From IMG/VR virus record IMGVR_UViG_3300035670_000187, positions 1 to 64,000 of that record: a DNA stretch of 64,000 nt. One strand, given 5' to 3'. Of this stretch, positions 1 to 64,000 are shown in pieces. Origin of the DNA: a virus. The number at the start of each line of letters is the position of its first letter. Position 1 is the first letter of the stretch. Made by a program: the position numbers and the translations under genes. The notes under the pieces were generated by a model, which saw nothing but the letters and a program-made list of their open reading frames with translations, was not told the DNA's origin and searched no databases.

Positions 1-2
1 TT

Positions 3-104
3 AGCAGAAAGATTCGCAAGTATGGCGCGTTTCTTGCTGTAAATGTCGACAAGTATAAATTGCTTACAAAAAAGATTTTACTTGGTGGCGAAAATACTAT
101 ATAA
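3..104 (+). CDS. C-terminal end of an upstream gene (partial)
   Basis: An open frame enters from the left edge and ends at TAA 102-104, giving 33 residues rich in Lys and hydrophobic residues (for example KYGAFLAVNVDKYKLL). It reads like a real protein end. The other plus frames close at once or at position 42. It runs the same way as gp32 and ends 71 nt before it, so it could belong to the replication/recombination genes that accompany gene 32 in T4. Too little remains to identify it. Confidence 0.5.
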   Translation, partial: SRKIRKYGAFLAVNVDKYKLLTKKILLGGENTI

Positions 105-105
105 T
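77..105 (+). promoter_or_regulatory. sigma70-like promoter for gp32
   Basis: TTTACT (77-82) and a perfect TATAAT (100-105) are separated by 17 nt. This resembles a host sigma70 promoter, lies inside the end of the upstream frame, and would give a leader of about 64 nt before the gp32 start at 176. Early or middle transcription from such a site would suit a replication protein. No T4 MotA box lies at the right distance from the -10 hexamer. Confidence 0.5.
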
Positions 106-175
106 AATATAGTGATGAAGAAAGTGGACAAGTCGTTTATACAATTTAATATATCGCAATACGGAGTATACAAAT

Positions 176-1072
176 ATGTCATTAGCATCTCTTAAGAAGG
201 GTTCATCCCTTGACAAGCTCAAGCGAGCAGTCGAAGCCTCCTCCTCTGGCAATACTAACAAATCAAATGGCGATGATCGTTTCTGGTCGCCTGAAGTTGA
301 CGCTTCGGGCAACGGATACGCAGTCATTCGTTTTCTTGATACAGCAGCAGTAGATGGTGAAGATGGTTTGCCTTGGGTTCAAATCTGGTCGCATGGCTTT
401 CAAGGTCCAGGTGGTTGGTACATTGAGAATTCTCTCACCACTCTTGGCAAGACCGATCCTGTTTCTGAGTACAACACTGTGCTTTGGAACAGCGGCATTG
501 AAGCCAACAAGGAAATTGCTCGTAAGCAGAAGCGCAAACTCTCTTACATCAGCAACATCCTTGTGGTCTCTGATCCAAAGCGTCCACAAAACGAAGGCAA
601 GGTGTTCTTGTTCAAGTATGGCAAGAAGATCTTTGAAAAGATCAAAGCACAGCTTGAGCCAGAGTTTCAAGACGAAACACCAATGAATCCTTTTGATTTC
701 TGGAAGGGTGCAAACTTCAAGTTGAAGATTCGCAACTATGAAGGCTATCGCAACTATGACAAGTCAGAGTTCGAAGCACCAGCTGCTTTGTTCAATGGCG
801 ATGACGCTCAAATCGAAAAAGTTTGGAAGTCTGCTCACTCACTCAAGGATTTCTTGAAGGAAGAAAACTTTAAGACGTATGATGAGTTGAAGGCGAAGTT
901 GGATCGCGTTCTTGGCGCAGGTGGCGTTTCTGGCGCAACTGCTTCAAAGATCGATGATGAGGAAGCAGCTGCTCCTGTCGTTCGTTCTGCTCCTGCCAAG
1001 AAAGTCACTGCTGAAGATGTCAGCGTCGATGATGACGATATGGCATTTTTCGAGAAGTTGGCAGCAGAGTAA
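176..1072 (+). CDS. 32: Single-stranded DNA-binding protein gp32
   Basis: This 298-aa protein (T4 gp32 is 301 aa) coats single-stranded DNA cooperatively during replication, recombination and repair, and recruits partner proteins through its acidic tail. The N-terminal 30 residues are basic and Ser-rich, as in the cooperativity arm. The core (about 35-240) keeps the T4 signatures GNGYAVIRFL, HGFQGPGGWYIE, NILVV.DP, EGKVF..KYGKKI and a GANFKLKI segment. Residues 258-290 form the acidic C-terminal tail. The T4 zinc site is missing: only the histidine (H73) remains, and the three cysteine positions are Ser or Asp (about S86, D94, S97); there is no cysteine in the whole protein. Zinc-less gp32 is, as I recall, also seen in marine T4-like phages. 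GGAG at 163-166 precedes the ATG by 9 nt, and a terminator follows the stop. Confidence 0.95.
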   Translation: MSLASLKKGSSLDKLKRAVEASSSGNTNKSNGDDRFWSPEVDASGNGYAVIRFLDTAAVDGEDGLPWVQIWSHGFQGPGGWYIENSLTTLGKTDPVSEYNTVLWNSGIEANKEIARKQKRKLSYISNILVVSDPKRPQNEGKVFLFKYGKKIFEKIKAQLEPEFQDETPMNPFDFWKGANFKLKIRNYEGYRNYDKSEFEAPAALFNGDDAQIEKVWKSAHSLKDFLKEENFKTYDELKAKLDRVLGAGGVSGATASKIDDEEAAAPVVRSAPAKKVTAEDVSVDDDDMAFFEKLAAE

Positions 1073-1100
1073 TCTGTTTTAGAAAACAAATCATGTTTTC

Positions 1101-1127
1101 AGGGGGACTTCGGTCCCCCTCTTTTTT
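1101..1127 (+). terminator. Rho-independent terminator after gp32
   Basis: An 8-bp perfect stem (AGGGGGAC at 1101-1108 with GTCCCCCT at 1113-1120) is closed by a TTCG tetraloop and followed by a run of six T (1122-1127). It ends the gp32 transcript. The stop codon of the convergent minus-strand gene (1126-1128) lies in the T run. Read on the minus strand the hairpin lacks a T run, so it probably works mainly on the plus strand. Confidence 0.92.
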
Positions 1128-3609
1128 ATACTGTACCAATCGTTGTAAACGCCGAAGGATGAGCAAAGTCTTTTGCCAATGCACGCGCAAAAGAACTTTC
1201 AGAATCTCTAGTTGAAGCTGGAACTGCATTTGATGGCGGCATTGGTTTGGCTCCTTGAGATTGACCGCCCACAGGAACAGGAACAACAGTTGGTGCTGCA
1301 GATACCATCATTTCTTCTTTTGCACTTGTAACAGCTGTAGTTTGCTGTGCTACCATAGCTCCTGTTACTGGAGTTGGAGAAATAGGCGTAGCGGTGACTG
1401 CTGGTGGTGCAGTTACACTGGCAGCAACTCCAGGAGTTTCAGTTCTAGGTGGTGCAGCAGCAACAGCAGTACCCATTTCTGCTTGTTTAGCTGGTGGAGA
1501 AGCAATACCTGAACTTGGCGCTCTACCCGATTTAGGGTCAATTTCATTACCATTATTGCTTGCTACAATTGGCGCTCCTGGTTTATATGGATTATCAGGT
1601 GTGGCGCCACGTTTAGCAGTTTCAATGGGCTCAACGTGCCATGTTTCCCCAGGAACTGGACGAGTGAAACCATATTTTGCCATCAAACCTAATTCTATGG
1701 CTTTGTTTGCGTCAGTTGAATTGATGTCTATGGCTAGACCGCTTTCGTGACGACTTCTCCCTGGGGGTGCTGCTCTAGGCGCACCGTATTTGGCAAACAA
1801 TGCTGCTTGTTCTTCAGGAGAACGATATCCCGAATTGATTTGAATTTTTTGACCTGTCTTATTGAAATATTCTTTAGCAAGACCAGCCAATCTTTCTTTC
1901 ATTTGTGAGTTCAATCCATCTAGATTGATGCTAGAATCTTTTAGTCGAACATATTTTTTCAAATCTTCTGCACTAGCACCCGTTTCTGCTGGTGGTATGG
2001 CTCCAGGCATACTTGAAGACACACGAATAGGTGCTACTGCTGGCGCAGTTGTTGGTGGAGCCATAGATGATGTTGTTCCAGCAGCATTTGGAAAACTGGT
2101 TGCTGCTGGGGCAGGTTCTATTGAGGTTGGTGAAGTTGTTGGAGCAGCCTGAACTTCAGCATCAGCTTTTTTCTCTATGTCATCGGCATATAATTCTTGT
2201 TCAGCTTCTGACAATGCTGAAAATTCTTTCCATAATTTGTAAAGATCATAAGCGAGCCACAAACTACCAACAACTGTAACAGCTGCACTAATCCAACCAA
2301 CAAATGGTATTACAGCTAATCCTCCAGCTGCAGCTAAACGCACACCAACTTGAGCAAATAATTTGGGCGCACGTTTCTTCAAAAATCCCATAAAGAGATC
2401 CCAAGTTTTATTCTTGACTTTTTGAACAGTTTTGGTTTGGGCTATTTTTGTTACAGCTACAGCACCACCAACAGCACCAGCGATACCAGCACCAGTCGCA
2501 GCAGCTTGTATTTTCACATCTGTTTTTTGAGCAGTAATTTGTTCTTGAATTTCTTGTTTTTCTTCTGGCGTTTCCGCCATTGATGCTTGCTCTTTTAAGA
2601 ACTCTGGATCTTCAGAAACAAGATCCGGATCTCTAAAAGAATCCACTGCCATATATGCCAAACCACCGACAGCAGCACCACCCAATAAAGATCCGACGCC
2701 AAATCTACCTACACCACCACCTCTTCTGCCGACTGGACCTCTACGACGACGTTTTCTCTTGCCATCACCGCCGCCACCAATATCCAATAAGTCACTAAGT
2801 GCATCTGCACTAACAGCTTTCAGAATCAAATTTAGTTTATCATGAACATCAAATGGCTGCTTTTTCTCACCAACTGATTCAAGAATTTTCTTAATATCTT
2901 CTTGTAAATTTTCTTCTTCAATAAGCTCATCTACAACTTTAGGCGTCTCAGATATGGCACTTAACACTGGAGCAAATGGATCTTTTTCTTGCTGTAAAAC
3001 TTTACTCCCGAAATCTGTTCGAACAAATTCACCTGTGGCTGGATCTATTCTTCCACGTGGTTTTTTAGTTGCTGTTTGTTGCTGAGTTTGTTGAGCGTCA
3101 CCCCGCGCAGCTTTAGTCTTTGTTTTTTTCTCTTTCTTCACTTTAAATTTTTCAGCAAGTTCTTTTCTTTCTTCTTTGCTTACTCTTTTACCAAAAACTA
3201 AATCAGCGACTTGCGCTAATTCTTCACTACCCCCGAAAGCTGTTACAATCTTGCCAAAACGAGAACGCATTCCTGTTGTTGCAGCCTCATAATCCTCTTT
3301 GAGTTTATCTGCAGCTTTTAAACTTTGAAAAATACTTTTACCTTGTTCGCGAGCTTGATCAAAGGCTTCCTGTTGCAGTTCGTCTAGATCTCGTAAACCT
3401 CTAGTAGTTTTCTTTGTAACTTTTATAATTTGTAATAGTTGTTTTTTTTGTTCTTCGCTAAGATTTTGTTGCTCTAGAAGTGCTTTGAGGACGCTTTCCA
3501 TGTCCTCCTTTTCATCTGAAATTAAATCTTTAAGAGAAATGCTGCCATCACCTTTAATAAAGGCTTTAGCAAATCTGTCAGCTATAGATTGTTTTTTGGT
3601 TATTTTCAT
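1126..3609 (-). CDS. Probable tape-measure/tail protein with M15 (VanY-type) peptidase domain
   Basis: 827 aa. Residues 1-280 are charged, helical and coiled-coil-like. An Arg-rich patch (about 284-296) leads into three hydrophobic Gly/Ala-rich segments (about 304-323, 367-390, 421-456) of the kind found in tape-measure proteins. Residues 490-545 form a Pro/Ala/Thr linker. Residues about 550-665 form a peptidase M15 domain: SGYRSPEEQ (593-601), zinc ligands H621 and D628 in SRHESGLAIDIN, and H658 in WHVEP. The family cleaves peptidoglycan cross-links (D-Ala-D-Ala type). The C-terminus is Pro/Ala-rich and disordered. Its place directly after gp26 and gp51, sharing ATGA with gp51, suits the tape measure (T4 gp29 role, 590 aa there). 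A domain that digests peptidoglycan would replace the lysozyme missing from gp5 here. The peptidase call is firm; the tape-measure call is inferred. Confidence 0.75.
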   Translation of the reverse strand: MKITKKQSIADRFAKAFIKGDGSISLKDLISDEKEDMESVLKALLEQQNLSEEQKKQLLQIIKVTKKTTRGLRDLDELQQEAFDQAREQGKSIFQSLKAADKLKEDYEAATTGMRSRFGKIVTAFGGSEELAQVADLVFGKRVSKEERKELAEKFKVKKEKKTKTKAARGDAQQTQQQTATKKPRGRIDPATGEFVRTDFGSKVLQQEKDPFAPVLSAISETPKVVDELIEEENLQEDIKKILESVGEKKQPFDVHDKLNLILKAVSADALSDLLDIGGGGDGKRKRRRRGPVGRRGGGVGRFGVGSLLGGAAVGGLAYMAVDSFRDPDLVSEDPEFLKEQASMAETPEEKQEIQEQITAQKTDVKIQAAATGAGIAGAVGGAVAVTKIAQTKTVQKVKNKTWDLFMGFLKKRAPKLFAQVGVRLAAAGGLAVIPFVGWISAAVTVVGSLWLAYDLYKLWKEFSALSEAEQELYADDIEKKADAEVQAAPTTSPTSIEPAPAATSFPNAAGTTSSMAPPTTAPAVAPIRVSSSMPGAIPPAETGASAEDLKKYVRLKDSSINLDGLNSQMKERLAGLAKEYFNKTGQKIQINSGYRSPEEQAALFAKYGAPRAAPPGRSRHESGLAIDINSTDANKAIELGLMAKYGFTRPVPGETWHVEPIETAKRGATPDNPYKPGAPIVASNNGNEIDPKSGRAPSSGIASPPAKQAEMGTAVAAAPPRTETPGVAASVTAPPAVTATPISPTPVTGAMVAQQTTAVTSAKEEMMVSAAPTVVPVPVGGQSQGAKPMPPSNAVPASTRDSESSFARALAKDFAHPSAFTTIGTV

Positions 3610-3821
3610 CTTCTATTTTTTGACCTAACTGTCGATCTATTTTGCATTCTCGTTAATTCAATTCTTTCTTTCTCTTCCTTCAACCAATTCATGAGCATAG
3701 CCACATATGTTTGCCTCTCCCAAGGCAACATATTTTCAAGCTCACTCAAAGAGTACTTATGGTGCTGAATCAAACCAAAGTTGCAGTTAAAATAATTCTT
3801 CAAATTGTCATAACCAAACAT
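3606..3821 (-). CDS. 51: gp51-like baseplate hub assembly protein
   Basis: 71 aa. The motif HHKYSLSELENMLPWER followed by YVAMLMNWLKEEKERIE matches the short gp51-type hub assembly proteins of marine T4-like phages (T4 gp51 itself is longer). It should act off the virion, as a chaperone for hub or tape-measure assembly. Its ATG overlaps the gp26 stop (TAATG), and its own stop overlaps the next start (ATGA). No Shine-Dalgarno sequence lies at a usable distance from the ATG; the nearest, AAGGA, is 20 nt away but is well placed to stimulate frameshifting in gp26. It may therefore be made by translational coupling, as the second half of a gp26-gp51 frameshift fusion, or both. Confidence 0.72.
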   Translation of the reverse strand: MFGYDNLKNYFNCNFGLIQHHKYSLSELENMLPWERQTYVAMLMNWLKEEKERIELTRMQNRSTVRSKNRR

Positions 3822-4543
3822 TAACCGAAAAAATCGTCGATTCCTTGCACTCTAATAGTATGTAGATATCCACATTTATTACAAGTTACTTCTTTTTTCG
3901 ATTCTATGTATGGTAGTGTGTTGAAGAATTCTTTAAAAGCACCAACTTGATCTAAACTCAAGGAGCCTACGAATTCTTCTAGTTCTTCTCGAGTTATAGA
4001 ATCAGCATCATACTTTGAATTCTCATCAAAAATATAATCTAAGTGCTCTACAATCAATTCCATTATATCTTCTAAATTCGTTTCGTTTATAGCAATAGAA
4101 GTCGATGTGCTTAATGAAGGATACTTCAAACATACTCCAACTTTATCAGTCACCATAATTTTATTTGTATGACCTTTCGGTTCAATAAACTGAACTTCAT
4201 TTAGATCCACTTCAAACGCCATGTTTGCATCACATGGTTCATTTTCTACAACATTATTGCACTTGTAAATGAGTTCTAGATTTTCCCCCACCGACTTCAA
4301 GCGAAGATGAACAAAAATCATTTCTATGTCGAAGATAGGTAAATTGGCTACATCAAGTTCTTCTAGGCAACAATTATTGACGATTTGTTTTACTGTATCA
4401 AAAACTGTTGGTAGGTCGCTTGCTTCTTTAGCCATTAATAACAGCTTTTCTTCTTTTACCAGAAAAGGTCTAAACTTCACTTTCCTATTCAACGACTTCA
4501 AGTGTACATCGAATATAGGATATTCAATTTTAGGTAATGCCAT
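3821..4543 (-). CDS. 26: gp26-like baseplate hub assembly protein
   Basis: 240 aa (T4 gp26 is 208 aa). The N-terminal sequence (FDVHLKSLNRKVKFRPFLVKEEK) and the acidic helical middle match the T4-type baseplate protein family containing gp26. Two cysteine pairs (C95/C104 in YKCNN...EPC and C221/C224 in CNKC) look like a zinc ribbon. The protein is expected to help assemble the hub and tape-measure complex. The last codons (GAT TTT TTC GGT TAA) contain the slippery heptamer TTTTTTC, described separately; a -1 slip there would extend the protein into gp51. It lies 12 nt after the tail-tube-like gene in the same operon. Confidence 0.75.
   Translation of the reverse strand: MALPKIEYPIFDVHLKSLNRKVKFRPFLVKEEKLLLMAKEASDLPTVFDTVKQIVNNCCLEELDVANLPIFDIEMIFVHLRLKSVGENLELIYKCNNVVENEPCDANMAFEVDLNEVQFIEPKGHTNKIMVTDKVGVCLKYPSLSTSTSIAINETNLEDIMELIVEHLDYIFDENSKYDADSITREELEEFVGSLSLDQVGAFKEFFNTLPYIESKKEVTCNKCGYLHTIRVQGIDDFFG
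3827..3846 (-). promoter_or_regulatory. Candidate -1 programmed frameshift site joining gp26 to gp51
   Basis: On the minus strand T3833-C3827 reads T TTT TTC in the gp26 frame, a canonical X XXY YYZ slippery heptamer. Eight nt upstream is AAGGA (3846-3842), at the spacing of internal Shine-Dalgarno stimulators. After a -1 slip the ribosome bypasses the gp26 stop (3823-3821), reads Arg-Leu and continues exactly in the gp51 frame. This gives a fusion of about 312 aa (239 + 2 + 71). Lambda G/GT and P2 E/E+E' (slippery TTTTTTG) use the same design immediately before the tape-measure gene. Only the sequence geometry is seen here; actual slippage is inferred. Confidence 0.6.
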
Positions 4544-4555
4544 ATTTTCGCTCCA

Positions 4556-5410
4556 TTATGAGAATAATCTCTTCAATAAATCATTTCCTCTACGATTAAT
4601 TTCTTTATTAATTGCAGTTTTAAACGGATTTCTTTCAGCTTCATCAGCGTTAGGTTTAACACTATTTTGTAAATCGTTTACATTGAGCCATTTATCAAAT
4701 CTAAATCCAACTTGTAATCTGTGGATTTCATCAGAAGCCCAGCTAAGTTGTAGAGGATTTACTGTTGTTGGGAATGCATTTAAAAGCTGTACGCCATAAA
4801 TTTTTGTTCCATCAAGATCTGTTATGGAAAATGGTGTTTGTTCGCCAAACAATGCGTCTATTCCCTTACCTGCTAATCCTTTGAGTAAGTCTCCTTTGAG
4901 ACCATTTCCGAATTTACGACTTATAACACTGTCTGCTTTATATCGTGCAGCTTCACCTAAACCATCAACAATTGCATCCCCCAAAGTAGTTCTACCTCTA
5001 GAAACTCTTTGATCTAATGCAGCACCTTCGCTGTATTGAAAAATTGTAATGTTAGTTTGATAGTTTTGCTTGTACTGGACCAAGTATGAATTTTTAGGAA
5101 TGATGTAATCAATCCAGCTGTCAAATAGTTTCTTTTCCCAAAAATCTCCAGAACAAATGAAAGTCATTTGAATTTCGCTGAATGATGGAGTTGCTGCCAC
5201 ATAAGTTGGCGCACCATAGATTTTAGATTCAGATGTGTTTACTGCATATCCTGGAAGTTCAGCAGCTTCGCATTGTAACGCCAATTCTTCAGTACTACCT
5301 AATCCAGTAACTGCTGGTGGTAGGGCGATTCGAACCTCGAACTTTGAAGACTTAGCGTATCCGCCATGCTTGTCGAAATTCGTTATAAATTTGTTTACAT
5401 TAAATGCCAT
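4556..5410 (-). CDS. Tail-tube-like baseplate protein (gp54/gp19 type)
   Basis: 284 aa. The N-terminal half (MAFNVNKFITNF, then SKFEVRIALPP, then ALQCEAAELPGYAV, then QMTFICSGDFWEKKLFDSWID) has the layout of the contractile-tail tube fold seen in T4 gp19. The C-terminal part (YGVQLLNAFPTTVNPLQLSW) is also typical of it. At 284 aa it is longer than the tube subunit (T4 gp19, 163 aa) and nearer gp54 (320 aa), the protein that starts tube polymerisation on the baseplate. An insertion (about residues 135-200) separates the two halves. Its place in the gp4-gp26-gp51 operon, opposite gp48, supports the initiator role over the main tube subunit, but I cannot exclude the latter. Start and stop overlap or nearly touch the neighbouring genes. 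Confidence 0.65.
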   Translation of the reverse strand: MAFNVNKFITNFDKHGGYAKSSKFEVRIALPPAVTGLGSTEELALQCEAAELPGYAVNTSESKIYGAPTYVAATPSFSEIQMTFICSGDFWEKKLFDSWIDYIIPKNSYLVQYKQNYQTNITIFQYSEGAALDQRVSRGRTTLGDAIVDGLGEAARYKADSVISRKFGNGLKGDLLKGLAGKGIDALFGEQTPFSITDLDGTKIYGVQLLNAFPTTVNPLQLSWASDEIHRLQVGFRFDKWLNVNDLQNSVKPNADEAERNPFKTAINKEINRRGNDLLKRLFS

Positions 5411-5958
5411 TAGGTTTTATATACCATCTTTTGTACTGGAAGAAACACTGCTGTCTCCCAGTTATCAGGCTCGATGTAAATCAAAGAAGACATTATATGT
5501 TGAAAAAGATAGCGTTTGATGCATGGTTCAATTATGCTATATCTTCGAGAAGCTGATAACAGAGAATATGATAATTTAAATCTAGTTGTATCATCATATT
5601 TATCGTTGTTTATGAAATCGTGGAGTCGATCTAGCAATACTAAACGACTCCCTGGGTCTAAATAATGTAAATTTAAACCTAAAAAACCATCAGAATAAGT
5701 TTCCATAGGGATTACTAGTGGAAATTTATCCCATACTGGGAGAACGTCTTTAAATTTCGCGTCATAAGCAAAAAAATACATTTTACCGATAAATGCTTTG
5801 GAAGTAACTCTTCTTGCATCATTAAGAATGTTACCGCGATTGCTGGGAATACGAATTCGAGAAATTTTATCCCCCAACCATGCTCTTGCAGCTGAAGTGC
5901 GCGGATTAATTCCTGCGGCATTCATTTCTCGGCTAAGTTTATCGAATAGTGACGCCAT
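5410..5958 (-). CDS. Conserved T4-like phage protein beside gp4 (possible DNA end protector gp2 type)
   Basis: 182 aa, start fixed by a TAATG overlap with the gp4 stop. The core (MYFFAYDAKFKDVLPVWDKF, then DGFLGLNLHYLDP, then FKLSYSLL, then CIKRYLFQH, then YIEPDNWETAVFLP) belongs to a family common next to gp4 in marine T4-like phages. I recall such proteins being annotated as DNA end protector (gp2), which would bind packaged DNA ends beside the head-completion protein gp4. That naming is from memory and unverified. The N-terminal 45 residues are basic and probably flexible. No catalytic motif is seen. Confidence 0.5.
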   Translation of the reverse strand: MASLFDKLSREMNAAGINPRTSAARAWLGDKISRIRIPSNRGNILNDARRVTSKAFIGKMYFFAYDAKFKDVLPVWDKFPLVIPMETYSDGFLGLNLHYLDPGSRLVLLDRLHDFINNDKYDDTTRFKLSYSLLSASRRYSIIEPCIKRYLFQHIMSSLIYIEPDNWETAVFLPVQKMVYKT

Positions 5959-6392
5959 TAGATTCCTAATTCTTTTTCAGTTACAACTATAAATTTCCAA
6001 TTGCGATCTTTACAATATTCGTCAGCTGCTTTCCATTTAGCCTGATTTACTCCGTAAGTCATAACTTCAGTGATATATCTTTGTGTTACTCGTTTTTGTG
6101 TTTTCGGAGCAGTTGCTTGACTACTTGGCTTTACTTCTATAATAATTGTTTCTATTAATCCTTGTTTATTTCTAGATTTCACCAGAAAATCGGGAAAATA
6201 CCGATGCCAACGATTATCAACAGGTGATAAATAAGGTATAATAATTTCTTCACTAGACCAGCCAACAACATTTGGATTATCGTCCAGATGAGTCATAACT
6301 CGACGCTCCCAGAGCGAACGCCAAAAGATATTCGTTGGATCGCCTAAATATTTATTAGGGTTTTTGGGATTAAATTTACCACTGTAAGCCAT
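5958..6392 (-). CDS. 4: Head completion protein gp4 (nuclease fold)
   Basis: 144 aa (T4 gp4 is about 150 aa). The start is set at the ATG giving MAYSGKFNPKNPNKYLGDP, which matches the T4 N-terminus; the frame stays open upstream to 6602 but that extension overlaps gp48 and is not coding-like. gp4 is needed to complete filled heads before tail joining. The sequence has a PD-(D/E)xK nuclease layout: E48/E49 in WSSEE, PD at 67-68 in RYFPDF, and ExK at 86-88 in IIIEVKP, preceded by WRSLWERRVM. It is the first gene of the minus-strand operon, divergent from gp48. A TATAAATA octamer reads toward it at 6404-6397. Confidence 0.88.
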   Translation of the reverse strand: MAYSGKFNPKNPNKYLGDPTNIFWRSLWERRVMTHLDDNPNVVGWSSEEIIIPYLSPVDNRWHRYFPDFLVKSRNKQGLIETIIIEVKPSSQATAPKTQKRVTQRYITEVMTYGVNQAKWKAADEYCKDRNWKFIVVTEKELGI

Positions 6393-6396
6393 CAAG

Positions 6397-6404
6397 TATT
6401 TATA
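6397..6404 (-). promoter_or_regulatory. Late-promoter-like octamer TATAAATA facing gp4
   Basis: The minus strand reads TATAAATA, the T4 late consensus, in the 22-nt gap between gp4 and gp48. It sits only 4 nt before the gp4 ATG, so transcription would start at about the start codon, unlike the 19-38 nt spacing of the other sites in this window. It could drive a leaderless message or be chance in AT-rich DNA. Confidence 0.35.
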
Positions 6405-6414
6405 GGAACTGTAA

Positions 6415-7713
6415 ATGAGTATAACAGGCGGATTGGGCATAGAAGCAGCAAACGAAGTTAGAAGACAGCAAGGTCGTAGAGATCTTGGTAAATCTGTAAC
6501 TGTTGCTTCTGTAGCCAAAGAAACTAATTCTAAAGAAGCTAAAGGTCCGCAAAAGAAACTTGAAGAAAATGAATATGCATCTAAGGATCTTCGATATCCC
6601 ATAGATCTTGGAACTAATAGTTTCGAACGACTTCACCATATCACATTTTACATTAATGTTCAAAACAAATCAGGGTATACTGTAACAGAAGAAACAAATG
6701 CAGTAAATATGACTGAAGATGAGCTGCGCCTCTTTTTACAGGGCGGTGGTGGCGAAACAGGTCAAGCCAATGCTAATCGATTTAGCGATAAAGGTGGGCA
6801 AGAGCAACTTTCCAGCGGAACTAGTGTGAATGGCACAACGATAGCAGTTGGTGGCATTTTTGGTGGTTTAGGTGGAGCCAGTATAGGCGCTAGAATTGGT
6901 GCAGCTGCAGGTGGAATTACAGGAGCATTAGCTGGAATCGGTTTGGGTGCAACTGTAGGAGCAGGAGTAGGCACTGCTATAGTTTCTGCCATTAATTTGT
7001 CCAGAAAAACTAAAAGAATAAAATCTTCTATTTCCCTCTATATGCCAGACACTGTTAATCAGCAAATTATTCATGAATTTGGTGAAATTAGTATGACTGA
7101 AGCATTGGGCATGGTAGGTTTGGCTGGTCAAGGTTTAGGCGCAGTTGGTAGTTCCATAGGTGAAGCATTTAACAGAATATCGCAAGGGCAATCATTGAAG
7201 GGAGCAGGCACTCCTGGCGGTGCTGCACTTTCTGAAGCTGCTGGTCTTGCGGCGGAAGCATCAGGTGTTTTTGGCGCAGGGATTAAAGATGCGCTTCTAT
7301 TTTCTGCTGGCGTTGCACTAAATCCACAAATTGAAGTGCTTTATCAAAAAACTGGACATCGAGAATTTCTTTTCGACTTCAAGATGGTTCCTCGTAATGA
7401 AGCTGAAGCAGCAGCTATTCGAGACATTATTAAAGAATTTAAATTTTATTCCGCTCCTGAATTATTATCAAATAGTTCTGGTCGTTACTTTGTGCCCCCT
7501 GCCGAGTTTGATATCAAGTTTTTTTATAATGGTCAAGAAAATAGAAATATCCACAGAATTTCAACTTGCGCGTTAGTGGGTATTGATATAGACTATGCTG
7601 GAGCAGGGCAATGGACTACGTTTATAGATGGTATGCCAGTTGAAATTAAAATGCAATTAAGATTTAAAGAGCTTGAAATTATGCACAAAGGGCGTATTGA
7701 AGAGGGTTACTAA
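6415..7713 (+). CDS. 48: Baseplate tail-tube cap protein gp48
   Basis: 432 aa (T4 gp48 is 364 aa). The C-terminal half (NPQIEVLYQKTGHREFLFDF, VPRNEAEAAAIRDIIKEFKFY, SGRYFVPPAEFDIKF) follows the gp48/gp54 pattern of a tube-like domain at the top of the baseplate, where the tail tube and sheath begin. Residues about 137-195 form a long Gly/Ala zipper-like stretch (repeated GxxxG) that T4 gp48 lacks. The N-terminus is polar. AGGA lies 7 nt before the ATG. Its stop overlaps the gp53 start (TAATG). It opens the plus-strand baseplate operon, divergent from gp4. Confidence 0.78.
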   Translation: MSITGGLGIEAANEVRRQQGRRDLGKSVTVASVAKETNSKEAKGPQKKLEENEYASKDLRYPIDLGTNSFERLHHITFYINVQNKSGYTVTEETNAVNMTEDELRLFLQGGGGETGQANANRFSDKGGQEQLSSGTSVNGTTIAVGGIFGGLGGASIGARIGAAAGGITGALAGIGLGATVGAGVGTAIVSAINLSRKTKRIKSSISLYMPDTVNQQIIHEFGEISMTEALGMVGLAGQGLGAVGSSIGEAFNRISQGQSLKGAGTPGGAALSEAAGLAAEASGVFGAGIKDALLFSAGVALNPQIEVLYQKTGHREFLFDFKMVPRNEAEAAAIRDIIKEFKFYSAPELLSNSSGRYFVPPAEFDIKFFYNGQENRNIHRISTCALVGIDIDYAGAGQWTTFIDGMPVEIKMQLRFKELEIMHKGRIEEGY

Positions 7714-8393
7714 TGGCAGGCTATTTCAAGTTTTTCCCAAAAAGATTATATACATTTGATAAAAACACTGTCAATCAACAACGTGTTACTGATATTCTTG
7801 CGCGCTCAACTTTCTTAAAAGAAGTTTCTGAAAACTCGTCAATATATTTTAAGTACAGCGTAAAAGAAAGCGACACACCAGAAATTATAGCTCATAAAAT
7901 TTACGGAGATCCATTTAGAGCATGGATAGTGTTATTGTTTAATAACATTATTGATCCAAAATACGACTTCCCCATGAAAGAAGAAGTGTTAAATGCATAT
8001 ATTGAAGCCAAGTATTCACAAACTGTAACTCAAGCTAAAAATACGATTCACCATTACGATCTAAATGTAAAGAAACAAGTTATTTCAAATAACACTGTTT
8101 TTTCTGAAGTTGAAGAAAATTATTCTGTTACCGCAAAAGATTATAATTTTGCAACAGGCGTTTTACAAAGTAGAGTCGTTCCAACAACAGCAGATACTTC
8201 AACAACACCGGAAGTTGAAAATGTTGCGCTTACTAATGGAAGAACATTAGTAATTACGAGTAAAGTGACAGCTGTTTCTAACTATACTTATGAATTTGAA
8301 GAAAATGAAAAGAAGAGAGAAATTCGTTTACTTGATCCAAATTATATTCCTAACGTTGAAACTGAATTTAAAAAATTGATGCAAAATGTCTGA
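7713..8393 (+). CDS. 53: Baseplate wedge protein gp53
   Basis: 226 aa (T4 gp53 is 196 aa). The N-terminal half keeps the family core: FFPKRLYTFD, then DTPEIIAHKIYGDP, then AWIVLLFNNIIDPKYDFPM (T4 has YGNPQLYWVLLMCNDNYDP). The last third is more variable and ends in a charged stretch, NEKKREIRLL, which parallels T4 NEKLRQIKII. gp53 bridges neighbouring wedges and joins the hub to the wedge ring in the baseplate. Start overlaps the gp48 stop (TAATG); the 3' end overlaps the next gene by 8 nt, indicating translational coupling. Confidence 0.9.
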   Translation: MAGYFKFFPKRLYTFDKNTVNQQRVTDILARSTFLKEVSENSSIYFKYSVKESDTPEIIAHKIYGDPFRAWIVLLFNNIIDPKYDFPMKEEVLNAYIEAKYSQTVTQAKNTIHHYDLNVKKQVISNNTVFSEVEENYSVTAKDYNFATGVLQSRVVPTTADTSTTPEVENVALTNGRTLVITSKVTAVSNYTYEFEENEKKREIRLLDPNYIPNVETEFKKLMQNV

Positions 8394-9690
8394 TTTAGGT
8401 GTTGTTAATTCCAAAGATTATGATATTAAGGTACTTGACCTAATCAATTCGGGAGGTCAAACTGTAGATTTGCGCAAAATTTTTATAGAAATGCAAGTGT
8501 ATCAAGACATATACGCATCAGTTATGAGTGGGAATATCATGATTAACGATGGTCATGATGTATTCAGCAATTTTTACTTATGCGGTAATGAGTATCTACA
8601 AATTACTATTGATAAACCGACTCTCGATAAACCTTTAGAAAAAATCTTTAGAATTTATAAAACAACTAGTAGAGCTCCTTCCTCCGACAGCGGACAAGTT
8701 TTTATACTTCATTTTTGTTCAGAAGAAATGATTCATTCTGCATCTAAATTAGTCAGCAAAGGATATAAATCTCAAAAAACATCTGATATTATTCAGGATA
8801 TAATTTTTAAAGAATTGAATGTTGATAACAGTAAAATCGGAATAATTGAGCCGACGTCTGGTGTTTATGATTTAATTGTTCCAGGATACCGACCCATAGA
8901 AGCTATTCAATGGATTAGTTCAAGATCTTATGATGCAAGTAACAAATATTGTTACTTTTTCTATGAAAATCGCGATGGATATAACTTTAGATCATATAAC
9001 TCTTTAATCAAACAAGCTCCATATAAAACGTTAAAATATGAGATTAAAACAGTTGATCAAGATCCAGCTGTTAATAAAGATTCAATCGATAAATTTACAA
9101 TTTTAAACGACTTTGATATTATTAATTCGTTAACGAATGGCTCTTTTGCTTCTCGATTACTTACCATCGATTTATTCGATCAATCGTTTGAAACTAGAAA
9201 TTTTTCACTTTTAGAAATAGAAGGAGCTAAAAATCTTTTAAACGATTACAAACCAATAAACGATTTAAAAAACTCAGACAATCGTTCTTTAATTCAGTCA
9301 TATGATTCTTACTTTTTAACATACGTCAAACAAACAGATAATTCATCTAATCGAGAAAACGAATTGACCAAGTGGTTGATGCAAAGAACGCTTCAAATGG
9401 CATTAATGCACAATTTTAAAATTAAAATTACAATCCCAGGAGACATATTTTTAAAAGCTGGAGATGTTGTAGAATACGAATTTCCAAAATTTGAAGCAGG
9501 GTCTAAAGAAGGAAAAACATTAGATGATTACAGAACAGGAAAATATCTAGTGAGTTCTATTAATCATAAATTTACAAACGGCGATCAATCTAACTTTGAA
9601 AGTGTGGTAGAACTTGTATCCGACTCAGTTTCTAAACAAATCCCTGGTGCAAAACAGGGATTGAATAAAGTTGTGAAGAAGGTGCAATAA
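8386..9690 (+). CDS. Baseplate hub protein, gp27-like
   Basis: 434 aa (T4 gp27 is 391 aa). It lies between gp53 and the gp5 spike, the hub position in marine T4-like phages. The sequence has an N-terminal beta-rich domain (KDYDIKVLDLINSGGQTVDLRKIFIE), a SASKLVSKGYKSQKTSDIIQDI segment with IEAIQWI-like helix pairing (about 155-190), and a C-terminal domain with GDVVEYEFPKF and TGKYLVSSINHKF, as in gp27/gpD-type hub proteins, which form a trimeric ring holding the spike. Assigned from position and overall pattern more than from detailed identity. Start overlaps gp53; stop overlaps gp5 (TAATG). Confidence 0.7.
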   Translation: MSDLGVVNSKDYDIKVLDLINSGGQTVDLRKIFIEMQVYQDIYASVMSGNIMINDGHDVFSNFYLCGNEYLQITIDKPTLDKPLEKIFRIYKTTSRAPSSDSGQVFILHFCSEEMIHSASKLVSKGYKSQKTSDIIQDIIFKELNVDNSKIGIIEPTSGVYDLIVPGYRPIEAIQWISSRSYDASNKYCYFFYENRDGYNFRSYNSLIKQAPYKTLKYEIKTVDQDPAVNKDSIDKFTILNDFDIINSLTNGSFASRLLTIDLFDQSFETRNFSLLEIEGAKNLLNDYKPINDLKNSDNRSLIQSYDSYFLTYVKQTDNSSNRENELTKWLMQRTLQMALMHNFKIKITIPGDIFLKAGDVVEYEFPKFEAGSKEGKTLDDYRTGKYLVSSINHKFTNGDQSNFESVVELVSDSVSKQIPGAKQGLNKVVKKVQ

Positions 9691-11414
9691 TGCCAGGTGC
9701 ACAAAAGAATTTTATTGGCAGAGAAGGTTTTGTTTGGTGGATTGGCGTTGTTGAAGATCGCCAAGATCCAGAACAGCTTGGTCGTGTTCGAGTTCGTTGT
9801 TTTGGTTGGCACACAGAAAATAAAGAATTGATTCCTACTAATTTATTGCCTTGGGCGCACACAGTGCTTCCTGTAAATCATCCTGGCGCCTATACACCAA
9901 AAGAAGGTGATATGGTGATGGGATTTTTTATGGACGGTATGTCTGGGCAAAATCCTGTGGTGATGGGCGTTATTCCTGGAAAACCTAGCAAGAAACCAAA
10001 ATATGATCAAGGTTTTTCTGACCCTAGAACCTCTTTTGATAACGCGCCGAAAAAACCTAGTGACTCTGCTGAAGCCTATCCTAAATCAAAATATGTCAAA
10101 GAATCTACACTTAATAGACTAGCAAGAGGAAAATCTCAGTCTACAGTTATAGAAACAAGAAAGAAAAATAGAAAATCTTCTATAAAATCAGCAGGTGGTG
10201 TTACTTGGGCAGAACCAAATTCTTCATTCGCTCCAATATATCCCTATAATAATGCAATTGAAACGGAGTCAGGGCATGCGTTTGAACTTGACGATACACC
10301 CAACAATGAACGCATTCAATTAGCTCATAGAAATGGTTCATACATCGAAATTGACAAAGATGGTAATCGTTTAGAAAGAATTCAGAAAGACCATTACTCT
10401 GTCACGATGGGTTCTGATCATGTTTATATTAGCGGAAAATGTTCAGTAACTATTGATGGCGATTACAATATTCGCGTTGGCGGAAATATGAATGTTGAAG
10501 TAGCAGGGCAAATTAACATGTCCGCTGCTAAAGATATTCGTATCAAAGGTAAAGACAATTACGTTGAATCAACAGGCAAAACAAATATTAAATCCACTGG
10601 AGAAGCTAATTTTGCCTCTGGTGGGAAACTTAGTTTACGCGGTGCTACTGCTGCACTCCAAGGTTCAACAGTAGACATTCCTGCCGCTCAAATTAACATG
10701 CAATCAGGTTCAGCTACAATGGCTGCTGGAACAGGATTAACGGGTGGAAGTAGTGCTACAGTCGCAAGTGAAGCTGCAGCTGCTGCTAATGCTGCTGCCA
10801 ACACAGCTTCCACTGGCGGAACAGGTGTTGCAGGTGCAATAGATGGCGTTCTCTCGGGAGTTACTTCTGCAGTCACCGCTGTCACTGGAGCAGTCACTGG
10901 AGCAGTCAGTGCAGTAACTGGTGCTGTAGCAGGTGCTGTTGGTGCAGTTACAGATGCCGTCGGTAAGACTATTGATGGTATAACTGCAAGCGTGTCGGGT
11001 GCTACACAACAATTAAAGGGTGAACTAGATGGAGCTATTAAATCACTAGATTCTAATTCTCCATTAGGTCAAATACAAGCTAAAGTTACTGAACTTGAAA
11101 CATCTATCAATAACAAGCGTGGCGACATTTTAGGTTTGGCTGGAACAGAAAAACAAAATGTCCTTGGTAAGATTGATCAAGTTATTGAAAAATCTGCAGC
11201 TAAGAATATTACCTTTGACATTGATCAAGACATCAAAACTGAAATTGACAAATCTAAAAACAAACTACAAGAAGTGACAGTAACAGGTAAGAGAGTTTAT
11301 CCTAAGACCGAAACTGTCACCAAAACTACCACTAGTGAATTGATTACTGCTGATCAAACCAATGCACTGTTAGCGATCGCTGCAGCAAATCGACGATCAT
11401 CTAATACTGGTTAA
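9690..11414 (+). CDS. 5: Baseplate central spike protein gp5 (no lysozyme domain)
   Basis: 574 aa (T4 gp5 is 575 aa). Residues 12-98 are the OB-fold: FVWWIGVVEDRQDPEQLGRVRVRCFGWH and VVMGVIPG, nearly as in T4 gp5. Residues about 205-340 form a beta-helix of short V/I/G repeats (HVYISGKCSVTIDGDYNIRV and following), the membrane-piercing needle. Unlike T4, no lysozyme domain lies between them; the linker is only about 100 basic or polar residues. After the needle comes an Ala/Val/Gly repeat (376-425, for example TAVTGAVTGAVSAVTGAV) and a helical, charged tail (435-530). The gene lies directly after the hub gene and 2 nt before the next. Confidence 0.9.
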   Translation: MPGAQKNFIGREGFVWWIGVVEDRQDPEQLGRVRVRCFGWHTENKELIPTNLLPWAHTVLPVNHPGAYTPKEGDMVMGFFMDGMSGQNPVVMGVIPGKPSKKPKYDQGFSDPRTSFDNAPKKPSDSAEAYPKSKYVKESTLNRLARGKSQSTVIETRKKNRKSSIKSAGGVTWAEPNSSFAPIYPYNNAIETESGHAFELDDTPNNERIQLAHRNGSYIEIDKDGNRLERIQKDHYSVTMGSDHVYISGKCSVTIDGDYNIRVGGNMNVEVAGQINMSAAKDIRIKGKDNYVESTGKTNIKSTGEANFASGGKLSLRGATAALQGSTVDIPAAQINMQSGSATMAAGTGLTGGSSATVASEAAAAANAAANTASTGGTGVAGAIDGVLSGVTSAVTAVTGAVTGAVSAVTGAVAGAVGAVTDAVGKTIDGITASVSGATQQLKGELDGAIKSLDSNSPLGQIQAKVTELETSINNKRGDILGLAGTEKQNVLGKIDQVIEKSAAKNITFDIDQDIKTEIDKSKNKLQEVTVTGKRVYPKTETVTKTTTSELITADQTNALLAIAAANRRSSNTG

Positions 11415-11416
11415 AA

Positions 11417-12577
11417 ATGACTGCTATTTCTATTCCATGTCCAGCAACGTTGTTGCCCACAAAAGCAGACTTGGTGAATATCTTCACCGAACTTGCTTCT
11501 GTACCTTCAAAAATAGAAGCTGAACTGGCAGCTGCTGAGGAAAGATTAGCATTTGATCCTAACATTTCAGATAGCGTAAGAGCTGAATTAGAGCAGCAAA
11601 TACTTAATTTTCGTCAAACTGCTGATGATATTCGCAAACGTATAGATCAGATTAAAGATGCATTGGGTAATTTCCCAATATCGGTAACTGACCCAGTCTA
11701 TGTTGGAGTTAGCATTCCAGATTTAGAATGGGAGCGTAGAATGACAGCTCTAACACAAGAGTACCATTTATATCTTCAATCTAAAATGATGGAGATTATT
11801 AATGCAGTTTTACCCATTAGTTTTAGTATTCCTGTGCTTGGATTGAGCATCGATGTCGTTAAAATATTTTCTGATGCAGGATATCGCGCGGGACTGAAAG
11901 CGCAAATTCAACAAAACGTCGATTCATTTCATAACCTTATACCTGAGCCTTATAAAAGTTATGCAGGAGAAAATGGAATCGACTCCGATGCTATAAAGGC
12001 TGAGATTACATGGTCATATATCATGGGTCAACTCAAAAAAGGCGGTTTAAAGATTCTTTTTGATGCGTTTGGAGGATTGATTAGTAAATTTAAAACCATT
12101 TGGGACGCATTAGGTTTGCCAGCTCTACCCGCGTTGACAGATTTAAATGTGAAGGGTTTGATTGAAGCTAAAATTGCCTCGTTAAGAGCACAATTGAAGA
12201 CCGCGCCCGATGATATTAAAAATGAGATTCGCCAAGCCATATTAGACGCAATCGATTCAATTTCAGTAGCAGGATTCGGTATCGATCAAATTACAGGTGG
12301 CGATATAGAAACCTATGTCACAAGTTTGGAGCAGAAGATAGAGCGTAAATTGGAAGCATTGCGAGATTTCGGCGAAGATTGGCCAGAGTATCTTATTAGA
12401 CAATGGATGCAAAAGGTCACCGCATTCTTTAATGCCATCGGATTAAGTGCTTTGACACAATGGATCACGTTTAACTTTTGTCAATTTTTAAAATTAATCG
12501 GTGTTCCAACTTCTATAGACATAGGATATGGTGTTTCTGTAGGATTGAATGAAAGTGCTGCTCTTGACGCAGCTTAA
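11417..12577 (+). CDS. Virion structural protein of unknown function between gp5 and gp25
   Basis: 386 aa. The protein is mainly alpha-helical. Residues 20-90 are a predicted coiled coil with many Glu/Ala/Arg. A hydrophobic stretch (VLPISFSIPVLGLSIDVVKIF, about 135-155) and a second, Ala/Leu-rich segment (about 215-240) follow. The C-terminal third has an amphipathic helix (KIERKLEALRDFGEDWPEYL). A protein in this place is usual in marine T4-like phages and is annotated only as structural. No T4 homologue is recognised, and I do not assign a function. The start codon follows gp5 by 2 nt; a late-promoter octamer begins right after its stop. Confidence 0.75.
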   Translation: MTAISIPCPATLLPTKADLVNIFTELASVPSKIEAELAAAEERLAFDPNISDSVRAELEQQILNFRQTADDIRKRIDQIKDALGNFPISVTDPVYVGVSIPDLEWERRMTALTQEYHLYLQSKMMEIINAVLPISFSIPVLGLSIDVVKIFSDAGYRAGLKAQIQQNVDSFHNLIPEPYKSYAGENGIDSDAIKAEITWSYIMGQLKKGGLKILFDAFGGLISKFKTIWDALGLPALPALTDLNVKGLIEAKIASLRAQLKTAPDDIKNEIRQAILDAIDSISVAGFGIDQITGGDIETYVTSLEQKIERKLEALRDFGEDWPEYLIRQWMQKVTAFFNAIGLSALTQWITFNFCQFLKLIGVPTSIDIGYGVSVGLNESAALDAA

Positions 12578-12585
12578 TATAAATA
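12578..12585 (+). promoter_or_regulatory. T4-type late promoter TATAAATA before gp25
   Basis: A perfect TATAAATA octamer begins one base after the upstream stop codon and ends 27 nt before the gp25 start. T4 late promoters consist of just this -10 element recognised by gp55-RNA polymerase with gp33 and the sliding clamp. It should start a transcript for gp25-gp6-gp7-gp8. Confidence 0.75.
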
Positions 12586-12612
12586 AATTGCAAACATTTT
12601 AAGAGATTTTAA

Positions 12613-13011
12613 ATGGCTATAGCTCTAAATACCAGAACATATAAAGACATCGATTTGGATTTTTTAGCCAATCCAATCACAAAAGATGTTTTGAAAAAAA
12701 CAAACGAAGAAGCTATAGCAGCCTCTATTTCTAACTTGTTGCAAACTTCAAATTATGAGAGACTTTTTAACCCAGATCTGGGATGTAATTTAAAAAGATA
12801 TTTGTTTGAGCCTGTAGACGACATTACAACGAATAACATTCGGGAAGAAATAGTCAGAACAATAGTTAATTTTGAACCTCGAGTAGATCTATTAGATGTA
12901 CAGGTAGAACCATTCCCCGATGAAAATTTATACAACGTTGCGATCAAATTTTTCATAAAGAATGACCCAGACCCAATCACCATTACCCTATTCCTAGAAC
13001 GAGTAAGATAA
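12613..13011 (+). CDS. 25: Baseplate wedge protein gp25
   Basis: 132 aa, the same length as T4 gp25. It contains the EPR motif (residues 88-90, in NFEPRVDLLDVQVEP) that defines the gp25/GpW family, with the preceding helices (LLQTSNYERLFNPDLGC, then NNIREEIVRTI). gp25 starts sheath assembly on the baseplate and is conserved in contractile injection systems. It is preceded by a late promoter and followed after 1 nt by gp6, its partner in the wedge core. Confidence 0.95.
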   Translation: MAIALNTRTYKDIDLDFLANPITKDVLKKTNEEAIAASISNLLQTSNYERLFNPDLGCNLKRYLFEPVDDITTNNIREEIVRTIVNFEPRVDLLDVQVEPFPDENLYNVAIKFFIKNDPDPITITLFLERVR

Positions 13012-13012
13012 C

Positions 13013-15079
13013 ATGGCAAATATTGATGCAAAACTTAAAGTTGCCGAGTTGGATTTTGATACTATCAAAACCAATCTGAAGAACTACCTCAAGTCTCAGT
13101 CGGAGTTTAGCGACTACAACTTTGAGGGTTCAGGCATGTCTGTTTTGTTAGACGTTCTAGCTTATAACACACACTACATGGGATACTATTTGAATATGGT
13201 GTCCAACGAAATGTTCATTGATACTGCTCTAACTCGTGGTTCAGTTGTTTCTCATGCCAAACTGCTAGGTTATACACCAAGATCTCGTGTGGCTTCTCGC
13301 GCAGCATTGAATTTAACTATTACGCCTGTCGCAGGTGATGCTAATTCTTCTATTGTTATTCCAAGATTTACTCGATTCGTATCAGAAACTAAAGAAGGCG
13401 TAAACTACATCTTCACCAATCCTAGCTCTAGAATAGTCACTAAAAATGTGACCACTGGGTTGTTTGTCGCTGAAAATTTAGAAATTAAAGAAGGTCAGCC
13501 TGTTACTTTCACTTTTACCTACAATTCTCAAACTAATCCACGCCAAGTTTTTGAACTTCCAGATGTCGGGATTGATACTTCTACGCTTGAAGTGGTAGTG
13601 CAAAATTCAGAACAAAATGCCAATCAGGAAACACATATTTTAGCTCAAGATGCTACTGATGTTGATCCAAATGCTTTAGTTTATTATCTTGAAGAAAATA
13701 AAAATGGTCGGTATCAAATTTATTTTGGTGACGATGTAATAGGTAAAAAAATTGCAGAAGGAAATATTGTTATCGTTTCTTACTTAATTACAACAGGTGA
13801 AAATGCTAATAATCTTAAAGACTTTAAGTTACTTGACAATATTTTAACAGGTTCTACAACTACCATTACTTTAGCTTCTGAGTCTTCATCAGGTGCACCA
13901 GAAGAAACTATAGATCAAATTAGATTTACAGCACCGAAAGCATTTATTGCTCAAAATCGCGCAGTTACTAAGAATGATTATATTGCATTGATTAATCGCG
14001 ACTATCCATACTTCGAAGCTGTAAATGTTTGGGGCGGTGAAGAAAACGATCCGCCTGTTTATGGTAAAATATTTTTTACAGCAAAACCGTTAGGTGGATA
14101 TGAAATTACTGCAACAGAAATAGAATTTGTTAAAAATACTGTTCTTAAACCATTTAGCGTATTGACAGTAACACCTGAATATGTTGCAGCAGACTATAAC
14201 TATTTAAATTTAGCAGTAGAAGTAAACTATAATCCAACAAGAACTAATAAAACAGGCGACGAGATTCGTGCTAGTGTGCTATCAGCAATTAGAAACTTTG
14301 CTGACATCAATTTAGACACCTTCAATAATAGCTTTAGAATTTCTAAATTGTCCAGAGCCATAGATGATGCTGATAATTCAATCACAAATAATGATGTTAA
14401 AGTTGTGTTGGAGAAGCGTTTCTCAGTAGATATTACTCGGTCATCAGATTACATACTTAACTTCGATACACCATTAAAACAAGGAACAACTACAGAAAGA
14501 ATTATTTCAACACCATCATTCGGTTATGTTGATAACAATGGAGTGGTGCGCGATTGTTTCATTGAAGAAGTTCTTCAATCATTTACAGGCGTTGAAGAAA
14601 TTGAGGTGTTAGCTGGAGGTTCGGGTTATGTGTCAACTCCAACTGTGATAATTGAAGGTGATGGTCAAGGCGCACTAGCAACAGCAACTATTGTAAATGG
14701 TTCTATTAGAAATATAAATGTAGCTCAAACAGGTTCAGGTTATACGTCAGCAACTGCTAGAATTTCGGGTGGTGGTGGATCAGGAACTTCGCTGCGAGTA
14801 AATTTGCAAGGCAGAACTGGTAAATTACGTATCTATTATTTTGATACTAACAACATTAAAAAGACTATTACTAATGATGCTGGATCTGTTGATTATGCTA
14901 CAGGTAAAATAGTTTTAGAAAACTTTACGCCTGTTTCAGTTTCTGATCCTTTCGAAACACTTGTTGTTAAAGCTGTACCTGTTTCTAAAGTGTTTAGCTC
15001 TGAAAAAAATAGAATTTTGACTTTAGACCAATCTGATCCAACTTCCATTTCTCTAACAGTTAATGCTGTTCTTGAATAG
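13013..15079 (+). CDS. 6: Baseplate wedge protein gp6
   Basis: 688 aa (T4 gp6 is 660 aa). The N-terminal half is typical of the gp6/J-type wedge family: KNYLKSQSEFSDYNFEGSGMS, then VLLDVLAYNTHYMGYYLNM, then GYTPRSRVASRAALN, then a central AVTKNDYIALINRDYP and FDTPLKQGT region. gp6 forms the ring that links wedges and transmits the signal for sheath contraction. Residues about 531-600 carry two GSGY modules (beta repeats also seen in gp7, gp8 and the 1070-aa protein) that look inserted near the C-terminal domain. The start is 1 nt after gp25. Confidence 0.92.
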   Translation: MANIDAKLKVAELDFDTIKTNLKNYLKSQSEFSDYNFEGSGMSVLLDVLAYNTHYMGYYLNMVSNEMFIDTALTRGSVVSHAKLLGYTPRSRVASRAALNLTITPVAGDANSSIVIPRFTRFVSETKEGVNYIFTNPSSRIVTKNVTTGLFVAENLEIKEGQPVTFTFTYNSQTNPRQVFELPDVGIDTSTLEVVVQNSEQNANQETHILAQDATDVDPNALVYYLEENKNGRYQIYFGDDVIGKKIAEGNIVIVSYLITTGENANNLKDFKLLDNILTGSTTTITLASESSSGAPEETIDQIRFTAPKAFIAQNRAVTKNDYIALINRDYPYFEAVNVWGGEENDPPVYGKIFFTAKPLGGYEITATEIEFVKNTVLKPFSVLTVTPEYVAADYNYLNLAVEVNYNPTRTNKTGDEIRASVLSAIRNFADINLDTFNNSFRISKLSRAIDDADNSITNNDVKVVLEKRFSVDITRSSDYILNFDTPLKQGTTTERIISTPSFGYVDNNGVVRDCFIEEVLQSFTGVEEIEVLAGGSGYVSTPTVIIEGDGQGALATATIVNGSIRNINVAQTGSGYTSATARISGGGGSGTSLRVNLQGRTGKLRIYYFDTNNIKKTITNDAGSVDYATGKIVLENFTPVSVSDPFETLVVKAVPVSKVFSSEKNRILTLDQSDPTSISLTVNAVLE

Positions 15080-15089
15080 ATAACCTGAT

Positions 15090-18000
15090 ATGTCTGCAAC
15101 AGAAAAAACTATTTCATCTCTAATTAGCTCGCAGCTACCTGATTTTGTTAAGGCTAATCACCCACAATTTCAGCGATTTATAGAGCTGTACTATCAGTGG
15201 CTAGAACAAAACAGCCCATCAGGAGTTTCCAACACTGCTGGAAATACTGTTTATCAGGCAGGCGAGATTGCAAATTATCGTGATATTGATCAAACACCTG
15301 ACGATTTTGTTCGTTATTTTAAACAAGAATTACTTCCTTATTTCCCAGAAAATACTTCTTTAGATATTAAAAAGATTTTAAAAAGCGCTCGCGAATTTTA
15401 TTCTAAGAAAGGTAGCGAAGAATCTATTAAATGGCTCTTTAAAGCATTGTTCAATGAAGATATAGAAATTAACTATCCTAAAGAGCAAATTTTAAAAACT
15501 TCTGATGGTAAATGGAAACTGCCCAGAGCATTTCGTATTACTGTCGGCGAAACTAATAAAGCTCTAGATGTAAACCTTTTAGAAAAACGACTTGTAACAG
15601 GAAATGTTTCTGGTGCTACTTGCGTTATTGAAACTGCAAATAGAACTATTGATCCTACTAATGGTATTGAAGTTATTGAGATCTACATCTCGAATATTAA
15701 AAAATTCTTTGAAAATGGAGAATTTATTACAGTCAATTATACTGATGAAAATGGTGTAGAACAAACATTTTCCGAAAAAATTATTGGCACAATTTCAAAT
15801 ATTCGTATTGACTCAAACATTAGAACAGATCCATCCCAACGTAGAAGAGGATTGTTATATAACGTTGGTGATCCTGTAGTTATCACTGGCGGTTTAGCAT
15901 TAACAGCTGAAGCAAATGACGCTGTTGCTATAGTCGGTAATGTAAGCGTGGGTTCTATCGAATCTGTTGCAACAACATTTCCTGGCTATGGATATCAAAT
16001 ATATTCTAATACAGAAACAATAGTTCTCCGTTCTACTTCTGATGATCCTAATGCTAACGCAAATACAGATCTTCGTGTTATAGCAATTAATGTGTCAGCA
16101 TGTACAACAAATAGTCAACAAAATTTCGTAGAGTCTATCACTTACGATAAAACAATTATTGATTATTTGGGCGATACAGTTATAGGATTAGCTAATTTGG
16201 CGGCATTTACTGTAAACAATCGTAATGCAATTATAAATGTTACAGAAAATGATGAAGATGATCCATATAATAATTATGAGGAAATATGGGCGAATGGTAA
16301 TAATTTTACTGATGCACTCTTTACTGCAAAAATTGCAACACCAAATAATGCTATTTTTGGTGTTGGCGGTATAAGTGCTAACACAGGCGATTTACTAATT
16401 TATGATATAAAGGGATCAAATACTGCATTAATTTCTGATACTGATTTACCAATTATTTTAAATGGTGCGCAAATTAACACCAAAAATACAGCTAAATCTT
16501 TTGTATATAATTCAGTTACATCATATTATGTTCCTGCTAATGCTAATTCGTTGATCGTTCAATGCGTTGATTTTGAAACTGTAAATACTGGCGGTATTGC
16601 ACTTATCGCTGTTGAAGATGGTGGATTTGGATTTAGATCAGGACCAGCTCTACAAATAACTTCTCATTATGACACTCATCTTTCAGAGCAATACGATTAT
16701 ACTGCTGGTGGTTCGGAAAGAATTAATAAACGTGCAACTTGGCAAACATTTAAAGATCTCGGGCAAATTGCGCACGTTTGGATCAACAATGGTGGCACAG
16801 GGTATGCTAATGGCGAGATTATAGTGTTTGAAGGTCGCGGATATGGTGGTAATGCCTTTGTAAATGTTAATGCTACAGGAACAATCACTACTGTAACACT
16901 TACTGATCGGGGTGAAGGGCATCTGGTACGTCCAACCGCTAACATTCAAACTTCTGGGGGCACGGGTGCAGTTCTTACATCATATCTTTTCGGAGACGGT
17001 GTAGAAAATACAGTAGGAACGAATGCTATCGGAAGAATACGAAATCTACGATTAGTTTACAGAGGATTTGATTATGTTGCTACACCTAATGTCAATTTGA
17101 AAATTGTAGATACTATTATTAATCCTATTCCTGAAGCGCAAAACTTCACTGAAGGCGAATACATTTATCAAGGACCAAGTCTTGCAACTTCCACATTTAA
17201 AGCTAATGTGAAGCAATATATTCGCTCTACAGGGCTACTTAGACTTTACAACTTCTCGGGTATCATAGATACAACTGTGGATTTATTAACACAAAACAGT
17301 GTTTATGCAAATGTGAACACTTCTGCTAATGTTCCAGCACCATTACAATATCCACCAGCAGTTGTAGCAACAGGTCTTCCAAATCCTATGTATTATGGCG
17401 ATGGTCGCGCTCGTGCTAATGCACTATTCGCTAATGGTTTGATTGAATTTGATGGATTCTATCTAAACACAGATGGATTCCCAAGTTCAGATAAGAGATT
17501 ACAAGACGCCAAATTGTATCACAACTTCTCATATATTGTACAATCAGATAGAAGTTTAGTTGAATTTGAAACACCACTGAAGAATATCGTTCATCCAGCT
17601 GGTATGTCTGTAATTTCCAAAACCATTTTGAAATCTAATTTAGATACAGAATCTACTGTTACTTCAAATGTTCATTACATTAAATCGCCAACAATAGGCA
17701 CGAATACGCCATTAGTAACTATCGCTAATTCGTATTCTAATGTTGTAACTGGTAGCCAAACTAATTTTGAAGCTCCAGCCTCTAAAGTAAATGTTGGAGA
17801 TTTGTTTATTATCAGCGATACAAGTAATCCGTTACGTTCTATTTCTAAGGTTGTTTCTGCTGTAAACAGCAATACAGAGCTAGAAATTTACGGAGATTTC
17901 ATTTATACTGGACAAGGAAAAATAACGATTCAAAACGGAAATACCTCCGCTTTAGTTACGGGTAATGTAAATGCTGTTTCTGATTTTATGCAAGTTGGAG

Positions 18001-18404
18001 ATCAAATACGAGTAAATGTTCCAAATGTAACAATTACAGGCACTGTAAATGTGACTGGAACAACCGTAGCAGGAAACAGTACAGGGTCTAATGCAACCTA
18101 TTTCTTGGGCAATGTTGTTGTTGGAAGCGAAATTACAATAAATGGCGAAACAAGACTTGTTACTGTTGTTACAGATGCCAATACACTTACTGTTAATTCG
18201 GCATTCGACAATGCTGCAGAAGATAAATATCTAATCGCTAATAGCATTTTTGTGAAAGATGTCGATGGAATTTCCGGAAACGTTTTGACGATGAATACTG
18301 CAATATTTAATGCTAATTTGACGAATGTCGTTTACTTAATAGTCCCAGACTATTCAACTACAAGCTATCCGTTTAACATAATTACACTTAATTCTTCTTA
18401 TTGA
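15090..18404 (+). CDS. 7: Baseplate wedge protein gp7
   Basis: 1104 aa (T4 gp7 is 1032 aa). The N-terminus (SSLISSQLPDFVKANHPQFQRFIELYYQWLE, then YFKQELLPYFPENTSLD, then EFYSKKGSEESIKWLFKALF) is the conserved gp7 start in marine T4-like phages. gp7 runs along the wedge with gp10 and gp8. Residues about 567-633 carry GTGY/GEGH beta modules. Residues about 867-1060 hold two or three tandem modules of the pattern VGDQIxVNxExR...VxxxNTxLxVN that recur in gp8 and the DUF4815-type protein. It lies 10 nt after gp6 and 7 nt before gp8. Confidence 0.85.
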   Translation: MSATEKTISSLISSQLPDFVKANHPQFQRFIELYYQWLEQNSPSGVSNTAGNTVYQAGEIANYRDIDQTPDDFVRYFKQELLPYFPENTSLDIKKILKSAREFYSKKGSEESIKWLFKALFNEDIEINYPKEQILKTSDGKWKLPRAFRITVGETNKALDVNLLEKRLVTGNVSGATCVIETANRTIDPTNGIEVIEIYISNIKKFFENGEFITVNYTDENGVEQTFSEKIIGTISNIRIDSNIRTDPSQRRRGLLYNVGDPVVITGGLALTAEANDAVAIVGNVSVGSIESVATTFPGYGYQIYSNTETIVLRSTSDDPNANANTDLRVIAINVSACTTNSQQNFVESITYDKTIIDYLGDTVIGLANLAAFTVNNRNAIINVTENDEDDPYNNYEEIWANGNNFTDALFTAKIATPNNAIFGVGGISANTGDLLIYDIKGSNTALISDTDLPIILNGAQINTKNTAKSFVYNSVTSYYVPANANSLIVQCVDFETVNTGGIALIAVEDGGFGFRSGPALQITSHYDTHLSEQYDYTAGGSERINKRATWQTFKDLGQIAHVWINNGGTGYANGEIIVFEGRGYGGNAFVNVNATGTITTVTLTDRGEGHLVRPTANIQTSGGTGAVLTSYLFGDGVENTVGTNAIGRIRNLRLVYRGFDYVATPNVNLKIVDTIINPIPEAQNFTEGEYIYQGPSLATSTFKANVKQYIRSTGLLRLYNFSGIIDTTVDLLTQNSVYANVNTSANVPAPLQYPPAVVATGLPNPMYYGDGRARANALFANGLIEFDGFYLNTDGFPSSDKRLQDAKLYHNFSYIVQSDRSLVEFETPLKNIVHPAGMSVISKTILKSNLDTESTVTSNVHYIKSPTIGTNTPLVTIANSYSNVVTGSQTNFEAPASKVNVGDLFIISDTSNPLRSISKVVSAVNSNTELEIYGDFIYTGQGKITIQNGNTSALVTGNVNAVSDFMQVGDQIRVNVPNVTITGTVNVTGTTVAGNSTGSNATYFLGNVVVGSEITINGETRLVTVVTDANTLTVNSAFDNAAEDKYLIANSIFVKDVDGISGNVLTMNTAIFNANLTNVVYLIVPDYSTTSYPFNIITLNSSY

Positions 18405-18411
18405 GAATAAA

Positions 18412-20421
18412 ATGATATCTAAACTTACACCACTTTTTTCTAAATTTACTGCAGATGACATAAAAGATCATTTTTCTAGTGACGCTAATGTCTATTTGGG
18501 TATCGGTAGATCGTTAGAATTCGGTTCTTCATCATCCAATGTTGGCGAAATATTATTTACAACCAATAAAATTAACGAATTATATAGAAATTTGGTAGCG
18601 TTAAAGAAAATTTCAGCTGCGGATATGCAAGTTGTTTCTGCTCGCCGCGATTGGGCTGCTAATGCAGTTTATGATACCTATGAAGATGATGTAGACTTGT
18701 ATAGCTTTGAAAAATTTGTTAATATTGGCACTGCAAATGCAAATGTGGATACAGTTTTATCTGGAACAGTAAATGTTACCTCATTCGGGCAACCTTTAGT
18801 TACTGGTACAGGCACACAATTTACCGACTACATTTTTGTTGGCGATCAAATTAAAGTCAACTCTGAAGTTAGAACAGTTTTGCAAATTAATAATAATACA
18901 TCGCTAATAGTAAACAGTAATTTTTTAAATGCTGCTACAGGTGCTGTTCCAACTTTAGTTGGTAATGGAACGATTATTGTTGCAAACAGCGCTAATTTTA
19001 TTGGAAATGTATTTGCTGGTAATGTTATAGTTGCAAACACTGTTGCGCGCGAAGTTGTAGCGGTCAGAAGCAATGAAGTAATTTCAGTTAATGCAAATTT
19101 AAATATTAGTGTGTCTAACACAACTATTTTGCGAAAAGACAACACCTATCCATTATATGCAAATAACTTTTATGTTAGAAATACTCGAGATCAGGTTTTT
19201 AAATGCCTCTTTAACAATGAAAGAGCTAACTCTACAGTAGAACCTACTATTGATATTGATGGTCAATTGCCTGAAAATCCATTTATAAGAACTTCTGATG
19301 GATACAAATGGAAATATCTATACACTATTGCTCCTGGATTAAAACAAAAGTTTTTTACAAATGCTTGGATGCCTGTAGCCAATGATAATGCTGTAATTGC
19401 AACAACAACAGAAGGTAGAGTAGATATTATCAACGTTTTATGGGGCGGTTCAGGGCACATTGGCGGCGGAAATTCTAACACAGCTAGAATCATTTCAATC
19501 ACTAACACTGATGGCGCTAATGCCAATCTTTCATGTAGAGTTGTAGGTGGTGTCATCACCGAAGTTACAATTTTAAACGGCGGCAATAACTATACAAGCG
19601 GCATAGTTACTGTTACAGACACTGACAAATTAGGAAACACAACTTTACAGGGAACTGTAAACGTTTCTGGAACATCAGTAAGTGGAAATTTATCCAACAC
19701 AACCTATTTTTTAGGTAATGTGTTTATCAACGATTTAATTACTATCAATAATGAAACTAAAAATGTGGTTAGTGTTATTAATAATACATCTTTAGCAGTG
19801 AATACTGCATTTACATACTCAACAAATACAGCAATAGTAACTATTCAACGATCTAATGCAGTTTTTGACATCGAATTTTCGCCTCAAGGTGGTCATGGAT
19901 TTTTCCCTGCGCGTGAACTTGGTGCTAGAAGTTTGATGATTTCTACTGAATTGGATGGTAACGAAAATGCTACTTTGCCAGTGTCTGATAATTTAAATCA
20001 ATTCGACTTTAATCAAATAAGTATAATTGATGACCCTGTCATCGCGAATGGAGCATTTTTAGCGAATGGTAACAACTATAGAGTTGCAACTCGCGTTTTA
20101 GTTAGCGATCCTGGTATATCTAACTATATTAATGATGAAACAATATTTGTTGGTTCTTCTTTATCAACAGCTACATTCGTTGCTAACGTTGCTCATTGGA
20201 GCGCAGCCGACAATTATTTGTATATAAATAATTTAACAGGAACATTTTCGCCTTCTCAGCTTATCAGAGGTGTAACCTCTGGCACAGTCGCCACGGTACT
20301 AGAGATAGCTAACTCTGAGGTTCGACTTTACAGCGGCGAAGTATTGTATGTGGAGCACAGAAAAGACGTTGTTCGCGATGAAGATCAAATTGAACAAGTT
20401 AAAATAGTTTTAACATTTTAG
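18412..20421 (+). CDS. 8: Baseplate wedge protein gp8
   Basis: 669 aa, about twice T4 gp8 (334 aa). Conserved gp8-type segments are the N-terminal FTADDIKDHFSSDANVYLGIGR and AWAANAVYDTYEDD-like region, the central FKCLFNN with FIRTSDGYKWKYLYTI, and the C-terminal YSGEVLYVEHRKDVVRDEDQ. The extra length is made of inserted beta modules: VGDQIKVNSEVR-type repeats at about 117-180, 181-230 and 413-475, and a GSGH/GGNNY module at about 343-402. gp8 dimers decorate the outer wedge. It follows gp7 after 7 nt and precedes the next gene by 10 nt. Confidence 0.85.
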   Translation: MISKLTPLFSKFTADDIKDHFSSDANVYLGIGRSLEFGSSSSNVGEILFTTNKINELYRNLVALKKISAADMQVVSARRDWAANAVYDTYEDDVDLYSFEKFVNIGTANANVDTVLSGTVNVTSFGQPLVTGTGTQFTDYIFVGDQIKVNSEVRTVLQINNNTSLIVNSNFLNAATGAVPTLVGNGTIIVANSANFIGNVFAGNVIVANTVAREVVAVRSNEVISVNANLNISVSNTTILRKDNTYPLYANNFYVRNTRDQVFKCLFNNERANSTVEPTIDIDGQLPENPFIRTSDGYKWKYLYTIAPGLKQKFFTNAWMPVANDNAVIATTTEGRVDIINVLWGGSGHIGGGNSNTARIISITNTDGANANLSCRVVGGVITEVTILNGGNNYTSGIVTVTDTDKLGNTTLQGTVNVSGTSVSGNLSNTTYFLGNVFINDLITINNETKNVVSVINNTSLAVNTAFTYSTNTAIVTIQRSNAVFDIEFSPQGGHGFFPARELGARSLMISTELDGNENATLPVSDNLNQFDFNQISIIDDPVIANGAFLANGNNYRVATRVLVSDPGISNYINDETIFVGSSLSTATFVANVAHWSAADNYLYINNLTGTFSPSQLIRGVTSGTVATVLEIANSEVRLYSGEVLYVEHRKDVVRDEDQIEQVKIVLTF

Positions 20422-20431
20422 GTAGAAGAAT

Positions 20432-23400
20432 ATGCAATTTAACGTTGACCCATATTACGACGATTTTGAGCAAAATGCATTAGATAATAACTATATGCGT
20501 CTTTTGTTCAAGCCTGGTTTTGCAGTTCAGGCTCGCGAATTAACGCAAATTCAGTCTATCCTTCAAAACCAAATTAAACAATTCGGCGATCATGTGTTTC
20601 AAGACGGATCACCTGTAATTGGCGGAAATCTTACCTTAGATAACAAAGTTCAATTTTTAAGATTAGAAGAAACTTTTAACAATGAAGACGTCGACGTTGA
20701 ACTCTTTAATGGAAAAGTAGTTCGTAGTCTAGATGGTACTGTACAAGCTAAAGTGTTAACGACCTTTTTCCCAACAGATGGTGTGCCAACGCTACTTGTA
20801 AAGTACATTACTGGTAATGAATTTACTGATGCATCAAACGTTCGCGTGGCTGGAACTACCACTGAAGCTAAAATGGTTTCAGCTAATTCAACAGGAGCTG
20901 GTTTAGTTTGCTCTATTAATGAAGGCGTGTTTTATGTTGATGGATTTTTCGTAAAAGTCAATGATCAAACAACTGCAGTTAATCCATATGGCGTGACTGC
21001 AAACGTAAAAATTGGTTTAGAAATTTCTGATGACATTGTTGACAGCGTCGTAGACACAACGCTATTAGATCCTGCACAAGGATCATTTAATTACCAAGCT
21101 CCTGGTGCTGATCGCTATCAATACAATCTAACGCTCACAACACGTCCACTTGATACTGCTGTTGATGAATCGCAGTTTTTTGAATTGATGCGTGTTGAAA
21201 ATGGTGTTATCACCAAGCAAGTTAAGTATCCAGTTTATGCAGAACTAGAAAAAACACTCGCTCGAAGAACCTTTGATGAATCTGGTGACTATGTCGTTCG
21301 ACCATTTCGTGCAACTATTAATGATGGTGCGAATGCTAACAATTATGTTCTTTCAGTAGAACCTGGTAAAGCCTATGTAAAAGGTTTTGAATTCGAAACC
21401 ATAGGAACGCTCAAAGTAACAGCACCAAAACCTAGAAGTGCTGCTGATATTAAATCTTTTGTTGATATCGATGTTGATACATCATATGGTAATTTTATCT
21501 ACGTTACTTCTTTACGCGGTTCTTCTAACGGTTTTATCAATATCGCTGCGTTAGAAAAAGTAGACGTTCACTTAGGCAAAAGTAGTTGTATTTTTACTAA
21601 CGGTGCAGGTAATGGAACGGCAAATGCATTTGTTTATGCTAATACTAAAATTGGTACAGCGCGTATTAAAAACATTGTAAGACAAAATCCGGATTTATTT
21701 AATACTACCACAGACTCAAATGGCGTCTATAAACTTTATTTGACTGATGTTAATATTCAACCTAAAGTATTGAAGGTTAAAGAAATCAGCCCTAATGCTC
21801 AAACTATTGTTTTAACAACTGACTTTTGCGCAAACGTTAACAATTTTATTAATGTTTCTGTGACTATTTTGCCAGTTCGTTTAGATCCAGTTGCCAACGT
21901 CAATGTAGCAAATGTCTTCATTAATTCATATCGTCTAAATGCTAACTCAGCTGTAGCAAACGTGTTTAATTCCAACGTTGCTCCTGGTAGCGTTATTCGT
22001 GTAGCTGATATGGTGCGTGAAGTTGTTTCAGTAAATACTTCAGGTGACTTCTTAACAGTAAATAGAGCATGGGATAAAACGATTGTCGCAACTAGCTCTA
22101 CAACAAATCCTCTTTCTGTTTTTGTCCAGTCCGCTTATACACAAAACGTTTCAGGTCAAAGTCGCGTAATTACTGCTGCAGCAAATAATGGTGGAGCTAA
22201 TTTACATTTTTATACTGATCGACCATTTGACAATGAAGGCGTCCCAGACGCAAACACTGTAGTGCAATTTAACTTTGGTGTTAAAGATGCTAAAAGTTTT
22301 TGCTCTGGTCCAGTAGTTTCTAACGGATTAGCATTGTTTGCCAATGCTACTATGAATGTTGCGTTGCAATCTACATTAATTACCAACGAATCATTTATAG
22401 ATGATCCAAAACGAAATCAGTTAATTTTTAAATTGCCTGCAACATTTGTAAGAAGAACTTCGCTTAACAACACTGACTATGTTCATAGTAAGTATATTGC
22501 AGATCGTTCTAATACAGGAAATCCTGGCGAATTTACAGTAGCGCAAGGTTCTGGTTTAGAAAACTTTGAAACTATTGCGTGGGCAGATTCAACCAGTGCA
22601 ATTCAAGATAATTTAATTTTTGTTGTGCGCGATGGCAGAGGGAATGTAAGTTATCCTAATGGATCAGTAGTTCAATTAACTGCAGCTAATGTAACGCTAT
22701 CAGGCTCTCCAGTAAATACAATTACAATAGATACTGGTGTACCTGATATTATTAAAGCAGATATTATTTTAAACGTTAAAGAAAATGATGCTGAGGATAA
22801 AATTCGTAGAAAAGTGTTCATGCAAAACACTCAACCTACAGTAGATCCATTCACATATCCTACATCTAATTCTTCAACATCAAATACTGAAGTTTCATTA
22901 CCAAACTTGGATCATGTTGCTTCTATTGATGTTGCAAATGGATTTATTTGGTTAACAAATCCAACATATAATGCTGTAAATCCAGGCGATTCTATTTCGC
23001 TATTTGTACCTGATGTTGTGCGTGTTCGTAGAGTCATAGCTGGTAACACAACTAATGTTCCAGATGCAGACAATGCAACAGATATTACAAATCGTTTCTT
23101 TATAGATTATGGGCAACGAGATGATAAGTACGAACACACTAAACTTGTACTAAGATCTGGATTTGATAGTCCGAATGCTAAACTTTTAGTTCATGTTGAT
23201 TTTTATCAACACATTTATGCTACTGGCGCTAATGTTTCATTCTTTTCAGCCGAATCATATGACCAAACACTCTATGATAATGGCTCTATTCCAATCTACA
23301 CTTCTCAAGATGGTACAATTTATTATCTTCGCGATTGTTTAGATTTTAGACCAACGCAGCCTATTGGCGATACAGCCGCATCATTTACAGTTCCAAATAT

Positions 23401-24703
23401 TCCAGCTCCAGATGATACAACAGAATTGTCTGTTGACTATTATTTACCTAGAATTGACAAACTTGTATTAAGTAAAGATAAAGAGTTTAGAGTCATCACT
23501 GGTAAATCAGCACCAAGACCTCTTCCACCAGAAGATCTTGATGACGCCATGACTCTCTACCAAATTAACGTTCCTGCATTTGGCGCAGATGTTCGTGAAT
23601 TTAATTTAAAATATGTAGACAATCGCCGCCTCACTATGCGTGATCTAGCTAACCTTCAAAAGAGAGTTGAAAGTCTTGAATTTTACACTTCGTTTAATAA
23701 TGTTGAATTGTTAGCATTAAGCGACAAAACAGCCTATGAAGATGGAACTGAAAAAGAAAAATTTGGTATAGTGGGTGAAAATTTCAGTAACTTTAATATT
23801 GCTGATTATAAGAGCCCAGAGTTTGGTGTTGCACTAGATAGTGGATTCATGATGCCATCTGCATTAACTGAAATTTATGGGTTTAGAAATATTGCTACAT
23901 CCTTCACCAAGAAAAATAAAAAGACTATCACGTTAAACTATACAGAAACGCCAGCAATTACACAAGGTGTGGCTTCTAATAATGCTGTTTCAGTGCAGCC
24001 ATTCCTATTTGGCTCGTTTAATGGCACACTAGAACTTGCACCTGAAACTGACTATTGGGTCAATGAGTCTTTGAAACCTGAAATTATTTCTGTTCCTGAA
24101 AGAATTATTGAACATCATCATGTGATTCGTGAAATCATCATTGAGCCCACACCACCTCCAACAATTATTAACAAGTATTACACAACGAACGTGGTGAATC
24201 AAATTATTACAGCACCAGGAAATGATCCTGTTGATCCACCACCTAGTGACAGACCACCACCTGATCCGCCACCATCGCCTCCTGTTGTTCCACCAACACC
24301 TGAACCACCAGTTCAGCCACCTCCGCCTCCGCCTCCGCCTCCGCCAGAGGAAGACCCTATCTACACGATACTTCCAGTTATAGAGCCTATTAAATTTGAA
24401 TTTGATCCATGTTTCTCATTCGGCGTCAATTTCACATTTGGTGTCACTGGTGCTGGAAGTAGACCTAATTGCGCTCACGGAGGAATGTGGGGTAAAGGTG
24501 GCTTAACTGATTTTTGGTTCCCACCAATTGATATAGATAAGAATATTGAACCAACTCCACCAGTGCTAGAAGCACCAAATCCAACCAAAACTACACCAAT
24601 TAATATCGTTGGTAGAGGCGGTGGCGGTGGCGATGTGCGCGGTGGTATTGGAGTTGGAAGAGCAGGTGATGATGCTTTAAATCGCGATTTTGGTTTTAAA
24701 TAA
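20432..24703 (+). CDS. DUF4815-type large virion structural protein with proline-rich tail
   Basis: 1423 aa. The N-terminus (FNVDPYYDDF, then NYMRLLFKPGFAVQARELTQ, then IQSILQNQIKQFGDHVF) is the hallmark of the DUF4815 phage proteins found right after gp8 in marine T4-like phages, where they are virion components, probably at the baseplate edge or fibre attachment. A copy of the wedge beta module is at about 498-549. A helix-rich KYVDNRRLTMRDLANLQKRVESLE segment lies near 1070. Residues about 1238-1308 are strongly Pro-rich, including a run of ten prolines just before EEDP. The tail after it is Gly-rich and ends in a basic and aromatic stretch. Function not established. Confidence 0.8.
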   Translation: MQFNVDPYYDDFEQNALDNNYMRLLFKPGFAVQARELTQIQSILQNQIKQFGDHVFQDGSPVIGGNLTLDNKVQFLRLEETFNNEDVDVELFNGKVVRSLDGTVQAKVLTTFFPTDGVPTLLVKYITGNEFTDASNVRVAGTTTEAKMVSANSTGAGLVCSINEGVFYVDGFFVKVNDQTTAVNPYGVTANVKIGLEISDDIVDSVVDTTLLDPAQGSFNYQAPGADRYQYNLTLTTRPLDTAVDESQFFELMRVENGVITKQVKYPVYAELEKTLARRTFDESGDYVVRPFRATINDGANANNYVLSVEPGKAYVKGFEFETIGTLKVTAPKPRSAADIKSFVDIDVDTSYGNFIYVTSLRGSSNGFINIAALEKVDVHLGKSSCIFTNGAGNGTANAFVYANTKIGTARIKNIVRQNPDLFNTTTDSNGVYKLYLTDVNIQPKVLKVKEISPNAQTIVLTTDFCANVNNFINVSVTILPVRLDPVANVNVANVFINSYRLNANSAVANVFNSNVAPGSVIRVADMVREVVSVNTSGDFLTVNRAWDKTIVATSSTTNPLSVFVQSAYTQNVSGQSRVITAAANNGGANLHFYTDRPFDNEGVPDANTVVQFNFGVKDAKSFCSGPVVSNGLALFANATMNVALQSTLITNESFIDDPKRNQLIFKLPATFVRRTSLNNTDYVHSKYIADRSNTGNPGEFTVAQGSGLENFETIAWADSTSAIQDNLIFVVRDGRGNVSYPNGSVVQLTAANVTLSGSPVNTITIDTGVPDIIKADIILNVKENDAEDKIRRKVFMQNTQPTVDPFTYPTSNSSTSNTEVSLPNLDHVASIDVANGFIWLTNPTYNAVNPGDSISLFVPDVVRVRRVIAGNTTNVPDADNATDITNRFFIDYGQRDDKYEHTKLVLRSGFDSPNAKLLVHVDFYQHIYATGANVSFFSAESYDQTLYDNGSIPIYTSQDGTIYYLRDCLDFRPTQPIGDTAASFTVPNIPAPDDTTELSVDYYLPRIDKLVLSKDKEFRVITGKSAPRPLPPEDLDDAMTLYQINVPAFGADVREFNLKYVDNRRLTMRDLANLQKRVESLEFYTSFNNVELLALSDKTAYEDGTEKEKFGIVGENFSNFNIADYKSPEFGVALDSGFMMPSALTEIYGFRNIATSFTKKNKKTITLNYTETPAITQGVASNNAVSVQPFLFGSFNGTLELAPETDYWVNESLKPEIISVPERIIEHHHVIREIIIEPTPPPTIINKYYTTNVVNQIITAPGNDPVDPPPSDRPPPDPPPSPPVVPPTPEPPVQPPPPPPPPPPEEDPIYTILPVIEPIKFEFDPCFSFGVNFTFGVTGAGSRPNCAHGGMWGKGGLTDFWFPPIDIDKNIEPTPPVLEAPNPTKTTPINIVGRGGGGGDVRGGIGVGRAGDDALNRDFGFK

Positions 24704-24733
24704 AGTATTAGCAACAATTAGGTAACATGAGTT

Positions 24734-27700
24734 ATGCCAAATAATCTAACAACAAATTTCGGAAAAGTTGTCGTAGACACAAGTCTAGTTCCATACATCA
24801 GAAGTCGTGATGTGGAATTTACTGCACGAAATTTAAAGCCATATAAATTGTCAAAGATTTTCTTTGATGATATTGCTGTAAATGCATTTTGTCAGGTCGG
24901 CAACAAAATTGTTTTAGATTCTAAAAAAATTGTAACCGTTTCAAGAAATAACTCAACAACTATTGCTACAAGCGATATAGCTTATCAAGGCACTTCAAAT
25001 ACTGTTAACACTTTTAATGCTGTTGTTGATGCATGGTATACAAGTAATTCTACTATTGTTCTTCGTTCATTATCTGGCAATTTCGATGAAGAAGCTCAAT
25101 TGTTTATTGAAGCTGCAACATCTCACGATGGACTAACTATTGGCGATACTTTTGCTAACTGTAATGTCAGCACAGTAATTAATTTCAACACTTCCGACAC
25201 ATTTCCGCCAGGAGAAGGTATTCGTTGCCCACAAGGCGGCAACGTTTATGCCAAAGTATTGGCGACATCAGGCGAAAACGTTCTTTACTTGAATCAAAAT
25301 TTTGTTACATTAAACGTAACAGCTAATGGTAGTGATGTTCTTTCTTCATTAACGCAAGATTATAAGTTTGGTGACGTTGTATATCAAACTGCTGATGGTA
25401 GCCAAAATTACTATGCAGCTACATTTAGAGGCACTGTTGAATACTATAACGTTGAAAGCCCAGGAACCTTAGCAATTAAACCAATCGCTGGATCATTGCG
25501 CAGTAATGCAACCAGTACTAGCGCAAACGCTAATGTTCGTATTTGGAATTCCTCTAACTCTGCTTCTAAACCACTTTGTGCGCAATCGTTTAATGCTAAT
25601 AAATTTGAAAGTGGTAATGTTGTAAGCGTTTTAAATTCTGCCAATACCATCAAAATTACTTCTTATATTCACAGATCAGGTGTCTTAGCTAATACGCTAA
25701 ATCCTAACACTTCTTCTGTAATTTTATCAGTAAACGATGCATCTAATCATCCTACACTAAATGCTAACTTGATTTATTTTACATCAGGAACAGGTGTAGG
25801 CGAAGTAAAACGTATTATTAGTATCAGCGGTAGAGAGGCAACTCTTAACTCCGCTTTAACCTCTGGCTATGATTCCGCTACACATTATTCTGTTGGCAAT
25901 TTTATAGTTGACGAATATGGTACTGAAACGGGTATTTTTCATATTCCATCATTCCCAGGATATAAGTTTAAAACAGGAAATCGTTTATTAACGATTACTG
26001 ACACAAATACTTACAATGATCCAGACTATGGGATGAGAGCTGCAGCTACTTATGCTGCTTCTGGTTTGTTGAAGACAACACAAAATATTCAAACAACGCC
26101 AACTCTTCCACCATTTCCAGAAGTTGATGCCGACAATCTTGTTGCTCCAATTAATCCTGCTGATAGATCATACAGCTCAAGTGGTTCTAAGAGTCCAATT
26201 ACAGGTTCAACAGCCTCCACTACACCGAGAATTCCATTGGGCGATGGTTTGTCTCAAACATTCTTCTCGCCTAAACCACTCAGCAACAAACAAGATTATG
26301 GTATTTTCGTGACATCGGTGGATCTCTTCTTTAGAAGTAAACCTAGTGTTGCACTAGGCAGTATGCAGTTACCTGTAACCGTAAAAATCGCTGAAGTTTC
26401 TAACGGTTATCCAACTAAGAAATATTTGGCAGCAAAGACAATTCAAGCCAAAGATGTAAAAATCTCAAGTATTCCTAGCGTGACAGACGCATCAACTCTT
26501 ACTAAGTTTACATTTGACGATCCTGTTTATTTGGAACCTAATAGAGAATATGCGCTTATTATTGGATCAGATTCTCCAGATTATGAATTATTCATTGCTG
26601 AATTAGGACAAGAAGTGTTGGGTGCTGCGCAGCCAAGAAGAATTTCAGAACAACCTTACGCTGGTTCACTATTCCGTTCGCAAAATAGTTCTACTTGGAC
26701 AGCGTATCAAAATCAAGATTTGATGTTTAGAATCAATAAAGCTGTTTTTGCGACTTCAGGTACAGCAACGTTTAACTTGGAAGAAGCACCAGTAACAACG
26801 ACTGCAGTTGATAAATTTGTTCTATCATCCGCTGATCTTCGTTTCCCTGTTGGCGCAGTAGATTATCGTGTTCGTGGCGTTTATACCGCAGACTCTACCA
26901 ATGATTCTGGAGTTTTGTCTGTTCCATATTCAGTTATAGAATATGGAGTATTGCAAGATAAATCTAGTGCTGTAAGCACCAACAGAAGAAAAATGATCGG
27001 GGGCAATTCTAACAGTGTTGTTACAACTGTCGAAATGTCTTCTTCAGATCCAGATGTTTCTCCTGTAGTTAATTTAGAACGTTTAGCTCTTACTACGTTC
27101 CTTTATAACATTAATAATGCTGGATTATCGAATAATGTAATAGCGATAACCAACAAAGGTTCAGGTTATTCTAACACTGGTCCAGCAAATACTTCTAAAG
27201 TTAATATGAGTGGAAACTCTTTTAATGTGGTAATTGGAAGTTCTAACACAACATTGAATAACTTCGCGCAAATTTATCGTGAAACTTATTACCCATACCC
27301 TACCTACAATGTCGGTTTCTATAACTTAGAAATAACAAATTCAGGAAACGACAGTGGCTCGGGAGCAACAGGTTTTGCTGTCGCTAATACTGACGGATTG
27401 AACACTGTCAATCATATTGTAATGATGACCCCTGGAAGTGGTTATCTAGAAACACCTACAGCAACAGTTGCTGGTGGCGCTAATACTGTATCGAATACTC
27501 AAGCCTTTGTTACATGTTCTGGTGAAACAAGTAAATCTGGTGGTAATATCCGTGCTAAGTATATCACACGCGAAATTGTTTTGGAAGATGGATTTGAATC
27601 AGGTGACATTCGCGTGTATATGGATGCCATTCGTCCAGCGCCTGTCGATATTCAAGTTTACTATAAAGTTTTATCTGGCGATGATGTTGATCGTATTTCA

Positions 27701-27946
27701 GATAAATCATGGCGTCGTATGGAAAAATTAAAAGATATCTATTCGCGTAATGCTAGAACTTTAATTGGATTAGAATTTAGACCATCCATAACTGAGAATA
27801 GAATTTCATACACTGAAAATGGCGTTTCATATCCTATCGGCGGTAAATTTAAACAATTCCAAATTAAAGTTTGCTTACTCAGCCCAGACCCAGCTTTGGT
27901 TCCTAAAATTCGTAATCTTCGTATTATAGCAACGCCTGAGGGATAA
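24734..27946 (+). CDS. Large virion structural protein, partner of the DUF4815-type protein
   Basis: 1070 aa. The N-terminus (TSLVPYIRSRDVEFTARNLKPY, split by KLSKIFFDD) and C-terminus (REIVLEDGFESGDIRVYMDA, YKVLSGDDVDRISDKSW, KIRNLRIIATPEG) are conserved in a protein that follows the DUF4815 gene in marine T4-like phages. The middle (about 490-640) has QTFFSPKPLSNKQDYGIFVTS and PVYLEPNREYALII, which resemble beta-sandwich segments. GSGY modules occur at about 806-925. It is probably a peripheral baseplate protein or fibre anchor; no T4 counterpart is recognised. It lies 30 nt after its partner and 1 nt before the next gene. Confidence 0.75.
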   Translation: MPNNLTTNFGKVVVDTSLVPYIRSRDVEFTARNLKPYKLSKIFFDDIAVNAFCQVGNKIVLDSKKIVTVSRNNSTTIATSDIAYQGTSNTVNTFNAVVDAWYTSNSTIVLRSLSGNFDEEAQLFIEAATSHDGLTIGDTFANCNVSTVINFNTSDTFPPGEGIRCPQGGNVYAKVLATSGENVLYLNQNFVTLNVTANGSDVLSSLTQDYKFGDVVYQTADGSQNYYAATFRGTVEYYNVESPGTLAIKPIAGSLRSNATSTSANANVRIWNSSNSASKPLCAQSFNANKFESGNVVSVLNSANTIKITSYIHRSGVLANTLNPNTSSVILSVNDASNHPTLNANLIYFTSGTGVGEVKRIISISGREATLNSALTSGYDSATHYSVGNFIVDEYGTETGIFHIPSFPGYKFKTGNRLLTITDTNTYNDPDYGMRAAATYAASGLLKTTQNIQTTPTLPPFPEVDADNLVAPINPADRSYSSSGSKSPITGSTASTTPRIPLGDGLSQTFFSPKPLSNKQDYGIFVTSVDLFFRSKPSVALGSMQLPVTVKIAEVSNGYPTKKYLAAKTIQAKDVKISSIPSVTDASTLTKFTFDDPVYLEPNREYALIIGSDSPDYELFIAELGQEVLGAAQPRRISEQPYAGSLFRSQNSSTWTAYQNQDLMFRINKAVFATSGTATFNLEEAPVTTTAVDKFVLSSADLRFPVGAVDYRVRGVYTADSTNDSGVLSVPYSVIEYGVLQDKSSAVSTNRRKMIGGNSNSVVTTVEMSSSDPDVSPVVNLERLALTTFLYNINNAGLSNNVIAITNKGSGYSNTGPANTSKVNMSGNSFNVVIGSSNTTLNNFAQIYRETYYPYPTYNVGFYNLEITNSGNDSGSGATGFAVANTDGLNTVNHIVMMTPGSGYLETPTATVAGGANTVSNTQAFVTCSGETSKSGGNIRAKYITREIVLEDGFESGDIRVYMDAIRPAPVDIQVYYKVLSGDDVDRISDKSWRRMEKLKDIYSRNARTLIGLEFRPSITENRISYTENGVSYPIGGKFKQFQIKVCLLSPDPALVPKIRNLRIIATPEG

Positions 27947-27947
27947 T

Positions 27948-28175
27948 ATGTCTGATCGTGCTAGAATTATAGATCATCCTAATTATATAAAGGATATGAG
28001 CAATTTCGCTATTTTGAATACGAACAAGTCAGCCGTAGCAAAACATGAACAAAAAATGGCTGAATTGAAAAGAGTAAAGCAAACAGAAGAAGAGATAAAT
28101 AATCTTAAATCTGAGGTTTCTGAAATAAAAACAATGCTTTCCAAAATTTTACGTGCCGTTGAAGGCGAGAAATAG
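27948..28175 (+). CDS. Small coiled-coil protein
   Basis: 75 aa. Residues about 25-72 form a strong predicted coiled coil (EEEINNLKSEVSEIKTMLSKIL) after a short N-terminal segment (RIIDHPNYIKDM). It lies 1 nt after a large virion protein and 2 nt before a fibre gene, so it is probably made with them. Proteins of this type lie in the same place in related phages. It could be an assembly factor or a small trimerisation or bridging subunit. Confidence 0.65.
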   Translation: MSDRARIIDHPNYIKDMSNFAILNTNKSAVAKHEQKMAELKRVKQTEEEINNLKSEVSEIKTMLSKILRAVEGEK

Positions 28176-28177
28176 AA

Positions 28178-30610
28178 ATGGCAAATACAACAAACGTTGG
28201 AATTATAGATACAGCTAATACGTTCAATCATTGGCGTATTCGCGATAACCTCATTGCAAATGATGTAAATGAGATTGTTCGTGGCGATTTTACCAAACCT
28301 AGCGGAAACATTATCATAGAAGGTAGTGGCACTGGTCAAGGTCGTTTAGTAATCAATAATTCAACTGGCGGTATTACATTTCAGGTTAAAGATGATGCGC
28401 GTATTGACAATTTGTTGTCAGTAGATACTATTGAATCAGATGACGACGGTCATGTTTATTTGGCTGCTGGCGATATTACCATGGGCAATCGTGCAGCTGG
28501 CGGTCTATTTCAAGCAAATATTAACACCAATTTTAATTCAGCTTATGTCGCATTTTCGAACGATACGGTTGGCTTAATTAATGTTAACACACGCACTTTA
28601 ATTGTTAATACTGCTAACGCACTATTTCAAAATAACAATCCTGGTGCAACATTAAATGTAAACGTTTACTCTACAACATTTTATGGAACTAATGTCGCAG
28701 TTGATAACACATCATCAGGAACACTTATTGTTACCAACAGACTAACGCACGTCAATTCTGGAAACATCTACTTTGGTAACACAGATGTAGAAGCAACTTT
28801 TAACGTTCTCACACAAAATACGAATTTTTTGGGTCCTAATGTAAACTTTGATAATACTTCTGTTGGCACAATTAACGTTGACAATAGAATTGTTCAAATC
28901 AATACACCAAATGTAATCTTAACTAATACAAGTGCTACTGCTACGTTTAATGTATTCCCAAATACATTTTTCCACGGTGGCTCAGTAAATGTTGCAAATA
29001 CAACTGAACAAGCTATAGTTCACATCACACCAAACACTACATTCTTCACTAATGTAACAGTTCAAGGCACAGAAGATGTAATCAGTGATTTTAGAGTTAA
29101 CACCAATAAATTTACAGTAACAGCATCCAGTGGTGATACTGTTGTAGCTGGAGATTTAACTGTACAGGGTGGAGATATTATTTCTTCTACTGCTGAAATG
29201 AACTTGGTTAACTCGACAGCTACAACTGTTAATTTCGCTAACGCTGCAACAACACTCAGAATGGGCGCAGCAGCAGGAACAATATTTGTTGGCGGCGATT
29301 TACAGGTTGAAGGTAATGATATTAAATCTTCAACTGGAGCAGCTGCGCTATCACTATCCGCAACAGACGTAACAGTTGCAGGCGACTTGACTGTTTCTGG
29401 TGGAGATATTATCTCTACAGCTACAGCAAATTTGGTGAATACTAGCGTCACAGCAGTAAATCTTGGTGGTGCTGCTGCAACAGTTCGTATCGGTTCAACT
29501 ACTGGAAATACTGTTGCAAGAAATGATCTAATCATTGATGGCAACACAAGTATTGGCACAGATCTATCAGTCAGCGGTAAATTGGGTCTTGGAACTGCAA
29601 CACCTAACTCTACGCTTACTGTACTGGGTAATGTTTGGATCACCAATGGTGGTAATGTTACTGGAACTCTAAACGTTACTTCAGCAAATATTATTAGCGC
29701 AGCAATAGAATCTTTAACACTTGTAAATCCTATCCAAGGACAAACTGAACTAGGAACCAATTCATTCCGACTTCGCGTTGGTCAAACAACGAGAGAAACA
29801 GGTCAAATTGGTGTATTTTTAGGAAGTGCGGCTAATGGTAATGCATGGATAGCCTTTGATACTGCACCTACAGGTGGCGCTAATGTATGGCGTGTAACTG
29901 CTAATAGCACAGAAGGAACATACTATACATTGATTACGATGCAAAACGTCGTAGCGACAACTTCTAACACCAGTACCATTTATGTTGCTGCAGCTAATAC
30001 TGTAAATACATTGAATACTTTAATGGGAACAACGTTTACAACGTTGAACACCTCAGCTGCAACTCAAAATACATGGATCAATAATCTTAATACGGCAACA
30101 AGCACTATTAATAGTCACTTAGGAACTATTAACACAACTTTTAGCACTGTTAACACGACCTTCGGTACTGTTAACACAACTTTTGGTACTGTCAATACAA
30201 CTTTTGGCACTTTAAATACTAACATTACCAATATTACAACTGGTGCTACACCAACAACTCTCAGAGGATACAATGAGGGTGTAAATACAGCAACAGTTAC
30301 AGGTGGTACGTTCGTTTGTAATTTAACAGGTAACAATGTGTTTGATTTAACGTTACAATCATCAACCACAACTATTACCTTTACAAATGCTGCAACAAGT
30401 GGGTTTTCTAAACCAGCCACGTTGATTTTACGACAACCATCATCTTCAGCTAATACAGTAACTTTTGCTAATACAATTAACTGGAGCGATAATGAAGTTC
30501 CAGTATTGTCTAGCGGAATAGCTAAAAAACTTGATATCATCACTGTTATGTCTCTCAATGGCGCAATATTCTTTGGCTCACACGTAATGGCTAACGTATC
30601 ATATCCATAA
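28178..30610 (+). CDS. Tail-fibre-like virion protein with heptad stalk and beta head
   Basis: 810 aa, rich in Asn, Thr, Val and Ala. The N-terminus (DTANTFNHWRIRDNLIANDVNEIVRGDF) looks like a virion-attachment segment. The long middle is beta-repetitive, with VAGDLTVSGGDI and GTATPNSTLTVLGN modules typical of fibre shafts. Residues about 650-677 are four near-exact heptads of the form TVNTTFG, a trimeric-coil-like stalk. The C-terminal head (about 741-810) contains ATLILRQPSSSANTVTF, WSDNEVPVLSS and FGSHVMANV; the next gene encodes a free-standing relative of this head. It starts 2 nt after the coiled-coil gene. Confidence 0.75.
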   Translation: MANTTNVGIIDTANTFNHWRIRDNLIANDVNEIVRGDFTKPSGNIIIEGSGTGQGRLVINNSTGGITFQVKDDARIDNLLSVDTIESDDDGHVYLAAGDITMGNRAAGGLFQANINTNFNSAYVAFSNDTVGLINVNTRTLIVNTANALFQNNNPGATLNVNVYSTTFYGTNVAVDNTSSGTLIVTNRLTHVNSGNIYFGNTDVEATFNVLTQNTNFLGPNVNFDNTSVGTINVDNRIVQINTPNVILTNTSATATFNVFPNTFFHGGSVNVANTTEQAIVHITPNTTFFTNVTVQGTEDVISDFRVNTNKFTVTASSGDTVVAGDLTVQGGDIISSTAEMNLVNSTATTVNFANAATTLRMGAAAGTIFVGGDLQVEGNDIKSSTGAAALSLSATDVTVAGDLTVSGGDIISTATANLVNTSVTAVNLGGAAATVRIGSTTGNTVARNDLIIDGNTSIGTDLSVSGKLGLGTATPNSTLTVLGNVWITNGGNVTGTLNVTSANIISAAIESLTLVNPIQGQTELGTNSFRLRVGQTTRETGQIGVFLGSAANGNAWIAFDTAPTGGANVWRVTANSTEGTYYTLITMQNVVATTSNTSTIYVAAANTVNTLNTLMGTTFTTLNTSAATQNTWINNLNTATSTINSHLGTINTTFSTVNTTFGTVNTTFGTVNTTFGTLNTNITNITTGATPTTLRGYNEGVNTATVTGGTFVCNLTGNNVFDLTLQSSTTTITFTNAATSGFSKPATLILRQPSSSANTVTFANTINWSDNEVPVLSSGIAKKLDIITVMSLNGAIFFGSHVMANVSYP
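30125..30208 (+). repeat. Four 21-bp tandem repeats in a fibre gene
   Basis: Four copies of a 21-bp unit start at 30125, 30146, 30167 and 30188, each encoding seven residues close to TVNTTFG. They differ at a few, mainly silent, positions. This is a heptad stalk, and its copy number could change by slippage or recombination without breaking the frame. Confidence 0.85.
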
Positions 30611-30625
30611 TTTAAGAGGTGAAAA

Positions 30626-31033
30626 ATGGAAGGTTCTAATGTAGTTTCAATTCACAAAAATCGCGTTGACACATTTGAAGGTGTGTTAAAAGCGTATCGA
30701 GAAAAAATTACCAAAATTAATGCTGTAGACAATATTCAGGTGTTAGATTTAAAAGCATCAAATATTTTTCATATCACACTAAGAAAAAATATTATAAATA
30801 TTGCTTTTGATAATTTACCTGAGGCTGATCACAGCTATTCTTGCACAATTATTTTAAAACAAGATAACATGGGCAACAGAAAAGTGGTATTTCCAGAAAA
30901 CGTATTTTGGTCTTTCGGAGAAGTAGCAATTCTTTCGAATAAACCAGATTACGCAGATGTAATTACATTAATGACATTTGATGGCGGCGAGACGTATTAT
31001 GCATCTCATGCGTTAGCCAATTTAGGACGTTAA
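30626..31033 (+). CDS. Stand-alone paralogue of the preceding fibre's head domain
   Basis: 135 aa. The C-terminal two-thirds (SYSCTIILKQDNMGNRKVVF, then FWSFGEVAILSNKPDYADVI, then MTFDGGETYYASHALANLG) aligns segment for segment with the C-terminal head of the 810-aa protein just upstream (TLILRQPSSSANTVTF, NWSDNEVPVL, LNGAIFFGSHVMANV). The N-terminal part (VVSIHKNRVDTFEGVLKAYRE) is helical and has no fibre shaft. It may cap a fibre tip or act as a separate receptor-binding or assembly subunit. A good GAGGTG ribosome-binding site lies before the ATG. Confidence 0.7.
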   Translation: MEGSNVVSIHKNRVDTFEGVLKAYREKITKINAVDNIQVLDLKASNIFHITLRKNIINIAFDNLPEADHSYSCTIILKQDNMGNRKVVFPENVFWSFGEVAILSNKPDYADVITLMTFDGGETYYASHALANLGR

Positions 31034-31048
31034 GGAGGTTATTTAAAA

Positions 31049-31396
31049 ATGGCTAATCTAGTTAAAATTAAAAAAGTTCACATCTATACTGCTATGACCG
31101 AAGATGCTGCAGAATGTTGGAGTGCAGTAAAACTACTCAAAGATAACAATGTTCCAGTAAACCATTTAAACTGGGGCGACGATGCAACACTTTCAGGGTT
31201 GTATGAGTCTCTAGGAACATGGAATTATTATGACGGTGAAAAGTTGTACCACAAATCATTTTCAAAACTTCCTATTATTCATTGGGAATGCGTTTATGAG
31301 GATGATCTGGTTGTCACAAACGCTGCAGAAGGACTTGAAGAGTTACAAAAATCTGAATTAATGGCTAATCTAGACAAAATTGTTAAACCTGTTTAA
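31049..31396 (+). CDS. Small protein with possible thioredoxin/glutaredoxin-like fold lacking CxxC
   Basis: 115 aa. The N-terminus (KIKKVHIYTAM, then AECWSAVKLLKDNNVPVNHL) resembles the first strand, helix and second strand of glutaredoxins. KLPIIHW could be the cis-proline segment. The active-site CxxC is not present; only one cysteine lies near the right place (AAEC). The resemblance is by eye and may be chance. It sits between a head-domain protein and the collagen-like gene with a strong GGAGG site 12 nt before the ATG, so it is probably made in quantity with them. Function unknown; an assembly role is possible. Confidence 0.55.
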   Translation: MANLVKIKKVHIYTAMTEDAAECWSAVKLLKDNNVPVNHLNWGDDATLSGLYESLGTWNYYDGEKLYHKSFSKLPIIHWECVYEDDLVVTNAAEGLEELQKSELMANLDKIVKPV

Positions 31397-31418
31397 TAGC
31401 AATAAGGTTGCATTTTAA

Positions 31419-34289
31419 ATGCCTCTAGCAGCCACAACTCTTCGAAAAACTCGCGTAAAAGCTGGTTCTGTTACTTTTAACAGTAGCGGTGTATGGGTCA
31501 TTCCATTCGGCGTTCGAAAAATCAATATTACTGGAACAGGTGGTAATGGTAACGCAGGTAATCCTGGAAATCCAGGAGTAAATGGAACTGGCGGAACAGG
31601 AGGTGTTGGTGGTAATGGCGGAACTGCTGGTAGTGCTGGCAATCCTGGAGCGCAAGGTAATACAGGTCAACCTGGGAATCCTGGAATAAATGGATCAGGT
31701 GGTGCTGGTGGCGCAGGTGGTAATGCTGGCAACCCAGGAGCTCAAGGTAATTCGGGTCAACCAGGAACCAATGGTGCTGGCGGTGCTGGTGGCGCAGGTG
31801 GTAATGCTGGCAACCCAGGAGCACAAGGAAATGCTGGAAACCCTGGTATAAATGGATCAGGTGGCGCTGGAGGTGCTGGTGGTAATGCTGGCAACCCAGG
31901 AGCACAAGGAAATGCTGGTAATCCTGGGGTAAATGGTAACGGAGGAGCTGGAGGTGCTGGTGGAGCAAGAGGTAATGCTGGTAACCCAGGAGCTCAAGGA
32001 CAACCAGGAAATGCTGGAAATCCAGGCATAAATGGCGCAAGAGGCAATGGTGGTTTTGGTGCTAATGGTGGTAATGCAGGAGGCGGAGGTCAAGGTGGTT
32101 TAAACACAGGTTATAACACCAATCAAGGTCAACCTGTTCCTGCTGCAGCAAACGGTAACACAGGCGTTAATGGTAATCCTTTTGGAAATATAGGGTTCCC
32201 TAGTTTTGGTACTGGTGGAACATTTGGTGCAGGTAATACTAACAATGCTGGTGGTTTTTGTGCACCTAGCGGTAACGCTGGCGGCGGTGGTAATGCTGGA
32301 TCAGGTGGATCAGGAAACCCTGGCAACTCTGGAAATGCTGGAGCAGCAGGTAATGTTGGCAGCGCAGGTAGTCCTGGCGCTAACGGGAGTGGAGCCAACC
32401 CAGGACAACCAGGAGCAGGTGGTCAACCTGGCAATGCAGGTGCCAACGGAAATCCAGGAAATACAGGTGCTTCAGGTAGTGGCGCTAACTCGGGTGCTGC
32501 TGGTCAACCAGGATCTGCTGGCGCCAACGGAAATCCAGGAAACACAGGCGCCAGTGGAAGTGGAGCAAATCCTGGTGCTGCAGGTCAACCAGGATCTGCT
32601 GGTGCTAATGGCGCACCAGGAAACACAGGCGCCAGTGGAAGTGGAGCAAATCCAGGTGCTGCTGGTCAACCAGGATCTGCTGGGGCGAATGGCAATGCTG
32701 GAGCTGCTGGTAATACAGGAGCTGCAGGAAATGCTGGAACAGGGGCAACTAATGGTAATGCAGGACAACCAGGAAACCCTGGCAATGCAGGAGCAACAGG
32801 CAATGCTGGTTCTGCAGGAAACGCAGGTAATGCTACAACATTAGTAGCTGGATCATCTGTTACATTTTCATCTATATCTTTGCCAGGTGGCGCAGGAGGT
32901 AATGCTGGAGCTGCTGGCGCAGGAGGTAATGCTGGTCAACCAGGAAATGCTGGAGCTGCAGGAAATCCTGGAATAAACGGATCAGGCGGTAATGGTGGTG
33001 CTGGAGGCGCTGGTGGTGCTCGAGGTAATGCTGGCAATCCAGGTACTGCTGGAAATGCTGGTCAACCAGGAACCAATGGCGTCGGAGGTGCTGGGGGTGC
33101 TGGTGGTAATGCTGGTAACCCAGGAGCTCAAGGTAATTCGGGTCAACCAGGAACCAATGGCGTTGGTGGTGCTGGGGGAGCAAGAGGTAATGCTGGTAAC
33201 CCAGGAGCTCAAGGCAACTCTGGTCAACCAGGAACCAATGGATCAGGTGGTGCTGGTGGTGCTCGCGGCAATGCTGGAAATCCTGGAAATCAAGGACAAC
33301 CAGGAGGCGGCGGCAATCCAGGCGCTAATGGTAACGGAGGAGCTGGTGGTGCAGCGGGAAATGCTGGGGGCGCAGGAAATCCAGGGCAACCAGGAAATGC
33401 TGGCACTCCAGGTGGCGGCGGCGGTGGCGGCGGTGGCGGCGGCGGTGGCTCTTCAACTTACTATGCCTTCAATTTCTTTACTTACAATTTTGACTTTATC
33501 TGGTGTCCAGGACAAGCAGGTGGTGCTGGTGGTGCTGGTGGAAATCCAGGCAGCGGTGGTGGCGGATCAGGGGGTGTGGCTACCAGTTCTCAAGATGGTA
33601 CACTAAGAGGACAACCAGGAAATGCTGGACAACCAGGAACAGCTGGTCCTGAAGGTAATCCTGGTGTTGATGGAAGTGGAGCATCATCAGGTGGTGCAGG
33701 TGGAACAGGACAACCAGGAAATGCTGGCGCTAATGGTAATGCCGGAAGCCCAGGAGGAGCAGGAAATTCAGGCTTCGGAGCAAATTCAGGTTCCGCAGGT
33801 CAACCAGGAAGTTCTGGTTCTAATGGTGCTGGAGGCAATCTGGGCGCAAGTGGTAATGGAGCAAATTCAGGTTCCGCAGGTCAACCAGGATCTGCTGGTT
33901 CCAATGGTGCTGGAGGCAATTTAGGTGCTAGTGGCTCCGGAGCAAATTCAGGTTCCGCAGGTCAACCAGGATCTGCTGGTTCCAATGGTGCTGGAGGCAA
34001 TCTGGGCGCAAGTGGTAATGGTGCTAACCCAGGACAACCAGGATCCGCAGGTCAACCAGGAAACGCTGGAACTTCAGGATCTGCAGGAAATCCTGGAGCA
34101 GCAGGAAATCCAGGTGCAAATGGCAGCGGAGCAACACCAGGAACAGCAGGTGGCTCTGGTGGCATAGCAAGTGTAGTTAATACTTCTACTGTAATGCAAA
34201 AAACAGTTTCAAGGGGAGCAACTACAACAATTACAGTTGGTACTGGTTCCTCAACAGGTTCTATTACTATTAATTGGCCAAACCAATAA
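31419..34289 (+). CDS. Collagen-like / polyglycine-rich virion adhesin
   Basis: 956 aa. After an N-terminal beta segment (TRVKAGSVTFNSSGVWVIPFGVRKINITG, split at GVWVIPF, as in phage glycine-rich domain proteins) the protein is almost entirely Gly-X-Y triplets such as GNP, GQP, GAQ, GNA, GSA and GAG, with Pro always in the Y position. Three tandem arrays repeat every 27 residues (81 bp). Non-triplet interruptions lie at about 208-290 (Phe/Tyr-containing), 470-490, 678-700 (aromatic-rich YYAFNFFTYNFDF after a 14-glycine run) and 715-730. The C-terminus is a short beta segment. Two folds fit: a collagen triple helix, or a polyglycine-II bundle as in the distal adhesin gp38 of phage S16, where loops between helices bind receptors. 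Codon GC is clearly higher than in neighbours. No Shine-Dalgarno is close. Confidence 0.85.
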   Translation: MPLAATTLRKTRVKAGSVTFNSSGVWVIPFGVRKINITGTGGNGNAGNPGNPGVNGTGGTGGVGGNGGTAGSAGNPGAQGNTGQPGNPGINGSGGAGGAGGNAGNPGAQGNSGQPGTNGAGGAGGAGGNAGNPGAQGNAGNPGINGSGGAGGAGGNAGNPGAQGNAGNPGVNGNGGAGGAGGARGNAGNPGAQGQPGNAGNPGINGARGNGGFGANGGNAGGGGQGGLNTGYNTNQGQPVPAAANGNTGVNGNPFGNIGFPSFGTGGTFGAGNTNNAGGFCAPSGNAGGGGNAGSGGSGNPGNSGNAGAAGNVGSAGSPGANGSGANPGQPGAGGQPGNAGANGNPGNTGASGSGANSGAAGQPGSAGANGNPGNTGASGSGANPGAAGQPGSAGANGAPGNTGASGSGANPGAAGQPGSAGANGNAGAAGNTGAAGNAGTGATNGNAGQPGNPGNAGATGNAGSAGNAGNATTLVAGSSVTFSSISLPGGAGGNAGAAGAGGNAGQPGNAGAAGNPGINGSGGNGGAGGAGGARGNAGNPGTAGNAGQPGTNGVGGAGGAGGNAGNPGAQGNSGQPGTNGVGGAGGARGNAGNPGAQGNSGQPGTNGSGGAGGARGNAGNPGNQGQPGGGGNPGANGNGGAGGAAGNAGGAGNPGQPGNAGTPGGGGGGGGGGGGGSSTYYAFNFFTYNFDFIWCPGQAGGAGGAGGNPGSGGGGSGGVATSSQDGTLRGQPGNAGQPGTAGPEGNPGVDGSGASSGGAGGTGQPGNAGANGNAGSPGGAGNSGFGANSGSAGQPGSSGSNGAGGNLGASGNGANSGSAGQPGSAGSNGAGGNLGASGSGANSGSAGQPGSAGSNGAGGNLGASGNGANPGQPGSAGQPGNAGTSGSAGNPGAAGNPGANGSGATPGTAGGSGGIASVVNTSTVMQKTVSRGATTTITVGTGSSTGSITINWPNQ
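31719..31961 (+). repeat. 81-bp tandem repeats, array 1 (collagen-like gene)
   Basis: Three near-identical 81-bp units begin at 31719, 31800 and 31881 with GGTAATGCTGGCAACCCAGG. Each encodes nine Gly-X-Y triplets (27 residues) of the form GNA-GNP-GAQ and so on. Related units continue to about 32040 and return at 33024-33300. Confidence 0.9.
32466..32708 (+). repeat. 81-bp tandem repeats, array 2 (collagen-like gene)
   Basis: Three 81-bp units begin at 32466, 32547 and 32628. Each encodes GAS-GSG-ANP-GAA-GQP-GSA and three more triplets. One triplet per unit has Ala in place of the leading Gly, a regular interruption. Confidence 0.9.
33777..34019 (+). repeat. 81-bp tandem repeats, array 3 (collagen-like gene)
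   Basis: Three 81-bp units begin at 33777, 33858 and 33939 with GGAGCAAATTCAGGTTCCGC, followed by a diverged fourth at 34020. The unit length equals that of the other two arrays although the sequence differs, so 27 residues is a structural period of the protein. Confidence 0.9.
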
Positions 34290-34300
34290 AAACAATAAGT

Positions 34301-34329
34301 TTGCTATGTTATAGATTATAGCCTATAAT
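34301..34329 (+). promoter_or_regulatory. sigma70-like promoter for the auxiliary cassette
   Basis: TTGCTA (34301-34306) and a perfect TATAAT (34324-34329) are separated by exactly 17 nt, just before the 34351 gene. The -10 is part of a small inverted repeat (ATTATA gcc TATAAT), a possible regulator site. This differs from the NATAAATA late sites around it and suggests host-polymerase (early) expression of the cassette. Confidence 0.6.
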
Positions 34330-34350
34330 TATGGTTTCAATGGAGTGACT

Positions 34351-35079
34351 ATGCTTTTCGAAAATCTAAAATCTGTAATAAAAACTCCGACCATAGAATT
34401 TTTGTGCGAAGAAGATTTGTTTGGGATGATGCCTGAACCTTATCCTGCACGCAAATTCATGCCAGAATGGTTCAAGGAGTTACCGCCTAAATTGAATCGA
34501 GAAAACAAAATTGAGAACAGCACAATAAAGCGATGTGCTCCTGTTCTAGATGCAATGTCTGTGGGTTGGATCATACCTCTTTGCGGCGATGTTGAATTTA
34601 TTTCAAATAATAATGCCAGTGGAGTCAATTACAAGTGGACTTTCATGAGAACATTGGTTGAAAATCATAATGTTGACCAAATTTCTACACAAAAAGCTCC
34701 GCATCCCCAAACGCCCAAACCACCTATGAAATTTTTGAACTATTGGGCTATCAAAGTTCCTAAAGGATATTCAGTATTATTCGTCCCACCTCTAAACAGA
34801 CAAGACCCAAGATTTACATGCATGTCTGGATTTGTAGATTGCGATGGATATTTTGAATACATCAACTTCCCGTTTTTCTTCAATATCCCAAGTTATACTG
34901 GCATTGTGGAAGCAGGGGTTCCATTGGTTCAGGCTATCCCAATCAAAAGAGACGGGATCATTCAAAGGTCTAATGTTCGAAAGTTTAACAAACAAGATCA
35001 TGAGGATTTAGACACTACTCGAAAGAGAAGAAAGTCGCATGAAAGCATTTATCGTGATTTTATATGGAATAGAAAATAA
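34351..35079 (+). CDS. Conserved phage protein of unknown function (possibly DUF6065-like)
   Basis: 242 aa from the ATG at 34351, chosen because GGAG (34342-34345) lies 5 nt upstream; a GTG at 34345 would overlap that site. Segments such as EPYPARKFMPEWFKELPP, KRCAPVLDAMSVGWIIPLCGDVEF, KVPKGYSVLFVPPLNR and FPFFFNIPSYTGIVEAG resemble a family I associate with DUF6065, known from marine phages and bacteria, without known activity. The pattern (one Cys-Asp pair, GW, several Pro-rich turns) suggests a globular beta protein. It is first in a four-gene cassette behind a sigma70-like promoter, and its stop overlaps the hydroxylase start (TAATG). Confidence 0.6.
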   Translation: MLFENLKSVIKTPTIEFLCEEDLFGMMPEPYPARKFMPEWFKELPPKLNRENKIENSTIKRCAPVLDAMSVGWIIPLCGDVEFISNNNASGVNYKWTFMRTLVENHNVDQISTQKAPHPQTPKPPMKFLNYWAIKVPKGYSVLFVPPLNRQDPRFTCMSGFVDCDGYFEYINFPFFFNIPSYTGIVEAGVPLVQAIPIKRDGIIQRSNVRKFNKQDHEDLDTTRKRRKSHESIYRDFIWNRK

Positions 35080-35678
35080 TGAGTGTATATAATTTTGCAC
35101 CATCGCCAGATCTTGCAACAAAAGAGGAATCATTTGCTACCTGGGAAAATGGCTTCTCAGAAGAACAAATTTCTGAGATAATTCGTATAGGCGACAGCTT
35201 GAATCCAACACTAGCTACAGTTGGAGGAATGAAATCTGGGCAAGATATTAGCGATGTTCGAGAGTCCTTGACCTCATGGATTAAACTTAACGATCAAACT
35301 GCATGGTTGTACGATTCTATGGCGTATATAGCCAGACAAATTAATGGTCAGTTTTTTGAGTTTGATTTGGCAGGTTTCTGCGAAGATTTTCAGTATACAG
35401 TATATCATTCAAATAATAGTCATTATAATTGGCATCTAGATCGCGGTCCTAATACTGTAGCGCCTCGAAAACTTTCTATGGTACTACAATTATCTGATCC
35501 CAGCGAGTATGATGGTGGGGATTTAGAATTGTTTATAGCCCCAAATCCGACGGTTGCTACTCGTAAAAAGGGATTAATATACATTTTTCCTTCCTGGGTT
35601 CTTCATCGAGTGACGCCAGTGACTCGTGGAATAAGAAAATCTCTTGTAATTTGGATAACTGGTCCTAAATTTAAATAA
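35079..35678 (+). CDS. 2-oxoglutarate/Fe(II)-dependent dioxygenase, prolyl 4-hydroxylase type
   Basis: 199 aa. It contains the full double-stranded beta-helix signature: HxD (H119, D121 in YNWHLDRGP), LSMVLQLSDPSEYDGGDLEL (about 132-151), G.IYIFPSWVLHRVTPV with the distal iron ligand H176, and R186 in RGIRKSLVIW for 2-oxoglutarate. Such enzymes hydroxylate proline, lysine or other side chains using O2 and 2-oxoglutarate. Enzymes of this kind are common in T4-like marine phages, mostly with unknown substrates. Here the nearest structural gene encodes a Gly-X-Pro-rich collagen-like protein, a plausible substrate. Start overlaps the previous stop (TAATG); the next gene follows after 7 nt. Confidence 0.88.
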   Translation: MSVYNFAPSPDLATKEESFATWENGFSEEQISEIIRIGDSLNPTLATVGGMKSGQDISDVRESLTSWIKLNDQTAWLYDSMAYIARQINGQFFEFDLAGFCEDFQYTVYHSNNSHYNWHLDRGPNTVAPRKLSMVLQLSDPSEYDGGDLELFIAPNPTVATRKKGLIYIFPSWVLHRVTPVTRGIRKSLVIWITGPKFK

Positions 35679-35685
35679 ATATCAA

Positions 35686-35871
35686 ATGGACACAAATAAC
35701 ACAAACGAAACTAGAACCTACCCAGTAGACCCTAATGCATTACGCCGATTTGAAATATGTCAGGCGTGTAAATATTACATTGCAGAAAAAACTCAATGCG
35801 ATCTGTGCGGATGTAATATCAAAGCAACCTTAAATGAAGAGAAGGGCAACTGCCCAATAGGTAAGTGGTGA
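35686..35871 (+). CDS. Small zinc-ribbon protein
   Basis: 61 aa with six cysteines: C25-xx-C28, C38-xx-C41-x-C43 and C56, ending in CPIGKW. This is a familiar small cysteine-rich protein of T4-like marine phages and probably binds one or two zinc ions. No enzymatic motif. It may assist the neighbouring enzymes or bind nucleic acid. No Shine-Dalgarno sequence is visible, so coupling to the upstream gene is likely. An AATAAATA octamer lies 4 nt before the ATG, too close to act as its promoter with a leader. Confidence 0.75.
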   Translation: MDTNNTNETRTYPVDPNALRRFEICQACKYYIAEKTQCDLCGCNIKATLNEEKGNCPIGKW

Positions 35872-35872
35872 A

Positions 35873-36628
35873 ATGATTTATTGCAAAGAAAGAAAACTAG
35901 GAATATTTATGAACCCAAAAACGGGTTCGCACACTATTAGTAAAACATTTAAAAACATTTCCGTCACAAAAAACACTAGAGATCATTCCAATTATGTAAT
36001 GGCTTTAGATTACGCAGAATTACCAGATTTTAACACATTTAAATTTTATTGTTTTTATCGTGATCCAATAGATCGTTTTAACAGTGGCTTTAAATTTTAT
36101 AAACGCTACGCATATGCGCATTGTTTAAGAACGTTTTTCTCAAGCGAGCTTATGACAGAATCTATGAAGCAAATTTCAAAGGCTAAGTACGATAAATTGC
36201 TTCATATGAATAAGAAGTATGACGAAGAATATCTTTGGCTATCACAAGATTTAAAGGACAAAATTGAATCTATTACTGTTTCTCAACTTTTAAATCATTT
36301 TACATATGAAAAAATAAACGGTAATCCTACACCAGAAGAAGTCTATAAAGGCGCTTTTCAAGAGACGCCTAGTCCATTTATCAATCAGCGTTTTTGGTTA
36401 GATCATGATATCGATTTAACACTATTAAACTTTGCTTCTTTCGAAGAAGAACTAAAAACATTAGTAAGTCTATTCGGAGTTACTCTTGAAACCGTAAGTC
36501 AAGAAAATCGTAATTTGGTTGTTGAGAATGAATATGTTTTAACGCAAGAAGATATAAGTTTAATAAAACAATTTTACAAACCTGATTATGATTTTTTTGC
36601 ATCTAAAGGTATCACTTTCGACATTTAA
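35873..36628 (+). CDS. Sulfotransferase-like protein
   Basis: 251 aa. The N-terminus has GIFMNPKTGSHTISKTF (about 10-26), matching the 5'-phosphosulfate-binding loop of PAPS-dependent sulfotransferases. FYRDPIDRFNSGFKFY (about 61-76, with R63 and S71) matches the 3'-phosphate-binding motif. The rest (helical, with LWLSQDLKDKIESITVSQLLNHF) is less specific. It would transfer sulfate from PAPS to a hydroxyl on a carbohydrate or a protein. Similar genes occur in cyanophages. The start lies 1 nt after the zinc-ribbon stop. Its presence beside a hydroxylase, between virion genes, suggests modification of virion or host-surface components, which is inference. Confidence 0.75.
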   Translation: MIYCKERKLGIFMNPKTGSHTISKTFKNISVTKNTRDHSNYVMALDYAELPDFNTFKFYCFYRDPIDRFNSGFKFYKRYAYAHCLRTFFSSELMTESMKQISKAKYDKLLHMNKKYDEEYLWLSQDLKDKIESITVSQLLNHFTYEKINGNPTPEEVYKGAFQETPSPFINQRFWLDHDIDLTLLNFASFEEELKTLVSLFGVTLETVSQENRNLVVENEYVLTQEDISLIKQFYKPDYDFFASKGITFDI

Positions 36629-36634
36629 TAAATA
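36627..36634 (+). promoter_or_regulatory. Late-type promoter AATAAATA
   Basis: AATAAATA ends 38 nt before the 36673 start and overlaps the sulfotransferase stop codon. It matches NATAAATA, the late consensus seen elsewhere in this window, and would restart late transcription for the fibre array after the auxiliary cassette. Confidence 0.6.
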
Positions 36635-36672
36635 CAATTTGGTTCCACTCACTTTTATAGAAGAATTCTTTC

Positions 36673-37005
36673 ATGCCATACGCAGAACTCACCATAGACC
36701 AAGGCACAACCTTCGAATCTTTCTTAGATTTAGTCGCTGATGATGGAACTGCAATTAATGTGGCAGGTTATGTTTTTTCAGGTGAAATTCGTAAATCCTA
36801 TTATTCCTCCAACTCTACTGCAAACTTAATTATCACCATCAGTAATGCCGCCAATGGTAATGTTTTAATAACTCTGGATGCTGCTAACACCGCTAATATC
36901 ACTCCAGGAAGATATCTCTATGACGTGAAAATGATTGACACTGCCAACACTGTGACTCGAATAGTAGAGGGGATTATTACTGTAACTCCGCAAGTCACGA
37001 GATAA
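36673..37005 (+). CDS. Small beta-sandwich tail-associated protein
   Basis: 110 aa. The pattern YAELTIDQGTTFESFLDL, then INVAGYVFSGEIRKSY, then PGRYLYDVKMID, then RIVEGIITVTPQVTR is that of a widespread family of small phage baseplate/fibre proteins related to the N-terminal domain of BppU-type proteins. It probably forms a connector or fibre-base subunit. It heads the fibre array behind a late promoter and lies 3 nt before the next gene. Confidence 0.65.
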   Translation: MPYAELTIDQGTTFESFLDLVADDGTAINVAGYVFSGEIRKSYYSSNSTANLIITISNAANGNVLITLDAANTANITPGRYLYDVKMIDTANTVTRIVEGIITVTPQVTR

Positions 37006-37008
37006 TAA

Positions 37009-37209
37009 ATGAAAGTAACAGTTTCCAATAAAAATAATATAGGGCGAGTTACTTTCGGTAAAATTGCTAAAGTTGGTTCTATACAGTTATCAGAGATCTC
37101 AGACGTCGATCTTACTATAAAGCAAGATGGCGATGTGTTGGTGTATCAAGCCAATACAAATACTTATGTGGTCAAAACTCTACCTAAAATCGATGGTGGA
37201 GAATTTTAA
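37009..37209 (+). CDS. Very small fibre-associated protein
   Basis: 66 aa. The segment LSEISDVDLTIKQDGDVLVY followed by QANTNTYVVKTLP is a linker motif usually found inside phage tail fibres (LSDVDxxxxxDGDVLVY), here as a separate gene. The stop overlaps the next start (TAATG). It may be a fragment split from a larger fibre, or a small connector. Confidence 0.6.
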   Translation: MKVTVSNKNNIGRVTFGKIAKVGSIQLSEISDVDLTIKQDGDVLVYQANTNTYVVKTLPKIDGGEF

Positions 37210-38255
37210 TGACTGATACTATTATTCAAATACGTCGTTCTGATGCTAATATTGCTCCTGCTAATCTTGCAGAAGGCGAACTTGCGTATTCCTATTTAAG
37301 CAACACACTTTTTATAGGAAATAGCACCAATGCAGTCATTAACATTGGTGGCAGTTATTATACTGATGACCTAGATTTAGCTACTGCTGCTAACAGCGCA
37401 TCAACTATAGTCAAAAGATTCGCTAATGGAACATCGCAATTTCATCAGTTAGATATTTCAGTTGTTCCTACTGCTAACACTCATGTCGCGACCAAATTTT
37501 ACGTCGACAATGCAATTTTAAACGACATTTCTCTGGATACTTTAACTGATGTTATAGTTGTTGGCGGTATTCCATCAGATCAAAATAATAGAATTTTAAT
37601 TGGAACAGCAAACGGTAATTATATTACTCGAGATGTGAGTGGTAATGTAAGAATTTCCAACACTGGCGTCGTTACAATTGGAGTCGGGCAAGTTACAGGT
37701 CCTATGCTCGCCAATGTATTGGTTGGCAGCAAAACGTTTACTAACAACATTAGCGTCAATGAAGATTTAACTGTTTCTGGAAATCTAACTGTTCTAGGAA
37801 ACACAACGACTATTAACGTAGAAACGTTGGTCGTCGAAGATTCGCTAATTCGTTTAGCCTCTAACAATTTAAATGATAATATCGATATCGGTTTTTATGG
37901 TATTTTTAATGGGAATACCAAAACTGGATTGTTTAGAGATTCTTCGGACGGCACTTTCAAACTATTTACAGACTACAGTGGCGACCTATCTTCCAATGTA
38001 GTCAGCGGTATAATTAACTTAGCCACAATTCAAGCTAATGTTATAGCACCTCTTGCAAATATTACAACTGCTAATGTCGGAACATTGTCAGTTAATTCTT
38101 CTGATTTTGGTGAAATTAATGTATCAGGAAATGTGCAAATTTCTCAAGATTTAAAGGTGAATGGTAATATTGCATTTATCAATGCAACCAACGTTGTGGT
38201 TGCTTATACATACTATAATGATGCAACAGAAAGCATCGATACTGTTTTTGTGTGA
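37209..38255 (+). CDS. Tail-fibre protein with Mtd-type N-terminal motif
   Basis: 348 aa. The N-terminus (IIQIRRSDANIAPANLAEGE, then LAYSYLSNTLFIGNS) matches the Q.RR..A..P..L..GELAY.....LFIG motif found at the start of many phage fibres (as in the tropism-determinant N domain). Two fibre motifs follow: LDTLTDVIVVG...QNNRILIG...GNYITRDV and LTVLGNTTTINVETLVVEDS. The latter recurs in the 515-, 910- and 1438-aa proteins. The C-terminus is short (VVVAYTYYNDATESIDTVFV). It is the smallest true fibre of the array. Confidence 0.7.
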   Translation: MTDTIIQIRRSDANIAPANLAEGELAYSYLSNTLFIGNSTNAVINIGGSYYTDDLDLATAANSASTIVKRFANGTSQFHQLDISVVPTANTHVATKFYVDNAILNDISLDTLTDVIVVGGIPSDQNNRILIGTANGNYITRDVSGNVRISNTGVVTIGVGQVTGPMLANVLVGSKTFTNNISVNEDLTVSGNLTVLGNTTTINVETLVVEDSLIRLASNNLNDNIDIGFYGIFNGNTKTGLFRDSSDGTFKLFTDYSGDLSSNVVSGIINLATIQANVIAPLANITTANVGTLSVNSSDFGEINVSGNVQISQDLKVNGNIAFINATNVVVAYTYYNDATESIDTVFV

Positions 38256-38257
38256 TT

Positions 38258-38476
38258 ATGACAACCGCAACTAGACTTACATCAAACGGAACATTACTCA
38301 TTACAGGTTACTTCGACGAAGTGACGCAAAACACCATATCAGCCAATGCTGCTGTTGTGACAAGTAGTGAGTTTGACGAAGTGACACTCGCTTCAGATGG
38401 CATTAATATTGCAAGAAGATATACCAAAGACGGTAAGACATTAGTTTACACTGAACTGGATGAAGTTTCACTCTAA
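38258..38476 (+). CDS. Small protein with threefold DEVT motif
   Basis: 72 aa from ATG 38258 (a GTG at 38252 overlaps the previous stop and is less likely). The sequence repeats a short unit, GYFDEVTQNT, SEFDEVTLAS, TELDEVSL, between short strands, and begins TTATRLTSNGTLLITG. It could be a small beta-repeat connector of the fibre system. I do not recognise a named family. Confidence 0.55.
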   Translation: MTTATRLTSNGTLLITGYFDEVTQNTISANAAVVTSSEFDEVTLASDGINIARRYTKDGKTLVYTELDEVSL

Positions 38477-38490
38477 GGGTTTAGAATTTT

Positions 38491-38898
38491 ATGGCAAAAC
38501 TTAAAGATGGTACACGAGTTTATGGAGAATTAACCGTTGATACAGAGGTCAATGCTGTAACGGTGAATTTTGGTCCTTATGACCTTACCAGCAATACATT
38601 TTCTTCTTCATCAAATACGACCTTTGAAGTTGATAGTTTTGCCTCTGCCGATTATTCTACTGTAAAATACATCGTTCAGGTAAAAACTGGGTCATCATTG
38701 CACTCAACTGAACTATTTTGCATTCAAGATGGCGTTACAACCTATATGACAGAGTATGCAACGCTCATTACAGGATATCCACTTGGAAATTTCACTATTG
38801 ATTTGTCTGGAGGGAGAATGAGACTCCTTTTTACTCCCGATAATCCTCTTGGAAATCTCTTAAATTTTAAAGTTATTCGATATACCGTGACTTCTTAA
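38491..38898 (+). CDS. Stand-alone fibre head-domain protein
   Basis: 135 aa. From residue 45 (TFEVDSFASADYSTVKYIVQ, then FCIQDGVTTYMTEYATLIT, then LLFTPDNPLGN) it matches the C-terminal head of the 515-aa fibre two genes downstream (LDTFATTDHASAKYFVQ, LVQDGTNVWLTEYGTLQT, LLFTANNNVNT). Without any shaft it may be an alternative tip subunit or a decoy/assembly partner. It lies 14 nt after the DEVT protein. Confidence 0.7.
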   Translation: MAKLKDGTRVYGELTVDTEVNAVTVNFGPYDLTSNTFSSSSNTTFEVDSFASADYSTVKYIVQVKTGSSLHSTELFCIQDGVTTYMTEYATLITGYPLGNFTIDLSGGRMRLLFTPDNPLGNLLNFKVIRYTVTS

Positions 38899-38925
38899 TG
38901 TTTAAATTTGAAACTTTGCAAATAC

Positions 38926-38932
38926 CTAAATA
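38926..38932 (+). promoter_or_regulatory. Weak late-type promoter CTAAATA
   Basis: CTAAATA lies in the 77-nt gap, 43 nt before the 38976 gene. It differs from NATAAATA by one base. Its place at the start of an otherwise featureless intergenic gap makes a promoter plausible. Confidence 0.4.
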
Positions 38933-38975
38933 ATAGAAGTAAAATTTTCGTTTCCCACATTAGGAATTCTAAAAG

Positions 38976-40523
38976 ATGGCAACACTAAACAGAACATTTA
39001 GCGTTCGAAATGGTATCGACGTTGCAAATACAATTATCGTCGATGCTAACCGAAATATCTCGAATATCCCGAACGCCAATATCACTACAGCAAATATCGC
39101 GACGCTAAATGTAAATGCAGCTGGCGCGTTAGCTGTTGTCGCAAATGCTACAATTAACAATACAGCGATTACTAATGCTCAGATTACATTCCTAAATGTA
39201 ACCACTCAAGCTAACTCGCTCGCTTCTAACATTGTAACAGCTAACATTGCGACGTTAAACGTTAATGCTCCTGGTGCAACGGCTAACATTGCCACTGCAA
39301 ATATTATTAATCTGTATTCTAGCACTGCTAACGTTCATACGATTAATGCTAACACAATTATCACAACAGAAGGCTTGAATCTTATTGACCAAGCCAATGC
39401 TGCAGCTAACTTGGTGGCTGTGTATGCCAATGACTCGCTCGTTATTGCTAATGCTAATGTAAACTTCAATAACTCTGAAAGCATTAATGTTTCTGCTACT
39501 ATACACAATACAGCCAAGGCTGCTAATATTGATTTCAGTTTAAATACTGCTTCAATTGTTTCCGTAGGTCGCCCAACTGCTCCATTGACTTTGGCTTCAA
39601 ATGTCACAGTCGACAAGGATATGACGGTCACAGGAAACCTCTTTATTCTTGGTAACACGACTACTGTCAACACTGAAACACTTGTTGTTGAAGACTCGCT
39701 CATCAAGCTCGCTTCAAACAATACTTCTGATGCTGTTGATATTGGTTTCTATGGTGTGTATAACACTTCTGATAAAGCTGGTTTGTTCCGCGATTCTACG
39801 GATGGCAAATTCAAGCTCTTCAGAGATTATCAAGGCGATTTAACAGCCAACGTAATTGTTGGTAGCACAAATACTGCAACGCTCGTTGCTAATCTTGAAG
39901 CTGCACTTATCAATGTAACCACTGCAAACATTTCAGGTCTTGAAGTTACAACTAGTGCTGAACTTGAAAAAATTAATGTCGCAACAACTGCTAACGTTGG
40001 AACAACATTGGAAGTCGGCGGTAACGTTAATCTGTATGCAAATCTAAACGTTACCAATAATGTGGTAATGTCGCAAAATGCGAATGTTACTGGAACATTA
40101 AACGTCGGCTCAGTTTCTGACTTCGGTGCTAAAGTTACGATTACTACTGCAGGTGAAGGTTTAGAAGTTGCGAATGCAAATGTAACAAATTACTTGACCG
40201 TTGGAACATTAAATGTTACAACCAACACCGTAGTTACATCTTCTTCTGGACAAGTTGTTCTAGATACTTTTGCAACAACTGATCATGCATCAGCTAAGTA
40301 TTTTGTTCAAGCAAATAGTGGATCTGACTTCACAACTACAGAAGTCATACTAGTACAAGATGGTACGAATGTTTGGTTAACAGAGTATGGTACACTACAA
40401 ACAGGACCATCTCTTGGAACATTCTCAGCAGACATTGATAGTGGCGATGTAAGACTACTATTTACAGCAAATAATAACGTAAATACAATCCGCTCAGTAA
40501 GATATGGTGTACTAGTTCCGTAA
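38976..40523 (+). CDS. Tail-fibre protein with RTFSVR N-terminus
   Basis: 515 aa. The N-terminus LNRTFSVRNGIDVANTIIVD is shared with the next fibre and is probably a virion-attachment tag. The shaft is Asn/Ala/Thr-rich (TANIATLNVNA repeats). The module GNTTTVNTETLVVEDSLIKL lies near residue 225, followed by VDIGFYGVYNTSDKAGLFRD. The C-terminal head (about 425-515) is related to the stand-alone 135-aa protein at 38491. Probably trimeric. Confidence 0.75.
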   Translation: MATLNRTFSVRNGIDVANTIIVDANRNISNIPNANITTANIATLNVNAAGALAVVANATINNTAITNAQITFLNVTTQANSLASNIVTANIATLNVNAPGATANIATANIINLYSSTANVHTINANTIITTEGLNLIDQANAAANLVAVYANDSLVIANANVNFNNSESINVSATIHNTAKAANIDFSLNTASIVSVGRPTAPLTLASNVTVDKDMTVTGNLFILGNTTTVNTETLVVEDSLIKLASNNTSDAVDIGFYGVYNTSDKAGLFRDSTDGKFKLFRDYQGDLTANVIVGSTNTATLVANLEAALINVTTANISGLEVTTSAELEKINVATTANVGTTLEVGGNVNLYANLNVTNNVVMSQNANVTGTLNVGSVSDFGAKVTITTAGEGLEVANANVTNYLTVGTLNVTTNTVVTSSSGQVVLDTFATTDHASAKYFVQANSGSDFTTTEVILVQDGTNVWLTEYGTLQTGPSLGTFSADIDSGDVRLLFTANNNVNTIRSVRYGVLVP

Positions 40524-40573
40524 ACGAAACACATGAAAATCTGATCGGCTATTAGAGGGAATTGTGAACTCGA

Positions 40574-43306
40574 ATGGCTATTAATAGAACATTTAGCGTC
40601 AGGCATGGTCTTGACGTTGCAAACACCATTGTATTAGATTCCGAGCGTAATCTAAGCAACGTGAACGTCGCCAACGTTCACACGATAAATGCTAACACAT
40701 ATCTCACCGTTGCTGGTCTTAATGTAGTAGACCATATCAACTCAGCATTTAGCACTGCTAATTCTAAAGTAGAATCAATTAATGTGTCTGGAAATGGTTT
40801 ATCTGTTTCTAATTCTACCACATTAAATTTAAATCAATATACTCTAAGTGTTAATTCTGCGACTACAATCGAGCGCGGAACCACATTACTCATAGACAGC
40901 ATTTCTAGCTCAGATATTGCGAATGCTGCAACTGCAAACGCCGTTAAAACAGCATGGGATTATGCTAACACTAAATTGTCATTATCTGGCGGAACCATTA
41001 ATGGTTCGCTCAACGTTTCTGGCAATCTCACAATTACAGGTCAAACCAAATACATTAATGTCGAAACATATAGTGTAACTGATCCGTTAATTTATCTTGC
41101 AGCAAATAATGAAACTTCAGATCTTGTTGATATTGGCTTCATGGGTGGTCACAACACTTCTGGTGTTTATCAACATTCAGGTTTGGTGCGAGATGCTGGT
41201 GATGGGACCTGGTATTTGTTCACAGGTCTTTTAGACGAAGGACATGAAAATAACGTTGTTGATTTTGCAAATACAACATTAGCAACGTTGAGATCTAATA
41301 TTGCTGCGAACAGCATTACATTAGTTGGTAATACTGTTGCTACTCAAGCTAATTTAACACTAGCACATGATCAAGCAAACACTGCCCATAATCAAGCCAA
41401 TGCAGCCTATGCTCAAGCAAATCTAGCTTATGATGCTGCCAATAACGCCAAAGTTACAGTTTTTGCAAATAATGCATCAAATGTAACAACTCAAAATTTA
41501 AACTTTGTTAACACAGCAACAGTAACTGTAGTTGTTTCGCCTGATGGTTCTAATGCCAACGTTGAGTTTATTGCTGCGCCACAAACTGTTGTAGACGATA
41601 CATTTACTGCTGCTGGGAACACGGCAGCTGCAGCCACAGCAAATATCGCAAATGGATTATATCAAATTTCCACCAGCGCTTTTGAGAAAGCCAATGCGCC
41701 TATCACTGTTCGTGAAATTTATGCAACCAATGCGAATATTGTAAACAGTTTTGCTAATATCAATACACTACAGTTTGATACTGAATCGGGTATGGCTGTT
41801 GTTGATGAAAGCAACAATACAGTCACTATTAAACTCAATAGCACCTTTAAGTATTGGAATATCAATGGTTCTCCTGGACTTGAGGCATTTGGTTTAGATA
41901 CTGTAAACTTTATTCCACTCGGTGGATTAGAAATTACTGCAAATAATTCTAACACGCCTAAGAGCTTTGTTATCAGTACGGAAAACTTAGCAAATAATAC
42001 TGCGAATGCTGCAAATACAGTATCTTTATCTGTAAATGGCGCAGGAACTCTTTATAATAAAAAACTAAACTTCGTTAATACTGCAAATGTTTCTGTTACT
42101 GTTGTTGACAACGGGGATGGTAATGCAAACATTGCATTTGCGACCACATTTACTGGTGCAGCAGGTCTTTTGCTCTCAGACCGATTTACGGGTACGGGAG
42201 CTTGCACACAGTTCGGATTAACACAAACTTCAACTAATGATAGAACATTTGTATTCTTAAATGGTGTGTCGCAAAAACCAGGCGTAGACTTTACTGTCAA
42301 TGATGCCTTGTTAACAATGAATGTTGCACCATCTAATGGAACTGTTCTTGAAGTTCGCACGTTTAGTTCTATTGATTTAACTGATGTTACTAAGATATAT
42401 TCTGACACATTTAATGGTAATGGGACTAGCAATACATTTACTCTTACAGAATCTAGTGCTACAACTAAAACATTAGTTTATATTGATGGTGTTTGTCAGC
42501 GACCAACTACTGATTATACTGTTGCAGGTAAAACGCTAACATTTACTACACCGCCACTCAGCAATACTGTTATAGAAGCTAGATCATTCTCAACTGTAGC
42601 GATTGGTAATGTTTCTTCGATTCAATCTGATGTATTTACAGGAACTGGCGCATGTACTGCCTTTACACTTGGAACTAATTCAACTACACGTGGCTCTTTT
42701 GTCTTTGTTGATGGTGTTGTGCAAGTTCCAACAACAGATTACAGTGTAAGCAACAATATTGTTACATTTAATTCTCCCCCAGAAGCCAATGCTGTAATCG
42801 AAATTCGTTCTATTTCTGATTTAAATTTAGTTGTTCCTAATGCCGGAATTGCTAATGGTTTACATAAATTAGAATTAACTACGAAGGGATCTTTCTTCAC
42901 GAATGGCGGATTCGCAACAGAAACAGATTCAGTTTCTAGAAATTATATCTTAAGAGGAACTACAACAGGAAATACTGAGACTGAATTGTTTTATAACACT
43001 AACATGCGAATTCCAGTAAATGCAAATACAACAGTATTTTATACTGCTGACATCGTCGCTCGTAGAACAGATGCGATAGATGAATCAGCAGGATTTAGTA
43101 TTAAAGGCGTAGTTGATAATTTCAGTGATACTGTTGCTGACGTTGGTGATCTATACGAACTCATTGTAGCTGAGGATGATGCTGGATTACTTGTAGACGC
43201 AAGAGCAGATGATACTAACAATTCTATAAATATCTACGTTACAGGATCTACAGGCAAAACAATTCGCTGGACTGCCTTTGTAAAGACTGTTGAGGTTGCT
43301 CAATAA
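40574..43306 (+). CDS. Tail-fibre protein with three tandem DGV..P..DYTV modules
   Basis: 910 aa. It begins with the RTFSVRHGLDVANTIVLD tag, followed by an LTITGQTKYINVETYSVTDP module and a short AYAQANLAY heptad segment. Residues about 535-745 hold three tandem modules of about 70 residues (DRFTGTGACTQFGL, DTFNGNGTSNTFTL, DVFTGTGACTAFTL, each followed by DGV or NGV, Q.P..DYTV and a VI/VLEVR-type ending). The C-terminal head (ETELFYNTNMRIPVNANTTV, IVARRTDAIDESAGFSIKG, GKTIRWTAFVKT) is a common phage fibre head. Stop overlaps the next start (TAATG). Confidence 0.75.
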   Translation: MAINRTFSVRHGLDVANTIVLDSERNLSNVNVANVHTINANTYLTVAGLNVVDHINSAFSTANSKVESINVSGNGLSVSNSTTLNLNQYTLSVNSATTIERGTTLLIDSISSSDIANAATANAVKTAWDYANTKLSLSGGTINGSLNVSGNLTITGQTKYINVETYSVTDPLIYLAANNETSDLVDIGFMGGHNTSGVYQHSGLVRDAGDGTWYLFTGLLDEGHENNVVDFANTTLATLRSNIAANSITLVGNTVATQANLTLAHDQANTAHNQANAAYAQANLAYDAANNAKVTVFANNASNVTTQNLNFVNTATVTVVVSPDGSNANVEFIAAPQTVVDDTFTAAGNTAAAATANIANGLYQISTSAFEKANAPITVREIYATNANIVNSFANINTLQFDTESGMAVVDESNNTVTIKLNSTFKYWNINGSPGLEAFGLDTVNFIPLGGLEITANNSNTPKSFVISTENLANNTANAANTVSLSVNGAGTLYNKKLNFVNTANVSVTVVDNGDGNANIAFATTFTGAAGLLLSDRFTGTGACTQFGLTQTSTNDRTFVFLNGVSQKPGVDFTVNDALLTMNVAPSNGTVLEVRTFSSIDLTDVTKIYSDTFNGNGTSNTFTLTESSATTKTLVYIDGVCQRPTTDYTVAGKTLTFTTPPLSNTVIEARSFSTVAIGNVSSIQSDVFTGTGACTAFTLGTNSTTRGSFVFVDGVVQVPTTDYSVSNNIVTFNSPPEANAVIEIRSISDLNLVVPNAGIANGLHKLELTTKGSFFTNGGFATETDSVSRNYILRGTTTGNTETELFYNTNMRIPVNANTTVFYTADIVARRTDAIDESAGFSIKGVVDNFSDTVADVGDLYELIVAEDDAGLLVDARADDTNNSINIYVTGSTGKTIRWTAFVKTVEVAQ

Positions 43307-46152
43307 TGACGATTCGTCAAAGATCAGCAAACATAGCTGGAACACTTATAGCTACTACACTCAATGTTGTCAATAACATTGCGGTGAGCAACATCACAAC
43401 CAGTGAAGGAATCAACGCTGCGTTTTTAACTATTGATAATCTTAAATTAGACAATAATGAAATTATTTCTACTGAAGCAAATGGCAATTTAGTCATAGCT
43501 GCGAATGGAACTGGGGTAATTAAAGTTCATTCTGATGTTTATGTTGGTGTAAATGTTGCAGAGCATTTTGTAGAAAATGGTTATACCACAGAATCTATTG
43601 CTCTTGCTGCATTGAAAGATGCCAATGGACCAGCAGAAATAATCGTCGTTAACGAAAACAGTGGTACACTAGCCTATTCAGAATTTTTAGCTTTGAACGA
43701 CACTGCCAATCAGGAACAAGGTTGGATCTCAATCGGTATTAATAGTTCTAACTATGATGACCCTGAGTATACGCTCACTGGTCCTGATGATGGATATTTA
43801 CTCTTCGAAGCACCACTCGGAACAAGCGCGAATGGTGATCTAATTATTGGTACTGGTTCTTATGGTCAAAATAATCATATCGTATTTGCTGCAGGTGGAT
43901 TTGAGCCAGAAGATGCTCAGCTGAAAATTCTTCCACCAATTTTAAAGACTGCTGAAATCGTCAAGTCTAGTTTGAGCTCTAATATTGCAACACTTACAAC
44001 AGCGAATACACACACATTTGTAGCCAACGACATAGTTTTAATTGCGAGTGTTGGCGCGCCATATGATGGTCAGCGAAAAATTTTAGGTGTTACATCTAAT
44101 ACATTTACAGTACCGATTACAAGTACAAATTTGAGTGAGGCGAATGTCAGCCCAGCAGGGTCTGCTACACAAGTGTTGCCATTTAATCGTGGTAGCGTTG
44201 AACTCACTGCGCAGTTATTTGTTGGAGAAGGCGCTCGAGAAGAATTTGATTCTTTGAACATTAATCTAGATAATGGTGTTGCTGTTCCGCTTGGTACACT
44301 TGTTGACAACGACGGTCCAGGTCAGACTGTTATGATCAATAAGAGCAACGGAACTCTTGCTTATACTGAATATATTTCTCATAACGACGTTGGTGATGTT
44401 GATTTCGGTTGGATTTCTTTTGGTATCAATAGTTCTAACTATGATGATCCAGAATATCCAATTACCAAAGCTGATGATGGATATTTACTCTATGAACCGC
44501 CAGCCAATACAACAGGTGATGGCGATCTGATCATTGGTACAGGCACAAGTGGGCAAAAGAATCGATTAATATTCGCCGCAAAAGGTTTTGATGAACCCAA
44601 TGCGCAAATGATCATCACACCAGATGAATCCGTGCGTATTTCAATTAATGCTGACGCAACCTCAGCCAATACTGGTGCGCTTCAAGTCGTCGGTGGTGTT
44701 GGTGTTCAGGGATCTGTATTTGTACAAGGCAATCAAACAATTCAAGGGGACTTGATTGTTAATGGTAGCCAAGTCATTCAAAGTATTGCGAGCGTTGCTG
44801 CAGCAGGTCCCATTTCGCTCGTCGGTGATGGTAACATCGCAAACACTTGGGACTTTGGTATTGTCGGAACTTACGCTAAATCTAGATCAGCCAATTCTGA
44901 AGGAATAGTAAACAAAGTATTGGCTAATAATTTAGCAACACTTACAACTGCTAATAATCATGAATATTTGGTTGAAGATTATGCTGTTGTAACTGATGTT
45001 GATTCAACGTTTAATGGTACACATCGTATTACTGCTGTTACATCAAATACGTTCAGTTACTTTAAACTCGCGAATAATATTACTTCTACTGCAGCAACGG
45101 GTAATGTTTCTGTAACTGCAAGAGCAACTTATACTGGTGCTGTAAAAGATACTGCAAATTCTACGTGGAAATTGGTTTCAAATATTGAAGCACGACCAGA
45201 TTTCAATGTGAATTTTGCTAATACTGTTTTAGATAATTTGCAACTAGCAGATGGACTATTTACTGGAACAGTTAATGCAAATAACTTCGTAACCTCTGCT
45301 GGATTAAATGTAACTGACCAAGCAAATAATGCATATGCTGCTGCAAATAATAGAGTGCTGAAAATTGGCGACACGATGACTGGAGAATTGAAACTCCAGG
45401 GATCAGGAATATCATTGAATGTTGCAAACATCTCATATTTTGCAAGTAATGTCGGTATTGGAACTACGAGTCCTGCTGCTAAACTGCACATATTCGCTGA
45501 ATCAACAGGCGAAATAGATATTGCTCGATTTTTAACAGCCAATGGAGCAGATACTCAATTTTTAGATATTGGAGCAGACGCTACAAATAATTTTGTATCT
45601 TTTGATGTTACAGGAACTTCTTCTGGTAATTATCTTTTCCGCAGTGGCGGTACGGAACGTGTTCGTTTTCAAAGTGATGGAAATGTTGGTATTGGAACCA
45701 CCAATGCATCATCTAAACTCGATGTAATAGGTGACATTACTGCTAATGGTATGTTGGGTCGTTCTTATTCGCAAACTTCTTATAGCTCTAATACAGCAAT
45801 ATTTGATACAATCGCAACATCAGGTGCTGGATTATATCAAGTTGTATTGGCAACAAATCCAAATTCTGGTAATTCAGCTTCTTACATAGATTGGATTTAT
45901 GGAAAAGTTTTAGTGGGAACGGGATGGAATGGAAGTGCAGCAACTGATTATATCTATTTTGTACAAGAAAACCCAGATCCTAGAACGTTATATGATTCTG
46001 GTGGTGGAAACTTAGCTGGTGATGCTGTGTTTAATGTTGGGGGTTCAGAATTTAGTTCACTTTCTGCAGGAACTTCTTATACCATTAGATTTAAAGTTTC
46101 TGGATATACTGCAAATCCAAATTCAACAATTAGATTAACGAAGATTGGTTAA
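43306..46152 (+). CDS. Large tail-fibre protein carrying the shared YDDPEYTLT block
   Basis: 948 aa. The N-terminus (TIRQRSANIAGTLIATTLNV) differs from the GGTGAN start of later paralogues, but residues about 84-645 hold a large block shared with the 1282- and 1694-aa fibres: EHFVENG, SGTLAYSEF, NSSNYDDPEYTLTGPDDGYL and, in a second internal copy, NSSNYDDPEYPITKADDGYL, then NQTIQGDLIVNGSQVIQSI. A VGIGTTSPAAKLHI shaft follows. The C-terminal head (from about 795, SYSQTSYSSNTAIFDTIATS) is unlike the other fibres. The next gene begins 2 nt after its stop. Confidence 0.75.
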   Translation: MTIRQRSANIAGTLIATTLNVVNNIAVSNITTSEGINAAFLTIDNLKLDNNEIISTEANGNLVIAANGTGVIKVHSDVYVGVNVAEHFVENGYTTESIALAALKDANGPAEIIVVNENSGTLAYSEFLALNDTANQEQGWISIGINSSNYDDPEYTLTGPDDGYLLFEAPLGTSANGDLIIGTGSYGQNNHIVFAAGGFEPEDAQLKILPPILKTAEIVKSSLSSNIATLTTANTHTFVANDIVLIASVGAPYDGQRKILGVTSNTFTVPITSTNLSEANVSPAGSATQVLPFNRGSVELTAQLFVGEGAREEFDSLNINLDNGVAVPLGTLVDNDGPGQTVMINKSNGTLAYTEYISHNDVGDVDFGWISFGINSSNYDDPEYPITKADDGYLLYEPPANTTGDGDLIIGTGTSGQKNRLIFAAKGFDEPNAQMIITPDESVRISINADATSANTGALQVVGGVGVQGSVFVQGNQTIQGDLIVNGSQVIQSIASVAAAGPISLVGDGNIANTWDFGIVGTYAKSRSANSEGIVNKVLANNLATLTTANNHEYLVEDYAVVTDVDSTFNGTHRITAVTSNTFSYFKLANNITSTAATGNVSVTARATYTGAVKDTANSTWKLVSNIEARPDFNVNFANTVLDNLQLADGLFTGTVNANNFVTSAGLNVTDQANNAYAAANNRVLKIGDTMTGELKLQGSGISLNVANISYFASNVGIGTTSPAAKLHIFAESTGEIDIARFLTANGADTQFLDIGADATNNFVSFDVTGTSSGNYLFRSGGTERVRFQSDGNVGIGTTNASSKLDVIGDITANGMLGRSYSQTSYSSNTAIFDTIATSGAGLYQVVLATNPNSGNSASYIDWIYGKVLVGTGWNGSAATDYIYFVQENPDPRTLYDSGGGNLAGDAVFNVGGSEFSSLSAGTSYTIRFKVSGYTANPNSTIRLTKIG

Positions 46153-46154
46153 AA

Positions 46155-48632
46155 ATGGCTACAAATAAACTTATAATTGAAAATTCTAGTGGTAATGTTG
46201 GCATTGGAACAACGAGTCCAGAAGCAGTATTGCATGTTGCAGCTGCAACAGATGGTGCAGACACAATTTATGCATCTTCAAATAATGCGAATGCAGTAAT
46301 AATTTTACGTCCTGATGGAGCAAACGGAAGTGTAATTCGATACGGTGGAAACGGCGCAAATTCTAATATTTTGCGATTTGTAGGTGTTAGTGATGCTGAA
46401 GGCATGCGAATTAGTGGTGGTGAAGTTGGCATTGGAACAACTACTCCTTCAGCAAAACTACATGTTGAAGGAAACGTGTTAGCGAGCAATAGTTTTATTT
46501 CAGCATTTAATACTGCGATAGATGGTAGTGCGCCTTATGATTGGATTTTTCTTGGTCCAGCTGGAAATAATGCTACTCGCGCAGCTGCAGTTAGAATTGG
46601 TGATATTGATGGTGCCAATTATGCTATTCGCGGTGGTGGTTATGGTCTACATTTTCAAAAACATGTTGTTGATGGTGCATCTAGAAGTTGGTCGCCTGTT
46701 ATGCAATTTGTAGCAACGGATGCTACGACTTCGAATGTAACTGTATTCATTTCAAATAATTTAGGTATTGGCACATCAAGTCCAACATCTAAAGTTACTA
46801 TTTCAAATATTACATTAAGTCAAAGTAATTCTGCTTTAGATATTAATGCCAGTGGTTCAGGAACATATCAGAGAGGCATTAGAGTTTTAAACAGTTCTAT
46901 GGGCAGTGGTGATGGTATTGCAGTGCAAGTTGGTAAAGCTGATAGCACTCGTAATGCTGGACAAATGACGTTTAACCACATAAGTGATGCAAATACAAGT
47001 AACTATTTAGAATTTGGTTTACATGGTGTTGATAAAGTTTTAAATATTGCTGGCACAGGTAATGTTGGTGTTGCTATAACATCTCCAGCAGCAAAACTTC
47101 ATGTATCGCAAGCCTCTCCTGGCGGCGTTGGTTCTGTGCCAGCTAATGTTACAGCTATACTTGATAACACTGCGAATAATTATTTATTGTTTAGAACATC
47201 TGCAGATAACAACTCATATTCGGGGTTGATATTCCAAGATAATAATGTTGGTGCTTCGATCACATATAGAAATTATGCTGGCAGCGGAGAAAATGATGGT
47301 ACTAATGGCGATGCTATGTATTTTCACACATACACAGATTTTATTTTTCAAAATGGTACTGGTGCAGGTGTCAATTTAAACCCCGAAACGTTTAGAATTA
47401 AACAAAATGGTAATATAGGAATAAACACTGTAACTCCATCAGCAAAATTGCATATCGTCGGTGGCGGCAGTCAACAATTGCGAGTAGTTGGATCAGAAGC
47501 TGATATTTGGCTGCAAAGCACAGGTGGTGGTGCGGGAATTTGGAGAATTTTAGGTTCAACTGGAGCCACTACAAAATTATTCAGAATTTATGATGAAGAA
47601 AATAGTGCTAATCGATTAGTAATCAACAGTAGCGGTGAAATCGGTATCGGAACAGGCAGTCCTGTCAATAGACTTCACGTGAATGGCGGCAAATTTGTTA
47701 TTACAACTGACGATGGATCATATGGTAATATGCAAATTAATGCACCTGGTGGTGGTGAAGCATCGATTGTATTTGGTAGCACAGGTTCAAATCAAAATTC
47801 TGGTGGATACACAAACGCTGGTGTGATTGGTATTGGTGCATATGGAAATAGTAGAGACAGACTTGTTTTAGGAACTGGGTATTCCGCAGGAACTTTATTC
47901 TTAAGAAGCGGTAATGTAAGTATAGGAACAAGTACTCCATTAAAACGTCTTGACATTCGCGGAAATGTGGGTATTGGTCATCTTGTTGGTACTGATGGAA
48001 CATCATGGTATGGACAAGGTCAAGGTCCTTGGGGTAAATTTATTGAAATGGGTGAATCATTAGAATGGTTCGGGAACCCTGCTGTTTACAGTAATCGTTA
48101 TGGTATAAACGTTGCTTGGGATTCAGATTACCATTTTATTGGATTGAAATATCTTTCAGGCGACGTTGTTGATGCATTATTTCAAATTGAACAAGATAAT
48201 GATAATTGGGTTTGGCAAGTAGCAGACACAATTAAGGCTAGACTAGTTTCTTCAAGTGGCGATTGGCAAATTACAGGTGTTGTAAGTGCATCATACAGCT
48301 TCTCTGATAGAAGATTAAAAACTGACATCACAAATCTAGATAGTAAAACGTCGCTCGATAAGGTTTTACAACTTCAAGGTGTAAACTATAAGTGGATTGA
48401 TGGAAACAGAAAAGGTGTTCCTCAAATTGGATTTATTGCTCAAGATGTTGAAGAAGTAGTTCCAGAAGTTGTATTTGAAACAACTAGAATGTCAGAAGGT
48501 GATGGAGATCATCTGAATAAAACTCTTTATAAGAGAATCGATTATGAAAGAATGGTCGCTCTTTTGGCTGAAGCAATTAAAGAGCAACAAAAAGAAATTG
48601 AGGCTCTTAAACAAAAATTGAATGTTTCATAG
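46155..48632 (+). CDS. Tail-fibre protein with C-terminal S74 autoproteolytic chaperone
   Basis: 825 aa. It starts directly with shaft repeats (SSGNVGIGTTSPEAVLHV) and has no N-terminal attachment module, so it may be the distal half of a fibre whose proximal half is the preceding gene, or it may bind another subunit. The shaft carries several VGIGT..P..KLHV repeats. Residues about 716-825 are a peptidase S74/intramolecular chaperone domain: SFSDRRLKTDI, LQLQGVNYKWIDG, PQIGFIAQDVEEVVPEVV, then a C-terminal coiled coil ending LKQKLNVS. S74 domains trimerise the fibre and cut themselves off, usually at a Ser near the start of this domain (S in FSDRR). Confidence 0.85.
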   Translation: MATNKLIIENSSGNVGIGTTSPEAVLHVAAATDGADTIYASSNNANAVIILRPDGANGSVIRYGGNGANSNILRFVGVSDAEGMRISGGEVGIGTTTPSAKLHVEGNVLASNSFISAFNTAIDGSAPYDWIFLGPAGNNATRAAAVRIGDIDGANYAIRGGGYGLHFQKHVVDGASRSWSPVMQFVATDATTSNVTVFISNNLGIGTSSPTSKVTISNITLSQSNSALDINASGSGTYQRGIRVLNSSMGSGDGIAVQVGKADSTRNAGQMTFNHISDANTSNYLEFGLHGVDKVLNIAGTGNVGVAITSPAAKLHVSQASPGGVGSVPANVTAILDNTANNYLLFRTSADNNSYSGLIFQDNNVGASITYRNYAGSGENDGTNGDAMYFHTYTDFIFQNGTGAGVNLNPETFRIKQNGNIGINTVTPSAKLHIVGGGSQQLRVVGSEADIWLQSTGGGAGIWRILGSTGATTKLFRIYDEENSANRLVINSSGEIGIGTGSPVNRLHVNGGKFVITTDDGSYGNMQINAPGGGEASIVFGSTGSNQNSGGYTNAGVIGIGAYGNSRDRLVLGTGYSAGTLFLRSGNVSIGTSTPLKRLDIRGNVGIGHLVGTDGTSWYGQGQGPWGKFIEMGESLEWFGNPAVYSNRYGINVAWDSDYHFIGLKYLSGDVVDALFQIEQDNDNWVWQVADTIKARLVSSSGDWQITGVVSASYSFSDRRLKTDITNLDSKTSLDKVLQLQGVNYKWIDGNRKGVPQIGFIAQDVEEVVPEVVFETTRMSEGDGDHLNKTLYKRIDYERMVALLAEAIKEQQKEIEALKQKLNVS

Positions 48633-48635
48633 TAA

Positions 48636-48643
48636 AATAAATA
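48636..48643 (+). promoter_or_regulatory. Late-type promoter AATAAATA
   Basis: AATAAATA ends 23 nt before the 48667 start in a 34-nt gap. It matches NATAAATA. Confidence 0.6.
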
Positions 48644-48666
48644 CTGAAATAACCTTGGAAATTTAA

Positions 48667-51600
48667 ATGTCACAAACAGTAGTTACAGTTGATGTTGGTG
48701 GTACTGGCGCGAATAATGCGAATGCCGCACTCACCAATCTAGGTGCGCTGCCAACCTTTGGCGGTTCCATCACAGGAAATCTAAACGTTTCGAATAATAT
48801 CGTTGTAACAGGAAATGCGAATTTAAATAATTTCGTAATTTCTGGTAATTCTATTGTAACAACTGAAAATAATGGTGACGTTGTTTTAACTCCTAATGGA
48901 GATGGAAAACTTCGTGTTAGATCCGATGTATTATTCGGTAATGGCGCCGAAGCGCACTTTGCTTCTGCTGGAATCGACGAATCTACAATTGCGATTGGTT
49001 CTGTTGCTGATTCGAATAGTGCTTCTGAAGTTTTAGCAGTGAATAAAAACAGCGGAACACTCGCTTATTCAGAATTTATTGCAATAAATGATGCTGGTGA
49101 TCAAGATAGTGGCTGGATTTCAATTGGTGTAAATAGCTCTAACTATGATGATCCTGAGTATACGCTCACTGGTCCAGATGATGGCTATTTGTTATTTGAA
49201 CCACCACAAGGAACTGCTGCGAATGGTGATTTGATTATCGGCACTGGTTCTTATGGTTTAAACAATAAGATCATTCTCGCAGCAGGTGGATTTACACCTT
49301 CTGACGCGCAGTTAATCGTCGCTCCAGCAGATCTCAAAAGAGCTAACTTAGTTTCTTACTCGGTTTCTTCTAATGTTGTGACGTTCGTTACTGACATTAC
49401 ACACACTTTTGTAGCTAACGACATTGTTTCTATTTCTGAAGTTGGTGCACCTTATGATGGCACTCGAACAATCACCGCAGTCACATCAAATACACTTAAT
49501 GTCTCAGTTACTACTGGTGATATTGGTTCAGTCAATTTAAGTCCACCAGGATTTGCTTTACAATTCTTACCTTTTAATAAGGGAACAGTAGAATTAACAG
49601 CTCAATTATTTGTTGGTGAAAATTCTAAATCAACTATTGAAACTGCGAATCTAACATTATCTGAAGGATTTGCTGTTCCATTGGGCGTCGTCGTGAACAA
49701 CGATGGTCCTGGACAAGTTTCAATGTTCAACAAGAGCAACGGTGCTCTGGCGTATACTGAGTTCATTGCTCAAAATGATGCTGCCGATGCGGATATGGGT
49801 TGGGTTTCTTTCGGTATTAATAGCTCTGGTTATGATGATCCAGAATTCCCCATCACCAAAGCTGACGATGCTTATTTGTTGTACGAGCCACCAGCAAATA
49901 CAACAGGTGATGGTGATCTAATTATAGGTACAGGAACAAACGGATCTAAGAATCGATTGATCTTTGCTGCTGAAGGTTTCGACGAAGCCAATGCTCAAAT
50001 GATCATCACGCCAAATGAATCTGTTCGTATTGCGATTGCAACGGATGCTTCTAGCTCTAACACTGGTGCATTACAAGTTGTCGGTGGTGTTGGCGTTCAG
50101 GGTTCAATGTATGTCCAGGGCAATCAAACGATTCAGGGAGATTTGATCGTCAATGGATCTCAGGTCATTCAGAGCATCAATGAATTGACTGCTTCTGGTC
50201 CGATTTCATTATTGAGCGATGGTAACATTGCAAATACATGGGATCAAGGTCTCGTTGGAACTTATGCTGTTTCAAAGGCATCCGTCACAGAAGATATTGC
50301 ATTTAAAGAAATTGCGAATAACACTGCAACGCTGACAACTTCAAACAATCATAGTTTCTTGGTAGAAGATTATGTTGTTGTTGCTAACGTTGATGCAACT
50401 TTTGATGGAACGCATCGAATCACAGCAGTGTCTTCAAACACGTTTAGTTACTTCAAACTTGCGAATAATCTAACACAAACTGCGGCTACAGGTACAGGTA
50501 CAGTTGATAAGTCTGCCAAATATACTGGCGTTGTAAAACGAGCATCTGATGGTGCTTGGAGAGTATTTTCAAATCTCGGAACAAGACCAGATTTCAACAC
50601 TGACTTTGCTGATGCAAATTTAGTCTATGATTCAATCATTGCTGGTGAAGGAACATTTAATGGTTCGTTGAAACTTGGAACGCCAAACACTGCAACAATC
50701 ACCTATACTGACGCGAACAATAGAACACTCAGTATACCAGCACTTACTGGCGATAGAACCTTTGCGTTTTTAAATGAACCACAAACATTCACCGCAGCAC
50801 AAGCATTTAGCAGCACTGTTACTGGAACAAAGTTCATTCCAACAGCTGGTGATGCAACAGGAAATGGATTGTATCTAGCAGGAACAAACAAGCTCGCGCT
50901 TTCTGCTGATGGTGTTGAAAGAATCAGCATTTCTGCAAGTGAAACAGTGATCAATGACGGAGGCAACGACTATGACTTCCGCGTTGAATCTGATGGCAAT
51001 GCAAACATGTTGCTTGTTGATGGTGGATTGAATCGTGTTGGCATTGGCACCGGTGCACCAGAGCAAACATTGCATGTTCAAGGAAATACTTATATCAATG
51101 GGAATGTGGGGATTGGAACAACAAGTCCAACACCACACAATGGATCTAATGCATTAGTCGTTAGAGGCGGTGGTGGCGGAAGAGGAATTATTGAAGTTTG
51201 GGATGGTGTTGCAGGTAAAGCAGTTTTCCAACAACTGGGTGGCAAAACTTACATTGGAAACTTAGATAAAGGATCCGTCGGTGGGACAAATGGAGATTTG
51301 TCGTTTCTTGTGGGCGGCGATGGAACTAATGCCACAGAAGCTATTGTTATTAAAAGTGATGGGAATGTTGGGATTGGAACAACGAGTCCACAAGCCAAAC
51401 TCCATATTTCCGATAGCTCAACACAAAACATAGAAATAACTGGAAATTATATTCAATCATTTAATCGTGGTGGTTCTCCTGGATATCAATCATTAAATTT
51501 TTATGGTAGTTCTTATACTTTTCATGTCGGAAACGTTGGTATTGGAACAACAAATCCATCTACAATATTAACAATTAGTAAAACCATTGATTCTGCAGCA

Positions 51601-52515
51601 TATGGTTCCGGAACCAGGGCAATAGATTTCAAAACATATTTTCCTGGATTTGATGTAGACGGAATTAAATCTTCGATATATTCTGGTGTATCAGATAAAC
51701 ATACGCTGAATACGTTTGGCGGATTTATCGCATTTTATGTTAATCAAAGCGGATTTGCTGGCAGCTCTAGTGGAACGAATTTGATCGAGGCAGCGCGAAT
51801 TGAGAAAGATGGTAAAGTTGGCATTGGAACGACGAATCCAGGAGCACATTTAGAAGTTTATCAAGCAGCAGGAGGATATACCTCGATCCGCATGAATACT
51901 GCGTTTAGTGGAGGAAATTATGTGGATTTGAATCCTTCTGTTGCTGGTGTATCAAACGATGGATTTTCTATTTCTCTTAATGGATCTATACGGCAAATTA
52001 TAAATGCTTCAGGTAATGTTGGCATCAACACCACTAATCCATCATATAGACTTCATACAGTCGGACACACCTATTCAACACAAGGATATTCTTCCGGAGC
52101 TGTATTAACCTATACCGTTCCTGCAGGAACTTATAATGTTGGAACTTGGTACACGTTTACTGCTAGAGACACTATTGCAAATTTAGGATTAGGCGATGGT
52201 ATGTATATTTTTAGAATTTTTGAAGATACTTATGGTGCTGGTGGAGGAAATTATTTCATCAATTATCTAACTGAACCGTTTTGGTTTTATAATGTGCAAA
52301 GTAATGCAAATAATAGGCAAGAATTTAGAATTAGTCCTATTCGAATGGGTCATGCCGCAAACCAACCAGCAAATTATGTTAATATTGCAATGTTGGAAGA
52401 ATTTGGTGGAGTACCGCATAAATTTCAATGGTCGCCAGTGGGAGCTAATCTCACATTAGATGGAACTGGTGGAAAAAATGTTGTAATTTATATGTATAAA
52501 TTTGGAGGAATTTGA
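48667..52515 (+). CDS. Giant tail-fibre protein with GGTGAN N-terminus
   Basis: 1282 aa. It begins TVDVGGTGANNANAALTNLG, the short attachment motif common in phage fibres. Residues about 93-655 are the shared duplicated block (NSSNYDDPEYTLTGPDDGYL and NSSGYDDPEFPITKADDAYL). The shaft follows with seven or so NVGIGTTSP repeats. The C-terminal head (from about 1140, AVLTYTVPAGTYNVGTWYTF, FRISPIRMGHAANQPANYVN, ending VVIYMYKFGGI) is unique in this window. The stop TGA overlaps the next ATG. Preceded by a late promoter. Confidence 0.78.
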   Translation: MSQTVVTVDVGGTGANNANAALTNLGALPTFGGSITGNLNVSNNIVVTGNANLNNFVISGNSIVTTENNGDVVLTPNGDGKLRVRSDVLFGNGAEAHFASAGIDESTIAIGSVADSNSASEVLAVNKNSGTLAYSEFIAINDAGDQDSGWISIGVNSSNYDDPEYTLTGPDDGYLLFEPPQGTAANGDLIIGTGSYGLNNKIILAAGGFTPSDAQLIVAPADLKRANLVSYSVSSNVVTFVTDITHTFVANDIVSISEVGAPYDGTRTITAVTSNTLNVSVTTGDIGSVNLSPPGFALQFLPFNKGTVELTAQLFVGENSKSTIETANLTLSEGFAVPLGVVVNNDGPGQVSMFNKSNGALAYTEFIAQNDAADADMGWVSFGINSSGYDDPEFPITKADDAYLLYEPPANTTGDGDLIIGTGTNGSKNRLIFAAEGFDEANAQMIITPNESVRIAIATDASSSNTGALQVVGGVGVQGSMYVQGNQTIQGDLIVNGSQVIQSINELTASGPISLLSDGNIANTWDQGLVGTYAVSKASVTEDIAFKEIANNTATLTTSNNHSFLVEDYVVVANVDATFDGTHRITAVSSNTFSYFKLANNLTQTAATGTGTVDKSAKYTGVVKRASDGAWRVFSNLGTRPDFNTDFADANLVYDSIIAGEGTFNGSLKLGTPNTATITYTDANNRTLSIPALTGDRTFAFLNEPQTFTAAQAFSSTVTGTKFIPTAGDATGNGLYLAGTNKLALSADGVERISISASETVINDGGNDYDFRVESDGNANMLLVDGGLNRVGIGTGAPEQTLHVQGNTYINGNVGIGTTSPTPHNGSNALVVRGGGGGRGIIEVWDGVAGKAVFQQLGGKTYIGNLDKGSVGGTNGDLSFLVGGDGTNATEAIVIKSDGNVGIGTTSPQAKLHISDSSTQNIEITGNYIQSFNRGGSPGYQSLNFYGSSYTFHVGNVGIGTTNPSTILTISKTIDSAAYGSGTRAIDFKTYFPGFDVDGIKSSIYSGVSDKHTLNTFGGFIAFYVNQSGFAGSSSGTNLIEAARIEKDGKVGIGTTNPGAHLEVYQAAGGYTSIRMNTAFSGGNYVDLNPSVAGVSNDGFSISLNGSIRQIINASGNVGINTTNPSYRLHTVGHTYSTQGYSSGAVLTYTVPAGTYNVGTWYTFTARDTIANLGLGDGMYIFRIFEDTYGAGGGNYFINYLTEPFWFYNVQSNANNRQEFRISPIRMGHAANQPANYVNIAMLEEFGGVPHKFQWSPVGANLTLDGTGGKNVVIYMYKFGGI

Positions 52516-52700
52516 TGAAGTATTATGTGTTGTATAACAGCGAAAATTTGAAATCTATCAGTTTCTTAGCAGAAGATATTGTTGATAGATATGTTCCTAT
52601 AGAGGGACAATCCGTCAGCAAAAATGGTGTTGAGTTTGATGGAATTCCTTACTTTGATCAAATAACTATTCAAGCTGATGGTACAATTATTAAAAATTAA
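52515..52700 (+). CDS. Small protein after a fibre gene (possible fibre chaperone)
   Basis: 61 aa from ATG 52515, chosen because GGAGGAA (52504-52510) lies 4 nt upstream; a TTG at 52512 is less likely. KYYVLYNSENLKSISFLAED, then VDRYVPIEGQSV, then QITIQADGTIIKN. It overlaps the stop of the giant fibre (TGATG), the usual position of a fibre assembly chaperone. No family recognised. Confidence 0.6.
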   Translation: MKYYVLYNSENLKSISFLAEDIVDRYVPIEGQSVSKNGVEFDGIPYFDQITIQADGTIIKN

Positions 52701-52701
52701 T

Positions 52702-52725
52702 TTTATCTTTGCTTAAAGATAAATA
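52702..52725 (+). promoter_or_regulatory. Late promoter GATAAATA inside a hairpin
   Basis: GATAAATA (52718-52725) ends 22 nt before the 52748 start. The same bases form the 3' arm of a perfect 9-bp inverted repeat, TTTATCTTT (52702-52710) and AAAGATAAA (52715-52723), with loop GCTT. As RNA this would be a stable hairpin at the end of the upstream transcript, but without a T run after it. Confidence 0.55.
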
Positions 52726-52747
52726 ATTCAAAACCTCGAGATTTTAA

Positions 52748-55700
52748 ATGACAACAATCGTATCGATACAACAAGGTGGAACTGGCGCGAATAACGTGGC
52801 AGATGCTATCAGTGCACTCGGTGTGCTCGCAAACACTGGTGGGGAATTCACTGGTGAGGTCAGTTTCACTGGATCTAATACAAGCATCAATGTATCGAAT
52901 GATGCAATTATTTCTGGTAGTGTGACAATTGGTCAAAATACTAACATCTCTGGAAATGCGACGATCGATGGTCGCGGTTTATTCGGCGATGGAATCGAAG
53001 AACATTTTACTGAAAAAGATATTGATGAAAGTACAATAACCGTTGCTGGATTTGCGAATACGAATGCAGCTGTTGAAATCGCAGTGATTAATAAGGCTAA
53101 TGGTACACTTTCTTATGCTGAGTTTATTGCTCTGAACGACAAAGCTAATCAAGAGCAAGGTTGGATTTCGATTGGTGTCAACAGTTCTGAATATAATGAC
53201 CCAGAGTATACACTCACTGGTCCTGATGATGGCTATTTGCTTTTCGAAGCACCATTAGGAACAAATGCGAATGGCGATTTGATTGTCGGAACAGGTTCCT
53301 ATGGTCAAAATAATCGCATTGTTTTGGCTGCAGGTGGATTTGCTCCCACTGATGCACAGATGACCATTGCTCCTGCTGATCTCAAAACAGCAGTGATCGT
53401 CAATTCTGAACTGACTTCAAACGTTGCATTACTCACAACTGATGAAACGCACACCTTCTTAGCAAATGACGAAGTTATCATTGCGAGTGTTGGTGCTCCG
53501 TATGACGGACAGTTCACAATCACAAATGTATCAAGTAATACAATCAGCTACAATGTAACATCTAATAATATTGGTTCAGCTGCAGCTACTGGAACAGCAA
53601 CTCAGTATCTTCCATTTAACAAGGGCACAGTAGAACTCACAGCTCAATTATTTGTCGGTGAAAATGCTAAGTCAACTTTCACTACTGCTAATTTAACACT
53701 CGATAATACTTTTGCTATTCCACTCGGCGTTGTTGTCGACAACGATGGTCCTGGTCAAGTGTCAATGTTCAATAAGAGCAATGGCGCTTTTGCATATTCT
53801 GAATTCATTGCTCAAAATGATGCTGCTGACGCAGACATGGGCTGGGTTTCTTTTGGTATTAACAGCTCGAATTACGATGACCCTGAGTTCCCAATTACGA
53901 AAGCTGATGACGCCTATATTCTTTACGAACCACCAGCGAATACAACGGGTGACGGCGACTTTATTATTGGTACAGGAACCAATGGTCAGAAAAATAGATT
54001 GATCTTCGCAGCACAAGGTTTTGATGAAGCGAATGCTCAGATGATCATTACGCCTGATGAGTCTGTACGAATTTCTATCAATACAGATGCAACTTCATCA
54101 AATACTGGCGCACTTCAGGTTGCTGGTGGAGTTGGTATTGAGGGTTCATTGTTCGTTCAAGGCAATCAAACCATTCAAGGCGATCTAATTGTCAACGGAT
54201 CGCAAGTAACTCAAAGCATTCAAAGCGTTGCTGCTTCTGGACCAATTTCATTGGTTGGTGATGGTAATATTGCTAACACCTGGGATTTTGGTATTGTGGG
54301 CGTTTATGCTAATAATAGAACTCCGACACTAGAAGGTGTAACAAATAAATCTCTTGCAAATAATATTGCAACCTTAACAACAGCAAATAACCATAGTTTT
54401 GTAATTGAAGATTATGTTAATGTAAGTAGTGTAGATACTATCTTTAATGGCACATACCGATTAACTGGAGTTACGTCAAACACTATTAGCTATTTTAAAC
54501 TAGCAAATAATGTTACATCTACAGCTGCAAGTGGTAACGTAACATCATCAGTTCGTGCAACTTACACTGGCGTTCTTAAAGATACAGCTAATGCAACTTG
54601 GAAGTTGTTATCTAACATTGAACGACGTCCAGATTTTAATGCTAATTTAACCAATGCAGTTCTTGATAGTCTTCGTGTCTCAACAATTAATGCAGATAGT
54701 TTTGTAACTAGCGCGGGATTGAATGTAACTGATCAAGCAAATACTGCCTATGCTCAAGCTAATGCTGCATATGGGCAAGCTAATACTGCATATGGACAGG
54801 CTAATGACGCTTATTCGCAAGCAAATACTGCTTATGGGCAGGCTAATACTGCTTATGGTCAAGCGAATCTAGCTTATTCTCAGGCAAATACTGCTCGCAA
54901 TCAAGCCAACACTGCTTATGGACAAGCCAACGCAGCATATGATCAAGCCAACTCAGCGTTTGCTGCTGCAAACAATCGAGTGTTGAAAGCTGGCGATACC
55001 ATGACTGGATTGTTGAACGTTGCGAATAATCTGGTGGTCACTGGGAATGTAGGGATTGGAACTGCATCGCCTAATTCTAGATTAGATGTTAGAGGGCAAG
55101 TTATTCTTGGCAATGCTGGTAATAGTGCCAATATTGCAAACTTAATTTCTGGAACACCTCCTCAACTTGTTGCTGGATGGACCATCCCTGCTATTACTTG
55201 GAGTCCAGCTGCTACGATTGAGGCAGTGTTCGCGCGCGATGGTGATATGGGAATTGATATTCTTGCTGGCGATACAAGTAGTTCGCTCATTAACTTTTCC
55301 GATACAAACGATGAAGATGTTGGTCAAATAGAATACGATCACGCTACAGATTATATGCGTTTTCGTGTTAATGCTGGAGAGCGATTGCGAATTGACTCCT
55401 CTGGCAACGTCGGCATCGGAACAACAAATCCATCCGTCAAACTTCATGTCGTTGGTTCAAGTATTCTTGCAAATAACACTTCTATAGATCCTGATTCATA
55501 CGCAAATCAAATCGTTGCTGGTGCAATCGCTGATGGTAGCGGATCATTTGGATTAACTTCTGCTATTGGCGGTAATGCTGGAACTGGCGATTCCTGGGCT
55601 ATTGGACATAATGGAAGTGGACTTTTTATTGGTATGGGCAATGGTTCTGCTGATAATTCAATGCAAACTTATATGCAGTTTGATCCAAATAGAAACTTGT

Positions 55701-57832
55701 ATCTAGTTCCTGATGGCGGAAATGTGGGGATTGGTTCTGCAATACCAACGACAAAGTTAGATATTAATTTTTCTAATGCTGGAACTTATGCATCTGGTGT
55801 TTCAAATAATGGAATAAGAATTTATAACACGTCAACAGCCACAAATCAATATGTTGGATTAATTTTTACAGGTGAACCAACAGATGGAAACGCTGGATTA
55901 GCCACAATTTATGGTATTACTGTTGGCTCAGGTAGTATGGATATGGCGTTCAGCACTAGAAATAGTGCAACATTGGCAGAACGCATGCGCCTCACCTCTG
56001 CAGGTTTTGTTGGCATTGGAACGACTTCACCGTCAATAAATTTCCATATCGCTGGTAATAATGGCAATTCTGTAGGCTCATCGACTTTTTGGAATTTCAA
56101 TTTTGTTGGACAAGAAATACAAAATGCAAGTAATACAACTGGAACTGTTGCAGGTTTGGCTCTTATTGGCGGATCATCAAGATCAGCTGTTGCAGCAATT
56201 GGTGGTATATTAGAAAGCACATCTTTGAGTGCACTCGGATTTTTCACAGGTGGTAGCGGAGTTTCTGGTGGAACAGTACCAGAGCGCATGAGAATCACAA
56301 GCGCTGGCAATGTTGGAATTGGAACCACACCAACAGCAAGTAACGGCATTCTACAAATAGGTCAAGTTCCAGACGGCACTTCTTCAAGCATCGGATTCCC
56401 TAATGGCGATAACGCTGTGATATCAGCAAGATACAGTTTAGTGTTCCAGATCAATCATGACAATAATCAATCTGGCAGAGTTTATAGTTGGAAAACAGGC
56501 GGTAAAGGATATAGTGACGGCACAGATTTAATGACGTTGACTTCGGCTGGTAATCTTGGCGTTGGAACCAGCGGTCCTAACGCAAGACTGCATGTTAGAG
56601 AAAGCGGAATTACTGCAGCTGCAATTTCAACTGGTTGGCCAGCATTTAATGCTGAAAGTGCAGCGCAATCAAGATACGTGTTAGATTTAGATGCGGGTGG
56701 AAATGGTGATGTCGGCACAGGAGGAACTGGTGCATCAGCCACATTAATAATAGGAAATTATTTTGACGCTCGCGGAATTATTACTATGCGAGGTGCAGGT
56801 GGCGCGAGTCCATCTGATCAAGGACAGGGATATGGAAAAGATTTAATGGTCAAAGCTGGAAACAGCGATAATGGAAATGGATTAATTGGTGGTCGCCTAT
56901 TCCTTGCTGGTGGTTCTGGATATTCTGGAAATGCATTTGGCACAAATTATGGTGCTGTGATACTGCAACCAAATAGCTCGAGAACAGGAAGAGTAGGTAT
57001 TGGAACCACACAACCACCGCAAAAAGTATTAGATGTTTCTGGAACTACTGGCATTATTGCTTCTTTTGGCGGTCCATTCGGTCCTGGAGATTTTCTAGGA
57101 TTTCATTTTGGATATTCAGAAACCGCATACGGTAATGATGCATATAAAAAATCTGCATTAGTATTTGAAAGAACCGACAATAATAATCAAGGCGGCAACG
57201 CCAGCGGAAAAATTCACTTTTTATTAGCAAATTATAGTAGTTCTAGTGCAACATCATTAAATGATTCTGTAATGACGATCGATAGTGATGCGAATGGAAC
57301 TCAAGGTTCAGTACGTGTTGGTATCGGTACTCGTAGTCCAACAAGTACGTTGCAAATTAATGGATCTTTGGCTAAATCTTCTGGTTCATTTAAAATCGAT
57401 CATCCACTGCCTGAAAAATCTAATACTCATTACTTAGTACATTCATTTATTGAAGGACCACAAGCTGATCTAATATACCGAGGTAGAATTGAACTAGAAA
57501 ATGGAACAGCTGTAGTCAATATCGATGTTGCATCTGGAATGTCAGAAGGTACTTTTGTTGCTCTTTGTAGAGATGTTCAATGTTTTACATCAAATGAAAC
57601 AACATGGGATGCTGTTCGTGGTTTTGTAAACGGAAATATTTTAACTATTGAATCTCAAAATAGCACTTCTAATGCAACTATATCCTGGATGGTTATTGGT
57701 GAACGTCAAGATAAACATATGTTAGACACTGAATGGACAGACGAAAATGGTAAAATTGTGGTTGAACCGTTGAAAGAAACACCTAATATAAATGTAAGTA
57801 TAGATGTAAACGCGCAAGCGAATACAAAATAA
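52748..57832 (+). CDS. Giant tail-fibre protein with heptad stalk and KIDHPLP head
   Basis: 1694 aa, the largest gene here. The N-terminus VSIQQGGTGANNVADAISAL is the attachment motif. Residues about 82-640 are the shared duplicated block (YNDPEYTLTGPDDGYL, YDDPEFPITKADDAYI). Residues 662-738 are eleven heptads of the form AYGQANT, a probable trimeric coiled coil. KAGDTMTGLLNVANNLVVTG then leads into a shaft with many VGIGTT.P repeats. The C-terminal head (from about 1535: FKIDHPLPEKSNTHYLVHSF, EGPQADLIYRGRIEL, VQCFTSNETTWDAVRG, SWMVIGERQDKHM) is a head found in many aquatic phage fibres. Preceded by a late promoter. Confidence 0.8.
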   Translation: MTTIVSIQQGGTGANNVADAISALGVLANTGGEFTGEVSFTGSNTSINVSNDAIISGSVTIGQNTNISGNATIDGRGLFGDGIEEHFTEKDIDESTITVAGFANTNAAVEIAVINKANGTLSYAEFIALNDKANQEQGWISIGVNSSEYNDPEYTLTGPDDGYLLFEAPLGTNANGDLIVGTGSYGQNNRIVLAAGGFAPTDAQMTIAPADLKTAVIVNSELTSNVALLTTDETHTFLANDEVIIASVGAPYDGQFTITNVSSNTISYNVTSNNIGSAAATGTATQYLPFNKGTVELTAQLFVGENAKSTFTTANLTLDNTFAIPLGVVVDNDGPGQVSMFNKSNGAFAYSEFIAQNDAADADMGWVSFGINSSNYDDPEFPITKADDAYILYEPPANTTGDGDFIIGTGTNGQKNRLIFAAQGFDEANAQMIITPDESVRISINTDATSSNTGALQVAGGVGIEGSLFVQGNQTIQGDLIVNGSQVTQSIQSVAASGPISLVGDGNIANTWDFGIVGVYANNRTPTLEGVTNKSLANNIATLTTANNHSFVIEDYVNVSSVDTIFNGTYRLTGVTSNTISYFKLANNVTSTAASGNVTSSVRATYTGVLKDTANATWKLLSNIERRPDFNANLTNAVLDSLRVSTINADSFVTSAGLNVTDQANTAYAQANAAYGQANTAYGQANDAYSQANTAYGQANTAYGQANLAYSQANTARNQANTAYGQANAAYDQANSAFAAANNRVLKAGDTMTGLLNVANNLVVTGNVGIGTASPNSRLDVRGQVILGNAGNSANIANLISGTPPQLVAGWTIPAITWSPAATIEAVFARDGDMGIDILAGDTSSSLINFSDTNDEDVGQIEYDHATDYMRFRVNAGERLRIDSSGNVGIGTTNPSVKLHVVGSSILANNTSIDPDSYANQIVAGAIADGSGSFGLTSAIGGNAGTGDSWAIGHNGSGLFIGMGNGSADNSMQTYMQFDPNRNLYLVPDGGNVGIGSAIPTTKLDINFSNAGTYASGVSNNGIRIYNTSTATNQYVGLIFTGEPTDGNAGLATIYGITVGSGSMDMAFSTRNSATLAERMRLTSAGFVGIGTTSPSINFHIAGNNGNSVGSSTFWNFNFVGQEIQNASNTTGTVAGLALIGGSSRSAVAAIGGILESTSLSALGFFTGGSGVSGGTVPERMRITSAGNVGIGTTPTASNGILQIGQVPDGTSSSIGFPNGDNAVISARYSLVFQINHDNNQSGRVYSWKTGGKGYSDGTDLMTLTSAGNLGVGTSGPNARLHVRESGITAAAISTGWPAFNAESAAQSRYVLDLDAGGNGDVGTGGTGASATLIIGNYFDARGIITMRGAGGASPSDQGQGYGKDLMVKAGNSDNGNGLIGGRLFLAGGSGYSGNAFGTNYGAVILQPNSSRTGRVGIGTTQPPQKVLDVSGTTGIIASFGGPFGPGDFLGFHFGYSETAYGNDAYKKSALVFERTDNNNQGGNASGKIHFLLANYSSSSATSLNDSVMTIDSDANGTQGSVRVGIGTRSPTSTLQINGSLAKSSGSFKIDHPLPEKSNTHYLVHSFIEGPQADLIYRGRIELENGTAVVNIDVASGMSEGTFVALCRDVQCFTSNETTWDAVRGFVNGNILTIESQNSTSNATISWMVIGERQDKHMLDTEWTDENGKIVVEPLKETPNINVSIDVNAQANTK
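54731..54961 (+). repeat. 21-bp heptad repeat array (AYGQANT), 11 units
   Basis: Eleven 21-bp units encode the heptad xQANxAY without interruption. Units differ in synonymous positions, for example GGGCAAGCTAATACTGC against GGACAGGCTAATGACGC. A related array lies at 58302-58616. Confidence 0.88.
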
Positions 57833-57835
57833 ATA
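57828..57835 (+). promoter_or_regulatory. Late-type promoter AATAAATA
   Basis: AATAAATA overlaps the stop codon of the upstream fibre (57830-57832) and ends 19 nt before the 57855 start, the same arrangement as before the other giant fibres. Confidence 0.6.
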
Positions 57836-57854
57836 ATCCTAAAAGAGAATCTGA

Positions 57855-60800
57855 ATGACAACAAGAGTTTCCATAAGATACGGTGGCACTGGAGCAAATA
57901 CTGCAGCAGATGCACGCGCTGCATTAGGCGTTTCCTCATCAGAAACGACCAATGCTGCTTATACACAAGCAAACTCTGCGTTTGACCAAGCAAATAGCGC
58001 ATATAATGCTGCTAATTTAAAATTAGATTTAACTGGCGGAACAATCTCTGGCAATTTGACTGTTTCTGGTAATCTTGAAGTTCTTGGAAACAGCACTACA
58101 TTGAATGTTGAGACGTTGTTGGTTGAAGACAATGAGATTATTCTCAACTCAAATGTTGCTGGTTCTCCAACGCTCAATGCTTTTATTACTGTTAATCGCG
58201 GATCTTCTCCAAACACTTTTGTTAAGTGGGATGAAGATGATAATAAATGGGGTTGGAGCGACGACGGATCAAATACTTTTTATTTTAACACTGCACTAGA
58301 TGCCTATGATGCAGCGAATACAGCCAATACGAATGCATTAGCAGCCTATGGTCAAGCCAACGATGCCTATGCCGCTGCGAACACAGCAAACACCAACGCA
58401 TTGGCAGCATATGATCAAGCAAACTCCGCTTTCGATCAAGCAAATCTAGCATACGATCAGGCTAATACAGCATACGGACAAGCAAATGACGCTTATGCAG
58501 CTGCGAATACAGCAAATACCAATGCACTCGCAGCATACGGACAAGCTAATTCTGCTTATGATCAAGCAAACTCGGCTTATACTCAAGCAAATGATGCTTA
58601 TACCGCAGCAAACTCAGCAGCCAATACAGTTCGAGTCTCTCAAAACAGTGGATCAACATTATCTGCTAAACAATTAAACTTTGTCAACACTGCTAATGTA
58701 ACTATTGCTGTCACGGATTCTGGTGACGGAAATGCGAATATTGAATTTGAAGTAGCAGCAGGTGGCTCAGGAATCGCAGACTTCCCAGTTTCTGCTAATA
58801 GTGGTTCGACGGTCACTGCAAATGCACTCAACTTTATCAATACATCTTCTGTCACTGTAAGCGTTCAAAGTGGTATTGATGGAAATGCAAATATTTCCTT
58901 CACCTCTGTTGGAGCTGCAGCGAACTTAGAAATTCTAGATGACGGATCTTCATTAACTGCTGCTGTCACGAGTATTGATTTTGTTGGATCGGGCGTCACT
59001 GCAACAGCCAATGGATCTGATGTCACGGTCACAATCACAGGTGGTGGTGGAACAGAAACCGTTGCCAAGTCTGATCTATTCACTGCAGCAAATGGTGATG
59101 CAAATCTCACCTATTCATTGACGTATGCAGTTCCTGGAACGGATTATGTCTTTGTAAACAAGAATGGCATTGCTCTTGTTCCTGGAACTGATTTCGTCAT
59201 TGAGAGTTTCCAAACACTCCGAGTGATCGACACTGGTGAAACTGGTGACGTCATTGAAGCGCATTACTTTACTCCAGCTTCAACGATTCTAATTCCAAAC
59301 ACTGATATTATTATTGATACAAATACAGTCACTGCTCAGACGAATACATTCTATTTGTCTGCGAATATTACTTCAATTAATCTCTTGACCGTCACGAAGA
59401 ATGGTCTCACACTTACACCAAATTCTCACTTCACGTTGTCAGATAATAATACCATCACATTGACAACAGTAGCAGAAGTAGATGACGAATTGGTCTTTAG
59501 ATTCTTCCGTGATGTTACACTCGAAAGAGCCAATTCAAATAACTCAGTCAGCTCTACATTCACTGCGAATGGTTCAGCGAATGTGTTCTTCATGGACTCT
59601 CATGCAACTTCGAACAACAATGTTCTTGTCACGATTGACGGTGTGGTTTTAATTCCTGTTGATGATTATACGGTCGATGGTCCAATATTGACCATTAATT
59701 ACATGCCACCAAATGGCGCGAAGATTGAAGCTCGAACAATCACAGGCGGTGGTGATGGCGGTGGAGCGACACTCGGATTTGTTCGCGATTCTTTTGTCGG
59801 CGATGGAAACACAGTTAATTACACACTCACCGTTGCTCCGTATGATGAAGACAACTGCTTGGTCTATGTTGATCGAGTTTTGCAAAGAAACAATGAGTAT
59901 AATGTCAGCACAACGACATTGACCTTTGATTCTGCACCTGACGCGAATGCAGTGATTGATGTCTTCACGACAACTTATAAAGCAACCAGCTTTGCATTGA
60001 TGAAAGCTGGGGATACAATGACAGGCAACTTGAACGTCTCAGCGACATTAATCACGCAAAATGTTGAGCCTGTTGCGAATGTGACTTATGATCTCGGAAC
60101 GAGCACCAAGAGATTCAAAGATCTCTGGTTGAGTAATAGTACGATTTATTTGGGAGAAGCGACAATTTCTGCAAATGGCGGAAACATTGTTGTTCCTTCG
60201 ATTCAAACTTCAAGTGGTGTAAATGTTGAAGCAGTTCTTGCTGATGCATACAATCAAGCGAATAGTGCATTTGATGCGGCGAACAATCGAGTGTTGAAAG
60301 CTGGCGATACAATGACTGGATTGCTAAACGTCGCGAATAATCTAGTAGTTACTGGGAATGTTGCAATCGGAGTTTCTTCAACATCCAACACTGTCCAAAT
60401 TAATGCTGAATTTCCAACAATACGTTTAGAAGAAACGGGAAGTGGTGGATCAAAAAGATTAGAATTTAGTGTAGCCAATGATGGCGTTGCACTAATTAGT
60501 GCAGGTCAGTCCTCTCAATCGCTTGCATTTGGTACTGTTGGTTCAGAGAGAATGAGAATTGGTTCTAACGGTGCAGTGTTAGTTGGAACAACCTCTGATC
60601 CTACTGGAGGCACAACGCAGCACTTTTTCTCGCATTCTGGTAATAATCCAACTGCATTTATTATTGGTGATGCAAATAATAGTGCCAACGCTACAGGATT
60701 GTATCTACGTTCAACTGATCCAAGATTAGTTCGACCAACTGGTATGCCAATTTATATTGCAGATACTGCAGGAACGAAACATGTTACTGTTTTAGGCGAT

Positions 60801-62171
60801 GGGAAATTAGGAATTGGCACAACAAATCCAAGCGCGCAATTATTTGTTGCTTCATCAGAAACTGGATACACTGCAAACCTAGCAGAAACAGTAACTAAAG
60901 CAGCTGTTTTATTTAAAACACATAGTTCAGATTCTACTGTTACTTCATTTGGTGGAATTTCAGGTGGAAATGCGTACATTCAAAGAACTAATGGTGCAGG
61001 AACTACTTCATATTCTATTTGTCTGAATCCTTTTGGTGGAAATATTGGTATCGGCACAACAAGTCCATCTAGTGTATTCCACATGAAAGGCGCTGCAAGT
61101 GCGGATGCAACTCTGACAATTGAAACCAGTGCAAACAATGATTATGCAGGAATAATTAGTTTTGCTGACGCTGGTGGCTCTTCTGCTTCTATTTTTTATA
61201 GTCACTACAGCAGCGTAATGGTATTCAATGTTGCAGGTGGTGAACGTTTGCGCATTAATAGCGACGGCAATATTGGCATTAGCACAACAAGTCCTGCCAA
61301 TAGATTAGATATCTGGTCACCAGATGGAGAAGGCGCTAGATTTAGAATTGTTACAAAAACTAGTGGTACAAGTTCATTTCAACAAATAGCCTTAATGGGT
61401 CACACTGGTTCTACTGTGAATGATGGATTTTTTCAATTATTTGATAATGGAACTGCGAAAATAAGTATGGCTGCAAATGCATCTAGAGGTGGTGATACTT
61501 ATTTTAATACTGGTGGATATTTATATGTGGGTAAAACGTCTGACTCGAACGATGTTGGTTTGTCGTTAGGTGGTGACGGATTTTTTAGAACTATTCGCAA
61601 TGGTGCTGCAAACATAATTTGCGACCGACTTTCTAACGACGGAGATTTAATTATATTTAGACAGGATGGTAATAGTGAAGGTTCCATCTCCGTCAGCGGC
61701 AGCGCCGTCTCTTACAACGGTGGTCACTTAGCTCGTTGGTCACAAACGACCGATAACACCCGCATCGAATTACTTAAAGGCACAGTCATGTCAAACCTTG
61801 ACCAAATGGCAGAGTGGATCGATCCAGAAACAGGTGAGCCACAACAAAACGAACAGCTCAACTGCATGAAAGTGTCAGATGTTGAGGGCGATGTAAACGT
61901 CGCTGGCGTGTTCGTGAATTGGGACAACGATGACGATGTGTTCGCCAATGATATGAACATCGCAATGACAGGCGACATGATTATCCGAATCGCTCAAGGT
62001 GTCACAGTGCAGCGCGGTGATTTGTTGATGTCTGCTGGCGACGGTACAGCGAAGCCACAAGGCGATGACATCATCCGAAGCAAAACGATTGCAAAAGTCA
62101 CTTCAACGCATGTCACTTGCACTTATGAAGACGGTTCTTATTGCGTTCCATGTGTGTTGATGGCTTGCTAA
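57855..62171 (+). CDS. Giant tail-fibre protein with VLMAC-type C-terminal domain
   Basis: 1438 aa. N-terminus VSIRYGGTGANTAADARAAL, followed by the GNSTTLNVETLLVEDNEIIL module. Residues 150-254 are fifteen heptads (AYDQANS, ANTNALA types). Residues about 415-700 hold four tandem modules of the VFVNKNG/VTIDGV/VYVDRV type seen in the 910-aa fibre. The shaft has VGIGTTSP repeats and GDTMTGLLNVANNLVVTG, nearly the same as in the 1694-aa fibre. The C-terminal domain (from about 1281: YNGGHLARWSQTTDNTRIEL, GTVMSNLDQMAEW, DVEGDVNVAGVFVNWDNDDD, VQRGDLLMSAGDGTAKPQ, YCVPCVLMAC) is recurrent in phage fibres. It may be a chaperone or autoprocessing domain, which I cannot confirm. Preceded by a late promoter. 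Confidence 0.8.
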   Translation: MTTRVSIRYGGTGANTAADARAALGVSSSETTNAAYTQANSAFDQANSAYNAANLKLDLTGGTISGNLTVSGNLEVLGNSTTLNVETLLVEDNEIILNSNVAGSPTLNAFITVNRGSSPNTFVKWDEDDNKWGWSDDGSNTFYFNTALDAYDAANTANTNALAAYGQANDAYAAANTANTNALAAYDQANSAFDQANLAYDQANTAYGQANDAYAAANTANTNALAAYGQANSAYDQANSAYTQANDAYTAANSAANTVRVSQNSGSTLSAKQLNFVNTANVTIAVTDSGDGNANIEFEVAAGGSGIADFPVSANSGSTVTANALNFINTSSVTVSVQSGIDGNANISFTSVGAAANLEILDDGSSLTAAVTSIDFVGSGVTATANGSDVTVTITGGGGTETVAKSDLFTAANGDANLTYSLTYAVPGTDYVFVNKNGIALVPGTDFVIESFQTLRVIDTGETGDVIEAHYFTPASTILIPNTDIIIDTNTVTAQTNTFYLSANITSINLLTVTKNGLTLTPNSHFTLSDNNTITLTTVAEVDDELVFRFFRDVTLERANSNNSVSSTFTANGSANVFFMDSHATSNNNVLVTIDGVVLIPVDDYTVDGPILTINYMPPNGAKIEARTITGGGDGGGATLGFVRDSFVGDGNTVNYTLTVAPYDEDNCLVYVDRVLQRNNEYNVSTTTLTFDSAPDANAVIDVFTTTYKATSFALMKAGDTMTGNLNVSATLITQNVEPVANVTYDLGTSTKRFKDLWLSNSTIYLGEATISANGGNIVVPSIQTSSGVNVEAVLADAYNQANSAFDAANNRVLKAGDTMTGLLNVANNLVVTGNVAIGVSSTSNTVQINAEFPTIRLEETGSGGSKRLEFSVANDGVALISAGQSSQSLAFGTVGSERMRIGSNGAVLVGTTSDPTGGTTQHFFSHSGNNPTAFIIGDANNSANATGLYLRSTDPRLVRPTGMPIYIADTAGTKHVTVLGDGKLGIGTTNPSAQLFVASSETGYTANLAETVTKAAVLFKTHSSDSTVTSFGGISGGNAYIQRTNGAGTTSYSICLNPFGGNIGIGTTSPSSVFHMKGAASADATLTIETSANNDYAGIISFADAGGSSASIFYSHYSSVMVFNVAGGERLRINSDGNIGISTTSPANRLDIWSPDGEGARFRIVTKTSGTSSFQQIALMGHTGSTVNDGFFQLFDNGTAKISMAANASRGGDTYFNTGGYLYVGKTSDSNDVGLSLGGDGFFRTIRNGAANIICDRLSNDGDLIIFRQDGNSEGSISVSGSAVSYNGGHLARWSQTTDNTRIELLKGTVMSNLDQMAEWIDPETGEPQQNEQLNCMKVSDVEGDVNVAGVFVNWDNDDDVFANDMNIAMTGDMIIRIAQGVTVQRGDLLMSAGDGTAKPQGDDIIRSKTIAKVTSTHVTCTYEDGSYCVPCVLMAC
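58302..58616 (+). repeat. 21-bp heptad repeat array (AYDQANS/ANTNALA), 15 units
   Basis: Fifteen 21-bp units, many AYxQANx heptads with interspersed ANTNALA units that recur in a higher-order pattern (units 2, 5 and 11). Same coding scheme as the 54731-54961 array in the neighbouring fibre. Confidence 0.85.
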
Positions 62172-62194
62172 TAGATTAGAAAATAGGAATTACA

Positions 62195-64000
62195 ATGTCA
62201 AAACAACAAGTTTCAATTTTCATGGGTGGCACTGGTGCGAACACGGCATCAGACGCACGCACAAATCTTGGTGTTGTTGCTGTGTCTGGCGACACCATGA
62301 CAGGAAATCTGAATGTTGCTGCCACATTGATCACTCAAAACGTCATTCCGAATGCTAACATCACCTATGATCTTGGAAGTAGTGAAGCAAGATTCAAAGA
62401 TCTTTGGTTGAGCAACAGCACGATTTATTTGGGAGAAGCATCGATTTCCGCACAAGGTGGGAATGTGTCCTTTGGGAATGCGGAAATTCAATTGTCCAAC
62501 GTGACGACGAAGTTGAATGTGACCAATGATCTGTTTGTGAGTGGGAATGTTGGGATTGGAACAGAGAGTCCTGCAGCCAAACTACACTTAGGAGGTTTGG
62601 CGCCATTAGATTCTATTATTCGCCAAGACTCTACAGCTTCGGGCACTAATTGGGAAATTGGGGAAAGAGAAGCAGGAAAGTGGCAAATCTGGGAAGATGA
62701 TTCAGACAATGTTGTAGCTACTTTTACATCAACAGGAAATACTGGTATTGGAACAACTAGTCCATTAACAAAACTTGACATTTTAGATTCTAATGCAACA
62801 AATCGAGTTGTAACAATAAAACGAGGTTTGCAGGGATCAGAGGCAAATTTGTCAACCTCTTTTGGCGCTCCATATTTGCAAGTAGGTGGTAATGAATATA
62901 AATTAAATTCCCTTCAAAGTATTGGATTTGGCTATGTTACTGGTGGATCTAATCCCCCAGGGGAAATAGGATTTGTAACCAGAACAACTAGCGGTTTTAC
63001 ATATGGCGATTTCGTCATAGGAACTAGAACTGTTACTACTGATACTGCGGTAAGTGAATGTATGAGAATTACGGCAGAAGGTAACGTCAGTATTGGAACA
63101 ACATCACCTATTGCTAATGGAACACTAACAATCCATACTAGTAAACCTATAATTACATTATCTTCAACAAATTATGCCAGTCAATATATGACAACGCTTG
63201 GCACTTATTCTGGAGCAGAAGCATTTTTGATTTTCGGCAATAATGGCAGAAATGAAATTAGAGCAGGCAGAACTAATCCTGGTGGCTATCTAGACTTTTT
63301 TGCAAACAATACAGTTGATCAAGAAGCAAGTTCTGACGGCAATTTTATTGCTAGAATGCATGCAAACGGAACAACAAGTTTTGGAACAACAAATGTGTTT
63401 GGAGCAAGTCGTCCAACAGTTTCAATTTATAGTGAGAGCAGACCATTAGTGTTAAAATCGAATACTGCAGATTATACTATGCTTTCGATTTCTTCAGTAA
63501 ATAAGGAATATGGATTTTATCATGACGCAGGTAATACCTTTATTTTGAGAGAAGTTGCTGTTATTAATGCTATAGAAGTAAACCCTGGTGGACGTATTAA
63601 TTATCCAGGACAACCAGCATTTTCTATGTTTGGGACAAGTTATACACAAGACTCGCAGGCATCAGGCATTCGAACAGTAATTATACCAGCGAGCACAGAA
63701 TTTAACATTGGCAATCATTATAATACATCTACTGGTGTATTTACTGCACCAGTGGCTGGTAGATATTACTTTGCATTTTGGGGACTAGCCTATCCTCTTC
63801 AAGAAAACGATCGTGTAAGCATTGCATATAGAAAAAATGGTAGCGTGGTTTTTATAGTAGAACATAATGGTAATTCTGGAAGTCATACTGAAACTTCAGG
63901 ATGTATATTTTTAAGCCTTGCAGCTAATGATACGGTCGATCTAACATTCAGACGTGATGCAGGCGATTTAGCTTCTGCATACAGCACACAATGGACTATG
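62195..64000 (+). CDS. Tail-fibre protein with C1q-like head (runs past the window)
   Basis: At least 602 aa, frame open to the last base. N-terminus VSIFMGGTGANTASDARTNL, followed by GDTMTGNLNVAATLITQN and an ARFKDLWLSNSTIYLGEA segment shared with the preceding fibre. The shaft has VGIGTESPAAKLHL and TGIGTTSPLTKLDI repeats. From about residue 498 there is a C1q/TNF-like beta-jelly-roll: FNIGNHYNTSTGVFTAPVAG, RYYFAFWGLAYP, VSIAYRKNGSVVFIVEH, SGCIFLSLAANDTVDL. It is cut by the window edge, with perhaps 5-10 residues missing if C1q is the last domain. Such heads bind receptors and form trimers. No late octamer is seen in the 23-nt gap before it, so it may be co-transcribed with the upstream fibre. 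Confidence 0.82.
   Translation, partial: MSKQQVSIFMGGTGANTASDARTNLGVVAVSGDTMTGNLNVAATLITQNVIPNANITYDLGSSEARFKDLWLSNSTIYLGEASISAQGGNVSFGNAEIQLSNVTTKLNVTNDLFVSGNVGIGTESPAAKLHLGGLAPLDSIIRQDSTASGTNWEIGEREAGKWQIWEDDSDNVVATFTSTGNTGIGTTSPLTKLDILDSNATNRVVTIKRGLQGSEANLSTSFGAPYLQVGGNEYKLNSLQSIGFGYVTGGSNPPGEIGFVTRTTSGFTYGDFVIGTRTVTTDTAVSECMRITAEGNVSIGTTSPIANGTLTIHTSKPIITLSSTNYASQYMTTLGTYSGAEAFLIFGNNGRNEIRAGRTNPGGYLDFFANNTVDQEASSDGNFIARMHANGTTSFGTTNVFGASRPTVSIYSESRPLVLKSNTADYTMLSISSVNKEYGFYHDAGNTFILREVAVINAIEVNPGGRINYPGQPAFSMFGTSYTQDSQASGIRTVIIPASTEFNIGNHYNTSTGVFTAPVAGRYYFAFWGLAYPLQENDRVSIAYRKNGSVVFIVEHNGNSGSHTETSGCIFLSLAANDTVDLTFRRDAGDLASAYSTQWTM

Follow-up and report, generated by a model that had tools for sequence, protein, structure and literature searches.

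gp26 and gp51 as a probable -1 frameshifted tail-assembly chaperone gene in an uncultivated T4-like phage

The adjoining genes gp26 and gp51 of an uncultivated T4-like phage very probably make up a single tail-assembly chaperone gene that is expressed with a programmed -1 ribosomal frameshift. Both genes lie in a stretch of 64 kb (the window) out of a 65.7-kb IMG/VR virus record. For the slippage itself, its rate and the chaperone role of the products we infer the following. Most ribosomes would terminate after gp26 and release the short form, and a minority would shift into the -1 frame on the heptamer T TTT TTC and produce the long form that carries the gp51 tail. During the slip the tRNA-Phe would re-pair from UUU UUC to UUU UUU, and pairing of an upstream AAGGA with the 16S rRNA would help. 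By analogy with lambda gpG and gpGT, the short form would probably coat the presumed tape measure of the adjoining ORF, whereupon the tail of the long form would probably recruit the tube or the baseplate hub.

The gp26-gp51 junction and its neighbours

The features of the locus are collected in Table 1. On the minus strand the junction reads CAAGGAATCGACGATTTTTTCGGTTAATG and the gp26 frame ends in GAT TTT TTC GGT TAA, with GGT as the single sense codon between the heptamer and the stop. Past the slip the -1 frame is translated as FFRLMFGY... and contains two codons (CGG TTA) before the gp51 ATG, giving a fusion of 239 + 2 + 71 = 312 aa. This frame stays open between -28 and +215 nt, counted from the gp26 stop, and the next ORF in turn overlaps gp51 by 4 nt. 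The AAGGA is found ~20 nt from the gp51 ATG, which is too distant for a gp51 ribosome-binding site. The gene end, the phase and position of the heptamer and the AAGGA spacing had been described in an earlier note on this DNA and are exact base for base; its slippage fusion of ~312 aa and its view that gp51 has no usable ribosome-binding site agree with the lengths and the distance given here.

Table 1. Positions in the window of the features discussed in the text
Feature	Position	Strand	Description
gp26 ORF	4543..3821	-	240 aa; short form of the putative chaperone, TAC-N
gp51 ORF	3821..3606	-	71 aa, -1 frame; C-terminal extension of the predicted long form, TAC-C
Inferred gp26-gp51 frameshift fusion, TAC-NC	3609..4543	-	312 aa; predicted slip at 3827-3833
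Slippery heptamer T TTT TTC	3827..3833	-	in phase with gp26; read directly
AAGGA, Shine-Dalgarno-like	3842..3846	-	8 nt 5' of the heptamer; likely frameshift stimulator
TAATG, gp26 stop/gp51 ATG overlap	3819..3823	-	possible minor re-initiation site
827-aa ORF directly downstream	1126..3609	-	probable tape measure; M15/VanY peptidase domain
Tail-tube-like protein (gp19/gp54 type) directly upstream	4556..5410	-	284 aa

Sequences of the type T6[TCA] occur 54 times in the window on both strands, and nine of these are in phase within ORFs that are 100 aa or longer. Only the gp26 site combines a gene end with a long -1 continuation (71 codons past the stop). Since the heptamer is conserved in 95 of 98 related loci (see below), its presence at the gp26-gp51 junction is, as judged from the sequences, far beyond chance.

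The gp26 protein matches PF12322 in Pfam (E 3e-55) and columns 5-232 of 282 of phrog_150 in PHROGs (E 1e-59). The gp51 protein has matches to phrog_634 (E 1e-22) and to columns 239-277 of phrog_150, immediately past the part that is covered by gp26. The locus therefore has both the PF12322/phrog_150 domain and the T4 gp51-like C-terminal extension that characterize the T4-like TAC family. A Pfam match of gp51 to Stealth_CR2 (E 0.008) was below the cut-off and was taken as chance. The AlphaFold2 model of gp26 (pLDDT 91.9, pTM 0.85) was used with Foldseek, and the matches were gp26 proteins of T4-like phages. Among solved structures none resembled gp26 by fold at E <= 0.001, and sequence searches of solved structures gave nothing beyond weak chance matches such as proteasome subunits.

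The gene order in the window is tube-like gene, TAC-N, TAC-C and long ORF. The upstream protein matches phrog_45 (tail tube) with an E of 4e-31. The ORF directly downstream matches PF02557 (M15/VanY peptidase, E 8e-10) and has a hydrophobic segment; the corresponding ORFs of relatives, which vary greatly, also have hydrophobic segments, occupy the same position and are of similar size (roughly 450-950 aa when complete). This ORF could not be aligned with T4 gp29, nor could the downstream ORFs be aligned among relatives, and tape-measure PHROGs were matched (E 5e-9 and weaker) by one of the four counterparts tested, that of S-CREM1. Tape measures are commonly not alignable between relatives. 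Because of this lack of alignment and the single match among four, the identification as a tape measure is a probable one that is drawn from position and character.

T4 counterparts and the chaperone role

When profiles were compared by hhalign, residues 6-201 of T4-type gp51 aligned with gp26 (probability 97.6) and columns 200-246 aligned with the small gp51 of the window (probability 93.0). On T4 gp51 itself PF12322 covers residues 1-201 and phrog_150 covers residues 3-248, and the AlphaFold model of a T4-type gp51 has an element order much like that of gp26 with additional C-terminal helices. By these comparisons T4 gp51 (249 aa) joins a gp26-like domain and a gp51 tail in one continuous protein, is collinear with the whole 312-aa fusion and thus is the long form with a gene of its own; the small gp51 ORF of the window matches only the end of T4 gp51. 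T4 accordingly has one gene for the short form (gp26) and another for the long form (gp51). Both T4 proteins contain the PF12322 domain, as does gp26 of the window; the two forms have a common N-terminal domain that is reached via the -1 frameshift in the window and via separate genes in T4. T4 differs in that the two genes are separate and divergent (gene 25 follows the gp26 gene) and in that the heptamer is lost from gp26. The T4-type gp26 of several phages still ends in GLKEFF, with the codons GAG TTC TTT, which are non-slippery. In a tree of the gp26 family T4-type gp26 forms one clade and the N-terminal part of gp51 forms another, with branches too long to place the T4 duplication within or outside the T4 lineage. 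The suggestion in the earlier note that T4 has a split version holds as far as there are two separate genes, but T4 gp51 is itself the full fusion and not a split-off piece. Sullivan et al. described cyanophage gp51 proteins that lack the first ~200 residues and amount to ~20% of T4 gp51 (Sullivan 2010, PMC3037559); they looked truncated because the T4 protein they were compared with is the long form.

The same note had placed gp26 and gp51 among chaperones of the lambda and P2 type. The likeness is one of gene order, given a probable tape measure downstream, and of the proposed mechanism; hhalign of gp26 against lambda gpG found no homology (probability 0.3). In lambda, a short form (G) and a -1 frameshifted long form (GT) are encoded between V (tail tube) and H (tape measure), and the slippery sequence is GGGAAAG, unlike that of the window. 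In P2, the -1 frameshift of E/E+E' occurs just ahead of the tape measure T and the heptamer is a T-run, TTTTTTG, although E is far shorter, with an ORF of 276 nt. The chaperone of the Pakpunavirus/Vandenendeviridae shifts by -1 at GTTTTT, with the -1 frame open in all genomes examined (PMC12846349); it belongs to another phage lineage and is likened here by mechanism.

It is also conceivable, if unlikely, that the frameshift is real and that the products are baseplate hub assembly factors whose mechanism is unrelated to that of lambda G/GT. T4 gp26 and gp51 have a classical assignment to baseplate hub assembly and appear in a list of hub assembly chaperones; tail assembly requires T4 gp51, which is absent from the particle (PMC3004832). 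The lack of sequence homology to lambda G and of a solved-structure match would suit such factors as well. Against this reading, the genes lie beside a tube-like gene and a long ORF that evolves fast, they have the same short/long architecture and -1 device, and a 2022 paper in Virology reportedly calls gp26 and gp51 the tail assembly chaperones of T4-like phages. Additionally, the T4 tape measure gp29 is a hub component (PMC3004832), so that building the hub and chaperoning the tape measure may be one and the same process. The hub-chaperone listing and the absence of gp51 from the particle fit the lambda-like role that we propose by analogy.

Conservation and selection at the slip site

The gp26 loci were taken from IMG/VR and from annotated phages, which gave 98 related loci whose gp26 is in most cases 33-49% identical to that of the window. 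The phages include marine and other cyanophages, a Sinorhizobium phage, a Stenotrophomonas phage, Aeh1, a KVP40 relative, a Klebsiella jumbo phage and others. An in-phase T TTT TT(C/T/A) is found at the same junction in 95 of the 98 loci (T TTT TTC in 70, T TTT TTT in 19 and T TTT TTA in 6), and in 81 of these 95 it sits one codon before the gp26 stop. Among the other Phe-Phe pairs of the same loci only 20 of 183 (11%) are slippery. The codon that precedes the Phe-Phe pair ends in T in 95/95 loci, for which the synonymous chance is ~1e-20 if the loci are taken as independent; the loci are related and nominal probabilities of this kind overstate the case, although the divergence among the loci is nonetheless large. 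In the frameshift-type loci the -1 frame leads without a stop into a gp51-like ORF. The canonical heptamer is absent from the Ackermannviridae, which have GAR ATT TTC ATY TAA with no perfect heptamer, a -1 frame that is open over the last few codons only and an AUG or AUU at the overlap. It is also absent from one Vibrio phage group (CTT TTC in Vibrio phage L015).

Pairing with the anti-Shine-Dalgarno sequence is maximal in windows that end 5-8 nt 5' of the heptamer. The mean best pairing energy over the 95 loci is -6.08 kcal/mol, compared with -4.71 +/- 0.11 kcal/mol in synonymous recodings, and the energy in the window is -5.4. The SD-like element upstream of the heptamer is thus under synonymous selection. 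Downstream of the slip site, the relatives fold more stably than synonymous recodings, with a z of -1.12 +/- 0.17 against this null and -0.13 +/- 0.13 in a control stretch, and hairpins such as CACTCTTCC...GGAAGAGT are found in the marine cyanophage clade. No downstream hairpin was found in the window (folding z +0.64; +0.25 in a second analysis). The likely stimulator of the window is the SD-like AAGGA, of a kind that is selected across the loci, and the hairpin belongs to some relatives only. With the heptamer and its phase retained in nearly all loci and the SD-like element under selection, the frameshift junction proposed in the earlier note passed the comparison with related phages.

The start codons of the gp51 frame bear on whether gp51 could instead be a separate protein that is made by stop-start coupling at TAATG, with an incidental T-run. 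An ATG overlaps the gp26 stop in the window and in about 10 of the 96 relatives whose -1 ORF is usable, and most of the database records viewed annotate gp51 as a separate gene (those of S-CREM1, P-RSM4 and P-TIM68 from a start 3' of the gp26 stop). In most relatives, however, this ATG is not kept. The first ATG in the gp51 frame is at +23 or beyond in 76 of the 96 loci, often at +53 inside NFALMQHHKY and mostly within the conserved domain, and therefore the TAATG start of the window is not a general device. In 44 of the 96 no ATG, GTG or TTG is present up to +24, and for those loci frameshifting is the obvious route. The near-invariance of the heptamer, the lack of a ribosome-binding site at a usable distance and the presence of both parts in one continuous protein in T4 gp51 also argue against coupling as the source of gp51, which we consider quite improbable, although some free gp51 could come from re-initiation at the ATG of the window. 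That the -1 shift comes from RNA polymerase slipping on the T-run is hardly credible: a homopolymer run is present and reaches 8-9 T in a few relatives, but six T are kept in most loci, always in frame as X XXY YYZ, the seventh base is C in 70/95 and never G, and a selected SD-like element is sensible only for ribosomes.

Frameshifting among T4-like phages

Genes 26 and 51 of T4 are reportedly named by Vladimirov et al. in 2022, and several T4-like groups are said there to frameshift. Their report of tail assembly chaperones in T4-like phages (Vladimirov, Gautam & Davidson, Virology 2022, 566:9-15; cited in PMC10885494 and PMC12846349) reportedly agrees with the present locus in that gp26 corresponds to TAC-N and the gp51 tail to TAC-C, in the poly-T -1 frameshift of some groups and in the separate short and long genes of the T4 type. 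Since the device was already published in 2022, the finding is an independent rediscovery in a new phage. What differs is the uncultivated phage of the window, and the statistics compiled here from about 100 loci on the heptamer, start codons, SD-like element and hairpins may be an addition; those on start codons, codon selection and hairpins strengthen the 2022 report.

A broader reading, on which our judgement is evenly balanced, is that frameshifting is the general T4-like mode of making the long chaperone. Under this reading the marine cyanophage clade would have dual stimulation (SD-like element and hairpin), the cyanophage "gp51 gene" would not be a gene, the two-gene layout of T4 would be derived and the Ackermannviridae would use a degenerate ATT TTC or re-initiation at AUU.

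Tail-chaperone frameshifting has long been described as a conserved and widespread property of long-tailed phages "except T4" (Atkins 2016, PMC5009743). Against this exception, T4's own relatives carry the hallmarks of the frameshift, and gp51, the "hub assembly catalyst" of T4, is the same protein in its long form. For genomes of this kind a joined CDS is the appropriate annotation of gp51.

The gp26-gp51 junction in related phages

A distant relative of gp26, the short form of the putative tail-assembly chaperone, is present in the 358 kb Klebsiella jumbo phage KP13-7 (locus L021), where T TTT TTC lies in phase close to its end and the open -1 frame leads into a gp51-like tail that is unannotated in the record. 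The perfect slippery heptamer is absent from the gp26 end in the Ackermannviridae relatives (loci L112-L129) and at two further related loci, L017 and L019. The gp26 terminus is ATT TTC AT(C/T) TAA in the Ackermannviridae relatives and L019, and GTT TTC replaces ATT TTC in L017. At all of these loci gp26 and the -1 ORF overlap by only a few codons, and the -1 ORF begins at the stop overlap with ATT in most and ATG in some. The long form, the gp26-gp51 fusion, may arise here by a single-codon slip or from an AUU start.

Loci L015, L016, L018 and L019 show how the gp51 tail fares in annotated phages. The tail is missing in Aeh1, is cut down to an internal ORF in Vibrio D503 and phi-pp2, and is labelled in AG3 as lacking an identifiable ribosome-binding site.

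Coordinates of the features discussed
Feature	Sequence	Positions
gp26 relative with in-phase T TTT TTC and gp51-like tail	L021	3166-3384
Probable tape measure	window	1126-3609
1423- and 1070-aa ORFs	window	20432-27946
1694- and 1438-aa ORFs	window	52748-62171

Large ORFs elsewhere in the window

The neighbouring 1423- and 1070-aa ORFs, separated by 30 nt, match successive parts (columns 6-1113 and 1247-1591) of phrog_358, a family of unknown function with 2056 columns, as if a giant virion protein had been split into two genes. The 1694- and 1438-aa ORFs follow a run of tail-fibre genes, and neither has a Pfam match above the cut-off.

A peptidase domain in the probable tape measure

The probable tape measure contains a VanY/M15 peptidase domain (E 8e-10), and its S-CREM1 counterpart is annotated as an M15 family metallopeptidase. 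The predicted domain suggests that the protein would cleave the cell wall at DNA entry.
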